Assembly (NCBI GenBank): GCA_964036195.1
Contig: OZ038453.1
Location: forward strand, 17,211,206-17,275,205
Source: Sphaerolaimus hirsutus
Lineage: Eukaryota; Nematoda; Chromadorea; Monhysterida; Sphaerolaimidae
Direction of reading: 5' to 3'
Length of the DNA: 64,000 nt
In this document: piece by piece, positions 1 through 64,000 of the stretch
Layout of the letters: each line of letters opens with the position of its first letter
Position numbering within the stretch: the first letter of the stretch is position 1
The notes under the pieces: generated by a model
Told to the model about the DNA's origin: nothing
Seen by the model: the letters and a program-made list of their open reading frames with translations, nothing else
Databases searched by the model: none
Program-made: the position numbers and the translations under genes

Positions 1-205
1 TTGAGGCGGAAAACGGAACAAAGGCGGAAAAACTGAAAATTTAGACGGAAAACGGAAAATGAGCCGGAAAAACGGAAACGGAAAAAAAGTTGCCAGAAAA
101 CGGAACGGAACGGAAAACAAATTTCAGCAGCCGGAAAATGGAACGGAAAACGGAAAAAATTTGTCTGCGGAAAACGGAAACGGAAAACGAAAATTTGACA
201 CCCTA
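1..205. repeat. CGGAAA word-array element, right part
   Basis: An array of degenerate GGAAAACGGAAACGG words runs from the window edge and stops at TTTGACACCCTA. Three similar arrays lie at 18,561-19,127, 36,758-37,282 and 57,939-58,466, each bounded by TAGGGTGTCA and its inverse. The left end lies outside the window. Open frames across it are low-complexity artefacts rich in Asn, Gly and Lys. Confidence 0.8.
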
Positions 206-822
206 TTGACATTGCAAACTATGTCAACTAAAAAACAAAAAAGTCAGGGCACTTGACAGAAACAATGAAAATTGAGCGTGTTATGTAAAATTAACTATTC
301 TCTATCAGATAGGAATCTAGAAATCACATAATTCACTAAAATTTAGTAGACACAAGTTCAGTTGACATCCAGTGTGTGTGACGCCATTCCGGTGAACTCA
401 AACGCGTTCAAATCTGATTTATAAGTTTCCAAGTTTCATAAAATTCGTAGAAAACTAGTTTGCGGAGGGCCTTATTTCTAGGTGAACTAATTTTAGAACA
501 CCACCCTAATACTAATCGTGATCAACGGAGGCAATGAAGCAGCAGTCAAAGTTCTATGTGGACAGTTGGGAAACCAGTGACATTCCCAGGTGGGTTGGAA
601 TTATTTTTTGTTGTATTTAGGATCTATTTGCCATATTTCTTTGAAATACCTGAAGGGGTTATTGTTGGTTACTGTAAGTCTTTACTTTTACTCCCCTGCA
701 AAAACTGAGGGTGGTTAAGTCGAGGGGTTTATTTCGACAAAAATTTTCGCGAAGGACTAGTATAGGGCTTTGGACATGTGTGGCAGGTCTAACTTCATCT
801 TTGTTTAAACTGCTGTCCAATA
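206..822. other. Stretch with no confident feature
   Basis: No gene or complete repeat is recognised. A short piece near 361-385 resembles the GTTGACATC...GTGTGTG ends of the Harbinger-like MITEs. One weak exon candidate lies at 534-589 and is listed separately. Confidence 0.5.
534..589 (+). other. Candidate short first exon, weak
   Basis: An ATG opens a frame reading MKQQSKFYVDSWETSDIPR and runs into AG|GTGGGTTG, a good donor. No partner exon can be found downstream, where only repeats follow, so this may be chance. No protein family is recognised. Confidence 0.12.
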
Positions 823-1224
823 TATCGTATTTCCCCGAGATACCCCCTTTTATTACCCCCCTCTAAATACCCACAGGTGTTTTCAAGCTGAGGAAAAAAA
901 ACCCCTTGAATTACCTCCCGTGTGGAATAAGGTACATCATGTATACAAATTACTAGGGTTCAAACGGGACTGACTTTTCGGGATCGGGATTGGCTTTTTG
1001 AGATTTCGGGATCGGGATTGGGCTTTCGGGATCGGGATTGGTGTTCAATATATCGTATTTATTCACGTTTATTACCGATTTTGGGTATGTAAAAGTGTAC
1101 TCTATACTATGAATTTCCCGAAAATTCCTGACGAAATAATAACCCCCCTCGAAATACCCCCCTCCCCTCAAATGTTGCACTCTGAAAAAATAACTCCCTT
1201 GGGGTATTTCGAGGCAATACGGTA
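823..1224. repeat. TACCGTAT/CTCGAAATACCCCC element with nested CGGGAT piece
   Basis: The left arm reads ATCGTATTTCCCCGAGATAC and the right arm GGGGTATTTCGAGGCAATAC then GGTA, an imperfect inverted pair around C-rich words. A truncated CGGGAT array (954-1045) beginning TAGGGTTCAAACGGGA interrupts it. The same family recurs at 5,036-5,442, 6,246-6,674, 37,652-38,035, 62,160-62,590 and 62,693-63,094. Confidence 0.7.
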
Positions 1225-2452
1225 ACTGCTTACAATACTGGCACATGGTAATGTAAATAGGTATTTGCAGTTACTGCCGCTTATTAGAAACTTAGCGGTT
1301 TCGAGCAGTAACGCGGAAATGTAAATAAATATTTGAGTTTTTATGACCGTTTATGAGTTTTTAAGCGTACCTGCTTTGCTCCAAATGGCGCCTTGAAAAG
1401 CGAAAGTTAGCAGTCCTTGATTGTCTTCGCCCCTTTTGGCAGAAAAGCGGAAATTTGAAAATTTCCCGCTTTTTTTTTGTCGCTCGCGTCTCGAAATTGT
1501 GAATCTTTTTGGCATTTTGATTTCTCTTGATCGTTACTGTTGGTAGCTGGTTTGGACTTGCATTTATAGAATTAACCACCCTTAAAATGGGCTGGGGAAA
1601 TAATAAACCCGCCCCGCGAAATACCCCCTCCGGAATGATGTACATCATGTATGCAATGTACATGATGTATTTATTACTGCTAATTTGCATTGCAGCTACA
1701 CATAGACCAGTTTGTGTAGCTATCATTTAATATTATGTTCAAATATATCCTGTTTGGACACATTTATTACCTGTTTGGGGCTCGCAAATGCCTAATATTT
1801 ACTATGATCCTTACGACGAAACAATACACCCCCCTCGAATTAACCCCCCCCCCCCCCGAATTAACCCCCCCCCCGCTAATATTGCTTTCGAAATAATAAA
1901 CCCCCATGGGGGTATTTCGAGGTAATACGGTATACATGCTTTACCACATATACACGGGCTTTCCATAAGCACAGGGTACGTCGAATTGTTTACAAATTAA
2001 AACTTTCTCGTTAAAAATTACATTCGAAAAACATCTGCCAACCCGACACCGCTGCTATGTGAAATTGTGTATCCATGTGAAACTCGATAGTCACGGAAAA
2101 AAACCTGGCAGTGTGGTGATTAGGTGGGCGCCCTGCATTTGTATGTAGCAATCTCTCTCGCAAAATGTACCTTTGTGTCACAAGATGCGGAGAAAGCAAT
2201 TAGATATTTCATGGAGCTGCAAAAAGGTAATTCCGGTGCTATAAAGCATACGTACAAATGTCGTGCCAACCCACAACCATGGTGCTTTGTATTTATAGCG
2301 ATAAGTATTTAAAATGTAGCAAAACTTGTAGGAAACAATGAGCGTTTTCAGTTACAAGTTGACTTGTCGCATGACGCGAAACTAGTCACTTATGAATTGA
2401 CACTTGACTTGACATTGATGTGCGTTAGTGCTACCATATATCCCAGTTCAAC
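1225..2452. repeat. Decayed TACCGTAT-family arms; no gene
   Basis: C-rich CTCGAATTAACCCCC words at about 1,825-1,890 face GGGGTATTTCGAGGTAATAC at 1,911-1,930, and a related piece lies at 1,590-1,635. The rest shows no recognisable gene or repeat. Confidence 0.5.
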
Positions 2453-2787
2453 GTACCCTAAATCCTCGAATAAGACCCCACGGGAGTTATTTTTTTGTCA
2501 GAAGTTTTGGAGGGGGGCTTATTCAAGGGGGGAGTTATTTTTTCGTCAGAAAACTTGCACGTAATTCATTGTATGGATGCAGTCTGTCAACTCACGTAAT
2601 TAAGGTATTTAACTGTCCAACAACAACAAAAGATGTGTATACACTGCATACACATCATGTATCTGTTGTCGCTGCAGTAGGCTAATTTTCTTATGTATTT
2701 TTGTATTGTATACTTTTCATACAGAGGGATGAGTTATTCAAGAGGGGAAGTTATTCGAGGGGGGTTTTATTCGGGGATTTGCGGTAA
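2453..2787. repeat. Element with AATCCTCGAATAAGACCCC ends
   Basis: It starts CCCTAAATCCTCGAATAAGA and ends GGGGATTTGCGGTAA, an imperfect inverted pair. The interior repeats the words GGGGGAGTTATTTTTTCGTC and TTATTCAAGGGGG. It is the same type as 36,002-36,436, 46,273-46,452 and 60,975-61,472. Confidence 0.65.
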
Positions 2788-2799
2788 ACTAGTGTCTAT

Positions 2800-2990
2800 G
2801 GACCCACACCCACACACACTAATTGACATCGCGAATTCGTGTCAACTGCATGTCAACTGAGTAACAAGAATTTTTTACACCATCCTTAACAGAAACATGA
2901 AAATTAAGTGTCACGATAGAAATTGAAATCAGATAATTAACCAAAATTTTGAAGTTTTGATGTTAACTAGGTAGTGTCTGTGGGTCCTAT
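2800..2990. repeat. Harbinger-like MITE fragment
   Basis: GGACCCACACCCACACACAC runs into CTAATTGACATCGCG and GTCAACTGCATGTCAACTGA, like the left end of the 26,602-30,082 element. No matching right end is clear; the region continues as AT-rich sequence. Confidence 0.45.
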
Positions 2991-3081
2991 GTGTCCTTTC
3001 CTTGTGACACGTTCACGTGGACACGGACAGTTAAGGCATTTACAAGTAAATACACTACGTAAACAGGTATGTACATACGGC

Positions 3082-4170
3082 TAGGGTTGAAAAAACAAAG
3101 TTTTTTTAACTCCATGCTTTTTTAAAAACAACGTTTTTTAAATTAAAAAACGTTTTTTCAAGGCTCCCAGATATGGCCTTGCGTCAACATATATAGGTAT
3201 ATCAGACAAGCGGCAATACTCTGTGATGTTAGATGTGACCATATAATGGCTGTGGAGCCTTGGGATAGCATTATAAGTGCTGATTTGTGTCAAAAATGTC
3301 CATTTTTTGTCGACATGTTCATATATTGCCTCAAGGACGTATCCAGGGGAGCGGGGGGGGGGGGGCTGCAGCCCCCCACCCATTCCCGGGGTGAGACCCA
3401 AAAAGTCCCGATAAATGCAACTTTTTCTATATATTTTTTGATGTTTCTCAAAAATTTTGCGCGCAAGCGCGCACTTTCTTCCCCATGCATCATATTTTCT
3501 GCGGATCGGCCCCTGTAAACCAATATCAACATTTTGTCAACACATTTTTGCGAATTTCGCTGTATATGTATGCAGATTTACATACATAAGAGCGGTTCCT
3601 GGCGCTGGCGCCAACGCCAATAGCGCCATGCCGTAGTGCCTTTGTATGGCGCCAGCGCCAAAACGCCTTTCCGTCCCTATACTAGGAAAAATTTTAGGGA
3701 GGGGGGCTGAGCCCCCCCCCCCGTTCGCCGGCCCCCGTAAACAAGCAGCCCCCCCCCGCTCAAAAATCCTGGATACGTCCCTGTATCGCCTTATAGTCAA
3801 ACGTTTGTGACTTCAAGTGAAGTTTGGCACGGAATAGTGATGTTACACACTGTGGAGGTACATGGAAGCACATTACCTGAATATTATATACTACAGCAAC
3901 ATATGACGGCTTATTAACCCATGGTAGCACATAGAAATGGATGCTTTGATACTAAAAATGCCACAAAACCAATGAAAACAACCACCAATGTCAATTTGTG
4001 TGTGAAATTGCGCGGTTGCGCGTAAAATTTTTCCAAAATACCTAGTGCTTAGTACTAAAAATTTCGGCCGATGTTCTTTTTAAAAAAAACGTTTCGGACC
4101 TCGTGTTTTTAAAAAAACAACAACGTTTTTTATATAAATAAAACGTTTAAAAAAACATCGGCCAACCCTA
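3082..4170. mobile_element. AAACGTTTTT word-array element, hAT-like
   Basis: It begins TAGGGTTGAAAAAACAAAG and ends CATCGGCCAACCCTA, with interior words such as AAAAAACGTTTTTT near both ends. The flanks CATACGGC and TGTACGGC look like a diverged 8-bp target duplication. A different MITE is nested at 3,332-3,783. Related fragments lie near 8,962, 13,199, 16,745-16,852, 33,420-33,478 and 54,239. Confidence 0.65.
3332..3783. mobile_element. hAT-type MITE, CA(A/G)GGACGTATCCAGG family
   Basis: The ends CAAGGACGTATCCAGGGG and CCTGGATACGTCCCTG are inverted. The flanks TATTGCCT (3,324-3,331) and TATCGCCT (3,784-3,791) differ at one base, as expected for an 8-bp hAT target duplication. The interior carries TTTTGCGCGCAAGCGCGCA, overlapping GGCGCC palindromes and two C/G runs. 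It has no coding capacity. Confidence 0.85.
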
Positions 4171-4411
4171 TGTACGGCATGTAGTTGCACGCATTTCAAC
4201 GCAGTGCTGTGCATTTGCACATTTCATTGTTCCACTGCAGAAGTAAATGTACATTTTCGACAATGTGAAATATGATTCTCAATGTATGTATTAAGAACTA
4301 TTCCATGGCAAACTTCACTTGAAGTTAAGAAACATTCGACAAAAGGCGATCTATGACAAGTTTACATTCAAAAATTTAATAGTTTTTTTAACAGAAATCA
4401 TCGCTTGCTAT

Positions 4412-4956
4412 TAGGGTCAAACGGGATTGACTTTTCGGGATCGGGATCGGGATTCACTTTTTGAGATTTCGGGATCGGGATCGGGATTGGTTTTTTGAGG
4501 TTTCGGGATCGGGATTAGCCGGGATTGGAGTCACGGGATCGGGATTGGGAATCGCATTTTTGCGGGATCGGGATTGGGTTCTAGGGATAGATATTTTGGC
4601 CATTTTTCTGGCATTCACAGTTGTTTATAAAGGTCTCAAAACACTGTTGGATGCCAGAAAAGTGGCATAAAATTGACACTGGGGGTTTGCATCCACTTTT
4701 TTGCATGCAAAAACCTCATTATTTCACTTTTTATAATTTCCACAAATTTTTCCGGGATCAGGATCCCGGACATGGGAGTTTCTCGGGATCGGGATTTGAA
4801 AATTTTCGGGATCGGGATCAGGATCGTGATTGGTATTTTAGGATTTCGGGATCGGGATCGGGATCAGGATTGGGGTTTCGGGATCGGGATTGGGATCGGG
4901 ACTGGTAAATCCCAGAATCTCACGGGGTTCGGGATCGGGATCCCGTTTGAACCCTA
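4412..4956. mobile_element. CGGGAT word-array element, hAT-like
   Basis: It starts TAGGGTCAAACGGGATTGAC and ends GGGATCCCGTTTGAACCCTA. Both sides are flanked by a perfect 8-bp duplication, CTTGCTAT. Inside are arrays of GGGATC and CGGGATTGGGAT on either side of a unique core that includes TTGGATGCCAGAAAAGTGGC. Five further copies lie in the window, three of them with perfect 8-bp duplications. Confidence 0.9.
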
Positions 4957-5035
4957 CTTGCTATCCCATGGTTCCACAGCCATTGTATAGCTATAAATAT
5001 GTAACATCACAAAGTACTGGAACTTTCTAATATAA

Positions 5036-5442
5036 ATACCGTATTTCCTCGAAATACCCCCCTTGAATTAACCCCCACCCTCGAAATACCCCCAGGTGTT
5101 TTTGAGCTGGGGAAACCCCCCCCCCTCGAAATACCCCCCGTCTGGAAGAAGGTGCATCATGTATACGATATACATGATCTATAAAGTGGGACCAATTTGC
5201 ATCGCTGGTACACGTAAACTGGTTCGTGTAGCGATACACGCTGATACGTTCAAGTATAACCTCGTTCTCTGCATTTATTACCAGTTTGGGGTATGAATTA
5301 GAGTATTCTTTACTAAGATCCGTCTCGAAAATTTCTGGCGAAATAATAACCCCCCCCCTTCGAATAAGCCCCCCTCGAAATACCCCCCTCAAAATTTCCA
5401 CTCTGGTAAAAAAAAACCCTGGGGGTATTTCGAGGAAATACG
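5036..5442. mobile_element. TACCGTATTTCCTCG element with TA flanks
   Basis: TACCGTATTTCCTCGAAATA at the left is the inverse of TATTTCGAGGAAATACGGTA at the right, with TA at both outer ends, the signature of Tc1/mariner or pogo-like insertion. The interior repeats CTCGAAATACCCCC words. There is no credible open frame. Confidence 0.75.
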
Positions 5443-5619
5443 GTACCTTTATACCTAGATGTTGACTCAACCATATTTTGCAGCTTCTAAAAAAGCGTTT
5501 TTCAAATGAAAACGTTATTAAAACGTTTTTTTATTCCCAGGTGTCACGGACAGTTTGGTATCTTAATCTTTCCGTGTTGTTTGAGCAACGTTTAATCGGC
5601 CACGACAAAAAAATGTGTT

Positions 5620-5875
5620 ATAGGCACTCCACACGGTGGTTGACGCTACTTTTTAGAAGTCGATTGAGTCAACTCAGAGTCAATTGTTTTAAGTATAACT
5701 ATTTTTAATTTTTTACCTGTGTTGATTAAGAAATATTGAGAAGTCGATTGATGTAGAATGAAAGAAGGGGATTTTTTGGATACATATTGTAAATGGCTCA
5801 AAGTCAATTGAATTTTTGACTAGTTGACTCTGAGTTGACGCTAATTTTGGCGTCAACTAGCGTGTGTGGGACTAT
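5620..5875. mobile_element. Harbinger-like MITE
   Basis: Left CACTCCACACGGTGGTTGAC and right GTCAACTAGCGTGTGTGGG are imperfect inverted ends of the GGGCC...TAGTTGACA family. The interior contains repeated GTCAACTC/GAGTTGAC words. Confidence 0.55.
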
Positions 5876-6171
5876 ACTCGGCGGAAATCACACTTGTATG
5901 GAAACCTACCATAAATCATCTGAATAATGAATTAAAATTTTTGCAGTTTTTTCATCATACTATTTCGTTTTTACTATGGAATAATCAATTACGAAATTTA
6001 TCACAAGATTTTATTCATTAAATTATGGTAGGATTCTGCGCGTACTTTGCGGTCCGCCGACTCGCCGAGTATACAACAAAAATTTCGGTGTTTCAACCTT
6101 CTTTTTGTCATAGAAATTGAAGGTTGTTTGTGTCGCGCGCGTTGATCTCGCTCACCCTGGTTGCTTTAGAT

Positions 6172-7110
6172 AAACCAGGGTATTTTGAATTTTGACCCTC
6201 CGAGTGGTTGGATAGATAGCTGAGCGGCCTTCGGGATAGATAGATACCGTATTACCTCGAATTATCCCCCCCCCCTTGAATAAACCCCCCCTCGAAATAC
6301 CCCCCCCTAAAATTCGGCTGAGGAAATAATAAACCCCCCCCTCGAAATACCCCCCCTAAAATTGAGTGTAAAGGGAACGTACATGACAAATACCGCAGTT
6401 TGTAATCTGTACAATGCAGAACACACTTTAAAACTGATGATTGAGTGATGTTAGGGTAGGGTTTATGTGTATAAACAGTAATATATGCCTATAACCACAT
6501 ATCTATCTATGTAATTGTTTGATTTTTCTATGTCTGAGTATGGGGAATTTCCGACAATTTCTGACGAAATAATAGACCCCCCCTCGAATAACCCCCCCCT
6601 CGAATTATCCCCCCCCCCTCAAATTTTGCTGGCGAAATAATAAACCCCCTGGGGGTATTTCGAGGTAATACGGTAGCTGGAATTTTTTTTGGGGGGGGGG
6701 GGTTGTGGTGGATCGCTATATAGGCTATTTCAGGGTGTAGAAGGAAGAACAGGGAGAAAAATCGCTAAAAGTAGGTGTAAAATAGCTCAAAATGGGTATA
6801 CAAGAGCATATAGTACTGAAAATAGGTTAATAGAAACAAAAACTAGTATTTTTGGAGGTGAAAATATGTAAAAAGGTATGAAAAATAGCGATTGTGAGCG
6901 AAAATTGGGGTATTTTTTCTCAAAAATCGCTTTAGATACCCTAGGTAGATAACTGAGCGATTGGGGGGGGGCGGCTTAGGGGGTAGTAGCCCAAAAGATA
7001 GATAGATAGCTGAGCGGCCTTCGGGATAGATAGATAGCTGGGCGGTTTGGGGCCCCCAGCCCCAACCCCCCCCCCCATTCGAGACCCCATTTGAGATAAA
7101 CCTTAATTTT
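6172..7110. repeat. ATCTATC word-array element with nested TACCGTAT element
   Basis: It begins CAGGGTATTTTGAATTTTGA followed by GATAGATAGCTGAGCGGCC words, which recur at 6,990-7,040 with C/G runs. The nested element at 6,246-6,674 has inverted ends TACCGTATTACCTCGAATTA and ATTTCGAGGTAATACGGTA. No gene is visible. Confidence 0.65.
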
Positions 7111-7136
7111 TCATAGATGATGTAATCGGGGCAGGC

Positions 7137-7505
7137 CTGATACGCACATCTGCCCGATACGCACATTTGCCCGTTTTTTTCACTTGACACTTTTTCAAGT
7201 GATTTTCAGATATGAGTGAAGTGAAAAAAGTTCACTAATGTCATTGCGCAACTTTTTTTCACTTTACTCATATCTGAAAATCACTTGGAAAAGTGTCAAG
7301 TGAAAAACAGTGAAAAATCCATTTTTCACTGTTTTTTTTCACTTGACACATTTTCAAGTGATTTTCAGATATGAGTGAAGTGAAAAAAGTTCACTAATGT
7401 CATTGCGCAACTTTTTTTCACAATACTCATATCTGAAAATCACTTGGAAAAATGTCAAGTGAAAAAAACGGGCACATGTGCGTATCGGGCAGATGTGCGT
7501 ATCAG
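7137..7505. repeat. Fold-back repeat with GTGCGTATCGGGCAG ends
   Basis: CTGATACGCACATCTGCCCG at the left is the exact inverse of CGGGCAGATGTGCGTATCAG at the right. Between them two inverted units, each CTTGACAC...CAGATATGAGTGAAGTG and its complement, lie in tandem. The whole stretch could fold into two long hairpins in one stem. Confidence 0.8.
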
Positions 7506-7739
7506 TGCACCCCCGATGTAATCATGCACACTAGATTTACATTTTTTTGTGATTCATTATCTGGTATTCATTCTCGGTAGCCTCATTAACGGGGTATAGA
7601 ACAAACACCCCGACAACCACTGACAAAATAAAAAAATGTGGTGTGCACAATAACATCATCTATGAAAATTTATGTTTATCCTAAACAATGAAGCTGATCA
7701 AGATCGAGGTTTCAGACACATCAAGTCTTAAATTTTCAT

Positions 7740-8035
7740 GACAAAGGGAACGTTAAAAGATCATAAGTGTATATGAGCATATATAGTACAAAAATAACTG
7801 AAAATAGGCAATAAAACACATGATCTGGTGATTATGAAGGTGAAAATCTATGAAAATTAGTGATTTTGAGTGAAAATTGGGGTAAAATTTCACAAAAATT
7901 GCTAGATTCGCAATAATCGCAAGATAGATAGCTGATTTGGGGATGGGTTCAGGGAATAGTAGCCAAAATAATTTGCCTCTGCGATAGCTGGGCAGTTGGC
8001 CCTTGTGCCAGTGCCAGACGCGTCTCCTCTTCAGA
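7740..8035. repeat. Decayed ATCTATC-type element
   Basis: It contains GATAGATAGCTGATTTGGGG and the AGTGATTTTGAGTGAAAATTGG words seen in the other ATCTATC copies (6,750-6,900; 14,500-14,640; 44,720-44,900). No end is clear and no gene is visible. Confidence 0.45.
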
Positions 8036-8039
8036 GGTG

Positions 8040-8695
8040 TTAAAATTGGCACGGACGTGAATAGCAACTGTGCATATAGCAACAACCGCCATGTACTAAT
8101 TAGCAACACCACATCTGTTTTTCCGGTGGTGTACTATGTATGATTTAGCAACATGATGATATACGATATAGCAACTCTTGTGCATTTAGCAACACATTTA
8201 TTTGTATTACACACCATGCAGCCCACAAAAACTTATATAATCAGATTAGCAATAACAAAAGTTCAAATTTGCCAAGGTTGTTGTGCCTTGATTCTTGGCG
8301 CAATCATGTGTCTGTTACATGCACAATATTTTTTCATCCCTTTCATCTTCCTGTTGAATTAGTTGAAAAACTTTGATATACTGTACAAATATGTGTGGTT
8401 ATTGTGGCATGAGCAAATACACATTAAATATATACTCATGTGCTGCACTTATTAGATGTGTCTGGCACCTTTGATTAACAATTTTCTGTACTTTCGGATG
8501 TGTCATTTCTGCTGGCACACATGTGCAATAGGTATTGATTATGTTGTGGCTGTTGTAGCTATTGTGTGACATAGCAACCTTATGTATTGATTAGCAACTC
8601 AGGATATTTTTCAAGTACTATTTAGCAACAAATTTGTTGCTACACGTCCTTGTTGCTATTCATGCAGTTGCTATACATCATGCAGCCTTAAAATT
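8040..8695. repeat. TAGCAAC word-array element
   Basis: The heptamer TAGCAAC occurs repeatedly at 8,060-8,240 and again, in part inverted as GTTGCTA, at 8,560-8,680. GGACGTGAATAGCAACTGTG near the left end is roughly the inverse of the right-end stretch GTTGCTATTCATGCAGTTGC. The middle is AT-rich and shows no gene. Confidence 0.6.
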
Positions 8696-8699
8696 ACCA

Positions 8700-9505
8700 C
8701 ACTTTTTCAAAGTATATGTAAACAACACTTTTTTATCCACCCTCTGAGCCTGAGTACAGAAAAGGTAAAGTAAAATTTTGACTTTTACTCATGAGTAAAC
8801 ATGAGTAAAATACCTTTTTCCACAGACTTTTTTTCATGTAAAAGTGAGTATTTTCCAATTTTCACTCAAAATCACTAATTTTCATACCTTTTTGTCCTCT
8901 TCACCTTCAAATTCACTAGTTTATGTGCTTTGTGTGTATTTTCAGCTTCAATGTGCTTTTTAGGGATGGTCAGTGCTTTTTTCAACTGGTCTTTAAAAAA
9001 GGGAGTATCTTTTTAAAAAGGCGCGAGGTCCCAAAGGCCAAAAAATTTTCCTCATTTTTTTAAATATTTTGGATAGATTTAGTCAGTTGTGGGTAACCTC
9101 CACAAAAATATTGCCAATCTATCTACCCCTAGCACTAGCAAACCCATTTAAACATGCTTAGACAGGGGTTATGATTTGTACTCCTGTGGTGCAGCAGTTA
9201 GAAGACGAAAAAGTATCTCTCAAAATCGCGTAAAAAATAGCTCAAAGTAAGTTAAATATGACCCAAAATAGTGATTTTGAAGGTTACAATGGGCAAAAAG
9301 GTCACAAAGAATGTCCACCAGGCTTCACTTCTAAAATACGTTTTCTGTACTCTAGTACTTTCAAATACTTAATCAAGTACTTTCTCTAGTGTACGTAAAA
9401 ACGAGTAAACGTTTTTTTCAGAAGAAACGTAAACGTATTTACTCAGTACTCAAGTAATACCTATTTTTCGAGTAAACGTAAATACTCGAAGAACTATGCC
9501 CTTCT
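8700..9505. repeat. TACGTAAA/GAGTAAAC word arrays
   Basis: Words GAGTAAACATGAGTAAAA (about 8,790) and ACGTAAACGTATTTACTC with ACTCAAGTA (about 9,336-9,500) belong to the family at 45,065-45,532 and 47,105-47,497. A fragment resembling the TAGGGATGG...TTTTTTCAA elements starts at about 8,962. No gene is visible. Confidence 0.55.
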
Positions 9506-9841
9506 CCACATTGATGCGATGTGGGACAGCTTTAATGGTTCCATGATTACTTACCGCGACATTGCAATTAGTTGACTAGCCGCTATTTACTTGGCACTGT
9601 GACAGCCGTTTCTGTTTGCGTGTGTTGTTATTTTTATGGGCATGTAATGGAATATTGCACTTAGCGCTTTTTGGTGCCTTTTATATCAGACCTTTTGTGC
9701 TGCCATTTGAAGATTGTTGATCGACGTGTTCATATTTATGTATTTATTTATGAAATATTTAACGCGCTCTAAATGGATAATTTCAGTTTGTCCCATTAGC
9801 TGACTGATTTATTGTGTGCTTTTTTAAAACGGGACTACGTG

Positions 9842-10274
9842 TAGGGTTAAACGGGATTGACTTTTCGGGATCGGGATTGTTTTTTTGAGATTTCGGGATC
9901 GGGATTGGCCGGGATTGGGGTCACGGGATCGGGATCAGGATCGGGATTGGCATTTTTTCGGGATCGGGATTGGGGTCTTGGGATAGAGATTTTGGCCAAT
10001 GTTTTGGCATCCACAGTTGTTCATAAAGGTCTAAAAACACTGTTGGATGCCAGAAACGTGGCATAAAATGAACGCTGGGGGTTTGCGTTCACATTTTTGC
10101 ATGCAAAAACGTCGTTTTTTCACTTTTGATAATTTTCACTAATTTTTCCGGGATCGGGATCCCGGACTTTGGAGTTTCTCGGGATCGGGATCGGGATTTG
10201 AAAAGTTTCGGGATCGGGACTGCTAAATCCCGGAATTTCACGGGATCCGGGATCGGGATCCCGTTTGAACCCTA
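9842..10274. mobile_element. CGGGAT word-array element, hAT-like
   Basis: The ends TAGGGTTAAACGGGATTGAC and GGGATCCCGTTTGAACCCTA are inverted, and both flanks carry the perfect 8-bp duplication ACTACGTG. The unique core matches that of the 4,412 copy (TTGGATGCCAGAAACGTGGC). Confidence 0.9.
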
Positions 10275-10356
10275 ACTACGTGATCCCATGACAATTGTAT
10301 CATTAAAGCGATGTTTTGCTTCATGTGTGTGTGTGTGTGTGGGCATATGCCATGTG

Positions 10357-10575
10357 AATAGTGATGGAATGGCGCCATGGCGCTGGCGCTATTTGAGGGC
10401 GCCGAAGGGCGCCGCGCCATGGCGCCATTGGCGCTTGGCGCCCTTTTTTCTGTGGCGCCCCTAGTGCCTGGCGCCCACTTTCTGAAAGGCGCCATGGCGC
10501 CCTTTGCGCTTGGCGCCCTGTTTCCGTGGCGCCCTTGGCGCCTGTTGTCTTTTTTTCTGGCGCTTTTCCATCACT
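10357..10575. mobile_element. GGCGCC-rich MITE with TAGTGATGGAA ends
   Basis: TAGTGATGGAATGGCGCCAT at the left faces TTTTCCATCACTA at the right. The interior is nearly all overlapping GGCGCC and CCATGG palindromes. The flanks CATGTGAA and CATGTAAG agree at six of eight bases. A relative at 17,718-17,890 has TAGTGAGG ends and flanks GTTAAATG/GCTAAATG (seven of eight). Confidence 0.65.
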
Positions 10576-10726
10576 ACATGTAAGCTTTTTTGGTGTATTT
10601 TAGATAAACATGCATACACAAGGGAAGGGATGCATGTTTTATCTAAATATTATCTGCAGTCTATTGGAGCATTCACGCCGCCCTTTATGTTTAGGAGAAA
10701 ATGAGGGAATCCCAGTTTTACACCAT

Positions 10727-12420
10727 CTCGATTGGTAAGCTCTCGATTTTAAGCCAAATTGTTTCGATTGTTGACCCAATATATCTCGATTTTAAAGCTG
10801 CAAACAAATTAGTTTTTCATTTGTTTGGTAAGCCATGGTGTATCGATATTTAATATCTCAATTTAATCGATGGAATTCAAGCCACATGTGTACATAATAA
10901 TTTGTTAAATGTGAAGGGCAAATCAATTAAGTTGATTCAACAAAATAATACATAACATTTGTATAACACAATAAAAGTGATGCAGCTCTGCTTTGTAATG
11001 AATGAGCAAGTAGCAGACGACTTTTTTCATGTCCCACTTTGTAACACCAAAAATATACTGAACCCACTTCATTGGGAGTGCATGGACACAATACGAGTAA
11101 TATATATTTTCTTGCCATGAAATCTTATTAACTCGGTTCTGTACATATTTTTGTGTCTCCATGGCCGTATATAGTATGCTTTTAGAATTGTTGTACGAGA
11201 ATATTATCAACATATTTACAATGGGTTACAAATTGAGGTACCTCTGTAACCTGGGGCCAGTGCCCCAAAATGAGAAGTGAGAAGTGAAATGGCAAATGCG
11301 AAGTGAAATGAGAAGTAAGAAGTGAATTGCGAACAAAATTGGCAAAAGTGAAGTGAAATGAGAAGTGAGAAGTGAATTGAGAAGTGAAATGAGAAGTGAA
11401 ATGGCAAGTAGAAAATTTAATGGAAAAACTTTAATAAATGGATACTGAATGATCACATTGCACTATTGTGCCTACACACACTAGTTTTCACCGTGACTTC
11501 GTGTTGAAAAATTGACTGATTGAAGTGAAATTTTAAAAGTGCAAGTTAATGAACACGGTTGAATGATTAAATTAAATTTGAATTTGAATTTCAATTAATG
11601 AAAGTTAAAGTTTGAAAATTTGAAGACTAAAACATGTATAACATACAAACAGAGTAGGCTGAATGTCACCATGTCACCATTTCAGTTTTCACACAAGTCA
11701 CGGTGAAAACTAGTGTGTGTGGGGCCATTGTCACAGATGAGTTGTACATAGAAGCATTATACACTCCTTAACAAGTAATTGCGGACCAATTCCTTTTAAA
11801 AGACATTTCTCAATGATTTTGGATGTCATTTAACACATGGAGTATGCAAATATCGTTGGCATGCATTGGCACCATGCCAGTCAATATTTGTATCATGAAA
11901 TTCATCAGGCCACATGTAAACTTGGCCCACATCCAAGTTACTGGTTCCATTTTTACAATCAAAATATAGCAATAGAAAATCAAACAGCGGTCAAAATTGC
12001 CAAAATTTTCTCCATTTTGTAAATTTTCACATTTCTAATTGCTATTTTCATCTAAATAGATGGTTATATACCTACTTTTAGCTATTTTTTGCTTTATTTT
12101 ATTTATTATTATAGCAATTTCAAAACTTTGGCCAGCTGCCAAGTTTGTATACAGAGTCTCTTTCAATGAAATGGCTAACATTTTTCTTTTATTTTCACTT
12201 GCGATTGATTCTTTAACTTTTTACTTGCCGTTTCACTTCTCATTTCACTTCACTTTTGCCAATTTTCTTCGCAATTCACTTCTTATTTCACTTCGCATTT
12301 GCCATTTCACGTCTCACTTCTCATTTTGCGGAACTGGCACCTGCGTGAGGATTAATTATCGATACATTTTGGCTTACCTATTGACATGCTTTGGCTTGAT
12401 AATCGAGAGCTTGGAAAACA
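10727..12420. repeat. Nested inverted-repeat island
   Basis: An outer pair, TCTCGATTGGTAAGCTCTCG (left) against TTGGCTTGATAATCGAGAGC (right), encloses an inner element at 11,257-12,342. The inner arms are about 160-bp inverted arrays of GAAGTGAAATGAGAAGTGA and its complement. A third element (11,466-11,728) lies within the inner one. No coding exon is supported. Confidence 0.6.
11466..11728. mobile_element. MITE with GGCCCxACACACACTAGTTTTCAC ends
   Basis: CTACACACACTAGTTTTCAC then CGTGACTTCGTG at the left is inverted as AAGTCACGGTGAAAACTAGT at the right, followed by GTGTGTGGGGCC. Three further copies lie at 52,211-52,409, 52,414-52,638 and 59,087-59,342. The interior is AT-rich with GAATTTGAATTT words. 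Confidence 0.75.
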
Positions 12421-12424
12421 GCAA

Positions 12425-14298
12425 AGTTAAATATTGACACATTCTCGAAAAAGAATACCTAGTTTTTTTAAACAGTTTTTATTGAATCATTAACTTCAGT
12501 GACACAACTGTCAAAATTCATCTATCGCAGAATGTCATCTGTTCCACTTTACAACTATTTCCATATTCATAGTGGTGTTTCTGTCACCATTTCCCACTGG
12601 AATAGCAGCATGGTAAATTTATCCATGTACACATTTGATACTTATGCAAGGTCTTGTGACTCCGAAAATGGATGGTTCATTCAGAATTCTAATCTTATCT
12701 GAGTATGCATTGAACGCGTGCAGGCTTCCTTTGTTGCGGCTTACGCTTGAGGGGGATGTGTTTTATGTGAAATTTGCCTTTGGATTGGCTTTAAATGCTT
12801 CAAATGTTTGATTGTTAGGGGTTGTGGGTGGTTGTATGAAAACGTTTTTCTTGTGGATTCCTGGAGCTAATGTTTATCTGAGTTCAATTGCACACTTGAA
12901 AAGCGCACTCATGCATTTTTCTTTAAAACTCGCAGTGTGCATTTTTGTACACCAGAAACTGGAAACCAGAATCGGTACAGTAGTAAGGTATTTTTTTGTT
13001 AGATAAGAATAATGATTTTGCATAAAACGGTCAAACGGACGGGTGCAGAATTGATGGGAAAAATTAGATTGGAAAAAGCACAGGTTATGGGAAAGTATGC
13101 ATTTCAGGGGCTCCATGCCACAATACATTATTAAGCTGTTGCACCGAAACCCAGACATAGCTATCGGGGGTGTTTGTGGCAAACTTTATGGCTTTGCGTA
13201 GGGTTGAAAAAATATGTATTTAAAAAAAAATCAAAATCAATTTTTAAAAATTTTAATCAGAGTTTTTCTTCAAAATATATTTATGGAAAGGGGTGTATGC
13301 ATGAAGCAGGTGCATTGTTGCTGTAATGGCTACAATCTAATATTAATTGAAACCAGTGCAATGGCCCCACACACGCTAGTTGACATCCACACCAAATGTC
13401 AACTGGTTCCGTTCCCAATTCAAAGCATGCGTTTGAACGTCAATTGTCGACTCGTCAGTAAGCTTTGAATCGGGATTGGCACCAGTTGACATTTGGTGTC
13501 GATGTCAACTAGCGTGTGGGGGCCCATTCTAACACCTTTACCACACATTCTGTGAAACATCACAAAAACAATCAAAATTTGTGACATTGAGGTAAAATAT
13601 TTATTTTCTGTGATTTTTTGAAAATGGTTTCAATCGATCCCAGTGATTCAGAAATGTGCTGACATGTGAAACAACATTTGGAAACCATTTACCATAGTTT
13701 AGAGACAACATTTAAAATGTGCAGCATAGGGTAAAATCGCGTCACAGCATGCTAATCATGCTGCACATATGATTTTACTACCAGTAAACTGAAAATGGTA
13801 AAAATTCATAAATAATTCAACTTTGAATGGGTTTACTGGAATTAGGTGTTTGTTAACTACAGTCGATTTGATGGAGAGTAAAAATAACTGGCATGTGACT
13901 GCAACAAAAGAAGAAATAGATAAATACATTCAGAGAGATGGTTCATGCCTTAAAATCATGTGGAAGCACATTGGCTGGCTTTTATTTATGCACTCACTAA
14001 TCAAAATATATCATGACTTACAACATAGCATGCTAACATGCAAATAAATTTCAAAATACCAAGTGAATTACTACTAATTTTTTTTCTTCATGTTATTCTA
14101 AGTCAAATTAACTGTAGCTTTGATGTAAATGGATGCAGTGTAAATGGTACAGTATGGCAAATTTACGCTACAGTTAATTTTCCCATTTACTGGTATGGTA
14201 TGGTACGGTTAATTCTACCATTGTGTGTGTGTTAATTTTGAATGATCTCCGATAGAGCGGAAAAGACTGTCTCAGAAGAACGGCTGTGCTCTAGGAGC
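12425..14298. other. Low-feature stretch with one MITE
   Basis: Apart from the MITE at 13,363-13,525 and a fragment of the TAGGGTTGAAAAAA family at about 13,199, I see no gene. Open frames here lack splice partners and family motifs. Small inverted pieces (for example AGCATGCTAATCATGCTGCA near 13,747) suggest more decayed elements. Confidence 0.45.
13363..13525. mobile_element. Short palindromic Harbinger-like MITE
   Basis: GGCCCCACACACGCTAGTTG then ACATC at the left and its inverse ending CAACTAGCGTGTGGGGGCC at the right make an almost complete palindrome. A similar copy, 41,918-42,077, shares the internal pair ACACCAAATGTCAACTG. Confidence 0.8.
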
Positions 14299-14836
14299 AG
14301 GGGTATTTTGAATTTTGACCCTCTGGGGGGGTTGGATCAGGGGTCTCGAATGGGGGGGGGTGTTACGCCCCCTAAACCGCCAAGCTACCTATCTATACAG
14401 GAGGTCGCTCAGCTATCTATTTATCCCGGAGGCAAAATTTTGGGCTACTACCCCCTAAACCCCCCCCCCCTCCCAAATCGCCCAGCTATCTACCTATCTG
14501 GAGCGATTTTTGAGGAACTATATCCCAATTTTTGCTCAAAATCGCTATTTTTCATATCTTTTTATAGATTTTCACCTCCAAAATACTAGTTTTTGTTCAT
14601 ATTTACCTATTTTTAATACTATATGCTCTTGTATACCCATTTTAAGCTATTTACACCTACTTTTAGCGATTTTTCTCCCTTTTCTTCCTTCTACACCCTG
14701 AAATAGCCTATATATCGAACCACCACAACCCTCCCCCAACCCCCCCCCCAAATTTTTTTCCAGCTATCTATCTATCCCGAAGACCGCTGAGCTATCTATC
14801 CAACCAATAGGAGGATCAAAATTCAAGATACCCCTG
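14299..14836. mobile_element. ATCTATC word-array element with complete ends
   Basis: The left end CAGGGGTATTTTGAATTTTG then ACCCTC and the right end CAAAATTCAAGATACCCCTG are inverted. The interior has AGCTATCTATCTATCC words and long C runs. A second decayed copy in the other orientation follows directly (14,837-15,170). I saw no convincing target duplication. Confidence 0.7.
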
Positions 14837-15359
14837 GGTTGCATAGATAGTAAATCACTCCTCCAGAGGGATAGATAGCTGAACATTATCTGGGGTGGGA
14901 GGTTTGGGCTTTGGGGGGGGGGAGTTCAATATATAGGCTTTTTCAAGGTGTAGCAGTAGAAAATGGAGGACAACTGCTAAAAATAGGGTAAATATAGCTG
15001 AAAATATATTGCTGAAAAAAGCAGATGAAGACACCGAAACTAGTGATTTTGGAGGTGAAAATTTGCAAAAAGTCATAGCAAAAATTTGGGCAAAATTTCT
15101 CAGAAATCGCTCTAGATAGCTGGGCGATTTGGGGGGTGACCCCCCCCCCCCCCCCGCTTGCAGACTCCTGCTCAGAAGATAAAATGTTATTTCCTACCTG
15201 TCACTCATCATAAATATATTTAATAAATGCGCACATTAACCGTGCCAAAGTGCCAACCCCGCTGGCACATTTGCTTATCGAAAATGTGGTAACTGCAAAT
15301 TGCTTCGTGTGCACAGCCGCTTTTGCGTTATAGGTATTCATATTTCCCATCATCATGCA

Positions 15360-15806
15360 CAAGGACGTATCCAGGGGGGGGGCGGGGGGGGCTGCAGCCC
15401 CCCCCCCTTCCCGGGGTGAGACCTAAAAAGTCCCGGAAAATGCAACTTTTCATGTATATTTTTCTATGTTTCTCAAAAATTTTGCGCGCAAGCGCGCAAT
15501 GTCTTCCCGATGCATTGTATTTTCAGCGGATCGGTCCCTGTAAACAAAGATCCTCGGAAATCAGCATATTTTTGCGACTTTCGCTGTATATGTATGCATA
15601 TTTACATACATATAAAGCGGTTCCTGGCGCTGGCGCCAACGCCAATAACGCCATGGTGTGGCGCCTTTGTATGGCGCTAGCGCCAAAACGCCTTTCCGCC
15701 CCTATATAGGGAAAAATTTTAGGGGGGGGGGGGCTGAGCCCCCCCCGTTCGCCGGGCTCCGTAAACAAGCAGCCCCCCCCGCTCAAAAATCCTGGATACG
15801 TCCCTG
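15360..15806. mobile_element. hAT-type MITE, CAAGGACGTATCCAGG family
   Basis: The inverted ends CAAGGACGTATCCAGG and CCTGGATACGTCCCTG are flanked by a perfect 8-bp duplication ATCATGCA (15,352-15,359 and 15,807-15,814). The interior has TTTTGCGCGCAAGCGCGCA and GGCGCC palindromes as in the 3,332 copy. Confidence 0.92.
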
Positions 15807-15814
15807 ATCATGCA

Positions 15815-17717
15815 CCGTCCGGTCTAGACTTCGTGTTTGAATTCGATCGTCTTTTGAGTCGGGTTTTTTTCTGACATGGCTATGTTCGCGAACGAATTGA
15901 TGTTCTCTATTTAGCTACATGTTCAATAATTAATCGAATCTACTTTCCACAGCGCACGGCATTCAACATCAATCAATTCATACCTAAATAATTGAATTAG
16001 ACACGGCTGCAAAAATGTCCCGTCGTTTGAGCCTAGTGCCGATGCACCACCATATACCGGAGGATATACCGGAACATACCGAAAATGAATACGGTATCGG
16101 TTTTCGGTACTATCCGTACCGTGACAACGATTCGCCTGAGCATCAAGCTGATAATAGCCTTATTTCGAGGCTTAGAATGAAAAGTTTTGCAGCTAACAGC
16201 CAAAAATTAGTTAGAAGGTGAGCTGATTATTTGTTTTTTTCGAGGAATTTTGAACTGAGTTTTTGACGTCGGTATTCGATATTGAGTATTTTTGTGTTTT
16301 TTTCTGGAGTCCATATCAATATGTAAAATTTATTACATATTTACTATACATCGATATTTCGTCTCGATATTCTACAGTCAAAAGCCAAATGTTCAGTGTT
16401 AACAAAAATACTTTGTACTTGACACTATGTAATTAAATCTGTGTAATTCCAACCGTAGTATATGGAACTGTTGCCGCGAATCGCAACTTTGTGTCTATCA
16501 CAAAAATGTTTAGGCAGTGTCAATTTTCCTTATTTAAGTCAACCTTATTTAAGCACTTTTCCATGCCCAACTTCACTTAGTCACGAACATTTGACAAAAT
16601 ATGATATACATAACTACCTAGACGGAGAAAAACGGATATTTTTCGCAGATCTCACCACTTTTTAATGCTATCCGATGGCTCCACAGCTATTCTGTGGTTA
16701 TATAAAATCACGAAGTACTGCTACCTGTCTGATACACCTGTATATGTTGACTCAAGTCATAACCATATCTGGGAGCTTTTTTAAAAAAATAGGGGTGTTT
16801 AAAAACCATTTTTTGAAGAAAAAAGTGTCGGAATTTTTTTTCAATCCCTAAGCCTGACTAGCCCTGCATCACTTTACAACTTTGATAGTTTACAAGTAGG
16901 ATATTCCTGACAGTTTAGAAGTGAAATATACACGTTTAGAAATTCAAAATTCAGAAATTTACAAGTACTAATGCTTCACTTTTTTCTACACCTTGGAAAA
17001 TCGTTTTAGGTTCGCTGAACTATTCGTGTTGATCAGGTGTTTGTTGTGTGGGTGTGTACCTAAATTTATATTTCTATGTAACAACAACAGTCGTGCCGAA
17101 AACAACTGTAATTTATTCATTTTAACAAACCTGGGGATATTCAAGGTAATACGGTAGGCAGTTTTGCGACTGTTTTGGCCAATTTCTAATACACTTTATG
17201 ACCACACTAGCCATTAAATGGAATTAGCAGTAAAAAATGGACTGCATCACGTTTGAGTTGCCAAATTGCTTTTCAAATGAGTGCCGATAAGTTGCCACAT
17301 AAATTTGCACTTTTGGACCGCCAGTTGCCGTGACATTTTTTAACAGTGACATATGAGATTCCTACAAATACACTAACAAAAAATATTAAGCTATAAAAGG
17401 TGGTGCATATTTCCTGTGCGTATTGCATTCGTTGAATGACTTAGGAACAGTTGTCGCAAAATTGAAAGGCTTTTCGTGCTAAAAACTCGTAAAAATGTAC
17501 TTTTGAGCGACACCTGTACCCCGCCTGAGAAAAAACTGCGGCGAGTACTATTTTAGGCACATAATCCGATTTTTTGAAAGAAACTCCACTATTTCTGGCA
17601 TCCTGTAAGTTAATTATTAAGTTTGGTTGGTAAGGCATGCCTTCATCCTGGGATTAGCAATTTCTATGTTCTACGCACTCTGTTACTATAATAACAAGGA
17701 TTGTGTCATGTGTTAAA
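15815..17717. other. Stretch without a confident gene
   Basis: An ATG at 16,015 opens a frame that ends in a strong AAG|GTGAGC donor at about 16,218. Its middle, however, overlaps an inverted run of ATACCGG/CCGGTAT words (16,050-16,125), so I treat it as a possible repeat rather than an exon. A fragment of the AAAACG element type lies at 16,745-16,852, and GATATTCAAGGTAATACGG at 17,136 is a TACCGTAT end. Confidence 0.4.
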
Positions 17718-17890
17718 TGTAGTGAGGTGAAAAGCGCCAGAACTTTGGCGCTAAAAGCGCCATGGCGCTTTTCCGACTCCTGGCGCCAAGTGCCAAAGGT
17801 GCCAGAGCAAAATGGCGCCAAGCGCCATGGCGCTTTTTGCTTTGGCGCTAGCTCCAAGCGCCAGCGCCATGGCGCTTTTGCATCACTAGC
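17718..17890. mobile_element. GGCGCC-rich MITE
   Basis: TAGTGAGGTGAAAAGCGCC at the left faces GGCGCTTTTGCATCACTA at the right; the flanks GTTAAATG and GCTAAATG differ at one of eight bases. The interior is built of GGCGCCA and AGCGCCATGGCGCT palindromes. Confidence 0.7.
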
Positions 17891-18032
17891 TAAATGTGAT
17901 ATTACAGTATTCCATGGTGAAATAGTGTTGTTATTGCGGTTGAACATTTGTAATTTTTAGTTCATGATTAACTTGGGATACATAAAATATTAATCTCTGC
18001 ATGCAATGCTAAGTATGCTTTTCAGTGAACTC

Positions 18033-18560
18033 CCATGGCGCCATTTTTACGGAAGACGCTTTTTTCTGACGTCTTTCCGTTTCCATCATTAAGCTTCACT
18101 GTGATTGATACAGCTGTAGTAGCGTTTACATGCCTTTCCGTAGCGACAAGAAGGAATGTGAAAAAGTTTCATAAGTCATGTGAAAAGTCTTGAGAAATAT
18201 CAGTGATATATACAGACTACTATTGCTTTGCCATATAATTCCTCTAACTGGAGAGTAGTTATAAATAGACATTTAAGGGAAGAAAAACATTTCATTATCA
18301 GCATCAATATCTAGAACTCTCCAGCTACTAATTTTATATACAGCTACTAATTATATGAAATTTGGCATGTCAGTGCATCTAAGTAATGTGTAAATTTACA
18401 TCACTTATTTTTCATTTGACTTATGAAACTTTTTCACATTTTTTCTCGTCATCATAGAAAGGCATGTACAAACGCTGCCACAGCTGTATCAATCACAGCC
18501 ATGCTCAGTGATGGAAAAACCGTCAGAACATAGCGTCTAACATAAAAATGGCGCCATGGC
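18033..18560. repeat. Inverted-repeat element with CCATGGCGCCATTTTTA ends
   Basis: CCATGGCGCCATTTTTACGG (left) is inverted at the right as TAAAAATGGCGCCATGG. The arms extend inwards through CTGTGATTGATACAGCTGT and GAAAAAGTTTCATAAGTCA with their complements, leaving an AT-rich centre near 18,250-18,400. Confidence 0.7.
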
Positions 18561-19127
18561 TAGGGTGTCAACAAAAACTTTTTGGCGGGAAACGGAAACG
18601 GAAAAATTTTTGCACTTGCCGGAAAACGGAAACGGAAACGGAAAAAATTTTGCACCTGCCGGAAAACGGAAAACGGAAAAATGAAAGGCCGGAAAACGGA
18701 AACGGAAACGGAAAAAATTGCTGAAATTATGCCGGAAACGGAAAAAAATTGCTGAAATTTTGCCGGAAACGGAAAAAAATTTGCAGAAATTTATCCAGAA
18801 ATCAAAAAATTTGCAGAAATCTTGCTAGAAACAGAAACAATTCACATAATTGAGAACCTGCATGCATGTTTACCAGTTTGGCTGAAACAGAAAACAGAGA
18901 ATTGAGCCAGAAAATGAAAAAAAAGTTGGAAAAACAGACAATTGAGCCGGAAAACGGAAAAAAGGCGGAAAAACTGAAATTTTAGCCGGAAAACGGAAAA
19001 TGAGCCGGAAAAACGGAAACGGAAACGGAAAAAAAATTTAGCAGCCGGAAAACGGAAACGGAAACGGAAAAAAATTTGCCTGCGGAAAGCGGAAACGGAA
19101 AACGGAAAACGGAAAGTTGACACCCTA
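18561..19127. mobile_element. CGGAAA word-array element
   Basis: It begins TAGGGTGTCAACAAAAAC and ends AAAGTTGACACCCTA. The interior is a long degenerate array of CGGAAACGGAAA with a short unique centre containing AACCTGCATGCATGTTTACC. It abuts the preceding inverted-repeat element. Confidence 0.85.
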
Positions 19128-20829
19128 GTCAAATGGTAACCATCTTCATAGCGTAGGCCGTAATCTTCTGTACCCTGCGACATTTACAATGGCATTTCAC
19201 ATCCGTGGGGGAGGGGGGGGGCATACCGCGCAAAACCTGCGACGAACGAATTAAATTGAAACAATTCGGAAACCGTTTCGTCAAAGCTGTTTACATTACG
19301 TTGAAAAATGATATAAATTGTTTCATGCTGGGAATTACTCACGTGGAATCATTCTATGACCCCTGCGTTTCGATAAGAATAAGGGTGAGCAGGAAACGTA
19401 ACTTTTGTGTATCGCTCGGACCATTCAACTTCAATTCCAAAGTTATGGCTGCGTATCCAACTGTTGGCAGCTACAAAAAGTTGTCGCAAAAATTTGTTGC
19501 TTTGTGCACGGCTCAACGAACGACAGTTATAAAGGACAGTTTCTTCATTACGATACTTTGTATCCGCAGTCTACCTTTCTTAGCTAGGTCTGAAGAATAC
19601 TCTTTCTATTCTGGGTATTGGGTATCTTTTTAATTTTTGAACTGTTTTCAAAGGTGTATCCAAATGTAATTTTCCCGCTAATTTGAAAAAAATGGAAAAT
19701 CGTTCAGCCGCGCTGCCTGCAATGTTTCGCCCATAAATTGCCACAACGATTCCACAAGGGCTTATTGATTCTAGAATAGAATCTTTTTAATGTTCATTGA
19801 CTCCATCCAACTTATCTTTCCATCCTGCGATAAATTCGATCAGCCATAAGCGATTTTGTTGGGGCATCCCGATTTCACGCCACTCATTTCCTGAGTAAAT
19901 ATTAGCTGGTTACGTTAAATTTCCGAAAGAATGGAATAGTTTACTTGCAACTATTTCTCAGTACACACTTATTACATCGTTACACGTTGGCAACGAGCCA
20001 ACGCGGCGGCAATTTCGAACGCGGACCAAATAATAATCAAAATTCGTACGGCCATCCGAGATGGATCGTACACCATTGAAACATCGTTCGATCGATATGG
20101 AATTGCAAATGAATGGATCGAAAACCAGCGCAGTTGCCAGTCCTACCACTAGGTTTGTTCAGTTGTGCACTTTCTGGTAGTCTAATTTGGGCTTTTGGCG
20201 TGGAATGCGTTTCGGTTATCGATAGATGAAAATATGATAGTGTTCTTGTTTCTATGTGTGCCCTTCACGCGAAATTCACTCGAACAGAAAACTGCATAGA
20301 CCGTCATAACAGCGCAATAGCCGAAAAAATTGTTTCGATTGTCAGTGATGGTGTCTGGCAAGGTCAAAATTCTGCAGCAAAGATTTATTTATCTTGCATC
20401 TATTCGCATTTGGCACCCTTCCAGGAGTTCGAGACCGAAGCAGCTTCCCACCCTGTTAAACGAGGCAATGCTGAACTTCTGTAGAAATAAAACTGGATGC
20501 TGCAAAAGTTGGCAGGATGCCAGCTGCGTGGTGCAGTTTTTGCGGCTCCGATGCCCCCGGAAAAGTACGACATCGGATGTTGACGAGTACACGCAGAAAG
20601 TTTCAGTGTTGAAGAGTGATATGAGAGAGGTGGTTTTGTGTTGCTTGCTTATTTATCATTGCTTGAGTATGGGGATTTTTCACAAAAGTCAGAGTCCGGG
20701 GGGGGGGTGCAAAGCGACGGAGAGGTTTCAAAAATTCAACTAGTCTTTGAAACCCTGGGCTTTATTTCTCGCCTCACAAACCTTACACCCTGGGCTTCTC
20801 ACAAACTCGCCTCTGCTTGTCAAATCTAA
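19128..20829. other. Region upstream of RIF1; possible missing 5' exons
   Basis: The RIF1 homologue lacks roughly the first 240 residues of the family, so its first exons should lie upstream of 20,830. The best start candidate here is an ATG at 20,061 opening MDRTPLKHRSIDMELQMNGS and running to a CTAG|GTTTGT donor at about 20,152. An open stretch at 20,254-20,480 is another weak candidate. Neither can be joined with confidence. Confidence 0.25.
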
Positions 20830-22952
20830 ATGCGCAAAAACGTGTTCGCGACGCAGCACGTGGTGCCCATGTTGGTGCGGTTGGCCAAGCAGAGTGAGAA
20901 CGACGCCAGCCACATACTGACCGACGTGTGGCCGCTACTGTTTGCCGGCTGCGAACCTGTGAGTTAGAGGGAAGAGATTGATCTTTTCTTGTTATTTTCT
21001 CAAAATCAGCAGTTGGGCGGCGGACCAAAAACACATTCAATAGGAAAATCGGCAGAAAGGCACGAAAGCTTGCACATTTCAATTGAAATTGAAGCAAAAC
21101 CGCACAAAATTTGCTCTAAAGCGGGGGCCTCCAGACTCTATAGATATTTACCTAGCCGGGGATAGTAGCTTAATTTTGGACTCGACGTAGACAGCTGAAC
21201 AGAGTCTGCGACAGATAGATAGCTGGGGCGTTTGGTGGGCTAAACACCTCCATTTGAGACCACTAATCACTTTCCCACTGCTGCCCATTATCCCAGGCGC
21301 TGCAGTGCGGCAGGCGCACCTTGGACGCGGCCATCCAACTGCTCAAAGTGTGCCGCAAGGCGTGCGGCGAGCGGCGGCAGTACTTTGGCGCCCTGCGAGC
21401 CATGGTCGACTGTTTTAGCCGCATGCCTGGCTGGGCCGACTCGCCGCAAGGTTGATTACCTGTTTGTTTTGGGAATCTATCAAAAAAATTTTTTTCCCGA
21501 TTTTCGCCTTAACCGATGTGCATTTGGGAGCTATCGATTTTCGTTTCCATGTGTTTGATTTTGCGTGCCATATTGCAAGCAATCAACGTTCCATACGTTT
21601 TTATCTTGTCTACGAAGTTGCACCTCTCCCATACAGATAGTGCTCACTGCGAGGGCGACGTTCTGGCGCGCATGGAAATGCTGAGCAACGTTTTAACGTC
21701 AGCGTGCCCGGACGTTGCCAACGTCGAGCGCAAGATTGACTTCATGCAGCATTGGGTTGCCTCGCTGCACGGCCGCGCCGCCGCACACGTGGACTTGGTT
21801 GGCTGGGGGAAAATCGCTAAAAATAGGTTAAAAGTACCCAAAATGTGTTAGTTAGATATAGCTTGGCCAGTGGTAGGAGCTCAGGGAATAGTAACCACAA
21901 CTTTGTCTCGGGAAGATAGATAGCTGGCCGATTTGGGGGGGGCAGCCCCCCCATTGGAGACCCTCCCCCTACTGTTTCACCCGACCCAAACACAGATCTA
22001 CACGAAAACATTCTCCATGTTCGACGGGGTGCTGGGTGGGGAGCTGTCCGACTCGTGCCGCGCCACCGTGTGCAGCGTGCTGTTCGGCATGGCCGTCAAC
22101 CTGACCAGGAGGGTGGCCCTGCCGCTGGCCAAGGCCGCCTTCGTGGTCGCCCTGCCAAGAGTGGACACTACGCTTCACTTTGGTTGGTTATTGCTGGGAT
22201 TTCGTTTCTTGTGCGACAGCGTTTTTGTCTTGAACGTTTTTTTGTTTAAGTAAAAGTTTTTTGTTAGTTTTAAAAGTGTCGCATCGTACGGCTTCTGTGC
22301 TTTCAAATGTTCACAAATTTGTCAAGTTTCTTATCGATAAAAAAAATTCCAAAAAAATACCATTTCACTTTTAACATTTGCCAAAACCGCTTCACATTAT
22401 TTCAACTGCGATTATGGCGCTACGCACACTGAAGCCGAAATATTCGGCATACGCACGTTTTCATCTGCCGAATCCGAATTGAAAAATTGCCGTTCGGACG
22501 TTTTAAATTCGGCATTTTAGGGGCTGCCATATTGAATTTTGAAAACGTGCGCACGATATTCGGACGAATTCGGACGAATTTGAGCGTTATCAACATTCAA
22601 CATTTCATTTGATTTTGCCGAATGGTTTCCGCATGAAAAAGTGTACGCATCTTTTGAATGCTGAAATACATGCTGAATTGACAAACCGCCTAATTTTCAA
22701 GAGTACGGACGATTTGAGTTCAGCAAGTTTTTTTCTATTCAGCATTTAATTCGGCATTTGTCAAAAACGTGCGTATGCCGAATATTTCGGCTTCAGTGTG
22801 CGTAGCGCCTATAACGTTGTTTTTTCGTCATGCAGAGCCAGTGGGCCCCTACGCCGCCTTGTCGCCGCCCTGGACTGATTTCAAGGGCCAGCCGGACTTG
22901 GTGCTCACGTGCCTGCTAAAGTTTGCCAAATTCGAGTCCGCCTATGATATTG
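20830..22952 (+). CDS. RIF1: RIF1 HEAT-repeat exons 1-5
   Basis: Five exons encode amphipathic helices typical of the N-terminal superhelix, for example HILTDVWPLLFAGCEP, which corresponds to the KLWPLFVKLLG stretch near residue 250 of human RIF1. All introns are GT-AG. Introns 3 and 4 carry pieces of ATCTATC-type repeats; intron 4 (21,798-21,995) holds GATAGATAGCTGGCCGATTT just before the acceptor. Codon use is GC-rich, unlike the AT-rich introns, which makes the exons stand out. Confidence 0.75.
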
Positions 22953-25900
22953 GTGTGTGCACAGCTGTAACTTGCAATTTCAGTTACTGGGAGTTAGGTA
23001 TTCAAGAATTATCTAAGTTAATTTTTATTGTAGCCGATTTCTGGCTCCGTCCCTATCCTTTCGTAGGCGGAGCTGTAGACCGGTGGCCGCAATTTTTTAT
23101 GGAGTAAACTTTTGACCATTTCGTTTGTGCCTAACGCCCGGTGAATCCGTACTTTCAGCAATCGTTTTTTACTATGAAAAACAGCATATTTTGAGATCTG
23201 TACCGAGACTCCCCCACCATCATCTGGACCAGGGACGTAGCCAGGATTTTTGAGCGGGGGGGGCGGATTGTATACGGAGCCCGGCGAACGGGGGGGCGGC
23301 GCCCCACCCTAAAATTTCACCCCTGTAGTAGGGGAATGGCGCCATGGCGCTGGCGCCATTCGTAGGCGCCACGCCATGGCGCCACTGGCGTTGGCATTGG
23401 CGCCAATACAGCAGTATACGTCTGTATTTTACAGGCATATACAGCGACATGGACAGAAATTGAGTCTATTTTCACTGGCTTTTAGGCCGCGGAGACTGGT
23501 CAGCCAAAAAGATATGTTGTGAAGGGAGAATGCGCGCTTGCGCGCAAAAATTTTCCGAACTGTTGACAAAATCGTCGTCTGAAAGTGCCATTTCTGGCAC
23601 ATTTTTTGGTCCGGCCCGGGGGGGGGCGGCCGCCCCCCCCGCCCCCCCCCCCCTGGCTACGTCCTTGCTCTGGACACCCCCGTATTACCACTGTGCCATC
23701 ACAAACTGCATCAAAGTGTCTGTCGCAGCCAGTTGGCGCCAGTTCCAGCAGGTTGCCGGGGACGCGCTGCAACAAGTGCCCGTCCAAGCCGCGCTGCAGT
23801 TCATAGAGAATGTACAACTGCCCAATGTGTCGCCCTTTCAGTGTGCTGTGGTTGGTGGCATTTTGGCTGTTGTTTGGCTTGTTTGTTTTCATGCTACTTT
23901 ACACCCTTTTTACCCGTTTTCCACAAGTTTTTGTCTTTGTCTGCCTTTCAACGCGATTGACCAAAATATTATTTTCAGGATTTAGTCAACTCGATCGACA
24001 AGCCGAGCATGGAATTGTGGCTTATGCTGTTGCGCAAGTGGCGCCACTATCGCACTGCCGCCTCTGCTGTCAATGACAATGTGTTAGTCATTTGCCCCAT
24101 TTTATCACAACAATCATGATTTTTCTCTCACAACTTCATATTTGCAGCGATTTCCTGCGCGGATTGTCTGCGGCCGTGTCGAGTGCCGCTTTGTGCACCG
24201 ACGCGCTGACGCTGGGCTCGGAGCTGTGCACCGAGTTGGAACTGTGCGCGCAGATGTTGCAGCGGCCCGATCAGCCCTTCGTGCACTTCCTGCACATCTA
24301 CGAGCATCTGTATAAAGTCATTTTGCAGATTGAGGTGCGGAAGGATAAGTTTTTTTACTGTGCTACATTTTATAGCAGAAAAAGTGTGGTAAATTGTAAG
24401 TGTGCTGCATTGTAAAATTGAGGTAAACACTGCTGTACTGCACTAGACATAACAATTTAGGCCTGACATATAGATGCACAGTGGGGCGTGATGTCATAGG
24501 TTTACGAAAGTAGAATATATGAATACAGACGATAAAAAGCTGACATGCCTCTTCCAACCCCCTAGGTAGGGTTTTTTTGCACCATTTACCAGCTGATCGT
24601 ATCCTATGCTCTTAGTACTCTACCATTTATGTGGTTTTCCTTACCACGCGTAATTCATGGATGCAGGAAAAACGCGTGGAGGTTACCGAGGCTCAACTTC
24701 GGTGCGCCGCGGATATTCTGGCCAGCCCGTTTGCATTCACCTATTGGAGGGTTGGTTCGGGTTTGAACAAATTGGGGGACTCGCTCTGGCTCAATATTGG
24801 CTTTTTCAACAACAAAAATAAGAAAAATCGGTTAAAACACCGTATTTGCTCGAATGATCCCCATCCTTTTTAGTCAGCCTTTTTGAAGGACATTATTCAA
24901 GGGGTTATTATTTCGTCAAAATTTTCATGCTTGTTTTCATTAACCCATTTCATGAAATTCGCTTTATTAACGAAATAACCTTTTGTTCGAATTCGAAATT
25001 TATAATATTTATGGTTACATTAGGGAATTATTCGAGGGGGGATTATTCAAGCAAATACGATATGTTGAAAGTAGCTTTTGGTACATAAATAACCAAAATA
25101 GCGATTTTGAAGGTGAAACAAGGCAAACATTTTATTAAAAATTGGATTTTCGTTCCGAAAATAAAATCGGGACTTTTCAAAATCGCAATCCCTGCGGAAC
25201 CCCACCCAGCACACTGAGGGGCTCGTGCCCGGCGAGGACTTGGAGTGGGTGTGGCCCAAGTCTGAATTCGGCAAGCTGTTGGTGCTGTTCACCGCGCGCG
25301 CCAGACAGCAGGCGACCTTGTGTTGGACCACAAACCAGTTTTGTTCCCAACTAGCACTTGCAATTATGCGGCGCTTAGGACCGGCCGCGTGCTCAGCTGA
25401 TTCGTGGACGATGTCTTGCGTGAGTGTGTTTGTATGTTTGTATACGAATTTTCTTGCATTGCAGTGATTCAATATTTAATTTTACGACTTGTTGGAAAGT
25501 ATAGTTTCGAGTCTTCGACCGTAAACCGCCTGTTTTGTCGCTGCATTTTTTTGTAAAAATTTAAGATAATATGGTGTGGTTTCTAGAAAATAGTAAGAAA
25601 TAAGCTAAACGGATAATTTCGCTGGCTACCTCACTATTCCACTTTTGACCTAACAAACCGGATTCCACAACACAAAATCCCTACAATTAAACCACCCTCT
25701 CGCAGCCGGCCAAAACTGTCGCCCTGAACTCAGTGGCCAAACTGCTGAGCGAATCGTTGATCGGCGACAGCGAGCTGCCGGCGGACGAGAAGCACTGCGA
25801 GCAGAGTTTCGAGTTCGGCGTGACGCCGCCCGACGCGCACTTGGTGCCGCGCTGCAACGTGCTCGCCGAGCTGCGGCCCGTCGTGCAGCTGACTGCGACC

Positions 25901-28900
25901 GCGCTCGCCGCCGCCGCCAAGGCCATTTTGGTCCGTTTTTGTTTAGGGGGGGGGGGGGGTCCGGTTTTAGACGTATTCTAGCAAGAGCCCTGAAATGTTT
26001 AAGTTTGGTATGATGTAAATGTGAATTAAGTGTCTGTGAAATCAAGTCAAGTTTTCAACGAAAAAAGCATGTTGTATTCGCTGCATTTTATTTTGTATGA
26101 AAAAATTCCACTAGTGCAGCCCTTTTCCACAAAATTCTCATTTGCTGCACACCATTTTGCCACAAAATTTCACATTCCACGTACAGGCGTGCGACTCTGG
26201 CGCATCTCAACACCAATCCAAGGATGGTAGCACATCGCCGGAAAAGGTCGAGAACGAGCCGAAGAAACGCGGCAGACCCCCTGCCAAGCGGCCCGGTTGC
26301 TCTGCGGCTGTCGCCACCCCAATTGTGGCTGACGATTGGCTCAGTGCCAGCGGCGCGCACGCGGTTCGACTGCTGATTGACTGCGTTGAGGATGAACCGT
26401 CGAAGATGGTTGAGGTGGTCAGGCTGCTCGCCAAGCCAGCTGGTTGGTGTTCCGATTTGATTCACCCCATCTGTGTCCATGGACTTTTGGATCATAAAAA
26501 AATAGTGGGGGCGCCGGGGGTTTCCAAGATTTTTACCCCCGATGTGGCTGGACAGATAGATAGCTGGCGGATTTGGGGCGGTCCCCGCAGCCCCTCATAT
26601 TGGGCCCACACACGCTAATTGACATTCGTTTTGATATGTCGAAAATGTCAATTCAGAGTCAACTGCCAATTTCGTGATTGACGCGGGGACACTTTTAGTT
26701 GAAAACGTGCGCAAAAATTTTGTGTCAACTAGCAGTAGACATTTTGTGTGGTAGTGTTTGAGTCAAATAAAGTGTACGCGTGCGTTTTACTGCACACGCG
26801 TTCACAAAAAAGCGGACGCGTCCGTTTTCCCGCGTACGCGTTCGTATTTTTGCGAACGCGTGCTCAATTTTCTGAGCCGTTATGTGATTTTAATTGCTAA
26901 ATGTAACTTGTTGAAAAAGTTAATTAGATTTTATGTTTGTAAGTACATATTTAAGTATTTTACAAGTGAAATATGTGTTTTTTGTGATATTTATCATGTA
27001 TTTTTATTTTTGTTGATGTTTACATATATATATTTCAAAGTCGTTTTTAATTACATTTTTATATATCAGTTTACGAATTTTCAAGATGAAATAAAGTGAA
27101 ATTTTACGAAAATTGAATGGATCACGAGATCAAGTGACATTTTAAAATGCAAAATATGTAAAGAACATGTAAATTACGTAATATTTTTCAAGGGAAATAA
27201 CACACAGTAAGTAAAACAATTTCTGTTTCATGACAGCAAAAATAAAGTTCAACGATTTTAGCGAAAAAGTAACAAAAACGAGTAACAAAAACAAGACTCG
27301 TTGATTGACAAGATTTGAATTTTGTAAACTAGAAAAACACAGTACCATTTTCATGAGATTGCATAGTTTTTGGAATAGGCAGGTGTAGAAAAAAGTCAAG
27401 ATGACTACATACACTAATTGAGAAAATTTTAGTGGGAAAAATGTTTCAATTTGAAATTTCAAATGTTTGATATGTGGCAAACTATTTGGATGTTTTTAAC
27501 ATTCTTTGTTTTTAGTGTATGTACGCCAATCTTAATATTGCAATGATAACACGGAATTTGATTTTCACTGGGAATGTACTTATTCAAGGCAAAAAAACAT
27601 CGTTCACAAGATTAAATTTCGAAAAGATGAAAACAACATACCGTATTACCTTGAAGTACCCCCATGTGGGTATACTCATTTTTTGAGTGTATTTTTTTTG
27701 ATTATTTCGTCATAAATTTTTGTAGAAATACACTTTTACCTTACCCAAAACTGGTAATAAATATTGCCAAAAGTTTAAGGGGATAAATCGAGGTTCTACG
27801 GTATGAAAACATTACGTGACAGGCAAAATGTCAAATCAAAAATTGCCACACACTTTCACCTTTCACAGCTTTCACAGCATGCCAGTGTTGGCGTACTCCT
27901 GAGTGTAAAAACGTCAGTTGTAAAAACTTTTTTCCAAATGTTAACTACCAAAATACTAAAAATAAATTACAATTTCACACTTTCTTTCGGCTTCTACTAC
28001 GGTTGACTTTATCAGAACATGCAAAATGTCAATTAATTACACTTTTACTGTTGAATAGTCTTTTCTTATAAGCAAAGCAAATCAAATATAACGAACTTCA
28101 TCTATTGTTAGGCGGCCACTGCTGATCGATTCCTCTGTGGAATGACCCGATTTCTCACGAGCGGTCACAGCTGGCTCCTGTAAAATTGTTATGTTTTCAT
28201 GAACACAAGATTTCTTGAATTGAATCAAATGAATTTGATTTGAACATTTCTTCCAAAAAATTGAGGTACAATTTAGTTGACACAACTGTATAAAGTTTAG
28301 AATTAATAAAAAATGGTTGTCAATTTTAGAAGAAATAAACGAATTATAAGCAAACCTTTTCTGTATCCGCCACGCTCTTGGCAGCGCACACAGCCGCGGG
28401 GGTGGCGGGGGTGGCAGGGGCGGCGGCGGGTGCACCCGAATCGACCACCTTTTCGACATGATTGCTCTGTATGTCGGAATTTGAATTGACACAATTACTG
28501 ATATGAAAATAGTAACTAATAATGGCACACACACACAGTCGTTGACATCGACCACAAATGTCAACTCTTTCTGATCCCAATTTTAAGATTGTAAAAATAC
28601 TACTTGCGCCCTTTATGTACGACAACAACAAACCTTTTCCATTTGGACTGCAGAAGAAACCCTGTGCGCCTGTTGTCGAATGGCCTGAGTTGACATTTCA
28701 GTTATAATCATCTAATTATATACTTCTTTTTCAGGTTGTCTCGCGCTAGGAGAACTGTTGAATGCGTTTTCGGTATGCTGGCGGCTCGCTGGCGAATTTT
28801 GCTGGGCACCATCTGCATGGAACCGGAACGCGTCAGCAGGATGGTGATGGCGTTGTGCGTGCTGCACAACTGGCTGCAAGTGACGCGCGGCAGCACAATC

Positions 28901-31900
28901 GATGATCACTTTGACGAGGACGGCGATGAAAGGGCGCCGCTGCAGGGCGTCAGGGATCACCCTTCGCTTCGCGACCGCAATGTGAGACTTACATTTATTG
29001 TTGAATTTTAGTTTTTATTAATAATGTCAACTCCTACTGCAGCTCGATTGGCGCGCCGCGGTCGACAATATGATCGACTTAGAGCCAGCTGACCAGCGCG
29101 CTGCTGAAGCCATTTGCCAGATGAGGGGCGTGCGCGAGAAGATCAAGGAGTGGATGAAAGAGGGTGATGGCAGAGTGCCATGGATAAACTGGCGCGATTG
29201 CTGAATTGACATTTTTGAAATTCAAAACGATATCAAGTATTCTAAATGTTGATAGAAACTATTTCAGTTGACACATTTGATGTATTTGTTGATGTCAATT
29301 CAGCAATATTTTTGGCGATTTACAAATTTAATTTAAAAAAATCGAAAACGCTTACATTTCATCAAATTTTTGGTGGAGAATGTTAGGAAAATTTTTCTCT
29401 ATCGATCTATACATATAGAACTTTAATAGTTGTTGTCAAAATTTTTTTAAAAATGTTTAATTATCAAAGCTGTGAAAAATCATATCTTTCGATTTACAAG
29501 CCCAATTCTTTCAAAAAAAATACTGCTATGTAGTGCTTTCTTTCGCCATCATGTTGCTATCTTTGTTTTTGTTACATCGCGAAAATTCGTTTGATGAAAA
29601 ATAAAATTCGATTTGAAGAACAATATTTTTGAATCTTGCAAACAATTTTATTTAAACTTGACATATGTATTAAAAAAATCACTGACATTTATACTACATG
29701 AAATGACTATAAAAGTAACAATTTATCACACATGTAATGAATAAAAAAATTTCCAATATCGAAAGTGAAAATATTTTTAAAAAGTGTACTGTTATCACGA
29801 TCTTTGAAAATAAAGTGGCACAAAGTCAAATTAATTATGCTCCATCGCACAACAGCTTTTAAATCACCCAAATCGAGTCGTAGAAGGCAGGGTCAATTCG
29901 TTTCTGAAAAGGGGTTTGGTCAGTTGACTTTTCTGGTTAACTACTTGGCACAAGTAGTGGTTAAATGCCTTAACACGTTCGAAGGTAATGAAAATGTCAA
30001 TTAGGAACCCGATCGCGTCAACTAAAACCTATTTGACGCTGAATTGACGCTAATTCCAGTGTCAATTAGTGTGCGCGGCCCCATTGGGGCATACTACTAT
30101 TTATTGATGGATCAGTACAGTGTGCGCACGGTCTTATAATCACTATTACCATTCTCGCAGCGCTGCAACTGCGCGCGGCCGCCGCGCTGCCCAAACAGAC
30201 CGGACGTCGACTGCGCAGCGCGTTCGTGGACACGCCCACCGAAATGGCGGCCACTTTGATCAGGCGCAAAGTTCTCGATTCCGTCGTCAAAGACCAGCCG
30301 TTTTTGGATAGTGTCGATGATTTGTTTGTAGCCGGACTGAATTGCACACAGAGGAGAACCAAGTTGGAGTTTGTGCGCGTGTGGAATAAACTTTTTGGAC
30401 AGACTTTGGCGCTGGGATACTCGTCGAGTTTGAGGTGATTTTTCGAACGACGTTTTGTGGCGGTCACATTTTGTAAGGGAATTGATTAGATTATGTTGAA
30501 TATTCATTTAATTTTTTTATGAAGAAATATATGCCAGAAAAATTCACACTTGAAAAAAACCCTTTCCATCGCTTCACCCCCCCCCCCCACCTTCAGCGAC
30601 GCTGTGCGGTCGTGCGAGCAGCTGGGGGCGCGCGCCCCCTGTGCGCGGGGGTCCGGGGGGCCGTCTCACGACGCGCACACGCCCAATTCGCCGCTGGTCG
30701 CCGAAGAGACGCTCCCCTTCGACGTGGACGAGGTGAGGGGGGCCGGAAAATGGCGCACTTTTGCACGGGCGCTACTGGGATGTTGCTCAATTTTAATATT
30801 GTGTTGTAGCAATTATGATAATAATTTTTCAATGGGGTCGGCATACAATCGTGGTGTATAGTATCAATGAAAGGTGAAAATAGCGCGGGTGGCCCGATTA
30901 GGCAGACATTGTTTGTGTTAGTACCAATGTTGACAAAATCTCAGAGAGAGAAAAATAAAATAGAGAATTTGAGAATGACGTAAAAAATGTATAAAAAATA
31001 ATATTTCAATCAAACACAATTTCTATACAATTTTAGTCAAATGAATTTTTACACAATCAACCCTGATAAGTACACCCATGTTCACATGGGTTCGGACACT
31101 TGAAAATTTCATTCAGACATTAATTCCACTGGAATGGGTAAACCCTAAAGGTTTTGGGTTGTATCAAAAGAAAGCTCAAACATTTTTCTACAAATGCCTT
31201 GGGCCACCCTTGACTAGTGGTGGAAAAAGCGCTGGATTGTGGCTTTGAAGTCAGAAATAAGCTCTGGCTAGTTGCCAGAGTCCAATTACTTTTAAAAATC
31301 AGATTAAACAGACTTTCATCACCTCATGCTTCCTGATACTCATTGGGAGAGTTGACAACCATTTTCCCTAGTTCCCCACAAATGTGCATCACTCAAGCAC
31401 AGTTGGCACACGATTTTGTGCATTCAGCGGTGTGTAGGGCACTGGAAAGAACCAGGACAGTTCAGGGACGTATCCAGGATTTTTGAGCGGGGGGGGGTTG
31501 CTTGTTTACGGAGGCCGGCGAGGGGGGGGGGGCTCAGCCCCCCCCCTAAAATTTTAGCTACATAGTGGCAGAATGGCGCCATGGCGCTACGCCATTAGTA
31601 GGCGCCACGCCACGGCGCCATTGGCGTTGGCATCAGCGCCATGGAACGCTGTATATGTATGTAAATTTACATAGAAAACAGAAAAAAGCTCAACATTGAG
31701 TGTATTTATAATGATTTGCGGCCACATGGAGCAAATCTTATGATAATACCCTATGTCCGGTGAAGAATGCGCGCTTGCGCGCATAATTTTTTACTCTGAC
31801 GTTAAAAAAGTCGCATTTTCCGGTCACTTTCTGGTCTCGCCCCGCGAGGGGGCTGCCCCCCCCCCCTGGATACGGCCTTGGGACAGTTAGATAAGGTTGT

Positions 31901-34900
31901 GGGGAATCTTTTATACACACCCTCATTCAAGGAAACCTCCCCGAACCAGAGGCACTTGAGTGCAAAAATTATTGTGTTTAATTTACCTCTTTACTACTAA
32001 ATTATTCATTTTTTGATTTTTTTCATTTTTTGAATTTTTCATTTTTGCTCTTAACATTCTTGAGTTTGGGAGGGTTCCCTTGAATGGGGGTGTTAATAAA
32101 AAATTCCCCACAACAACCTCCTCTAACTGTTCTGGTTGTTTCCAGTGCCCTACACACTGCCGAATGCCCAAAATCGCGTGCCAACAGTGCTTGAGTGATG
32201 CACATTCATGGGGAACTAGGGAAAATGGTTGTCAACTCACCCAATGAGTATCGAGAAGCATGAGGTGATGAAAGTATGTCTTAATCTGATTTTCCAAAGG
32301 AATTGAACTCTGGCAACTAGCCAGAGCTTATTTCTGTCTTCAAAGGCAAAATCCGGCCTTGGAAGACAGATTTATTGCTACATAAAGGTAGTGTCAGTGT
32401 GACAAACGTCAAACAAGTGTCAAACCCAAGTGAGCAACACAATTTTATATTAAAAAAATTGTGGGCCTCTAACGAATTCCACAGGGATTCTGTCAAGGGG
32501 TGGCCCAAGGCATTTGTAGAGAAATGTTTGAGCTTTCTTTTGATACAACCCAAAACTTAAGGGTTACCCGTTCCAGTGGAATTTATGTTTGAATGAAAAA
32601 ATTTCAAGTGTCCGAACCCATGTGAACACCCATGTACTACCAGGAAGCTATGTGCAGGCGATCAACGTGCCCCTGGTGCGCACTGCGAGGACGAGTTTCG
32701 TGCCGCTAGACTCCGCCCCCAAGCACAAGGCAGCCGAGCACAAGGACGTCAAGCCCACGCTGGCAGCCCGCCCAAGCCCCGCACCACTCGAAGACGCGCG
32801 CTCGCAGGTGGGCATATTGGTTTCATTTGTTAGCTGTGCAATAGCAGGTTCAAAACAGACGAATACACGTTTTGAAACAAATTTGTGTAGAAGGTAAAAA
32901 ACATGCGAATTTGTATCTGTAATTGGATGAATACGACCTTTCTGTATCGAATGTATTTGATGGTTCTAGATATCGATATGAAAAAGATCTCAATATTCTC
33001 AACGTGCTTGATTTTTTTAAATATTTCTGTATTTAATCAATTGATCACATTAAGTGAATGTTGCTGGTTTCAAATCATCACAAATATTCAGCTCATTTCG
33101 AAATCGCAGGAATTTGTGCCGATCGCGGATATACAAAACCAGCGCAAATACCTCACCGAGCATCAGAAAGAAAAAATCCGCCGGAGGGAGTGCGTTCTCT
33201 TTTTTCATTTGTCGACATAGGGTATGAAAAAATCATGGAATTTACATAGTGACATGCAGAATATGTCAATACATAAATATATGACACCAAAGCGACAACC
33301 AAATCAGCGAAGAACACTCTACGGTTATCTTAATGTAAAATTTTCCGCTTGTGTAAAAAATGGCAAATTGTTTGTCAAATTTTTACCAATACGTTTACCC
33401 TTTGATTTTTAATCAGATTGAGGCCAGTGCTTTAAAAAAAATCAGTTTTTGTAAAATCAGTTGAAATATCCATCCCTATGTCAACATTCACACATTTTCA
33501 AGTTGCCAAGTTTTCAACCGTTTTTCTCTTTCAGCGTGGCGTCGCCATACGTGCCGCTGGCTTCGGAGCAGTCGCAGATGGCCGCCGCCACTTACGTGCC
33601 GCATGGATTCGAATCGGATTCTCTGCAAGTGTTCGTTTGGATTCTTTGGATTTTGTCCGTTTTGGGGGTTCCATGCTTTGGATGAGGTGAGAGGGAGAAT
33701 TGAAAAGGGAGAGAGAGAAGTGACATTCCCTTTTTAGTGTACAAATGAAATAATTGATAATAATAAGGTACCTTGATTTTTATTGACGCTCGCAGATACA
33801 GCTTTTTAATCACTCGATAAATTTGAAACCGGAACAATGGATTCAATTGTATTTGGGATCTATGGGGGCTTACTCGAGGGATTTGTCTTGATAAAATTCT
33901 TTAAATACATTTTCTTCTTTTCAGCGTGTGTGATGATGCTCTGGCCGCTGACCCAGACTTGAAATTGGTGGGTTTTCAAGCCACCTACATGAAAAAATGT
34001 TTTCGTCCATAAAATTGTGGATCTTAATTACCGTATCAAATGAATTATTGAATAAAAAAAAATTGAAAATATTTTGATTCTAGAAAATACTTTTTATATA
34101 ACTTTGCGATCATTATATTGGTCATTTTTGGCCGATTGAATTAACTTTCCTCTTTTTGAGTGATATTTTTTCGAGAAAATCATTTTCTCGAAACGGCATC
34201 GATTTTAAATACTTTTGTTCATTTTAATTGAAACTCAAATCCATTCCAGAAACACAGCCCCGAGGTAGTAGATTCAACCAAAACCGACAGCGACGAGTGC
34301 GACATTGTGCCCATGGCTCAGTCAAACAGCAAAGTCGCACCAGCTGTACAAAACGATGCAGCGCTGATTGGAAACGCCTCCCCTGCGAAGGGGGTTTCGC
34401 AAGAGAAAGTGAATGTGACCCCAGAGAAGGCGCCTGTTACCCCCAGGGGCATCCTCAAGTACTTTGGTTGGTTAACTTGGATGGTGTTGTGAAGTTTTCC
34501 AGGTGCCAACTTGGGCATGTGGACAAGTAACACGAAAACTGATAAGTGGTTAGAAAGTGAGTGACAGGATTGGAATGTGAACATTAATCTCGAGTATTTT
34601 CATTCGTAAATTTACATCAATTTTTTAGTTTACTCGTCACTTAAATACAGCTTATTTTGTGTTCTGTTCACCTCACTTGACTGTAACTTGAACACTTGCG
34701 GAAGTGGGTACGCAGCCCTAGTTTTTGGACGAGGAGAAGTGTTGGCTCGAAACCCCAAATCATAGTCTGGATATCCCCTGATCAGCTACCACCCCCTCAA
34801 TCAGTCTATCGCCATTTACCTGTCTCAGGATCGGCCAGTTCCAGAGGGCCGCCAAGCGACGCTGCACTGGCCACCAGCGGCAGAGCGGCACCGAAGCGCC

Positions 34901-37900
34901 ATGCGGACAGCGACACCGACAGTGCTGTGGAAGCCAAGGTTGCGTGCGTCATTTTCTAGGCTTGTTTGTTAGCAGCCTGCACTTTGTGTGGTGACAAGAC
35001 AAGTTTCAATGACAAAGTGACTTTCTAGTAACGACGCGTGTAACATGTGACAGAATGTTTTTTCAATATTTACAAAATCTTTTTTTCTAATTTTTTTTAT
35101 TGTCACCAAGTTTTCCGTTGCAACTTTCTTATCGCTTTCAACTTAAAACATCACTTGGCACTGTGTCAATGTGCAAAACGATGAATCGTGGTCACAAGAA
35201 TTCACGTCAAAATTCACACGCCCCTCAAACTGCGCAGAGAGTGCGCTTCAGCCCGTCCAGCCAGGCGCAGTGCGACGGCGACATCGCGTCGCGCACGCCC
35301 AGAGGGAAGCGACGCGTGCTGCGACGTTCGCTCAAGTCTGCGATGGATAGAAACTGCAGCCGCAGCGCAGACAGCAAGGCGGCGCCAGGCACGCAGTTCA
35401 ATTTCGCCAAGTTTGCCTCACCGCGCACTATGAGATTGGTCAAGCAGGTGGGTGCATTTCTTTAAATTTTACTCAATTCAGTTAATTTTCACTTTATTTT
35501 GACCCATTTTCACCTATTGGGCTGTCGGGAAAGTTCGTTCCGTCTTCCCTTGGATGGTCGGGGATTGTGAGTTTTGAGTCGGTTTATATAAGCTGGAATT
35601 ACCGCTCAACGTAAAATTCAAAAATAAAAGTTTACCGCGAAATTGATTACATAAAAGTGGATGATAATACATATATCCTACTTTATGTTTCCAGCCGATT
35701 TTACATTGAAATTTCATCGAAAAATCGAAAACCACGGAAACGCTGGATCGTGCACGTTGAGTTTTGAACATTATTGAGAGATAAATCAACACTGCATCGA
35801 CTTTTACGTAATCAATTTTGTGGTAAAAATTTGTGCTTGGATAAATTCCAGCTTATATACGCCGGCTGAATGCCCACTGATCGTCCAGGACGATCCAATG
35901 GGCGACGATCCTGAAACGGCACGAACTTTCCCGACAGACCAATATTTCAGCTATTCTTGACCTCCAAACAAAGATTTCGGAAAAACTGACACAATCTACC
36001 TACCGCAAATCCTCGAATAAGACCCCCCTCGAATAACACCTCCTTGAATAACTCCTCCCCTTGAATAACTCCCTCCCCTTGAATAACTCCCCCATGTTTG
36101 AGAGGTGAGGAAAAAATGACTCCCCCCCTCGAGTTACTCCCCCTTTTGAACAACTCCCCCTTCTGTATGTCAAGGATATAATACAAAAATACATTAGAAT
36201 ATTAGCGTACGGCAGCGACTGCAGATACATGATGTGTATGCGGTGTATACGCATCATTATGTTTTTTGTTGGACAATTAAATACCTTAATTACATGAGTT
36301 GACAGACTGCGCCCATACAATCAATTCAGTCCAATTTTCTGAGGAAAAAATAACTCCACCCTTGAATAAGTCCCCCCTCGAAAACCTCTGACGAAATAAT
36401 AACTCCCCTGGGGTCTTATTCGAGGATTTAGGGTAGTTTTATCAACATTTTCCGTAAACCACACTGCACCATCCACCCATTTACATACACCTAAACTGCC
36501 TTGCTTCATTGCAGGCGAGCAGTCAGGCCAGTGCAGAGTGTCCAGAAAGTGTCAGTGGACCCGCTGCAGATTCTGGCACTGTGCCAACTGAAGTGACCCA
36601 ACCAGCAGCTGCCATGTCAGTGGAAACGAACCAGGTTGTGGATGAAGTGGCCATGGATGAACGTTGTGCGGACACCTCTAATTCAACTGATTCTGCTGTG
36701 GATGAGCCGGTTTCAGTTGGTTTTTGTTATTAATTTAGCTTTTGGTTGGATTGTACCTAGGGTGTCAATTTTCCGTTTTCCGCTTTCCGCAGGCAAATTT
36801 TTGTCCGTTTCCGTTTTCCGGCTGCTAATTTTTTTTTCCGTTTCCGTTTTTCCGGCTCATTTTCCATTTTCCGGCTAAAATTTCAGTTTTTCCGCCTTTT
36901 TTCCGTTTTCCGGCTCAATTGTCTGTTGTTCCAACTTTATTCCATTTTCTGACTCAATTCTCTGTTTTCTGTTTCAGCCAAACTGGTAAACATGCATGCA
37001 GGTTCTCAATTGTGTGAATTGTTTCTATTTCTAGCAAGATTTCTGCAAATTTTTTGATTTCTGGATAAAATTTTTATCGGTTTCCGGCAAAATTTCAACA
37101 AATTTTTTCCGTTTCCGGCATAATTTCAGCAAATTTTTCCGTTTCTGTTTCCGTTTTCCGGCCTTTCATTTTTCCGTTTTCCGGCAGGTGCAAATTTTTT
37201 TCCGTTTCCGTTTTCCGGCAAGTGTAAATTTTTTTCCGTTTCCGTTTCCGTTTTCCGCCAAAAAGTTTTTGTTGACACCCTATAGTACCCGCAGGTTTTC
37301 AAAATACCGTTTATCCTTGAAGAAGACTCCAGGGGCGTTATTATTTCGTCAGAGGTTTTGGGGGGAGTTATTCAAGGGGGGAGTTATTTTTTCCTCAGAA
37401 CTTCCAGGAAAACTTTCACTTTATTCATTGTTTGTATGCATTCCGTCAACACATCTAATGCAGAAAATGACCAGTTCAACAAGAAAAACTGAAATAATTC
37501 ACACACAAACCAGCAAAAAACCATGTAGGTATGCATACTCTGCGTACACAAAATGTATCTGCTGTGTCGTCCCGGCCGTAGGCTAACATTCTTTTGTATT
37601 TTTCGTTTCACACACCAAACCCCATTTGCATTCGATCAATCAGCCCAGACATACCGTATTTCCTCGAAATACCCCCGGGGGGTGATTGTTTCATAGTGGT
37701 CCCGAGAGAGGGGGTTAAACGAGGGGGGGTTATTATTTCTCAAGAAATTTTTTGAAAGCCAAGTACGAAATAGTCGTCTGAAACGTACGCAGACGTCGAA
37801 AAATGCAACAAAAACCGCCATTTATAAGGTTCTGTAGACTAATATTAGTGTGTAGATGGTATGTACACTGTTCTAACGTGACACCGACATTGTTTTAACG

Positions 37901-39462
37901 TGTGTTCTGCAGTACACAGAACACAAACTGCAGTATTTGTCATGTACGTTCCCTTTACACTCAATTTGGGGGGGGGTGATTGTTTCATAGTGGTCGCGAG
38001 AGGGGGGGGGGGGTATTTCGAGGAAATACGGTAGCTTTATTTTTCTGTTTGTCTCGTTTTCATTTTTGTGTCTTGCTCATCGATCGTTTTACTCAGAGGG
38101 GGGACTTATTCAAGGGGGCGTTATTTTTTCTTCACCTGGCCAACAGGGGGGGGGATTATTCAAGGATATACGGTAAGTAAAAATTCATTATAATTCACCA
38201 AAAATTATACAGTTTTTCATCATAATATTTTGTTTTTACTATTTGTGGAATTCAGATGTGGATGAATTTTATTCGTCAAAACTATCGTAGGATTCTGCGC
38301 AAAGTATGCGCTCCACTCGGTATACATACATTTTGGTTAAAAACGCATGTAATCATACTGCTCACAGGAACAATCGCACTTGGCAGAAAGTGCAGCTGGC
38401 AGTGAAGAGGGCAGCATGTTCCCGTTGGTGACAGAGAGCAGTATAAGTTCTAGAGAGGTGTGTGCCCCGCCCGAAACTCGTAGTTCACCCAGAAAACAAG
38501 GCAAGGCGCCGTGCGAGTCCTTACGTGAGCCCGACACTGGGCACGAAACTGATGCTGGGTCTGGGCAGCTTGCCAACACCGAACACCAGCCGGTGGGCGT
38601 GCACCCATCTGGCAGTCCACCCGAGCCCGACACCGGCCACCAATCTGACAGTTTGCAAGCACCCGGTGTGCATGAATCCGACACAAGGGCAGAGAGTGTG
38701 GACCAAGTTGCAGCGAGTGTGGACCCAGTTGCAGAGACTGTTCCCCAACCAGATATCCAATGCGATCCGGCAGCCGAGCCCAGCACCGCGCACATATCTG
38801 ATGACACACCAGCCGGGGAGCCAGCGCCCTCTGAGCCGCATTCATCTGGTTGGTTCAGGCTTGCTGCCTGTTTGCCCCATCCCTCTGGTGTATTTTTGTG
38901 GGTGCCACATTCTTGGCACCTGGTGCAAATGACTAAACCACTTTCAATGACACGTCTGGAAAATTCCAACACCCATGTAAATATCTATATTTACTTTGAT
39001 TTACGAGCCTGTGCTGGTAGTCATCTAAACCCGCCAGTCATCTAGATCCACTACTCATCTCGACCCACTACACATCTATGTCGACGCATGCTACTCACTT
39101 ATACCCGCTAGTCATCTACGCCTATGTCAGGGGTATCTTGAATTTTGACCCTCCGTGGGGATTTTGTAATTCTCCCCACTGGCAATTCAGTAACCCTGCC
39201 TGGTTTGCGCCCTACCACGCATTTGCCATGCGCAGCAGCCGCGTGCGTGCCGACCGCTTGCGACGTGCAAAGCGGCAGCGACGCCCCCGTGAGCGGCGCG
39301 TGGCTGGCGACGCGACTCAGCGCGCTGGTGGACTCGGCGCTGGAGGGGGGCGCGCTGCACTCGGCCAGGCACATGAACGCCCTGCTGCAGCTGGCGCTCA
39401 CCTCCCCACAGCTCGACGCCGGCCTGGTCGCCTTGGCCAACGCGCTCGCCAGTTCGCGGTAG
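20830..39462 (+). CDS. RIF1: RIF1 homologue (telomere-associated protein RIF1-like)
   Basis: In animals RIF1 brings protein phosphatase 1 to chromatin to delay replication origins and acts with 53BP1 in double-strand break repair. I built these exons: 20830-20958, 21297-21450, 21637-21797, 21996-22182, 22836-22952, 23196-23826 (MITE-interrupted), 23979-24082, 24148-24334, 24667-24750, 25210-25419, 25706-25930, 26187-26442, 30161-30434, 30597-30732, 32658-32807, 33110-33189, 33535-33628, 33796-33848, 33925-33967, 34250-34466, 34829-34938, 35238-35447, 36515-36709, 38368-38848, 39236-39462. All phases agree, giving about 1,422 codons once the MITE is left out. Identity rests on the order: HEAT-like exons, FVPIAD...LTEHQKE, GILK, RVRF, C-terminal helices. 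Vertebrate RIF1 is longer (about 2,400 residues). The first exon may start at ATG 20,830 or after an AG at 20,856; N-terminal HEAT repeats were not found. Confidence 0.85.
22416..22809. mobile_element. MITE with GGCGCTACGCACACTGAAGCC ends in a RIF1 intron
   Basis: More than 40 bp at the left (GGCGCTACGCACACTGAAGC, CGAAATATTCGGCATACG) are repeated inverted at the right, ending GCTTCAGTGTGCGTAGCGCC. The flanks are TAT and TAT, a possible 3-bp duplication. The interior repeats ATTCGGCA and GACGAATTCGGACGAATT words. It sits 26 bp before the exon at 22,836. Confidence 0.8.
23196..23826 (+). CDS. RIF1: RIF1 exon interrupted by a hAT-type MITE
   Basis: The exon opens after TTTTGAG with DLYRDSPTIIW (23,196-23,229), is broken by a 438-bp MITE, and resumes at 23,676 with TPPYYHCAITNCIKVSVA (preceded by the duplicated CTCTGGAC). 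Joining across the MITE and one copy of the 8-bp duplication restores one frame with matching phases on both sides. The MITE itself has in-frame stops (for example TAG near 23,362). The 3' boundary is either 23,811 or 23,826; both keep phase 0. This allele would be truncated unless the insertion is spliced out, is heterozygous or is an assembly mix of haplotypes. Confidence 0.65.
23230..23667. mobile_element. hAT-type MITE inside a RIF1 exon
   Basis: The ends CAGGGACGTAGCCAGG and CCTGGCTACGTCCTTG are inverted. The flanks ATCTGGAC (23,222-23,229) and CTCTGGAC (23,668-23,675) match at seven of eight bases. GGCGCC palindromes and AATGCGCGCTTGCGCGCAAA are present as in the other copies. No AG lies near its right end, so simple removal as an intron is not obvious. 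Confidence 0.88.
23979..26442 (+). CDS. RIF1: RIF1 exons 7-12: end of HEAT domain and AT-hook-like motif
   Basis: Six exons continue the helical domain (for example FLHIYEHLYKVILQIE, PGEDLEWVWPKSEFGKLLVL) and agree in phase. The exon at 26,187 encodes EPKKRGRPPAKRPG (core codons 26,262-26,282), an AT-hook-like basic GRP motif, in a linker where human RIF1 also has a Lys/Pro-rich segment before the last helices. Whether it binds DNA here is inference. The intron between 24,750 and 25,210 contains a TACCGTAT-type element. Confidence 0.75.
24841..25063. repeat. TTGCTCGAATGATCCCC inverted element in a RIF1 intron
   Basis: CGTATTTGCTCGAATGATCC on the left is inverted as GGATTATTCAAGCAAATACG on the right; the ends are degenerate members of the TACCGTAT superfamily, with GGGTTATTATTTCGTC inside. 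Confidence 0.65.
28082..28684 (-). CDS. Second open reading frame of the Harbinger element, 3' exons
   Basis: Three phase-0 exons on the minus strand (28,634-28,684, 28,356-28,466, 28,082-28,177) have proper acceptors (CTCAG, TACAG, TACAG) and GTTTG donors. They read AIRQQAHRVSSAVQMEK, then SNHVEKVVDSGAPAAAPATP with an Ala/Pro run, then EPAVTAREKSGHSTEESISS to a stop. PIF/Harbinger elements usually carry a second gene encoding a Myb/SANT-like protein; this would be its low-complexity tail. No Myb domain was found upstream, so the assignment is inference from position only. Confidence 0.4.
28735..29204 (+). pseudogene. PIF/Harbinger transposase, C-terminal exons (DDE_Tnp_4/HARBI1-like)
   Basis: The first exon (28,735-28,983) follows TTCTTTTTCAG and reads LSRARRTVECVFGMLAARWR, the third-acidic-residue block of Harbinger DDE nucleases (the Glu codon is 28,760-28,762), then CVLHNWLQ, the usual family ending. 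A phase-0 intron leads to a second exon (29,043-29,204) ending WMKEGDGRVPWINWRDC and TGA. The two catalytic Asp residues should lie upstream, but no matching exon was found between 26,602 and 28,720, so the gene is probably 5'-truncated. The cleanly open frame suggests recent activity or recruited sequence. Confidence 0.82.
30161..30732 (+). CDS. RIF1: RIF1 exons 13-14
   Basis: The exon after the Harbinger element begins with the second and third bases of the split Ala codon and reads through RTKLEFVRVWNKLFGQTLAL, which lines up with the IRKQSAQFWNATFAKVMML helix that closes the HEAT domain in human RIF1. The next exon (30,597-30,732) is preceded by a C run plus CTTCAG and encodes a Ser/Pro/Asp-rich start of the disordered middle. 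Confidence 0.78.
31068..32645. mobile_element. Long fold-back element in a RIF1 intron
   Basis: The left arm (31,068-31,462, resuming 31,881-31,942) and right arm (about 32,065-32,645) are inverted copies; for example TACACCCATGTTCACATGGG and CCATGTGAACACCCATGTAC near the ends, TTTTGGGTTGTATCAAAAGA against TCTTTTGATACAACCCAAAA inside. The right arm is longer, so the left has an internal deletion near 31,215. A hAT MITE is nested in the left arm. The right end stops about 12 bp before the RIF1 exon at 32,658. Confidence 0.8.
31463..31880. mobile_element. hAT-type MITE nested in the fold-back element
   Basis: The ends CAGGGACGTATCCAGG and CCTGGATACGGCCTTG are flanked by a perfect 8-bp duplication GGACAGTT. 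The sequence is otherwise like the 23,230 copy, with AATGCGCGCTTGCGCGCATA. It must be younger than the fold-back it splits. Confidence 0.92.
32658..33967 (+). CDS. RIF1: RIF1 exons 15-19 with the conserved FVPI/LTEHQKE block
   Basis: The exon at 33,110 reads EFVPIADIQNQRKYLTEHQ then KEKIRRR, and continues after the next splice as DVASPYVPLASEQSQ. The human equivalent is FVFIP...LTDHQKEVLKTKRCDIPAMY...DVSQ, one of the best-conserved parts of RIF1 outside the HEAT repeats and the strongest evidence for identity. Two small exons (33,796-33,848 and 33,925-33,967) are needed to keep phase (2, then 0) before the next large exon. Confidence 0.82.
34250..34938 (+). CDS. RIF1: RIF1 exons 20-21 with the GILK (SILK-type) PP1 motif
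   Basis: The exon 34,250-34,466 is Ser/Asp/Pro-rich and ends TPRGILKYF; GILK (34,448-34,459) fits the [GS]IL[KR] phosphatase-1 docking consensus, which lies just before RVxF in metazoan RIF1. The next exon (34,829-34,938) starts with the split Gly codon and encodes a Lys/Arg/Asp linker, PKRHADSDTDSAVEAK. Confidence 0.82.
35238..35447 (+). CDS. RIF1: RIF1 exon 22 with the RVRF PP1 motif
   Basis: The exon opens directly with RVRFSPSSQ (codons 35,238-35,264), preceded across the splice by VEAK; RVxF next to basic residues is the main phosphatase-1 binding site, equal to RRVSFADP in human RIF1. It continues with RTPRGKRRVLRRSLKSAMDR, a basic Ser-rich patch that might be phosphorylated to control PP1 binding (inference). 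SILK and RVxF are separated by about 41 residues here. Confidence 0.82.
36002..36436. repeat. Inverted element with CCTCGAATAAGACCCC ends in a RIF1 intron
   Basis: TACCGCAAATCCTCGAATAA on the left is inverted as TTATTCGAGGATTTAGGGTA on the right. Between are repeated CTTGAATAACTCCCCC words. The ends match the 2,453-2,787 copy. Confidence 0.75.
36515..36709 (+). CDS. RIF1: RIF1 exon 23, acidic Ser/Thr-rich
   Basis: The exon follows CTTCATTGCAG and encodes a disordered stretch rich in Ser, Glu and Val (ASSQASAECPESVSGPAADS). To keep phase 0 with the next exon it should end at 36,709 (GAGCCG|GTTTCA) or 36,715 rather than at the phase-1 site 36,719. Confidence 0.6.
36758..37282. mobile_element. 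CGGAAA word-array element in a RIF1 intron
   Basis: TAGGGTGTCAATTTTCCGTT at the left and GTTGACACCCTA at the right bound a TTTCCGTTTTCCGG array. The flanks ATTGTACC and ATAGTACC (after CCCT) agree at seven of eight bases, which points to hAT-like insertion. Confidence 0.82.
37301..38173. repeat. Cluster of TACCGTAT-family elements in a RIF1 intron
   Basis: Pieces of two element types are interleaved: AAATACCGTTTATCCTTGAA at 37,301 pairs with GGATTATTCAAGGATATACG at 38,150, and between them TACCGTATTTCCTCGAAATA (37,652) pairs with GGTATTTCGAGGAAATACGG (38,013). One has inserted into the other. 37,400-37,640 resembles 61,080-61,330 closely, so both pieces share a longer ancestral element. Confidence 0.65.
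38368..38848 (+). CDS. RIF1: RIF1 exon 24, disordered acidic repeats
   Basis: A 481-bp exon after TGCTCACAG encodes a Ser/Glu/Pro-rich segment with loose internal repeats (LREPDTGHETDAGS, PPEPDTGHQSDSLQ; ESVDQVAA, SVDPVAET). It ends in a split Gly codon (phase 1) that fits the next exon. Such low-complexity acidic regions are usual between the PP1 motifs and the C-terminus in some RIF1 proteins, but there is no family-specific motif in this exon itself. Confidence 0.65.
39236..39462 (+). CDS. RIF1: RIF1 last exon, C-terminal helical segment
   Basis: The exon completes a split Ala codon after ATGCGCAG and ends ANALASSR and TAG. It encodes two amphipathic helices (WLATRLSALVDSALEGGALH; MNALLQLALTSPQLDAGL), similar in kind and position to the short helical C-terminal region of vertebrate RIF1. 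A repeat scar (GGGGTATCTTGAATTTTGAC at 39,128) lies in the intron just upstream. No clear polyadenylation signal was seen in the next 200 bases. Confidence 0.7.
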
Positions 39463-39759
39463 GTGCTGTGTTGTTCTTTTGTATTTAGCTGGAGACATGC
39501 TAATGTTTGCTACTCGATTATCTCGGTTATCGATCGACACAGTTGTGAAAGTTAATTTTTGTAGTTTTTGTCATTGTGAACGTGTACACGTTTTGGAACA
39601 TCGCCCGCTTGCTTATATTGTAGGATTACTTTGGTCATTTGTAAAGTGTTGCGCATGTGTAAACATTCGTGCAAAGTATATTTTTGAATAAGGCTAGAAG
39701 TAGAAAGGTATAGATACGTAGGTGGTAATGGTTCTACTTTAACAGAGCTTGTTGTTAAT

Positions 39760-42700
39760 GGGCCTCCACACGCTAGTTGACATCGCATTTCAGAGTCAAC
39801 TCAGAGTCAACTAGTGTTTCAGTTGACGCAATCACTCACCACTTGACTTTTTTAAAAGAGCATACGCGTTAACCCATATTTTTGGCATTTAGCTCATGTA
39901 TTTCATTGAAAAAGTCAACTGGAAAAATCCATTCTCAGAAACGAGTTGACCCTGCTTTCTACGATGCAGTTTGTGTGATTTAAAGAGTGTTATGTGATAG
40001 ACCATAATTAATCTGATTTTTTGACACCTAATTATCATATATTGTGTGAAGCATAACCAAATGAAAAATTATTTGCATGTTCCATATTCAAAATTTTTTT
40101 ATTGTTTACATGTGTGAATGCTTGTTAATTAGATAGTTGTTTCATGTACTATAAATGTCTGTGAATTTTTCTGTACTAATTCTCATTCGTAATAAATTTT
40201 TTTGAAAGAATAAAAAATCTTTTTCTTTAAACGGAAATTTATTTTTCATTGCGCAACACGGAATCACATCATAATGCCAACATAACCAAATGAAAGGCAA
40301 AATAAACGCGAACACAGCAGTATTTTTTTTGAAAGAATCACATAACACAAAAGAAAGATATGAATTTTTCAATATTTCAAACTTCAATAATTTTAAAAAG
40401 TTTTCCTGGCAAGTTATGACAGCACTGAATGTGAAATTTGATATACTAAAACTATTGAAGAAAGTAACACAAGAAATTTCAAAAAACGGCAGCTTTTTCA
40501 ATTTTTAACACCTAAATATCTAACTCTGAAAAAAATTGATGAGTTGACACTGACAGTTTACGAAAATATGTCAACTGATTCATTTCACCTAGAAATGGAT
40601 CAGTTGACATAACGTTTAAATCTGACTCATTAACTCAGAAATCTTACCAGTATACAGTATTTTTTTGTATAAAAAAACATAATTAATTAACATAAAAAAT
40701 TAAATTAAATAAGGAAAATTTAATTGAAATATAAATAAAAAAGTTATAAAAATAGGAAGAAAAAAATAAAAATAAAAATGAAAAAATTCATAAATAAAAA
40801 GTAATTATAATATGAAATAATAATAAAAATTATAAAATTCAAGTAAAAATATAAAAAAATTAGTAAAAATTAAAATGAAAACAATAAAATTTATAAAAAA
40901 AATAAAAATGATTGAAAAATAAAAAATAGATAAAATACCCATGAAAATAAATATAATAAAACTTTAAGAAAAAAAAAATTTCTAAAATGGACATTAAAAT
41001 ATAAGTAAAAACATTTAAACAAATAAAAACATAAAATTTAAATAAAAATAAAAATAATTTAAAAAAAATAATAATAATATAGCAAAAAATATAAGTGTAA
41101 AAATAAATTTAAGGATGCACATACTGCACACACAAATCAGCACTTGCAGAAATGAACAGAATCACCAAGTAGTGTCCCTTGTGATAGTAATATCTGGTGC
41201 AGCTGCCTCTGCATCAACAAAATCAGAACATTAATATTGAAAAGCATTGTTTACTGAACACATGAAGTGTAGAAAAAAATTTGAAGTTGACAAAATGTCT
41301 ATGTAGCTTATGTCAATATGCGTATGCACTCATAGTATACAAAAAACGCGATGTCAACTGACTTGGAAATTTTGAACAAAAAAAATTCTCACACTTTTTT
41401 GAACTGTTCCTTTGCAAAAAGTTCTTCTATGAAAGATGCGCATTCTTTTTCTCTATGTGTACCTAAAATTTCGTATAAATAGAATGTAAATTGGATAAAT
41501 AAAGTTACTTTTGGAAAGTCGGCGAGCGCTGAGTCAACTGCCGGAAATACGCACTTTTGCATACGTTTTTTGACGTTTTCATACGATTTTGGGTACTTGA
41601 CATCGTATGCACAACACTTGTGTCAACTGAAATGAAAAAAAACGTATACTCGCGTACGCAGCGTACACTTTCAGCTCAGTTGACATTTTCGATCATGATT
41701 TTCACTTTTATTGAAACTTTTGAAACAGCCAAAAAGTCAATTCAATGAACACTGTAAATGAAAATGTCAACTGCAAATGTAAACACAGATTAGTTGACAT
41801 TTACGGTTGCATGTTGTCATTTATGTTGCTTATAGTTATATTTATAGATTGAAAATGTCAACTTATATAAGTTTGAGTGTGTGTGTAAGTGGTTGGCTCC
41901 ACCTCATAATTGAAAAATAGGGCCCACACAGGCTAGTTGACATCGACACCAAATGTAAAGTTCCAAACCAAACTGATCCCCATTCAAAGCTCGCTTTCAG
42001 GAATTGAAAAGCAAGCTTTGGATTGGGACAGGAAACAGTTGACATTTTCTGTCGTTGTCAAGTAGCCTGTGTGGGGCATGGTAGTGAAGTAAACAATATA
42101 TAAGTTGACATTTTATAGACTAATCCATTCTTAACTCTATTGATACTTTCAGGAGAGTGGCAGCAGTGGGCGGTGTATGAAGTAAAATGGCTTGAATGTT
42201 TTCTGGAATTAGTGGTTTTGTTTGGTATTTTGCGATGATTTTTGAGTATTTTTGAATTTTTTGGAAAGATTTGAATGTGCTTGTTTTTATAATAATTTGG
42301 AAACTTTTTGTTTTGTTGTTAATAGTAAATAGATAGCAGATATGAATTCTTTGTTAGACACAAAAGTGCAACTTTTAAAGAAAAACTAAATTTTGAATTT
42401 TTTTACCTTGAATTTTCAAAATAAAAATTTCAAAAAGTTGTGTCAAAAGCTGTAAATGTTTTTTGAAAATATGCAAAAATGCAACAATTAAAGTTTTCAT
42501 GTTTGCTATTTTCAATCTCCAAATTGTTCAAGTTTAAAATGAATCTCCTCTTCTTTTTTTTTCTTACAAATTTTTTGATATGTAAAGATTATCTGGTTCA
42601 AAAAATTTTAAGTTGTCAGTCAACCCAAGTATTCTGTTGTTAAATTTTTATTTTATACACATTGTGTCTGGAAACAACAGTAAATTACATGAAATATAAA

Positions 42701-43212
42701 GCAACATTTAAAAGGCAACAATACATCACTATCACATGAAAAAATACATCACTATCACCACTTTCATCATTAACCTTTCAAGTTATCCTATTTTGGCAAT
42801 TCAAAATAAAAGTACTGCAAATTGTGTATGCGTATGCAAGAAAACATGAAAAAATACATCACTATCACCACATTTCATCATTAACTTTTTCACTTTTACA
42901 CTTTTGGCAATTCAAAAGGCATAAATTGTGTACGCGTACGCAAAAATTTGTATAAGTACGCAAAAAAACATACGCGTACGTTTTTCTGCGTTCGCGTATG
43001 CCAAAAAAACATACGCGTACGCAAAAAAACATACGCGTATGCTTTAGTTGACTCGGCCAGTGACACAAATATCTGTACTGCCCAAATTTACTAGTTGACA
43101 TTATCACTAGTGTGTACGTTGTCAACTAGAGTCAACTGAGAAAAATTTCAGTTGACTCTGAGTTGACATTTTACATGCGAAAAATGCGATGTCAACTAGC
43201 GTGTGGAGGCCC
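39760..43212. mobile_element. 3.45-kb non-coding Harbinger-like element
   Basis: GGGCCTCCACACGCTAGTTG plus ACATCGCATTT at the left are a perfect inverted match to the right end, and AAT stands on both sides (39,757-39,759; 43,213-43,215). The size is close to that of the transposase-bearing 26,602-30,082 element, and both carry GTCAACT and ACGCGTACGC subterminal words, but here the middle (40,660-41,110) is simple AT-rich (AAAAATAAAAAT) sequence with no transposase. A small MITE is nested at 41,918-42,077. Confidence 0.85.
41918..42077. mobile_element. Palindromic MITE nested in the 39,760 element
   Basis: GGGCCCACACAGGCTAGTTG faces GTCAAGTAGCCTGTGTGGGG; the internal GACACCAAATG/GACATTTTCTGTCG arms match the copy at 13,363. 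Confidence 0.75.
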
Positions 43213-43234
43213 AATGGGCGACGTCATATTCGCG

Positions 43235-43450
43235 GTGCACACACTAGTTGATACGTGTTTGTCAACTGGTCTGTGTCAACTCAGATTTCGGCTTCACCTG
43301 TTGCAGAGCGATCTTCCTGCATGTGTCGGTAATATTGATTTTTCGACATTGCCGTTGCATGTGCGTTTGGAGATCGCTCTGCAACACATGAAACGTAAAT
43401 CTGAGTCGACACAGGTTGATACACACCAGTCAACTAGTACGCGGGGTGCC
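43235..43450. mobile_element. Palindromic Harbinger-like MITE
   Basis: CACACACTAGTTGATACGTG at the left faces ACACACCAGTCAACTAGTAC at the right. An inner inverted pair, GTTGCAGAGCGATCT and GAGATCGCTCTGCAAC, forms a long stem. It lies only 22 bp from the end of the 39,760 element. Confidence 0.7.
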
Positions 43451-43779
43451 ATCGTTTTCTTTTGATTACATAATGAAAAAAATCCTGCTGTAACGAGTAA
43501 CAAATATTTCGAACTTATGGCATAATCTTGTTATTATTTGCTATTTTGTCGTGTCTTTTCAAATTTCTTGTTGTTGTTAAGCATTTTGTAATAATTTAAT
43601 GTGGAGTACACGATGTAAATATGTTCTCAGTTTGAAAACATTAGACATAAATTCCATACTACCGAGTAGGGTTTCATTCAGACTAGCTGGAGGTATTGAA
43701 GCGATGGGCGTGGTGTCTGTGTAAATGGAAAATGCCCTCATTGGCTTTGTAAATTGCACAGACACTATGGCCTATGGGC

Positions 43780-44412
43780 CAGGGGTCTCCTAGGGGGGGT
43801 TACCCCCTCCCAAACCACCCAGCTATCTATCTATCCCAGAGGCAGGGGTCTCGAATGGGGGGGTTACCCCCCCCAATCCGCCCAGCTATCTATCTATCCC
43901 GGAGGCCAAATTTTGGGCTACTACCCCCTAAACCCCCCCCCCCAAATCGCTCAGCTATCTACCTATCTTGAGCGATTTTTGATAAACTATACCGTAAATG
44001 CTCTAATAATACGACAGTCGTACTGTTTTTTTCAGCACATTTTTAGGTGTCGTACTATTGGAGATGTCGCATTATTAGAGAGTGTCGCATTATTGTTTTC
44101 GTCGAATCAACAACTTCTCGGCCAGTGAATAGTGGCGGTTGTGAGGCGGCTGGCGCCCTTGCGAACTGCCGAGCGACTCTTGTGAACTGCCGCCAGCCGC
44201 CGCTTTGTCCAAAAGCGCCGAATCCGCGGCTTCCGCAGATTGCCTTATCGTTACGGCGCTTTTTATTTTTATTTCTCAGGTGTCGCACTATTGAAGAGTG
44301 TCGCATTATTGGAGAGTGTCGGATTATTTTCACACAACGTGCCCAAACCTGTCGCACTATTGGAGATGTCGTATTATTGGAGACCTGTCGTATTATTAGA
44401 GCATTTACGGTA
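43780..44412. mobile_element. ATCTATC array followed by TAATACGAC word-array element
   Basis: 43,780-43,985 is ATCTATC-type sequence. From 43,989, TACCGTAAATGCTCTAATAA with ACGAC is inverted at the right end as GTCGTATTATTAGAGCATTT and ACGGTA, flanked by TA. The interior repeats TGTCGCATTATTGGAGA words. Its centre contains a short open frame on the minus strand (listed next). Confidence 0.8.
44098..44272 (-). pseudogene. Short open frame inside the TAATACGAC element
   Basis: The minus strand reads SAVTIRQSAEAADSALLDKA, a Gly/Ser/Gln stretch, then NRHYSLAEKLLIRRKQ and TAA. It is GC-rich and helix-forming, unlike the array around it. Tc1/mariner and pogo elements code for helix-turn-helix transposases that begin with similar basic helices, so this could be a remnant, but the match is too short to assign. 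Confidence 0.2.
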
Positions 44413-44458
44413 CCCCAATTTTCGTTCAAGATCGCTATTTTTCATACCTTTTTTTATA

Positions 44459-44658
44459 NNNNNNNNNNNNNNNNNNNNNNNNNNNNNNNNNNNNNNNNNN
44501 NNNNNNNNNNNNNNNNNNNNNNNNNNNNNNNNNNNNNNNNNNNNNNNNNNNNNNNNNNNNNNNNNNNNNNNNNNNNNNNNNNNNNNNNNNNNNNNNNNNN
44601 NNNNNNNNNNNNNNNNNNNNNNNNNNNNNNNNNNNNNNNNNNNNNNNNNNNNNNNNNN
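44459..44658. other. Assembly gap (200 N)
   Basis: Exactly 200 N, so the size is probably a placeholder. The left side is ATCTATC-type repeat sequence; the right side resumes in the same family at about 44,730. Confidence 0.99.
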
Positions 44659-44889
44659 CATAATTCCAGGGTTGTTAAAATGACTGAGGCCTTCTGTGCA
44701 TGTTTACCCGGTGTGCATGTTGACCCTTATTTTCACTCAAAATCGCTAATTTCCATACCTTTTTATAGATTTTTTACCTTCAAAATCACTAGTTCATGTG
44801 TTTTAATGTCTTTTTTCAGCTATTTTTTGTAGTATATGTGCTTATATACCCATTTTTAGTATTTTTCACCTACTTTTTGCGATTTTTTG

Positions 44890-45532
44890 ACCTTTTTTTC
44901 TTCATCACAAAAAAGCCTATATATTGAACCCCCAAACCCCCTAAATTTTTTCCAGCTATCTATCCTTCCAAAGGAGCGATTAGCTATATATCCAACCCCC
45001 TGGAGGGTCAAAATCTAAAATACCCCCGACATGCACAGCGAGTAAACATGCACAGAGTCACAGGCCTGTTAAAAGTACCGAACTTTTTTCAAAGTATACG
45101 TAAACGTGACGTATTTATTTTTTACTCACTGCCTGAGTACAGAAAACGTACAGTAAATGAGTAAACATGAGTAAGTTACTTTTTCCCACAGAAAACGTAA
45201 AAATGAGTATTTTTAAGAAATTTTGCCCCAATTTTCACTCAAAATCACTAATTTTTGTACTTTTTGATCATTTCAAACTTCAAATTAACTAGTTAGTGTG
45301 TTATGTGCCTAATTTTAACAATTTTTGGCAATTTTTCACTTTTTTCTCCCTTTTTTCACATCTATGCCTTGAAAAAGCCTATCTAAAATACGTTTTCTGT
45401 ACTCGAGTACTTTCAAAAAGTATACGTAAAAGCGAGTACAGGTACTTTTTTCAAAGTATACGTAAACGTATTTACTCTGTACTCGAGTATACGTACTTTT
45501 TGAGTAAACGTAAATAAGTTTTAACAACTATG
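44890..45532. repeat. ATCTATC element end and TACGTAAA word-array element
   Basis: 44,890-45,030 ends in GGAGGGTCAAAATCTAAAAT and ACCCCC, the ATCTATC-family end. From about 45,065 CTGTTAAAAGTACCG begins arrays of ACGTAAACGTGACG, GAGTAAACATGAGTAA and ACTCGAGTAC words that stop at TTTTAACAACTATGC (45,535). The 47,105-47,497 copy has matching ends (AGTTGTTGAAAGTAC and TTTTAACAACT). Confidence 0.65.
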
Positions 45533-47713
45533 CATAATTTAAGAGATAATATAGAGGCATGAAAACAGAAAACGCGCTACCTGCGGCCAGTTGCGAGCCC
45601 TGTAAAGTAAATATAAGTACAGTGAAAGTGTCAAATGTCATGTAAAATGGCAATCAAAATAAAAATAATTATTACAGAACTTTGCATGACATTTTAAATG
45701 ACATTTGACACTTTACTTTACACTTTACAGGGCTCCGGACTGCCACCTGAATCGATAAAATCATCACACTTTAAAAACAAAAAAGAACGAACCATGGTCG
45801 TCCCAGACTGAATCTGCAAGCTGCCATCATTATCAACAAACTGAAATGACTTTTCTAATGGCGGCGTGGCAGCGACCACGCTGTAATAATGTGAGGGTCT
45901 CGGATAAGTTTCATTATTGGCTGTGACATCTTGTCTCTTTTTTCTACGCTTTCTGGGCCCCTTTCCATTGACATTTTCACCCCTGGTTTTGTAAGTATTG
46001 ACCAGTGTGTTCCCCTGGGGACAGTCCCAGACCCTGTAAAATGTCAAATGTCATGCAAAGTGTCAAAAGTCATGTAAAATTCCCGGTAAAATGGCAAACG
46101 TACATTTGCCATTTTACAGGCATTTTACGTGACTTTTGACACTTTGCATGACATTTGACATTTTACAGAGTCTGGGACTGGCACCTGACTCATCGTTTGG
46201 CACAGTTCAAAGTTTTCCTCTTTTCTGACTTCAAAGCCATTCATCTGCAATTTTTTTAATGACTATAAAGAATACCGTATATCCTCAAATAAGACACCAG
46301 TGGAGTTATTATTTCATCAGAAAGTTTTGGAGGTGGAGTTATTCAAGGGGGAGTTATATTCCCCTCACCTGTTCAACAGCTGAGAGTACTTCAAGTGGGG
46401 TATTATTCAAGGGGGTATTATTCAAGGGCGATCTTATTCAAGGATATACGGTAAATATAAATATCTAGCAGTTTCCACCGACTGACCACCAACAAAAAAA
46501 CGAAAGCCAAAACGCAAACTCACCAAATCAGTCAACTCAATCGACTGGGCGATCGCACTTTTTCTGAATGGGTTCAAATTGCACACGGTCACCGCGGGCA
46601 GTCGGTCGCTCAGCGGCGATTGAAGCTGAGTAAAAACTGAAGTTTGTAAATTATTTATGATTTAAAGGTGACGTCATATTTTTAAATCCATCATTTTTTG
46701 CATTCATACTATTTTTAACTGCTCTGTTTCAAGTCTATTTTAATGTCCATGAGAAAATTCGAGTATATCCGAGCCCAAAACTGCCCCATAAGTTTTAATG
46801 TCCTGTAACAAATTGCAGATGCGCGTTGACCGTGAAGGTTCTGTGACAAATGTGTGCACGAGGGACAGAAAAGCGCAAGGTAAAAATGGCGCTAGACAAC
46901 AGAACGGATAATGGTGCGTGGCGCCAGCGCCATTCCATCATGAGTATGCACTACATTTGATAGCTGCATTCATTGTCACTTGAGAGATCATAATAGTTTT
47001 ACACGCAAGTAAATTTCTTTTCAAATGCGTCACTTTTTAAGTGATGCATTTGCACTGCAATCACAGTGCATCAAAGCACCCAACTTTTATTTCCGATCGC
47101 CAGAGTTGTTGAAAGTACTGATATTTTTCCAAGTAAACATAAACGTAAAGTAAAATTCTTTTACTTTTACGCTGCGTAAATGGTGAGTAAACGTAAATAC
47201 CAGTATTTTTACTCAGGGAAAACGTAAAAGTCTCTTTTTGATTTTGTACATAGGACGATGTAAAAATGAGTAAAAGTGAAAGCGAGGTCTTCGCTTTCAC
47301 AACTTCTATCATTTCGGATGCCATTTTTGCAGCCGTTCTAATTCGTTTGAGTAGTTTTTGCTTTTTTTGTATCCCAAAACTTTTTTCTCAATTACGTTTT
47401 CTGTACTCACGTACTTTCAAAGAGTACGCGAGTGAGTACCAGTATTTACGCAGTACTCGAGTATACATATTTATCGCGTAAATGTAAATGTTTTAACAAC
47501 TATGCCGATCACACAAATCGGGCTCACTGAAAAATCGTCACGACAATGTAAATTGTTCCAAAAAACAGACCATTATGATGGTAGTGGTGTCTCTGCTGAA
47601 AAATCTGTCCAAAATATTATGCAGCTGAACAACGAAAATCATGGTCACCACAACCATGATTATTGCGGCCGCGCTGCGTTCCACCCAGTTAGCCCTCCGC
47701 ATGAAACGCACGC
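45528..47713 (-). CDS. DEG/ENaC-family ion channel, 5' part
   Basis: DEG/ENaC proteins are trimeric Na+ channels with two membrane spans and a large Cys-rich ectodomain. Exons on the minus strand: 47571-47713, 46524-46625, 46185-46244, 45747-46014, 45528-45580, with consistent phases. The first gives GVRFMRRANWVERSAAAIIM with a hydrophobic span and FFSRDTTTIIM, the TM1 end. The second gives LPAVTVCNLNPFRKSAIAQS, the family hallmark after TM1. The rest is ectodomain up to FLFLKCDDFIDSGS, at the place of the CxFxGxxC motif. A stop follows at 45,528; the Cys-rich region, pore and TM2 are not found, so the gene is truncated or its later exons are lost in repeats and the gap. Two introns are introner elements. 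Confidence 0.78.
45581..45746 (-). mobile_element. Introner element acting as a DEG/ENaC intron (phase 1)
   Basis: On the minus strand the exon ends GATTCAG and the intron starts GTGGCAGTCCGGAGCCCTGT and ends ACTGGCCGCAG before GTAGCGCG. Its arms are inverted copies (AGCCCTGTAAAGT at both ends) and CAG (CTG on the plus strand) stands on each side at 45,581-45,583 and 45,747-45,749. The element is therefore the whole intron apart from the duplicated CAG. Confidence 0.82.
46015..46184 (-). mobile_element. Introner element acting as a DEG/ENaC intron (phase 0)
   Basis: The exon ends ATGAGTCAG; the intron runs GTGCCAGTCCCAGACTCTGT to GTCTGGGACTGTCCCCAG, and the next exon opens GGGAACACACTGG. The two arms (ACTCTGTAAAATGTCAAATG and inverse) are nearly perfect and meet at about 46,092. 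CAG is duplicated on both sides (plus-strand CTG at 46,015-46,017 and 46,185-46,187). Removing the element and one CAG restores an uninterrupted reading frame. Confidence 0.88.
46273..46452. mobile_element. TACCGTATATCCTCAAATAAGAC element in a channel intron
   Basis: TACCGTATATCCTCAAATAA and TTATTCAAGGATATACGGTA are inverted ends flanked by TA. GGGTATTATTCAAGGGGGTA words fill the interior. It lies 28 bp upstream (minus sense) of the 46,244 exon. Confidence 0.8.
46626..47570 (-). other. DEG/ENaC intron holding a TACGTAAA element
   Basis: The intron between the TM1 and NLNPF exons carries a GGCGCC fragment (about 46,880-46,940) and a TACGTAAA word-array element (47,105-47,497) bounded by AGTTGTTGAAAGTACTG and TTTTAACAACT. 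No further exon is seen. Confidence 0.6.
47571..47713 (-). CDS. DEG/ENaC exon with TM1
   Basis: The exon follows CCAAAACACAG and ends ATAATG|GTCTGT. It encodes a hydrophobic span SAAAIIMVVVTMIFVVQL with the preceding RRANW and the following RFFSRDTTTII typical of the family. An upstream open stretch on the same strand (about 47,911-47,961; LNPTLWDISAELFNFQP) stops at CCC|GTTGCAGTCCC, the edge of another introner copy, but its phase does not match this exon, so the N-terminal exon is unresolved. Confidence 0.72.
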
Positions 47714-47910
47714 CTGTGTTTTGGAAGTTTGAACGAGTGACAATTTATTTCAGACCCTGCAAAATACCCTGTAAAATGTCAAATATCATGCAAAGTGTGA
47801 AATGTCATGTAAAATTCCCTGGAAAATGGCAAACGGTTTGCCATTTTGCAGGGTATTTTACATGACTTATCACACTTTGCATGAGATTTGACAGGGTTTG
47901 GGACTGCAAC
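47714..47910 (-). mobile_element. Introner-family copy next to the TM1 exon
   Basis: On the minus strand it begins GTTGCAGTCCCAAACCCTGT and ends, diverged, with GCAGGGTCTGAAATAAATTG before the TM1 exon acceptor. The central arms (TGTCAAATCTCATGC and inverse) are clear. The CAG duplication is not preserved, and the upstream exon phase does not fit, so intron status is likely but unproven. Confidence 0.55.
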
Positions 47911-48002
47911 GGGTTGAAAATTGAAAAGCTCAGCGGAAATATCCCAAAGCGTGGGGTTCAATTCAAGGGGGTATAGTCAAAATTTTGATGGTGTGTCGGT
48001 GC

Positions 48003-48365
48003 CCAAGTAAACCTTTACAACCTGGAATGTTACCTGGACTCGATATTTTTCGGGTCGTAAATACGAGCACTAGTCAACTAGCGGTTGTATTTACGACCTG
48101 AAAACTCTATCGAGTCCGGGCTACATTCCGGGTTGTGAAGGTGATCGCTAGTGAACTAGCATTCGTGTTCACAACCCGGAATCGATAGTTTTTTCAGGTC
48201 ATTAATACAAGCGCTAGTCAACTAGTCTTTCGCTTGCACCTGAACTGTGCCCAAGTAAACATCCGCCCGGTGCCCAAGTAAACATACGCCCAGTGCCCAA
48301 GTACAGGCACTTTACTTGGGCACTGGGCGTACTTGGGCACCGGGTATTTAAACTTGGGCACCGGT
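48003..48365. repeat. Compound palindromes (GGGTCGTAAATAC and GGTGCCCAAGTAAAC)
   Basis: 48,003-48,240 holds inverted words: GGGTCGTAAATACGAGC against GGTTGTATTTACGACCTG around ACTAGTCAACTAGC, and TTCCGGGTTGTGAA against TTCACAACCCGGAA around CGCTAGTGAACTAGC. 48,244-48,365 is a run of GTGCCCAAGTAAACATACGC followed by its inverse. Both look like decayed word-array elements. Confidence 0.65.
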
Positions 48366-48380
48366 CTTTCGCCAAAATCT

Positions 48381-48549
48381 TCACCTTATATTTTCAGCAT
48401 ACACAGACACCAGAGTAGTAAACCCCAACCCCTGGCACTGTGCCATAACCACCCCAAGCCACCGACCAGGCACAGTGAGAAACGAGCAAACATCATGCTC
48501 AATCATAGCCTGTTTTGGCGTTGGCGCCTGCCTCCCAGAATTGAGCGGA
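48381..48549 (-). CDS. Terminal exon resembling a trypsin-like C-terminus
   Basis: It follows CTGCTGCAG and runs [15 protein letters not shown] to [20 protein letters not shown] and SVYAENIR, then TGA. In chymotrypsin-fold proteases the equivalent segment is PLxC...GRWxLxGVVSWGxxC...PGVYTxVxxYxxWI, and the start with PL would follow the GDSGG serine. The WG and the final Trp are replaced, so the enzyme may be divergent or inactive. Confidence 0.42.
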
Positions 48550-51500
48550 CTGCAGCAGGAAAAGCAAAATTTAGACATTTTCAACCCGCGTCAGAGTTTA
48601 GGGCGTTTGTTTCTTTGGTCGCATTTTTTTCATCCGGATAAGATATTCTAGAAGCCAGTTGCAAAATCAATTTCAGCTGGTATTGGTCAAATTACGACAA
48701 AAGGCAATTTGTCATGCATAGGTATTTTATGTATACGATTACAGGACAATAATAAATGTTATTTTGTCGTCATATTTACTCGTAAAGTAGATATTTAGCA
48801 CGTCTATGTATTTACATATAATGTAAATACGGCCATGGTGCCACAATCTTCTGAAAGCGAAAAAGCCTCAAAACGAAATGTCCCTAGCGACGGGCGACAA
48901 ATCACTAGGAAACAAAGTAAAATAACCATATGCATTTGGGCATGCCTCCATGACTTGCTGCATTCCATGACATGTAAAACATATAATATTCATGGAAACA
49001 TGAACTACAAATATGAAAATGTACGGAATCAGATGGCACAATTTTGTGGCTACTGAATTTGAAGGAGTTTGCTTGCGAGTTGGTCGAGAGACAGGCAAGG
49101 TGAAAATGATGTGTAAAAGCAAAAGAACGAGTGTAGGCCTAAAACTTTCCTTAATATGAAGATAAATATTCACCGTTTCACACCATTCACGCTGCGGAGG
49201 ACAACAGTACTAATGCAAGAAAATGCCCATCAGCTTTTCACTAAAATTCTATATTATTAACTCATTATAAATCCACAAACTAGGCCTCAAAGTTATTTTA
49301 GTATATTGTTGTGCCAGGAGACAAACACATATGACATAGGCCTACTAGTCATCTGAAGTCTTGTAGAATGCAGACCCGATAGTCATGTATTTCTACCCAC
49401 TAGTCATGTAGATCAGCAAGTCATGTATTTCTACCCACTAGTCATGTATACAAACCGGTCATGTATTTCTACACACTAGTCATGTACACCAGCCAGTCAT
49501 GTATTTCTACCCACTAATGATGTAGACAACCCAGTCATGTAGACCAGCCAGTTATGTGTTCCTACTGTAGTAGTTGAGTGTTCACTCAACTACTACACTA
49601 ACCACTAGGCATGTAGACTGTATGTATTTCTACCCACTAGTCATGTAGATCAGCCAGTCATGTATTTCTAGCTGCTAGTCATGTAGAGCAGCTAAATAGT
49701 CATGTATTTAGGGTTCAAACGGGACCCCAATCCCGAGAAATTTTGAGATTTTGTGGTCCCGATTCCGAAACCTCAATCCCGATCCCGATCCCAAAATTTG
49801 AAAAAGACAATCCCCATCCTGATCCTGATCCCGAGATTTTGAAAACCCCAATCCCGATCCCGAAAAAATGCCCCAATCCCCATCCCGGAAAAATTCACAG
49901 ACACAAGAAGTGCCCAAAATGGCAGTTTTAAAGGACCATTTTGTATGCAGTTTGCAAAAATTTTGCACGCAAGCGCGCATTTCCCCACCTCCCTCCCTAT
50001 CTCATTTGCGTGGGCATGGACACCACTACAAATGGACTCAATACAGTACCCATTACCATAGTTTAAGGTGAATACACATGCATATATGGTAGACAGTGGT
50101 GTGCATGTAAATGCCAAGCAGCCCATTGCGCAGTTCCTAAATGAATCTATTGTGTTGTTTTGTATGCAAATTTAATCCAATGTTTCTGGCATCCATTGTT
50201 TTTGGTGTTTTGGGTCATTTTGTGAAATATCTGAAGAAAAAAAACCCTGAAAACCAATTTTTTAGGCCTTAATCCTGATCCCGAAAAAACGCCAACCCCG
50301 ATGCCGATCCCGAGAGGCCAATCCCAAAATATCAAAAAGCCAATCCCGAAATGTCAATCCCGTTTGACCCCTACATGTATTTCTACAGACTAGCCATATA
50401 GACCAACCAGTCATGTATTTCTACCCACTAGTCATCTATGCCCCTAATTAGGAGGCGAAGAGTACTAGGTAGTGTGGGGATTATCATAGCACACAAGATT
50501 AGCAGCAGCTGGTGCACACCAGTAGAGCAATAGCATGGGCCGCAGTGCCATGCATTGTAGTGTACAAATCATGTAACTAGGGTTGGGGAACCGAACCGAA
50601 CCGAACCGAGAACCGAGCACAATTTTGGAACTGAGAACCGAGAACCGGAACCGAAAAAAATACCCGAACCGGAACCGAGAACCGGCACTTAGACCCGGAA
50701 CTGAACTAAAGAACCGAAAGAACCGAAAATTTATACAATAATCGGCGGCCGCCCCCTCCCCTTCCCGGGTGAGAGTAGGAAGATGCATGGAAATGTAACT
50801 TCCGGCATCAATTTTTAGGGTGATTTGTAAAAATTTTGCGCGCAAGCGCCCAATTCTTGCTTCACGACCGGTGATTTCATAAAACAAACAGACACCATGC
50901 TCAAAAATCCTGGATATGTACCTGGCCCCCGAAGCAAGGGGTCTACATGTGCACTGGGTTTACATGCGCACCAAGTTTTGGCTGTCTGGGGCACCTACGC
51001 CAACGCCAATGGTGCCATGGCGTGGTGCCTATGAATGGCGCGAGCGCACAGGGGCAAAATTTCAGGGGGGGGTTGTTTTATGTTGTTTTTCCTTTGTTCA
51101 GCTTATTATTTTCTTGTTTACGATTTTTTCATTACCCGATACCCGACTTTTTCATTACCTGGAACCGAAATTTAGGACAATTTGGACCCGAAAGAACCGA
51201 ACCGGAACCGAACTTAAGAACCGAACCGAGAACCGGAACCGAAAATTTTGAGGAACCGAGAACCGAACCGAAATTTTTTAGAACCGAGAACCGGAACCGA
51301 AAATTTTGAAATTCCCAACCCTACATGTAACCCGCTAACACGCCAAGTAGTGGCATAGATGACTAGTTGGTATAGATGAGAAGCGGGTAGAAATACAACA
51401 CTGGCGAGCCTACATGACTAGTGAATTTAGATAACTACAGTGAGAGGGTTGTAGTCGGAAAATAATAACATTAAATATTGTTGTGTTGTGTTCAGACTGC

Positions 51501-54500
51501 CTGAATTGATACATATCAGTTTTGACTTGAATATGTATTGTTAACACTTTCTGAATAGGCATTTATTTATCTCCGGTACGCCTTGAGCAAAATTTTGCAC
51601 TGAAAAAACATACTTTATCCAGTAAATATTTTTCAAGTGGTATTAAAAAATAAAGCACATAAGAAAGTGAAAAATAATTAACACCCGCTTTCCAACGTTT
51701 TCCTAAAGAAAAATGAGATTAGGAATGTTAGACAGCGATATCACAATTAACGAGTGAGAATATGACTAAAACCGTCCTACTCAAACACAAATAATCAACC
51801 ACAAATCAAAACTCACACCCAAAAAGCTCAAAAACAACATCCAATTTCATCTGACCCATCCGCACAAGTTCTATGGCCGTCGCACCGTTCCCATCGAGCC
51901 AAGCAGACCGGCCTGGCGTTCGGGTAAATAGCGCACAGGTGCGAACCTAGCGCGCACGCTGCAAATGTGTTTGTGTGAGGGTGAAAAACGCGGTAATAAA
52001 TGTGATAAAATAATGTTATCAGGTATACTATTTATAACGACTCAGTCAGCTGGGGGCAGTCCCGCACCATGTTAAGTGCAAAGTGATGCGTCGATTGTCA
52101 TGCAATATGTCAATTGAAATAAAAAGAAAAGATTTTATTGCTAAACTTTTGACATTTTGCACGACATTGGACAAATTTGTAGGACATTTTCCATGCCATT
52201 TGACACACTGTGCCTGCGCACACTAGTTTTCACACGGAATTTGGAAAACTCACAAATAAGCGTAAAACGCATTTCAGTTTTCTACAATGAGGTGGCCGTC
52301 AACTACAGTTGACGGAACTTACAAATGACACATTGTGGAAAACTCAAGCACGGCCAAAGCTCATTTATGGGTTTATAAATTTCGTGTGAAAACTAGTGCG
52401 CGTAGGGCCATTGTGCCAACACACAAACTTCGGTGAAAACTGAAATCGGATTAATCAACACGTTTGAAAAATTTAATTTAATTTAATTTGATATAATTTA
52501 AATGTGAATTGAAGTTTTTGAAAGTTCGAATTTGAAAATTTAAACACATATAGCATACAATAAGAGTAGGCCGTATGTCGCCATTTCGCCATTTCAGTTT
52601 TCACAGAAGTCACGGTGAAAACTAGTGTGTGTAGGGCCATTACTACAGGGTGCGGGACTGTCACCTGCAGTAGGCTTCAATTAGAGTATGTCTCAAATTC
52701 AGTTTCAACGTTAAGGCGCACGACACCAGAGTTACATGTACCTTACGTTTGAATTAATTCTATTTCTCAGGACATTCGACACAAAGTGTGGGAGTGCGAT
52801 ATAAAAACACCCCCCTGGAACTAGGGTTCAAACGGGATCCCGATCCCGGATCCCGTGAAACTCCGGGATTTACCAGTCCCGATCCCGATCCCGAAACCCC
52901 AATCCCGATCCCGATCCCGAAATCTCAAAAATACCAATCCCGATCCCGATCCCGAAAGTTTTCAAATCCCGATCCCGATCCCGAGAAACTCCCAAGTCCG
53001 GGATCCCGATCCCGGAAAAATTAGTGGGAATTATAAAAAGTGAAATAATGACGTTTTTGCATGCAAAAAAGTGGATGCAAACCCCCAGCGTCAATTTTAT
53101 GCCACTTTTCTGGCATCCAACAGTGTTTTGAGACCTTTATGAACAACTGTGAATGCCAGAAAAATGGCCAAAATCTCTATCCCTAGAACCCAATCCCGAT
53201 CCCGGAAAAATGCCTATCCCAATCCCGATCCCGATCCCGTGACCCCAATCCCGGCCAATCCCGATCCCGAAATCTCAAAAAACCAATCCCGATCCCGATC
53301 CCGAAACCCCAATCCCGATCCCGATCCCGATCCCGAAATCTCAATAAAGTGAATCCCGATCCCGATCCCGAAAAGTCGATCCCGTTTGAACCCTACCTGG
53401 AACCCCCTTGGCTAACATTCGCAATTCTGCTCATCATCCCCTTCGGGACAGTGGGGCTCGCCGTCGCACAAAAACTCGGCCGGCACGCATACCCTGACAT
53501 ATGGCACGATCATTATCGAGCGTCCCAACACTTTTGGAACGCTCTGTGTGGACGCGTTGAACAGGCACTCGTACTCGGAGGGGGAGCACTGGCGGTCTGG
53601 ATGAATTAATTGGGAGGAGTGAAATGGTGGAGAGTTGAGGGAGGGACATGATAGCGGAGCTCCTGTGCAAATGGTTGTTCATAGCGCTAACCTAAATTTC
53701 TCGTGGAATTACAATTAGCGTTCCAAAAATCTCGGGAGATTTTTATTTTCAAAAATACAAAAAAAATTATATTTATTTATATTTTATGCTGTTTTTTTCC
53801 GGAGGGATCTAATAATATTATCTTATGAGACGAAAATATTAAAATCTCCCATTTATTTTTCTCTCTGTGTTTTTAACGAGATTAAATTATATTATATTTT
53901 CTGAGATTATATTTATTTTATCATTTTTTTTCTCTGAAAAAACACCTATTTTTCTCAAAAACACCCATCACAATCAGGACTTTCAAAACCGATATCCAAA
54001 CAAATGCATCCAAATAACACACATGAAAATTCAAAACAACACAAATCACGTTTAGGAAAAGCCATAAATCCCAAGGTCACCAACCACAAAAACTCTCATC
54101 TTCACCATCTGGACAAGAGTGCAGCCCATCACAAATCGCTTCACCGCGGACACATCTGTAGCTAGTTGAGGAGACACCTGTGAACGCTTTTTTATGTAAT
54201 GACTGAACAGAAGGATCGTATGATTGAATGTGTCGTTTGGGCTAGGGATGGCCAGTGCTTTTTTCAACCACTTTTTCTTAAAAAATCTATTCGTGTTTCT
54301 AACGGTCACACCACTTTTAAAAAATGGGCAATTTTTATACTAATTACGCAGTAGGAATTTTGCAACTCTTTTGCGCGCAAGCATGCAATTTCACATGCAA
54401 ATTACCATTGGCGGTTACTTCCATCGGTTTTGTGGCATTTTTAGTGCCATTGCTTCTATTCCTGCATCCTATCAAATATCTTTTTTCAACAGCTTTTTTT

Positions 54501-54966
54501 AAAAACGGTGTCGTCAAAAAAACGTTTTTCCATTCGTTAAACTATGGCGATAAAATTTATCGATTAATAAAAATGTGCTCGATAATCTACTCAATATACA
54601 CACTGACCGACCCATTCCCATCAAAAGCACATAAAACCCAACACCGAACACACCCTCACACTGCAAACTGGTTTTGCAATAATGACCCTTTCCAGAGCCT
54701 TGTCTTGATGTGGATGTGTCTTGATCAAAATTATCGATATGACACTCAATTTCATCCCTGTGCGTCAAGGGACAATCGATAGCACCATCACACTGCCTTG
54801 AAGATGGCACTTTTTTCGATGTCTGCGGAGGTGAAAAAATGGATAAAAGATTGAATTTGCGTGGAGAAATTATTAGAGTGCAAACACGTACGGTATTTTT
54901 TGGATCGCAGTCGAACATTTGAAGCGTGCAGTTCTCGTTTTGAGGAGCCGCTCCGATTTGTGAAAA
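48381..54966 (-). CDS. LDL-receptor class A repeat protein, possibly a trypsin-like serine protease
   Basis: LDLa modules are about 40-residue Cys-rich, Ca2+-binding ectodomain units. Minus-strand exons: 54892-54966, 54654-54822, 54085-54177, 53417-53596, 51836-51946; phases 0,1,1,1,1 agree. They give four modules with the CDG...DGxDE signature: [67 protein letters not shown]. Phase-1 junctions are usual for LDLa exons. The exon 48,381-48,549 ends like a trypsin domain ([25 protein letters not shown]). LDLa arrays joined to a serine protease exist in enteropeptidase- and nudel-like proteins, but I did not find exons with the His and Asp catalytic residues, so the join is inference. The 5' end is not found. 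Confidence 0.62.
48600..49364. other. Stretch with no confident feature
   Basis: Open frames of about 70-100 codons occur on both strands at 48,835-49,173 but have no family motif and no splice partners. One could hide a protease exon; I see no His-box (TAAHC) or Asp-box. Confidence 0.35.
49365..49708. repeat. AGTCATGTATTTCTACCCACT tandem array
   Basis: About eight degenerate units with AGTCATGTATTTCTACCCAC and TAGTCATGTAGACCAGCC alternate. The array resumes at 50,374-50,440 and 51,325-51,430, having been split by two insertions. Similar AGTCATCTA words lie at 39,020-39,120, behind RIF1. Confidence 0.75.
49709..50373. mobile_element. CGGGAT word-array element in the CATGTA array
   Basis: TAGGGTTCAAACGGGACCCC and CAATCCCGTTTGACCCCTA bound an array of ATCCCGATCCC words. 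The flanking 8-bp duplication CATGTATT is perfect. A stretch with TTTTGCACGCAAGCGCGCA shows that part of a CAGGGACG-type MITE lies within. Confidence 0.85.
50578..51323. mobile_element. CCGAAC word-array element in the CATGTA array
   Basis: TAGGGTTGGGGAACCGAACC at the left and AAATTCCCAACCCTA at the right bound arrays of GAACCGAGAACCGGAACCGA. The 8-bp duplication CATGTAAC is perfect. The array is split (about 50,735-51,110) by GGCGCC- and GCGCGCAAGCGC-containing MITE sequence. Confidence 0.85.
52050..52667. mobile_element. Introner-family copy split by two tandem MITEs
   Basis: Its outer parts GGGGGCAGTCCCGCACCATG (52,053) and TACAGGGTGCGGGACTGTCA with C (ending 52,664) are inverted, with plus-strand CTG (CAG on minus) on both sides. 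Between are two GGCCC...ACTAGTTTTCAC MITEs (52,211-52,409 and 52,414-52,638). On the minus strand it would read CAG|GTGACAG...CCCCCAG, so it keeps a possible intron form, but lies within the larger intron between the LDLa exons. Confidence 0.75.
52822..53395. mobile_element. CGGGAT word-array element in an LDLa-gene intron
   Basis: TAGGGTTCAAACGGGATCCC and GATCCCGTTTGAACCCTA bound the array; both flanks carry the perfect 8-bp duplication CCTGGAAC. The core GCCACTTTTCTGGCATCCAA is the reverse complement of that in the 4,412 copy. It ends about 22 bp from the LDLa exon at 53,417. Confidence 0.92.
53600..54084. other. AT-rich LDLa-gene intron
   Basis: The stretch between two LDLa exons is AT-rich with ATTATATTTATTTTA-like runs. 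No gene or complete repeat is recognised. Confidence 0.5.
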
Positions 54967-54999
54967 CTGTAAAAATACAACAAAGGAATTCGGTTACAT

Positions 55000-55552
55000 T
55001 CGGAAAAGAATATCCGTCTTTCCACTGCGAATTATTGGCGGAAAAATAACAAGCAAACAGTCTCAATGGGGGGGTAACCACCCAGCTACAGTGCGCGCAG
55101 TTATTTTGCTTTGCATGCGGTGGTCAGCGTAAGCTCCGCCCACTTTCGTGTAAATGCCCACTAGCGCTAACCCCAAAAATCACGAACGTTCGGTCAGGCT
55201 CACCTTTTTTTGTGTGTGAGCTCAATAACGACAGTTAAATTTCTACGATTTTTTACATTTGACAGAGAACGCACATAATTTTAGCCCTCTGTGTGTACGC
55301 TCGACCCACAATTCCCATTTTCAAGCGCGTGGTGGGCCTCAAAAGGTTCGTAAAAATCACAAGTTTGTGTAGGGAAAACGGGGCGCGCGGCCGGGCCAAA
55401 ATGCGCGTGCAGTTTTAAGGCTGGCGCGAGTGCGCGGAGTAACAGTGGCACTTGGGTCGGTGCCAATACGCACAGGAATTTCTGCGCACACTGTATCTAT
55501 CCATCCTGGAGGTAAATTTTTTGGCTTCTATCCCGTAACCCCCCCCCCCCCA
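55000..55552. other. Possible 5' region of the LDLa gene; no feature proven
   Basis: The stretch 55,280-55,460 is GC-rich with an open minus-strand frame that lacks an ATG. An ATCTATCC fragment with a C run lies at about 55,493-55,551. This could hold the promoter and signal-peptide exon of the minus-strand LDLa gene, but nothing confirms it. Confidence 0.25.
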
Positions 55553-55634
55553 GGGTTCAAACGGGATTGACTTTTCGGGATCGGGATTCACTTTATGAGA
55601 TTTCCGGATCGGGATTGGGTTTCGGGATCGGGAT
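55553..55634. mobile_element. CGGGAT word-array element, cut by the gap
   Basis: AGGGTTCAAACGGGATTGAC followed by CGGGATCGGGAT words runs into the N stretch. The right end is not visible. Confidence 0.8.
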
Positions 55635-55834
55635 NNNNNNNNNNNNNNNNNNNNNNNNNNNNNNNNNNNNNNNNNNNNNNNNNNNNNNNNNNNNNNNNNN
55701 NNNNNNNNNNNNNNNNNNNNNNNNNNNNNNNNNNNNNNNNNNNNNNNNNNNNNNNNNNNNNNNNNNNNNNNNNNNNNNNNNNNNNNNNNNNNNNNNNNNN
55801 NNNNNNNNNNNNNNNNNNNNNNNNNNNNNNNNNN
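55635..55834. other. Assembly gap (200 N)
   Basis: Exactly 200 N. A CGGGAT array lies on the left and a coding exon on the right, so the array probably broke the assembly and the true size is unknown. Confidence 0.99.
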
Positions 55835-57755
55835 TTCCGCAACGAGTCGGCGTCATTGCCGATAAAGACCTTCGACACGGCCCACTTCGTGCAACCAGGT
55901 GGCACTCCCAAACCCTCCACAGTGTGTAGTGTAAATTGGAAAGGAAAATTCAAAGTAAACTGTCATTTGTCAAAAATTTTCAGATATTGTTCAAATTTTT
56001 TTTTCAATGTTTTAATTTTATGGAGAGTTTACTTTGCATTACACTTGCAATTTACACCTTACCTTACAATTCAGAGGATTTGGGATTGCCACTAGGCGTT
56101 TTGTGGATAAAATTGTGCACCGAATGTGACAAAAATGGATATGGATGCGGTACGATGGAACAACTCGAAATGATGGAACACTTTTCGTTCTATGCGCCCA
56201 TCCCGGAAGGATATGAGGTTATTTACATTTGTAATTTTTTATGAATTTATTTTTTTTTATAACATTATATACCGAAGTATGTTGCTTTTTGGCGTTAAAT
56301 ATTTTAGTAATATGTAATATTATAAAATAAATTATAAATATGTTCACAATTTTTTTTTCTGTCTGAATTCCGGACTTGGGGAAACAATACCGAAATTGAG
56401 AGCAGATACTTGAGAGTATTTTGGGATAGGGATATGGGATTAAATGTTTTCTTGATCTGGTTTTTTTATTTTTAGAGTGCGGTGTCCCATTTTGTTTTTC
56501 GGGAGGTATCGTGTCTGTCAACTGCCGGAATTTCTCTGAATCACGGATACTAGTATAGATCTATGTTTAAGATATGTTACTTTACATTACGATAATCTCA
56601 TTCATTTATAGGTGACAATTTACGCGGATAGATCGACGGAATTCGTGTCGAAGGACGTCGTCAAGACAGTCGTAGACACCGCGTACGGGCTTTGGAACAC
56701 GGGCAAATTGAAGAAATTAACGTTTTTCGGCTGTGGAACTTTCGAAGACTTGAAGGCTTTCTGCGAGGTATGTTTAACGTTCAAATGTGCAAAACCAAGA
56801 TTACACCATTGTACATCTTCCATGTGAAAATTTTTACGTAAAATGTTTGGCGTAAAAAATGTATGGTTGTTTGGCATGTTTGGGGGGTTGGGAAGTTTGG
56901 CGAGAAAAATTTGACTTGAAAAGTTTAACGTGGAAAGTTTGGCGTGAAAAATCTGACGTGGAAAGTTTGGCGTGGAAAGTTTGGCGTGAAATATTTGACT
57001 TGAAAATGTGACGTGGAAAGTTTGGCGTGAAAAATTAGAATTGAAAGCCAAACTATTCACGTCGGATATTTTACATAATCGGTTTGCGCCATCATTTTAC
57101 GCTGATATGTATTTTCACGGTATGAATTTACATTTATATTTCATAATCTTAATTCGAGGGAGAATTTTACATAATCGGTTTGCGCCATCATTTTACGCTG
57201 ATATGTATTTTCACAATATGAATTTACATTTACAATTTATCATCTTAACTCGAGGGAGGTAGTTCATTTTTCGTCACTTTTTCTAGGTAGTAGTTGTTCA
57301 AGGGTGGGGTACAAATATGTCGAATGTTCCCCCCCCCTAAAATGTTTAGGAAAATGTAACTTCACGGGCACTTATTCGAGTATTTACTGTATACATGCCA
57401 TGTATATATTTATTTACTTTTTTAGTTCAACGTTTACAATTTACAGCCGCTGGACATTGATAACAAGCACTTATATCGCAACGAATTGGATCGGATGCGC
57501 GGGGAGCACTTCATCGGCAAGGTGGATTGTCAAAAGTTGTGCGAAATCGAGAACATCGATCAATCTTTTTGTTCACACTGCATGGACGATGCATTGCCGC
57601 TGTTCCCGTCGTTGCGCCAAAGAGGCCGCCACATTAGGTTATTGGATGAATATCATGAATATGGTATTCACAGTAATGGTAAAGGGAAGCAGGAAGGGCA
57701 CGTGGAAATTGATTATGATGATAGTGGAAAGCGTTCGTTTAAGGCAATTTTGTGA
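55835..57755 (+). CDS. Unknown protein, four 3' exons, 5' end in the gap
   Basis: Exons 55835-55898, 56096-56217, 56612-56767 and 57447-57755 join with agreeing phases (1,0,0) and end in TGA, giving about 212 residues. The protein is hydrophilic with scattered Cys/His: KLCTECDKNGYGC, FFGCGTFEDLKAFCE, VDCQKLC and FCSHCMDD, which may suggest metal binding or disulfides. The tail is Asp/Gly-rich (HVEIDYDDSGKRSFKAIL). I recognise no family. Intron 1 is exactly one introner element. The low-complexity TGAT run directly after the stop marks the end of the unit. The start is missing because of the gap. Confidence 0.68.
55899..56095 (+). mobile_element. Introner element acting as intron 1 of the unknown gene
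   Basis: The exon ends GTGCAACCAG, the intron begins GTGGCACTCCCAAACCCTC and ends TTGGGATTGCCACTAG, then GCGTTTTG continues the frame (split Gly codon). GTGGCA and TGCCAC are exact inverted ends; the flanking triplets are CAG (55,896-55,898) and TAG (56,093-56,095). The interior arms (GTGTAAATTG and CAATTTACAC) are palindromic like those of the channel introns. Confidence 0.88.
56822..57262. repeat. GACGTGGAAAGTTTGGCG tandem and a 106-bp duplication in an intron
   Basis: At 56,822-57,060 short units such as TTTGGCGTGAAAAATCTGAC and GACGTGGAAAGTTTGGCG alternate. From 57,069 a unit beginning TTTTACATAATCGGTTTGCG is repeated at 57,175 (period 106 bp) with few changes. The GACGTGGAAAG words recur inverted at 61,680-61,935. 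Confidence 0.75.
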
Positions 57756-57797
57756 TTGATTGATTGATTGATTGATTTAATTGTTTCTTTTCGGTAG

Positions 57798-58784
57798 TAC
57801 GGTTCAAACGGCATCAGGAGTGTTATTTTGAACTTTCTAAATCGGTATTGGCGTTCCTGGATCTGTATTGCCTTGTTGACTTTTCATGGAAGATATTACA
57901 AGATTATGAGAGATACCGTTTGAATCCGTATTCACAGATAGGGTGTCAAATTTCCGTTTTCCGCAGTCAATTTTATTAAGTTCCGTTTTCCGGCTGCTGA
58001 AATTATTTTTCCGTTTTCCGGCCACCCACTAAATTTTACGTTTCCGGCGTATTTTTAGGTTTTCCGTAGTTTTACCGTTCTCCGGCTCAATTTCCACTTT
58101 TCAAAAATTTTTCCCATTTTCAATCTTTATTTTATATGTTTCGCCTCATTTTAACTTTTTCTGGCTCAACTTTATGATTTTTGTGAAGCCAAAATTGTGA
58201 ACATTAATGCAGATCAACTATGTGAATTTTATCTGTATCCAGCAAAATTCAAAAAAATTTAAACTTGCTTCAAAATTTCAGCAAATTTATTTCATTTTCC
58301 AGGTAATTTTCGCAAAAAATTACATCTATCCGTTTCCGTTTTTCCGGCCCCTTTTTACTTTTTTCTGCCGCGGATAATTTTCCCCCCCCTTTTCCGTTTT
58401 CCGCCAGTGCAATTTTATTTCCCGTTTTCCATGTACCTTTTCCGTAAAAATTTTTTTTGACGCCCTAATCACAGGTAGCAATCCCAAGTAAATAGGTTCA
58501 AACGATATCGATATAGATAATTGATATTTTTTCAAAATTTTCGATATCGATATCGATATTTGATTTGATATGGAACATATCTATATTCGCTATTAAAATA
58601 TGGTCTATATTCGATACTACAAATTTGTCGATATTCCATATATATATATATATTTCAATATTTTCGATATTTTGCTTTTGGTATAGCCTAGCAAAGCTGC
58701 ATATTTTATTGAGATAATATATATGGATGTACAAGTGATTTTAACCAGCAGTATTCGATATCGTTTGAACCGTAGTCTCAAGCC
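57798..58784. repeat. Three word-array elements in a row
   Basis: 57,798-57,929 has TACGGTTCAAACGGCATC and GATACCGTTTGAATCCGTA as ends. 57,939-58,466 is a CGGAAA array (TAGGGTGTCAAATTTCCG to TTTGACGCCCTA) with flanks ATTCACAG and AATCACAG. 58,492-58,775 begins TAGGTTCAAACGATATCGAT and ends ATTCGATATCGTTTGAACCG, with CGATAT words inside. The first and third share GGTTCAAACG ends with the CGGGAT family. Confidence 0.78.
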
Positions 58785-58945
58785 CTTTCAAGTGCAAAGT
58801 AATGTGTCACATGTAAAGTCAAATGCAAAGTCAACTGTCAATTGTCATGCAAATTTCAGTAATAAAATATTTTTGTTTGTTTTCATTGACACTTTACTTT
58901 GCATGTGACTTTACATTTGACACTTACTTTACCGTTCGCCATTTA
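58785..58945. repeat. Decayed introner-family copy
   Basis: AAGCCCTTTCAAGTGCAAAG at the left faces CACTTACTTTACC at the right, with GTAAAGTCAAATGC arms inside. The GTGGCA ends are lost and no exon is adjacent. Confidence 0.5.
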
Positions 58946-59086
58946 CCGTATTCACTGCGCGCGCCCCCAAATATGTCGAAATATCTTGTCATTTTCTATT
59001 GGTTTCAGTTTATTCATTAATGCCGTTAAGTTAATAATGATTGTCGTTATATTAAATTTCTTAAATTTGTTTGTTTTAGCGTAATC

Positions 59087-59304
59087 GCCCTACACACACT
59101 ACTTTTCACCGTGATCGATGTGAAAACTGAAATGGCGACATGGCTCCATCCAGCCTACTCTTTTTGTATCTATGCTATATGTGCTTTAGTTTTCTAATTT
59201 ACAAAGTCTTACTTTCATTAATTTAAACTCAAATTAAATTTAAATAAAATCGTTCAACCGTGTTCTTTCATTTACATGTCTTCACACAAAGCCTCGGTTA
59301 AAAA

Positions 59305-59342
<38 letters not shown>
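59087..59342. mobile_element. MITE with CTACACACACTACTTTTCACC ends
   Basis: The left CCTACACACACTACTTTTCA is followed by CCGTGATCGATG; the right CCTCGGTTAAAAATAGTGTG runs into a (GT)n expansion of about 30 bases (59,309-59,342). It is otherwise like the 11,466 copy. Confidence 0.65.
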
Positions 59343-59344
<2 letters not shown>

Positions 59345-59708
59345 GCAAAATATTTTAATAACCTCATTCAAAAAATTAGTTGTACTCACTGCTGTATTTT
59401 CTCTCCCTGGGGGTGATTGCTTCATATTGCTCCCGAGAGGGGGAGTTAAATGAGGGGAGGGGGTCATTATTTCGGTAGAAATTTTTTGAAATGCTACTAC
59501 AAAATCGTTAAAATACACGAAAAAGTTATAGTTAATATTTTGTAGTAATTACACAAATATTTTATGTACCGTAGTTCATCCAGATACACTCAGGTGGTTC
59601 ATTTTTACACACTGAAAATTTAAGGGGGTATAACTTTCTGCATTGTACGTATAAGAACCCAAAACCATTTTTATTTACATTATCTATTACACTACATCTA
59701 GGGAGAGG
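59343..59708. repeat. TACCGTAT-family fragment; otherwise no feature
   Basis: GGGGGTGATTGCTTCATATT and GCTCCCGAGAGGGGGAGTTA (about 59,408-59,450) match the GGGGTGATTGTTTCATAGTG words of the 37,680 element. Nothing else is recognised. Confidence 0.45.
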
Positions 59709-59709
59709 G

Positions 59710-60220
59710 CACGGCTGTATCCAGGGGGTGGGGGCGGGCGATACAAGAAAGTGACCGAAAAATTCGACTTTTTCAATGTCAGCGTAAAAAAATAATTCGC
59801 GCAGGCGCGCATTATTCAGCAGACATAAGGTATTATCATCAGATTTGCTCCATGTGGCCGCCGCAAATCTTTATAAATACACACAATGTTTTGCTCTTCG
59901 CTTCTTTGTATGTATATTTACATACATACATACATACATACATAGGTACATACATACATACATAGGTACATACATACATACATAGGTACATACATACATA
60001 CATAGGTACATACATACATACATAGGTACATACATACATACATATACCGCGTTCCATGGTGCTGGCGCCAACGCCCATGGCGCCATGGCATGGCGCCTAC
60101 TAATGGCGCCAGCGCCATTAAGCCACTATGTAGCTTCAATTGTAGGGGGGGGCTGAGCCCCCTCCCTTGCCGCCTCCGTAAACAAGCATACCCCCGCTCA
60201 AAAATCCTGGATACGTACCT
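59710..60220. mobile_element. hAT-type MITE with a 20-bp microsatellite expansion
   Basis: CACGGCTGTATCCAGGGGGT at the left and CTGGATACGTACCTCAG at the right are diverged CAGGGACGTATCC ends. About 59,922-60,042 is an array of TACATACATACATACATAGG, roughly six copies, at the place where the other copies have only a TACATACATA pair. No 8-bp duplication was made out. Confidence 0.7.
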
Positions 60221-60339
60221 CAGGGGGGGGGGGGGGTATTTAGCGTGGTGCTTTATAAGTTCATAGCTGAGAGGGGATCGTATTTCTAAGATATACGGCG
60301 CAAATAGATTGAAATGGAATGTAAACTGTCTATTGTCAT

Positions 60340-60515
60340 CGAGGTGGCAATCCCAAGCCCAGTAAAGTGCCAAATGTAAAGTCAAATGCAAATATAACTG
60401 TATGATAACTTTACTAATAAAATCATATTTTTTCGTTTTTATTACAATACTTTGCATTCGACTATACATTTAACAGTTTACTTTACACATTACAGGTCTT
60501 GGGACTGCCCCCGGG
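60340..60515. repeat. Introner-family copy without adjoining exons
   Basis: GTGGCAATCCCAAGCCCAGT at the left and GGTCTTGGGACTGCCCC at the right are inverted, and AAATGTAAAGTCAAATGC arms lie inside. The flanks are GAG and CGG, not CAG; no AG follows, so this copy does not form an obvious intron. Confidence 0.65.
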
Positions 60516-61679
60516 GCAAACGTTTTTTCATGTATTACGTTGTAAATATGTTCTTTCGTTTATTTCCGATGTCGTTATTTTTTCTGTAACATATTTCAAA
60601 ATTAAAATGTAAATATGTTCTTTCATTTATTTTCGATGTCGTTTTTTTCCTGTCAGATATTTAAAAATTACATTGTAAATGATCATTTTCACTACTTCAT
60701 TTTGTAAGTAAATAATGATTACAATTTTTTCAGTAAGATAATCAGATATTTCAAAATAAAAATGTAAATAATCACTTTCACCACTTCATTTTGTAAGTAT
60801 TTAAGATTTTTTCCGTTCCATAATGTGCTATTTTTTTCTAAACATTTCTTTCTTTTTTTGTAACAATATGTTTAATTAATAAAACGTAGAAGTTGATTTG
60901 TCATAATAAATTACAAATAATATAATAGCTATTGGCAAATAATTAGTAAAAATTAAAGTAAAACAATGAATAAGACCCTTGAATAAGACCCCAGGGGCGT
61001 TATTATTTCGTATGAGGTTTTGGAGGGGGGACTTATTCAAGGGGGGTACCATTCAAGGGGGGGGGGACTTATTTTTTCCTCAGAACGTCCAGGAAAAATT
61101 TCACTTTATTCATTGTTTGTATGCATTCCGTCAACACATCTAATGCAGAAAATGACCAGTTCAACAAGAACAAAAACAAAGTATCCATCCTAAAATTCGT
61201 GTTCATCGGCGTCTGAATAATTCAATTACACATTGTCGTTATCACAAAATGTATCTGCTGTGCCGTCTCGGCCGTCGGCTAACATTCTTTTGTATTTTTC
61301 GTTTCACACACCAAACCCCATTTGCATTCGATGAATCAGCCCAGACATAGCTTTCTTTTTCTGTTTGTCTCGTTTTCATTTTCGTCTGTTGCTGATCGTT
61401 TTACCAAGAGGGGGGACTTATTCAAGGGGGCGGGTATTTTTCGAGGGGGGTATTACTCAAGGATATACGGTATATACAAATCTCATATCGAAAAATTTTT
61501 CCTTGCTGAAAAAAACAACAACTGAACGGAATGGACAGACAACTAACTGCTATGCTCTGGCTGACATTTTGGTTTGATGGTGCTTTCGAGATGAAAAAAA
61601 CAACAAAACAAAACAAAGAAACATTTACAGTATAGTGTATTAATTATTTTCTATCTATCATATCATCATTTTCCATCTT
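60516..61679. repeat. Diverged AT-rich repeats and a GAATAAGACCCC element
   Basis: 60,535-60,810 has loosely repeated AAATGTAAATATGTTCTTTC and TTTCACTACTTCATTTTGTA units. 60,975-61,472 begins CCTTGAATAAGACCCCAGGG and ends TACTCAAGGATATACGGTA; its middle (61,080-61,330) nearly repeats 37,400-37,640. No gene is seen. Confidence 0.6.
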
Positions 61680-61935
61680 GTCCAATCTTTTCACGTCACA
61701 AGTCGTTTATTCGTCGAATCTTTTCACGTCACAAGTCGTTTCGTCATCGAATCTTTTCACGTCACAAGTCGTTTCGTCGTCAAATCGTTTCCTTCAATCT
61801 TTTCACGTCAAGATGTCGTCGGATCTTTCCACGTCACCATGTCGTCGGATCTTTCTGCGTCAGATAGCTGTAATTCAAAAATCTTTCCACGTCAAAACTT
61901 TTTGCGTCAAACATTCCACGTCATCATTTCACGTT
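61680..61935. repeat. TTTTCACGTCACAAGTCGTT tandem array
   Basis: Units of about 30 bases (AATCTTTTCACGTCACAAGT, CGTTTCGTCGTC) repeat at least five times, then shorter TTTCCACGTCA words continue to 61,935. It abuts the SLC16 exon at 61,938; the donor GTAACGTGAAATGATGACGT lies in the array itself. The same words, inverted, fill 56,822-57,060. Confidence 0.75.
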
Positions 61936-61937
61936 AC

Positions 61938-64000
61938 ATGCTCGAGCTCTAATTCCGGCTTTAGCCAGTGTGGCTCTCTGTTTAGCCCTGAACTCCAAGG
62001 CGGACTTGAACGGTGTAGAATCGGCCCTGTTGCGTCGATACCGGCCACCCACGCTGCGGCCGCTGGACGATTTCGAAATGAAGCGCTCGACTTTCTTCTC
62101 GCCCGTTGTAGCGTCCTCAGAGAGTGGCTGAGATTTCTGTTGAATGAAGGGGGTGGGTTTACCGTATTTCCACCAAATACCCCCCCCCCCCTCAAAATAC
62201 CCCCTCCCCCTAGTTTGACCCCCCCCCCCTCTCGAGACCACTATGAAACAATACCCCCCCTCGAAATACCTCCCCCCCAGATTGAGTGTAAAGAGAGCGT
62301 ACATGACAAATACTGCAGTTTGTTCTGCGTAGTGCAGAACACACGTTAAAACAATGTCGTAATCACGTTAGAACAGTGTTTATATTATACCATCTACGTA
62401 CTACAGGAGTCTAAACATGTCAGTTATTGATGCATTTTTCTACCCCAGGTTACATCACAAACGACGATTTTGTACTAGGATTTGAAAAAATTTCTAGCGA
62501 AATAATAACCCCCCTCGAAATACCCCCCCCCCTCTCGGGAGCACTATGAAACAATCACCCCCCGGGGGGTATTTCGAGGAAATACGGTATATACCTACGC
62601 ATAACTGGAAGGTCGTGCAATCGCATAAAAAAATGGATTGTTCCAGGAAGCTGTGCGTTTCCGTGATTCGCTGTGGCTGCAAAAATTTTGACTACCGTAT
62701 TTTCTCGAATTACCCCCCGGGGGGTTTATTTTTTCAGAGTGAAAATTTTGAGAGAATAACGTGAAAAATGCTACAATAACCACCTTTTATAAGTTTTGCA
62801 GCCTTATATAAGGATTCAATTCAATTCAAATTGTTTACTTGGCGCGGACTATTGAAGTCAAATGCAAGTGAAAATAACAACGTACACCCGTCGGCTACCC
62901 TTAAGTGGGTCCTCATAGGTGAGATTGTAACCTCAAGTCTTAGCATCGTAATGCACAGGATATTGTAACGATGTAGATGGTATAAACAATGTTCTAACGT
63001 AACACAGTAAATGTTTTGAACGTCTGTTATGCATTTCCCGGACCACAAATTCAAAATGCCCATTTTAAGGGGGGTATTTCGAGGAAATACGGTAAATTCC
63101 ATTGATTAGAGCTGTAGAGTGTCACTGTACTCCACGGACCCATTTTTCTAAAGGAAACGCTCCACCATGACGTCATGTTTAATAAAAAAAATGTTCCAAG
63201 AAATGGAAAATCATTCGTCTCTTGTACGCGACTCCACTTTTTTATTGCTTGATATTTTTCGTTTTTCTCAATGTGCGTAAGTATCCTGCTTTCGCATTAT
63301 CAGGCTAAGGCATAAGTAATTTTGGACGCATGCATTGAATATTTATGAATACCTATACTTGTATGAACCCCTGAATGAATATGCACCCCTGAATATACCT
63401 TTATGTCGGTTAATTTTGACTCATGTCCTTCTGGCAGAAGGTAATCCATGGGCTTCGTTGGCTGCTTGCCAAAAACCGCCGTGTCGTCATCTGGTTTAAC
63501 CGCATCTTCAGCAGACAGCACATCCTGGTATTTCACAGCCAGCTGCTCCACCTACGACAGAGATGCGAGGGTAATTAATAAATATTTTTGGGGTATCGGT
63601 GCGCATTGTGATGATTCCCAATGATGTCAGAACTAGGGTGTCAAATTTCCGTTTTCTGTTTTCTGAAGGTAAAATTTTTTACATTTTTGTTTCTGATTTC
63701 TGGATACTAACATTTTTCCAGCTCATTTTCCATTATTGGGAAAATTTTATGTTTTTTTCTGCCTCATTTTCTGTTTTTCAGTAAGTTTTCTGTTTTCCAG
63801 CTCATTTTCATTTTCTGGCCCAACCTTCTGTTTTCTGTTTCTAAACTGGTAAACCTGGTATTATGACTATTATTATTAACAGAGTATTATTATTAACAGA
63901 CTTGTTCGAACTGCTGCTGTGAGGGGGTGAGCGGCCGGTAGAGCGCGGCGCACACGAGCGTGTTCAGCGTGATGCCGGTCATGATGAGCAGAGTCTGCTG
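61938..64000 (-). CDS. SLC16/monocarboxylate-transporter-like protein, central part
   Basis: SLC16 carriers are 12-span major-facilitator proteins moving lactate, pyruvate or related substrates; the long loop between spans 6 and 7 is cytoplasmic. Minus-strand exons 63902-64000 (runs off the window), 63399-63551 and 61938-62136 join in phase 0. The first reads LLIMTGITLNTLVCAALYRP and LTPSQQQFEQ, the typical end of span 6 in SLC16 (xLNxxVCGALxRPL). The other two form a hydrophilic loop (VEQLAVKYQDVLSAEDAVKP; RFISKSSSGRSVGGRYRRNR). Exons for spans 7-12 should lie left of 61.9 kb but were not found among the repeats; the N-terminal half is outside the window. The subfamily cannot be told. Confidence 0.68.
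62160..63094. mobile_element. Two TACCGTATTTCC elements in an SLC16 intron
   Basis: 62,160-62,590: TACCGTATTTCCACCAAATA against GGGTATTTCGAGGAAATACG. 62,693-63,094: TACCGTATTTTCTCGAATTA against GGGTATTTCGAGGAAATACG and GTA. Both are flanked by TA, carry long C or G runs, and share AGTGTAAAGAGAGCGTACAT (first copy) with the 6,366 and 37,940 copies. Confidence 0.75.
63636..63850. repeat. Decayed CGGAAA-family array in an SLC16 intron
   Basis: TAGGGTGTCAAATTTCCGTT opens a run of TTTTCTGTTTTCTG words that fades at AAACTGGTAAACCTGG, which matches the unique centre of the 18,561 copy. The right end is missing. Confidence 0.65.

Follow-up and report, generated by a model that had tools for sequence, protein, structure and literature searches.

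A family of palindromic DNA transposons in Sphaerolaimus hirsutus very probably has become an introner, judging from the genome sequence, and two of its members lie in a predicted gene within the 64,000-nucleotide stretch analyzed here (the window). The family is best described as non-autonomous, CWG-targeting and NuwaI-type PHIS/Harbinger-like. Each copy is a near-perfect hairpin of ~170 bp with unlike ends, starting GTGCCAGTCCC and finishing GGGACTGCCCC, and in the proposed mechanism the transposase would duplicate a 3-bp CWG target. Insertion with the GT end first at a CAG on the sense strand would yield ...CAG^GTGCC...CCCC CAG^... (^ marks a splice border or protein join), the donor coming from the element and the AG from the duplicated target, and excision would restore the former coding sequence exactly. 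RNA would be spliced at the element borders, a PHIS transposase would move the elements, and the hairpin may help to bring the intron ends together. Copy number, element ends, target duplication, exactness within conserved exons, sense orientation and a surplus of AG among 3′ ends are direct observations. A sequence-only reading of the window had proposed introners with one splice site from the element and one from the target duplication; genome-wide this is well supported by sequence, but the second of its two introns is unproven.

A search of the 348-Mb genome for the element ends, the check put forward with that reading, gave 1003 exact occurrences of the 24-base donor end against none for a reversed control, and the hairpin element is present in roughly a thousand copies or more. 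Copies are ~170 bp long and carry terminal inverted repeats whose outermost bases differ, so that the two ends are unlike (GTGCCAGTCCCAGACC and GGTCTGGGACTGCCCC). From contig C1, the first 70 of 100 places listed among the 1003 were sampled; the far end (≤2 mismatches) was found at 62, of which 60 are distinct, and one of these 60 has a donor-type far end, in a sample chosen by the donor end alone. Similarity was compared at 40 distinct places, two of which (L002 and L003) duplicate the window region and were left out. Many copies are similar and their similarity extends to both predicted splice borders, as is typical of introners. The family had also been called active; the closeness of the copies, many of them 90–97% identical, may speak for this.

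Flanks were tabulated for 97 copies, made up of an initial 78 (duplicates L008 and L082 left out) and L102–L121 (one further duplicate left out). The 3-bp flanks are identical in 65 of the 97, whereas 2000 shuffles gave 35.8 on average and never more than 50. CWG flanks the element at 86 of 97 5′ ends and 78 of 97 3′ ends, and GT comes first in 95. This agreement, together with the presence of CGG/CGG (two) and CAT/CAT (one) pairs, therefore indicates genuine 3-bp target duplication. The target had first been read as CAG, but it is CWG: insertions at CTG, and a few at CGG, are placed with equal exactness. Inverted repeats accompanied by short direct repeats at the borders, within the 3–5 nt range, are the marks of hairpin-type introners, and the CWG 3-bp duplication with terminal inverted repeats is that of NuwaI-type elements. 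Matches to the PHIS transposase domain (PF13359) number at least 163 in the genome, compared with one of 14 control genomes. Most of the listed matches contain about four in-frame TGA codons and are ~190 bases longer than the domain requires, a sign that the PF13359 genes may share an intron or insert.

In the window, both palindromes are present on the minus strand where they had been reported, with CAG on both sides of each, and intron 1 is a good case that fits the introner explanation. Predicted exon A (MNGFEVRKEENFELCQTMSQ; 46185..46244, minus strand) is in phase 0 at both ends (TTGCAG^ATG ... AGTCAG^GTGCC) and retains one CAG target copy (46185..46187, minus strand) 5′ of element 1. This element is a palindromic introner-type MITE of 167 bp (46018..46184, minus strand) inserted GT end first, with arms of 74 nt that are 89% complementary. 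It is followed by the second CAG copy (46015..46017, minus strand), which provides the terminal AG of predicted intron 1 (46015-46184, minus strand, 170 bp, CAG^GTGCCAGTCCCA...GACTGTCCCCAG^). Exon B (GNTLVNTYK...KCDDFIDS; 45747..46014, minus strand) is one open frame and joins exon A in phase 0 (...ELCQTMSQ^GNTLVNTYK...). The RNA fold of intron 1 has a predicted energy of −122.6 kcal/mol against a shuffle mean of −40.8 (sd 3.8), with none of 200 shuffles as good, and the window holds 16 end motifs (≤3 mismatches) where 2.5 are expected, a number reached in none of 100 shuffles. These two results and the genome-wide donor-end count, each set against shuffles or a control, show the palindromes to be more than a chance occurrence. 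The empty site of intron 1 would read ATGAGTCAG^GGGAACACA and holds no donor; the site of element 1 would therefore formerly have been exonic, if both open stretches belong together. No homolog of exon B was found, and a protein search with the window gene returned 19 candidates, none at E≤10.

The region also occurs as duplicates at 17.05 and 17.31 Mb of contig C4, and both elements are present in each, with no empty site. Window positions 44659-48954 (4.3 kb, directly after a run of N) are 100% identical to C4 17045205-17049500, 166 kb away, and part of the same stretch is repeated at 96% on the other side, at C4 about 17313034-17315130. The repeated 4.3-kb stretch is either a recent duplication or an assembly artefact.

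Intron 2 is a weaker case than intron 1, because its empty site is donor-like and the frame that follows stops after 17 residues. Element 2 (45584..45746, minus strand) is a more diverged palindromic relative with its GTGGCAGTCCGG end first, and with the second CAG target copy behind it (45581..45583, minus strand) it makes up predicted intron 2 (45581-45746, minus strand, 166 bp, CAG^GTGGCAGTCCGG...AACTGGCCGCAG^). The reading frame had been said to continue perfectly across both introns. This holds for intron 1, in phase 0, but past intron 2 the frame runs for 17 residues (GSAFSVFMPLYYLLNYA, split codon included) and then meets a stop, so that the supposed next exon (45528..45580, minus strand) may itself be intron sequence; no homolog supporting the 17 residues was found. 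Is element 2, then, a new intron, or did it enter an old donor site? Without the element the sequence would read GATTCAG^GTAGCG, and insertion at an old intron border explains intron 2 at least as well as a new intron does. Element 2 would in that event have entered the 5′ splice site (CAG^GTAGCG) of an existing intron and lengthened it, making no new one, and we give this slightly better than an even chance; the early stop and the lack of homolog support for an exon beyond the element favor it, whereas the phase-1 frame does continue for 17 residues and the element's own ends would splice too.

The gene had been identified as a member of the DEG/ENaC group, a label that is weak and should be treated as tentative. 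One upstream exon (46524..46661, minus strand, ending TTG^GTGAGT) carries a weak DEG/ENaC motif, PAVTVCNLNPF, but its match to Pfam ASC (E=1.1e-4, 21.8 bits) falls below the 23.6-bit cut-off and its match to SCNN1A is non-significant (E=0.77). Pfam scans of the three minus-strand frames found no further DEG/ENaC exon in 36000-45599, and in 46100-55699 returned an LDL-receptor class A match alone. Such scans of long frames are insensitive, since the known weak ASC match was lost in the 46100-55699 scan too.

Other palindromes are scattered through the window. Two related elements on the plus strand have both ends, one at 60341..60514 (GAG^GTGGCAATCCC ... GGGACTGCCCC^CGG) and a more diverged one at 55896..56095 (CAG^GTGGCACTCCC ...), and further palindromic relatives at 47766-47906, 52050-52206 and 58781-58909 are partial or have ends that are not clear. 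The intron before exon A contains a different short inverted-repeat element (46273-46453, TACCGTATATCC... ends). A palindrome at 13360-13528 has arms of 67 nt, 90% complementary, and is unrelated in sequence except for a short GGTGCCAATCCC stretch. Runs of exactly 200 N at 44459-44658 and 55635-55834 may be assembly gaps or sequence that was withheld.

The exactness of insertion is best seen in conserved genes elsewhere in the genome. When the element and one target copy are removed, Pfam and PDB tests give ungapped homology across the join: Na,K-ATPase alpha (SQQ^GMT), cyclin-Y (TL^VYIERLL), ATRX (AANR^VIIFD), BCKDH-E1alpha (RG^WWDDS) and SLC23 (NALL^GGG) are all joined without a gap, and an Srx-like GPCR shows ungapped homology on both sides of its join. 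Such homology shows only that the join neither loses nor gains residues. Retention of the element would bring in a stop in all 11 coding cases examined. In OSCP1, a stretch of 109 residues holds a CAG/CAG element, an ordinary GT-AG intron of 441 bp (borders set by eye, then checked) and a CTG/CTG element, and the joined protein aligns ungapped with profile positions 1-89. This locus (L063, C1 about 3591983-3593283) has a further copy on the opposite strand just upstream, and its ordinary intron holds further palindromic element sequence.

Twenty sense readings from 19 copies (L076 twice) were run against Pfam one by one. In seven the match across the join was convincing (L015, L063, L064, L086, L088, L090, and L113, whose match is gapped, 84 residues being spread over 103 positions). 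For L104 and L040 the match was confined to one side, for L049 it was weak and lay at the border, and the remaining sense readings of the 20 gave nothing convincing. PDB matches were obtained for three of the first four sense readings (L099, L089, L110) and later for both L088 and L090. Several protein names were first recognized by eye, and Pfam or PDB tests followed for those relied on as evidence. L005, which looked like PTPMT1 by eye, had no PDB match and a Pfam match at chance level only.

These elements could instead be ordinary MITEs that reside in older introns or between genes, with exon continuity arising by chance or through insertion at existing intron borders. In favor of this, 51 of 97 copies have no coding signal on either strand in a codon model, palindromic element sequence lies inside the ordinary OSCP1 intron, and element 2 of the window may be a border insertion. 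However, in several conserved genes the join is flanked by ungapped homology on both sides, and the strand bias described below would not be expected; this explanation is very unlikely for the family as a whole.

That bias shows in the codon model: 23 of 24 calls place the coding sequence on the GT-first strand, L041 being the exception. The 12 copies used to train the model had been picked by eye on the GT-first strand, so agreement was also counted outside the training set, where 15 of 16 calls concur. Ten of 76 antisense readings, picked by codon score and look and leaving out most antisense readings of sense-coding copies, were searched and gave one weak one-sided match to GDT1 (L096, E=0.0038, 18 bits, cut-off 27).

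The 3′ ends of the elements are biased as well. Copies with exact ends are flanked by CAG/CAG in 132 cases, CTG/CTG in 61, CTG/CAG in 31 and CAG/CTG in nine, and both CAG/CAG over CTG/CTG (p=3.5e-7) and CTG/CAG over CAG/CTG (p=6.8e-4) are significant excesses. Free change of both target copies predicts mixed classes of equal size, and change of the intronic copy alone predicts a larger CAG/CTG class; the 31:9 ratio runs opposite to the latter and points to a shift of the intronic end toward AG. Cyclin-Y and an AMP-binding gene both retain CTG as the exon copy, with CAG as the intronic one. Insertion preference could account for 132:61, but not for 31:9. The 97-copy table contains 10 CTG/CAG copies, and eight of them are among the 51 without coding signal. 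Acceptor selection does not readily explain these eight unless they lie in exons missed by the codon model; they may be such missed exons, or the 31:9 excess may have another cause.

From orientation and the 3′ AG excess taken together, splicing of the elements from RNA appears to be the best reading. Exact removal could also happen at the DNA level, as with the internal eliminated sequences of ciliates, which are excised precisely from DNA. Programmed excision from somatic DNA would act whatever the middle base of the target, and the CTG/CTG and CGG/CGG copies are placed in conserved exons as exactly as the CAG/CAG ones. Yet such excision should be blind both to the transcribed strand and to a 3′ AG, and it is set aside as highly improbable because coding copies are GT-first in 23 of 24 calls and AG is favored 31:9.

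What, then, are the copies flanked by CTG or CGG on both sides? They make up seven of the 23 sense coding-like copies (six CTG/CTG, one CGG/CGG), and several lie within conserved domains with the frame intact and in the same orientation as the others. For seven CTG/CTG or CGG/CGG copies, a GT-AG alternative to the element borders was sought up to 45 bases from the ends, and no exact one exists; in BCKDH-E1alpha that range holds no in-frame GT-AG option at all, and the options in other copies amount to in-frame insertions or deletions. The choice between GT-TG or GT-GG introns and broken alleles is near even. On the first interpretation, to which we assign just short of an even chance, the 3′ end of an introner would be fixed by the hairpin and the target duplication rather than by AG. 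CTG and CGG insertions would then be removed exactly as GT-TG and GT-GG introns, any CWG of an exon in the sense orientation would permit insertion, and the CTG/CAG copies would be such introns evolving a normal AG.

On the second, only the CAG copies would be introns, and exonic CTG/CTG and CGG/CGG copies would be disruptive insertions, that is, broken or heterozygous alleles awaiting removal. This is a real possibility, though one that we hold at somewhat below even: an exact GT-AG choice is absent, with none in frame within 45 bases in BCKDH-E1alpha, and CTG/CTG is scarcer than CAG/CAG (61 vs 132). However, seven of 23 is a large share of the sense coding-like copies, the conserved frames around them are otherwise intact, and in OSCP1 a CTG/CTG copy sits beside a CAG copy. 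Nor do CTG/CTG and CGG/CGG copies look younger: by identity to the nearest copy, a rough measure, seven of eight CTG/CGG copies fall at 72–95% (one has no match) and 12 CAG coding copies at 67–97%.

The origin of new introns is an old question for which few live animal cases exist, and the present family offers numerous insertions whose target can be read. The base in the middle of CWG provides a natural experiment, in that insertion at CAG would create a canonical intron at once and insertion at CTG would not, and the CTG/CAG copies look like a repair step. If the introner reading is true, intron gain is tied to a property of a transposon group, namely a target that already resembles CAG^G at an exon end; splicing of the CTG copies, if real, would make them a set of animal introns with no need for a 3′ AG. 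Among animals, the larvacean Fritillaria is reported to have non-canonical introns derived from MITEs, with other border dinucleotides.

Introners with target site duplications and terminal inverted repeats have been described as multi-copy and DNA-transposon-like, with one splice site carried by the element and the other derived from the target duplication, and only two groups of animals were found to carry them (Gozashti et al., 2022, PMC9860276). The S. hirsutus elements resemble those considered there in being multi-copy with both kinds of repeat, in drawing one predicted splice site from each source and in restoring the coding sequence. They differ from the introners described in that paper in the CWG target, with the element holding the donor and the target copy the AG, and also in that the whole element is one hairpin, the host is an animal and exact copies exist without a 3′ AG. 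The NuwaI group of PHIS/Harbinger is marked by a 3-bp CWG duplication and inverted ends and is found mainly in animals (PMC4482050). The present family shares the duplication and inverted ends, and PHIS transposase domains, the putative mobilizer, are found in the genome. NuwaI elements are not treated as introns in the relevant parts of that account, whereas this family is introner-like by sequence. Among the matches listed in open-licence literature, none joining NuwaI or CWG with introners was found, and introner with Harbinger led to a fungal-genome paper.

Introners of the dinoflagellate Amoebophrya have hairpin inverted repeats, direct repeats of 3-5 nt over their borders and non-canonical borders (PMC7789003). 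Hairpin structure and short direct repeats recur in S. hirsutus, and exact placement would imply non-canonical borders as well. The Amoebophrya borders, as reported there, are very varied and proven by RNA-seq, whereas in the present family GT is near constant and the 3′ end alone varies, by sequence. Human U2 introns can have TG at the 3′ splice site (PMC2374985), described there as an alternative site, whereas here TG would be the sole exact end of a transposon-made intron. Set against the known introners, what appears to be new in S. hirsutus is the combination of a CWG target, a full hairpin, an animal host and exact copies that lack a 3′ AG.
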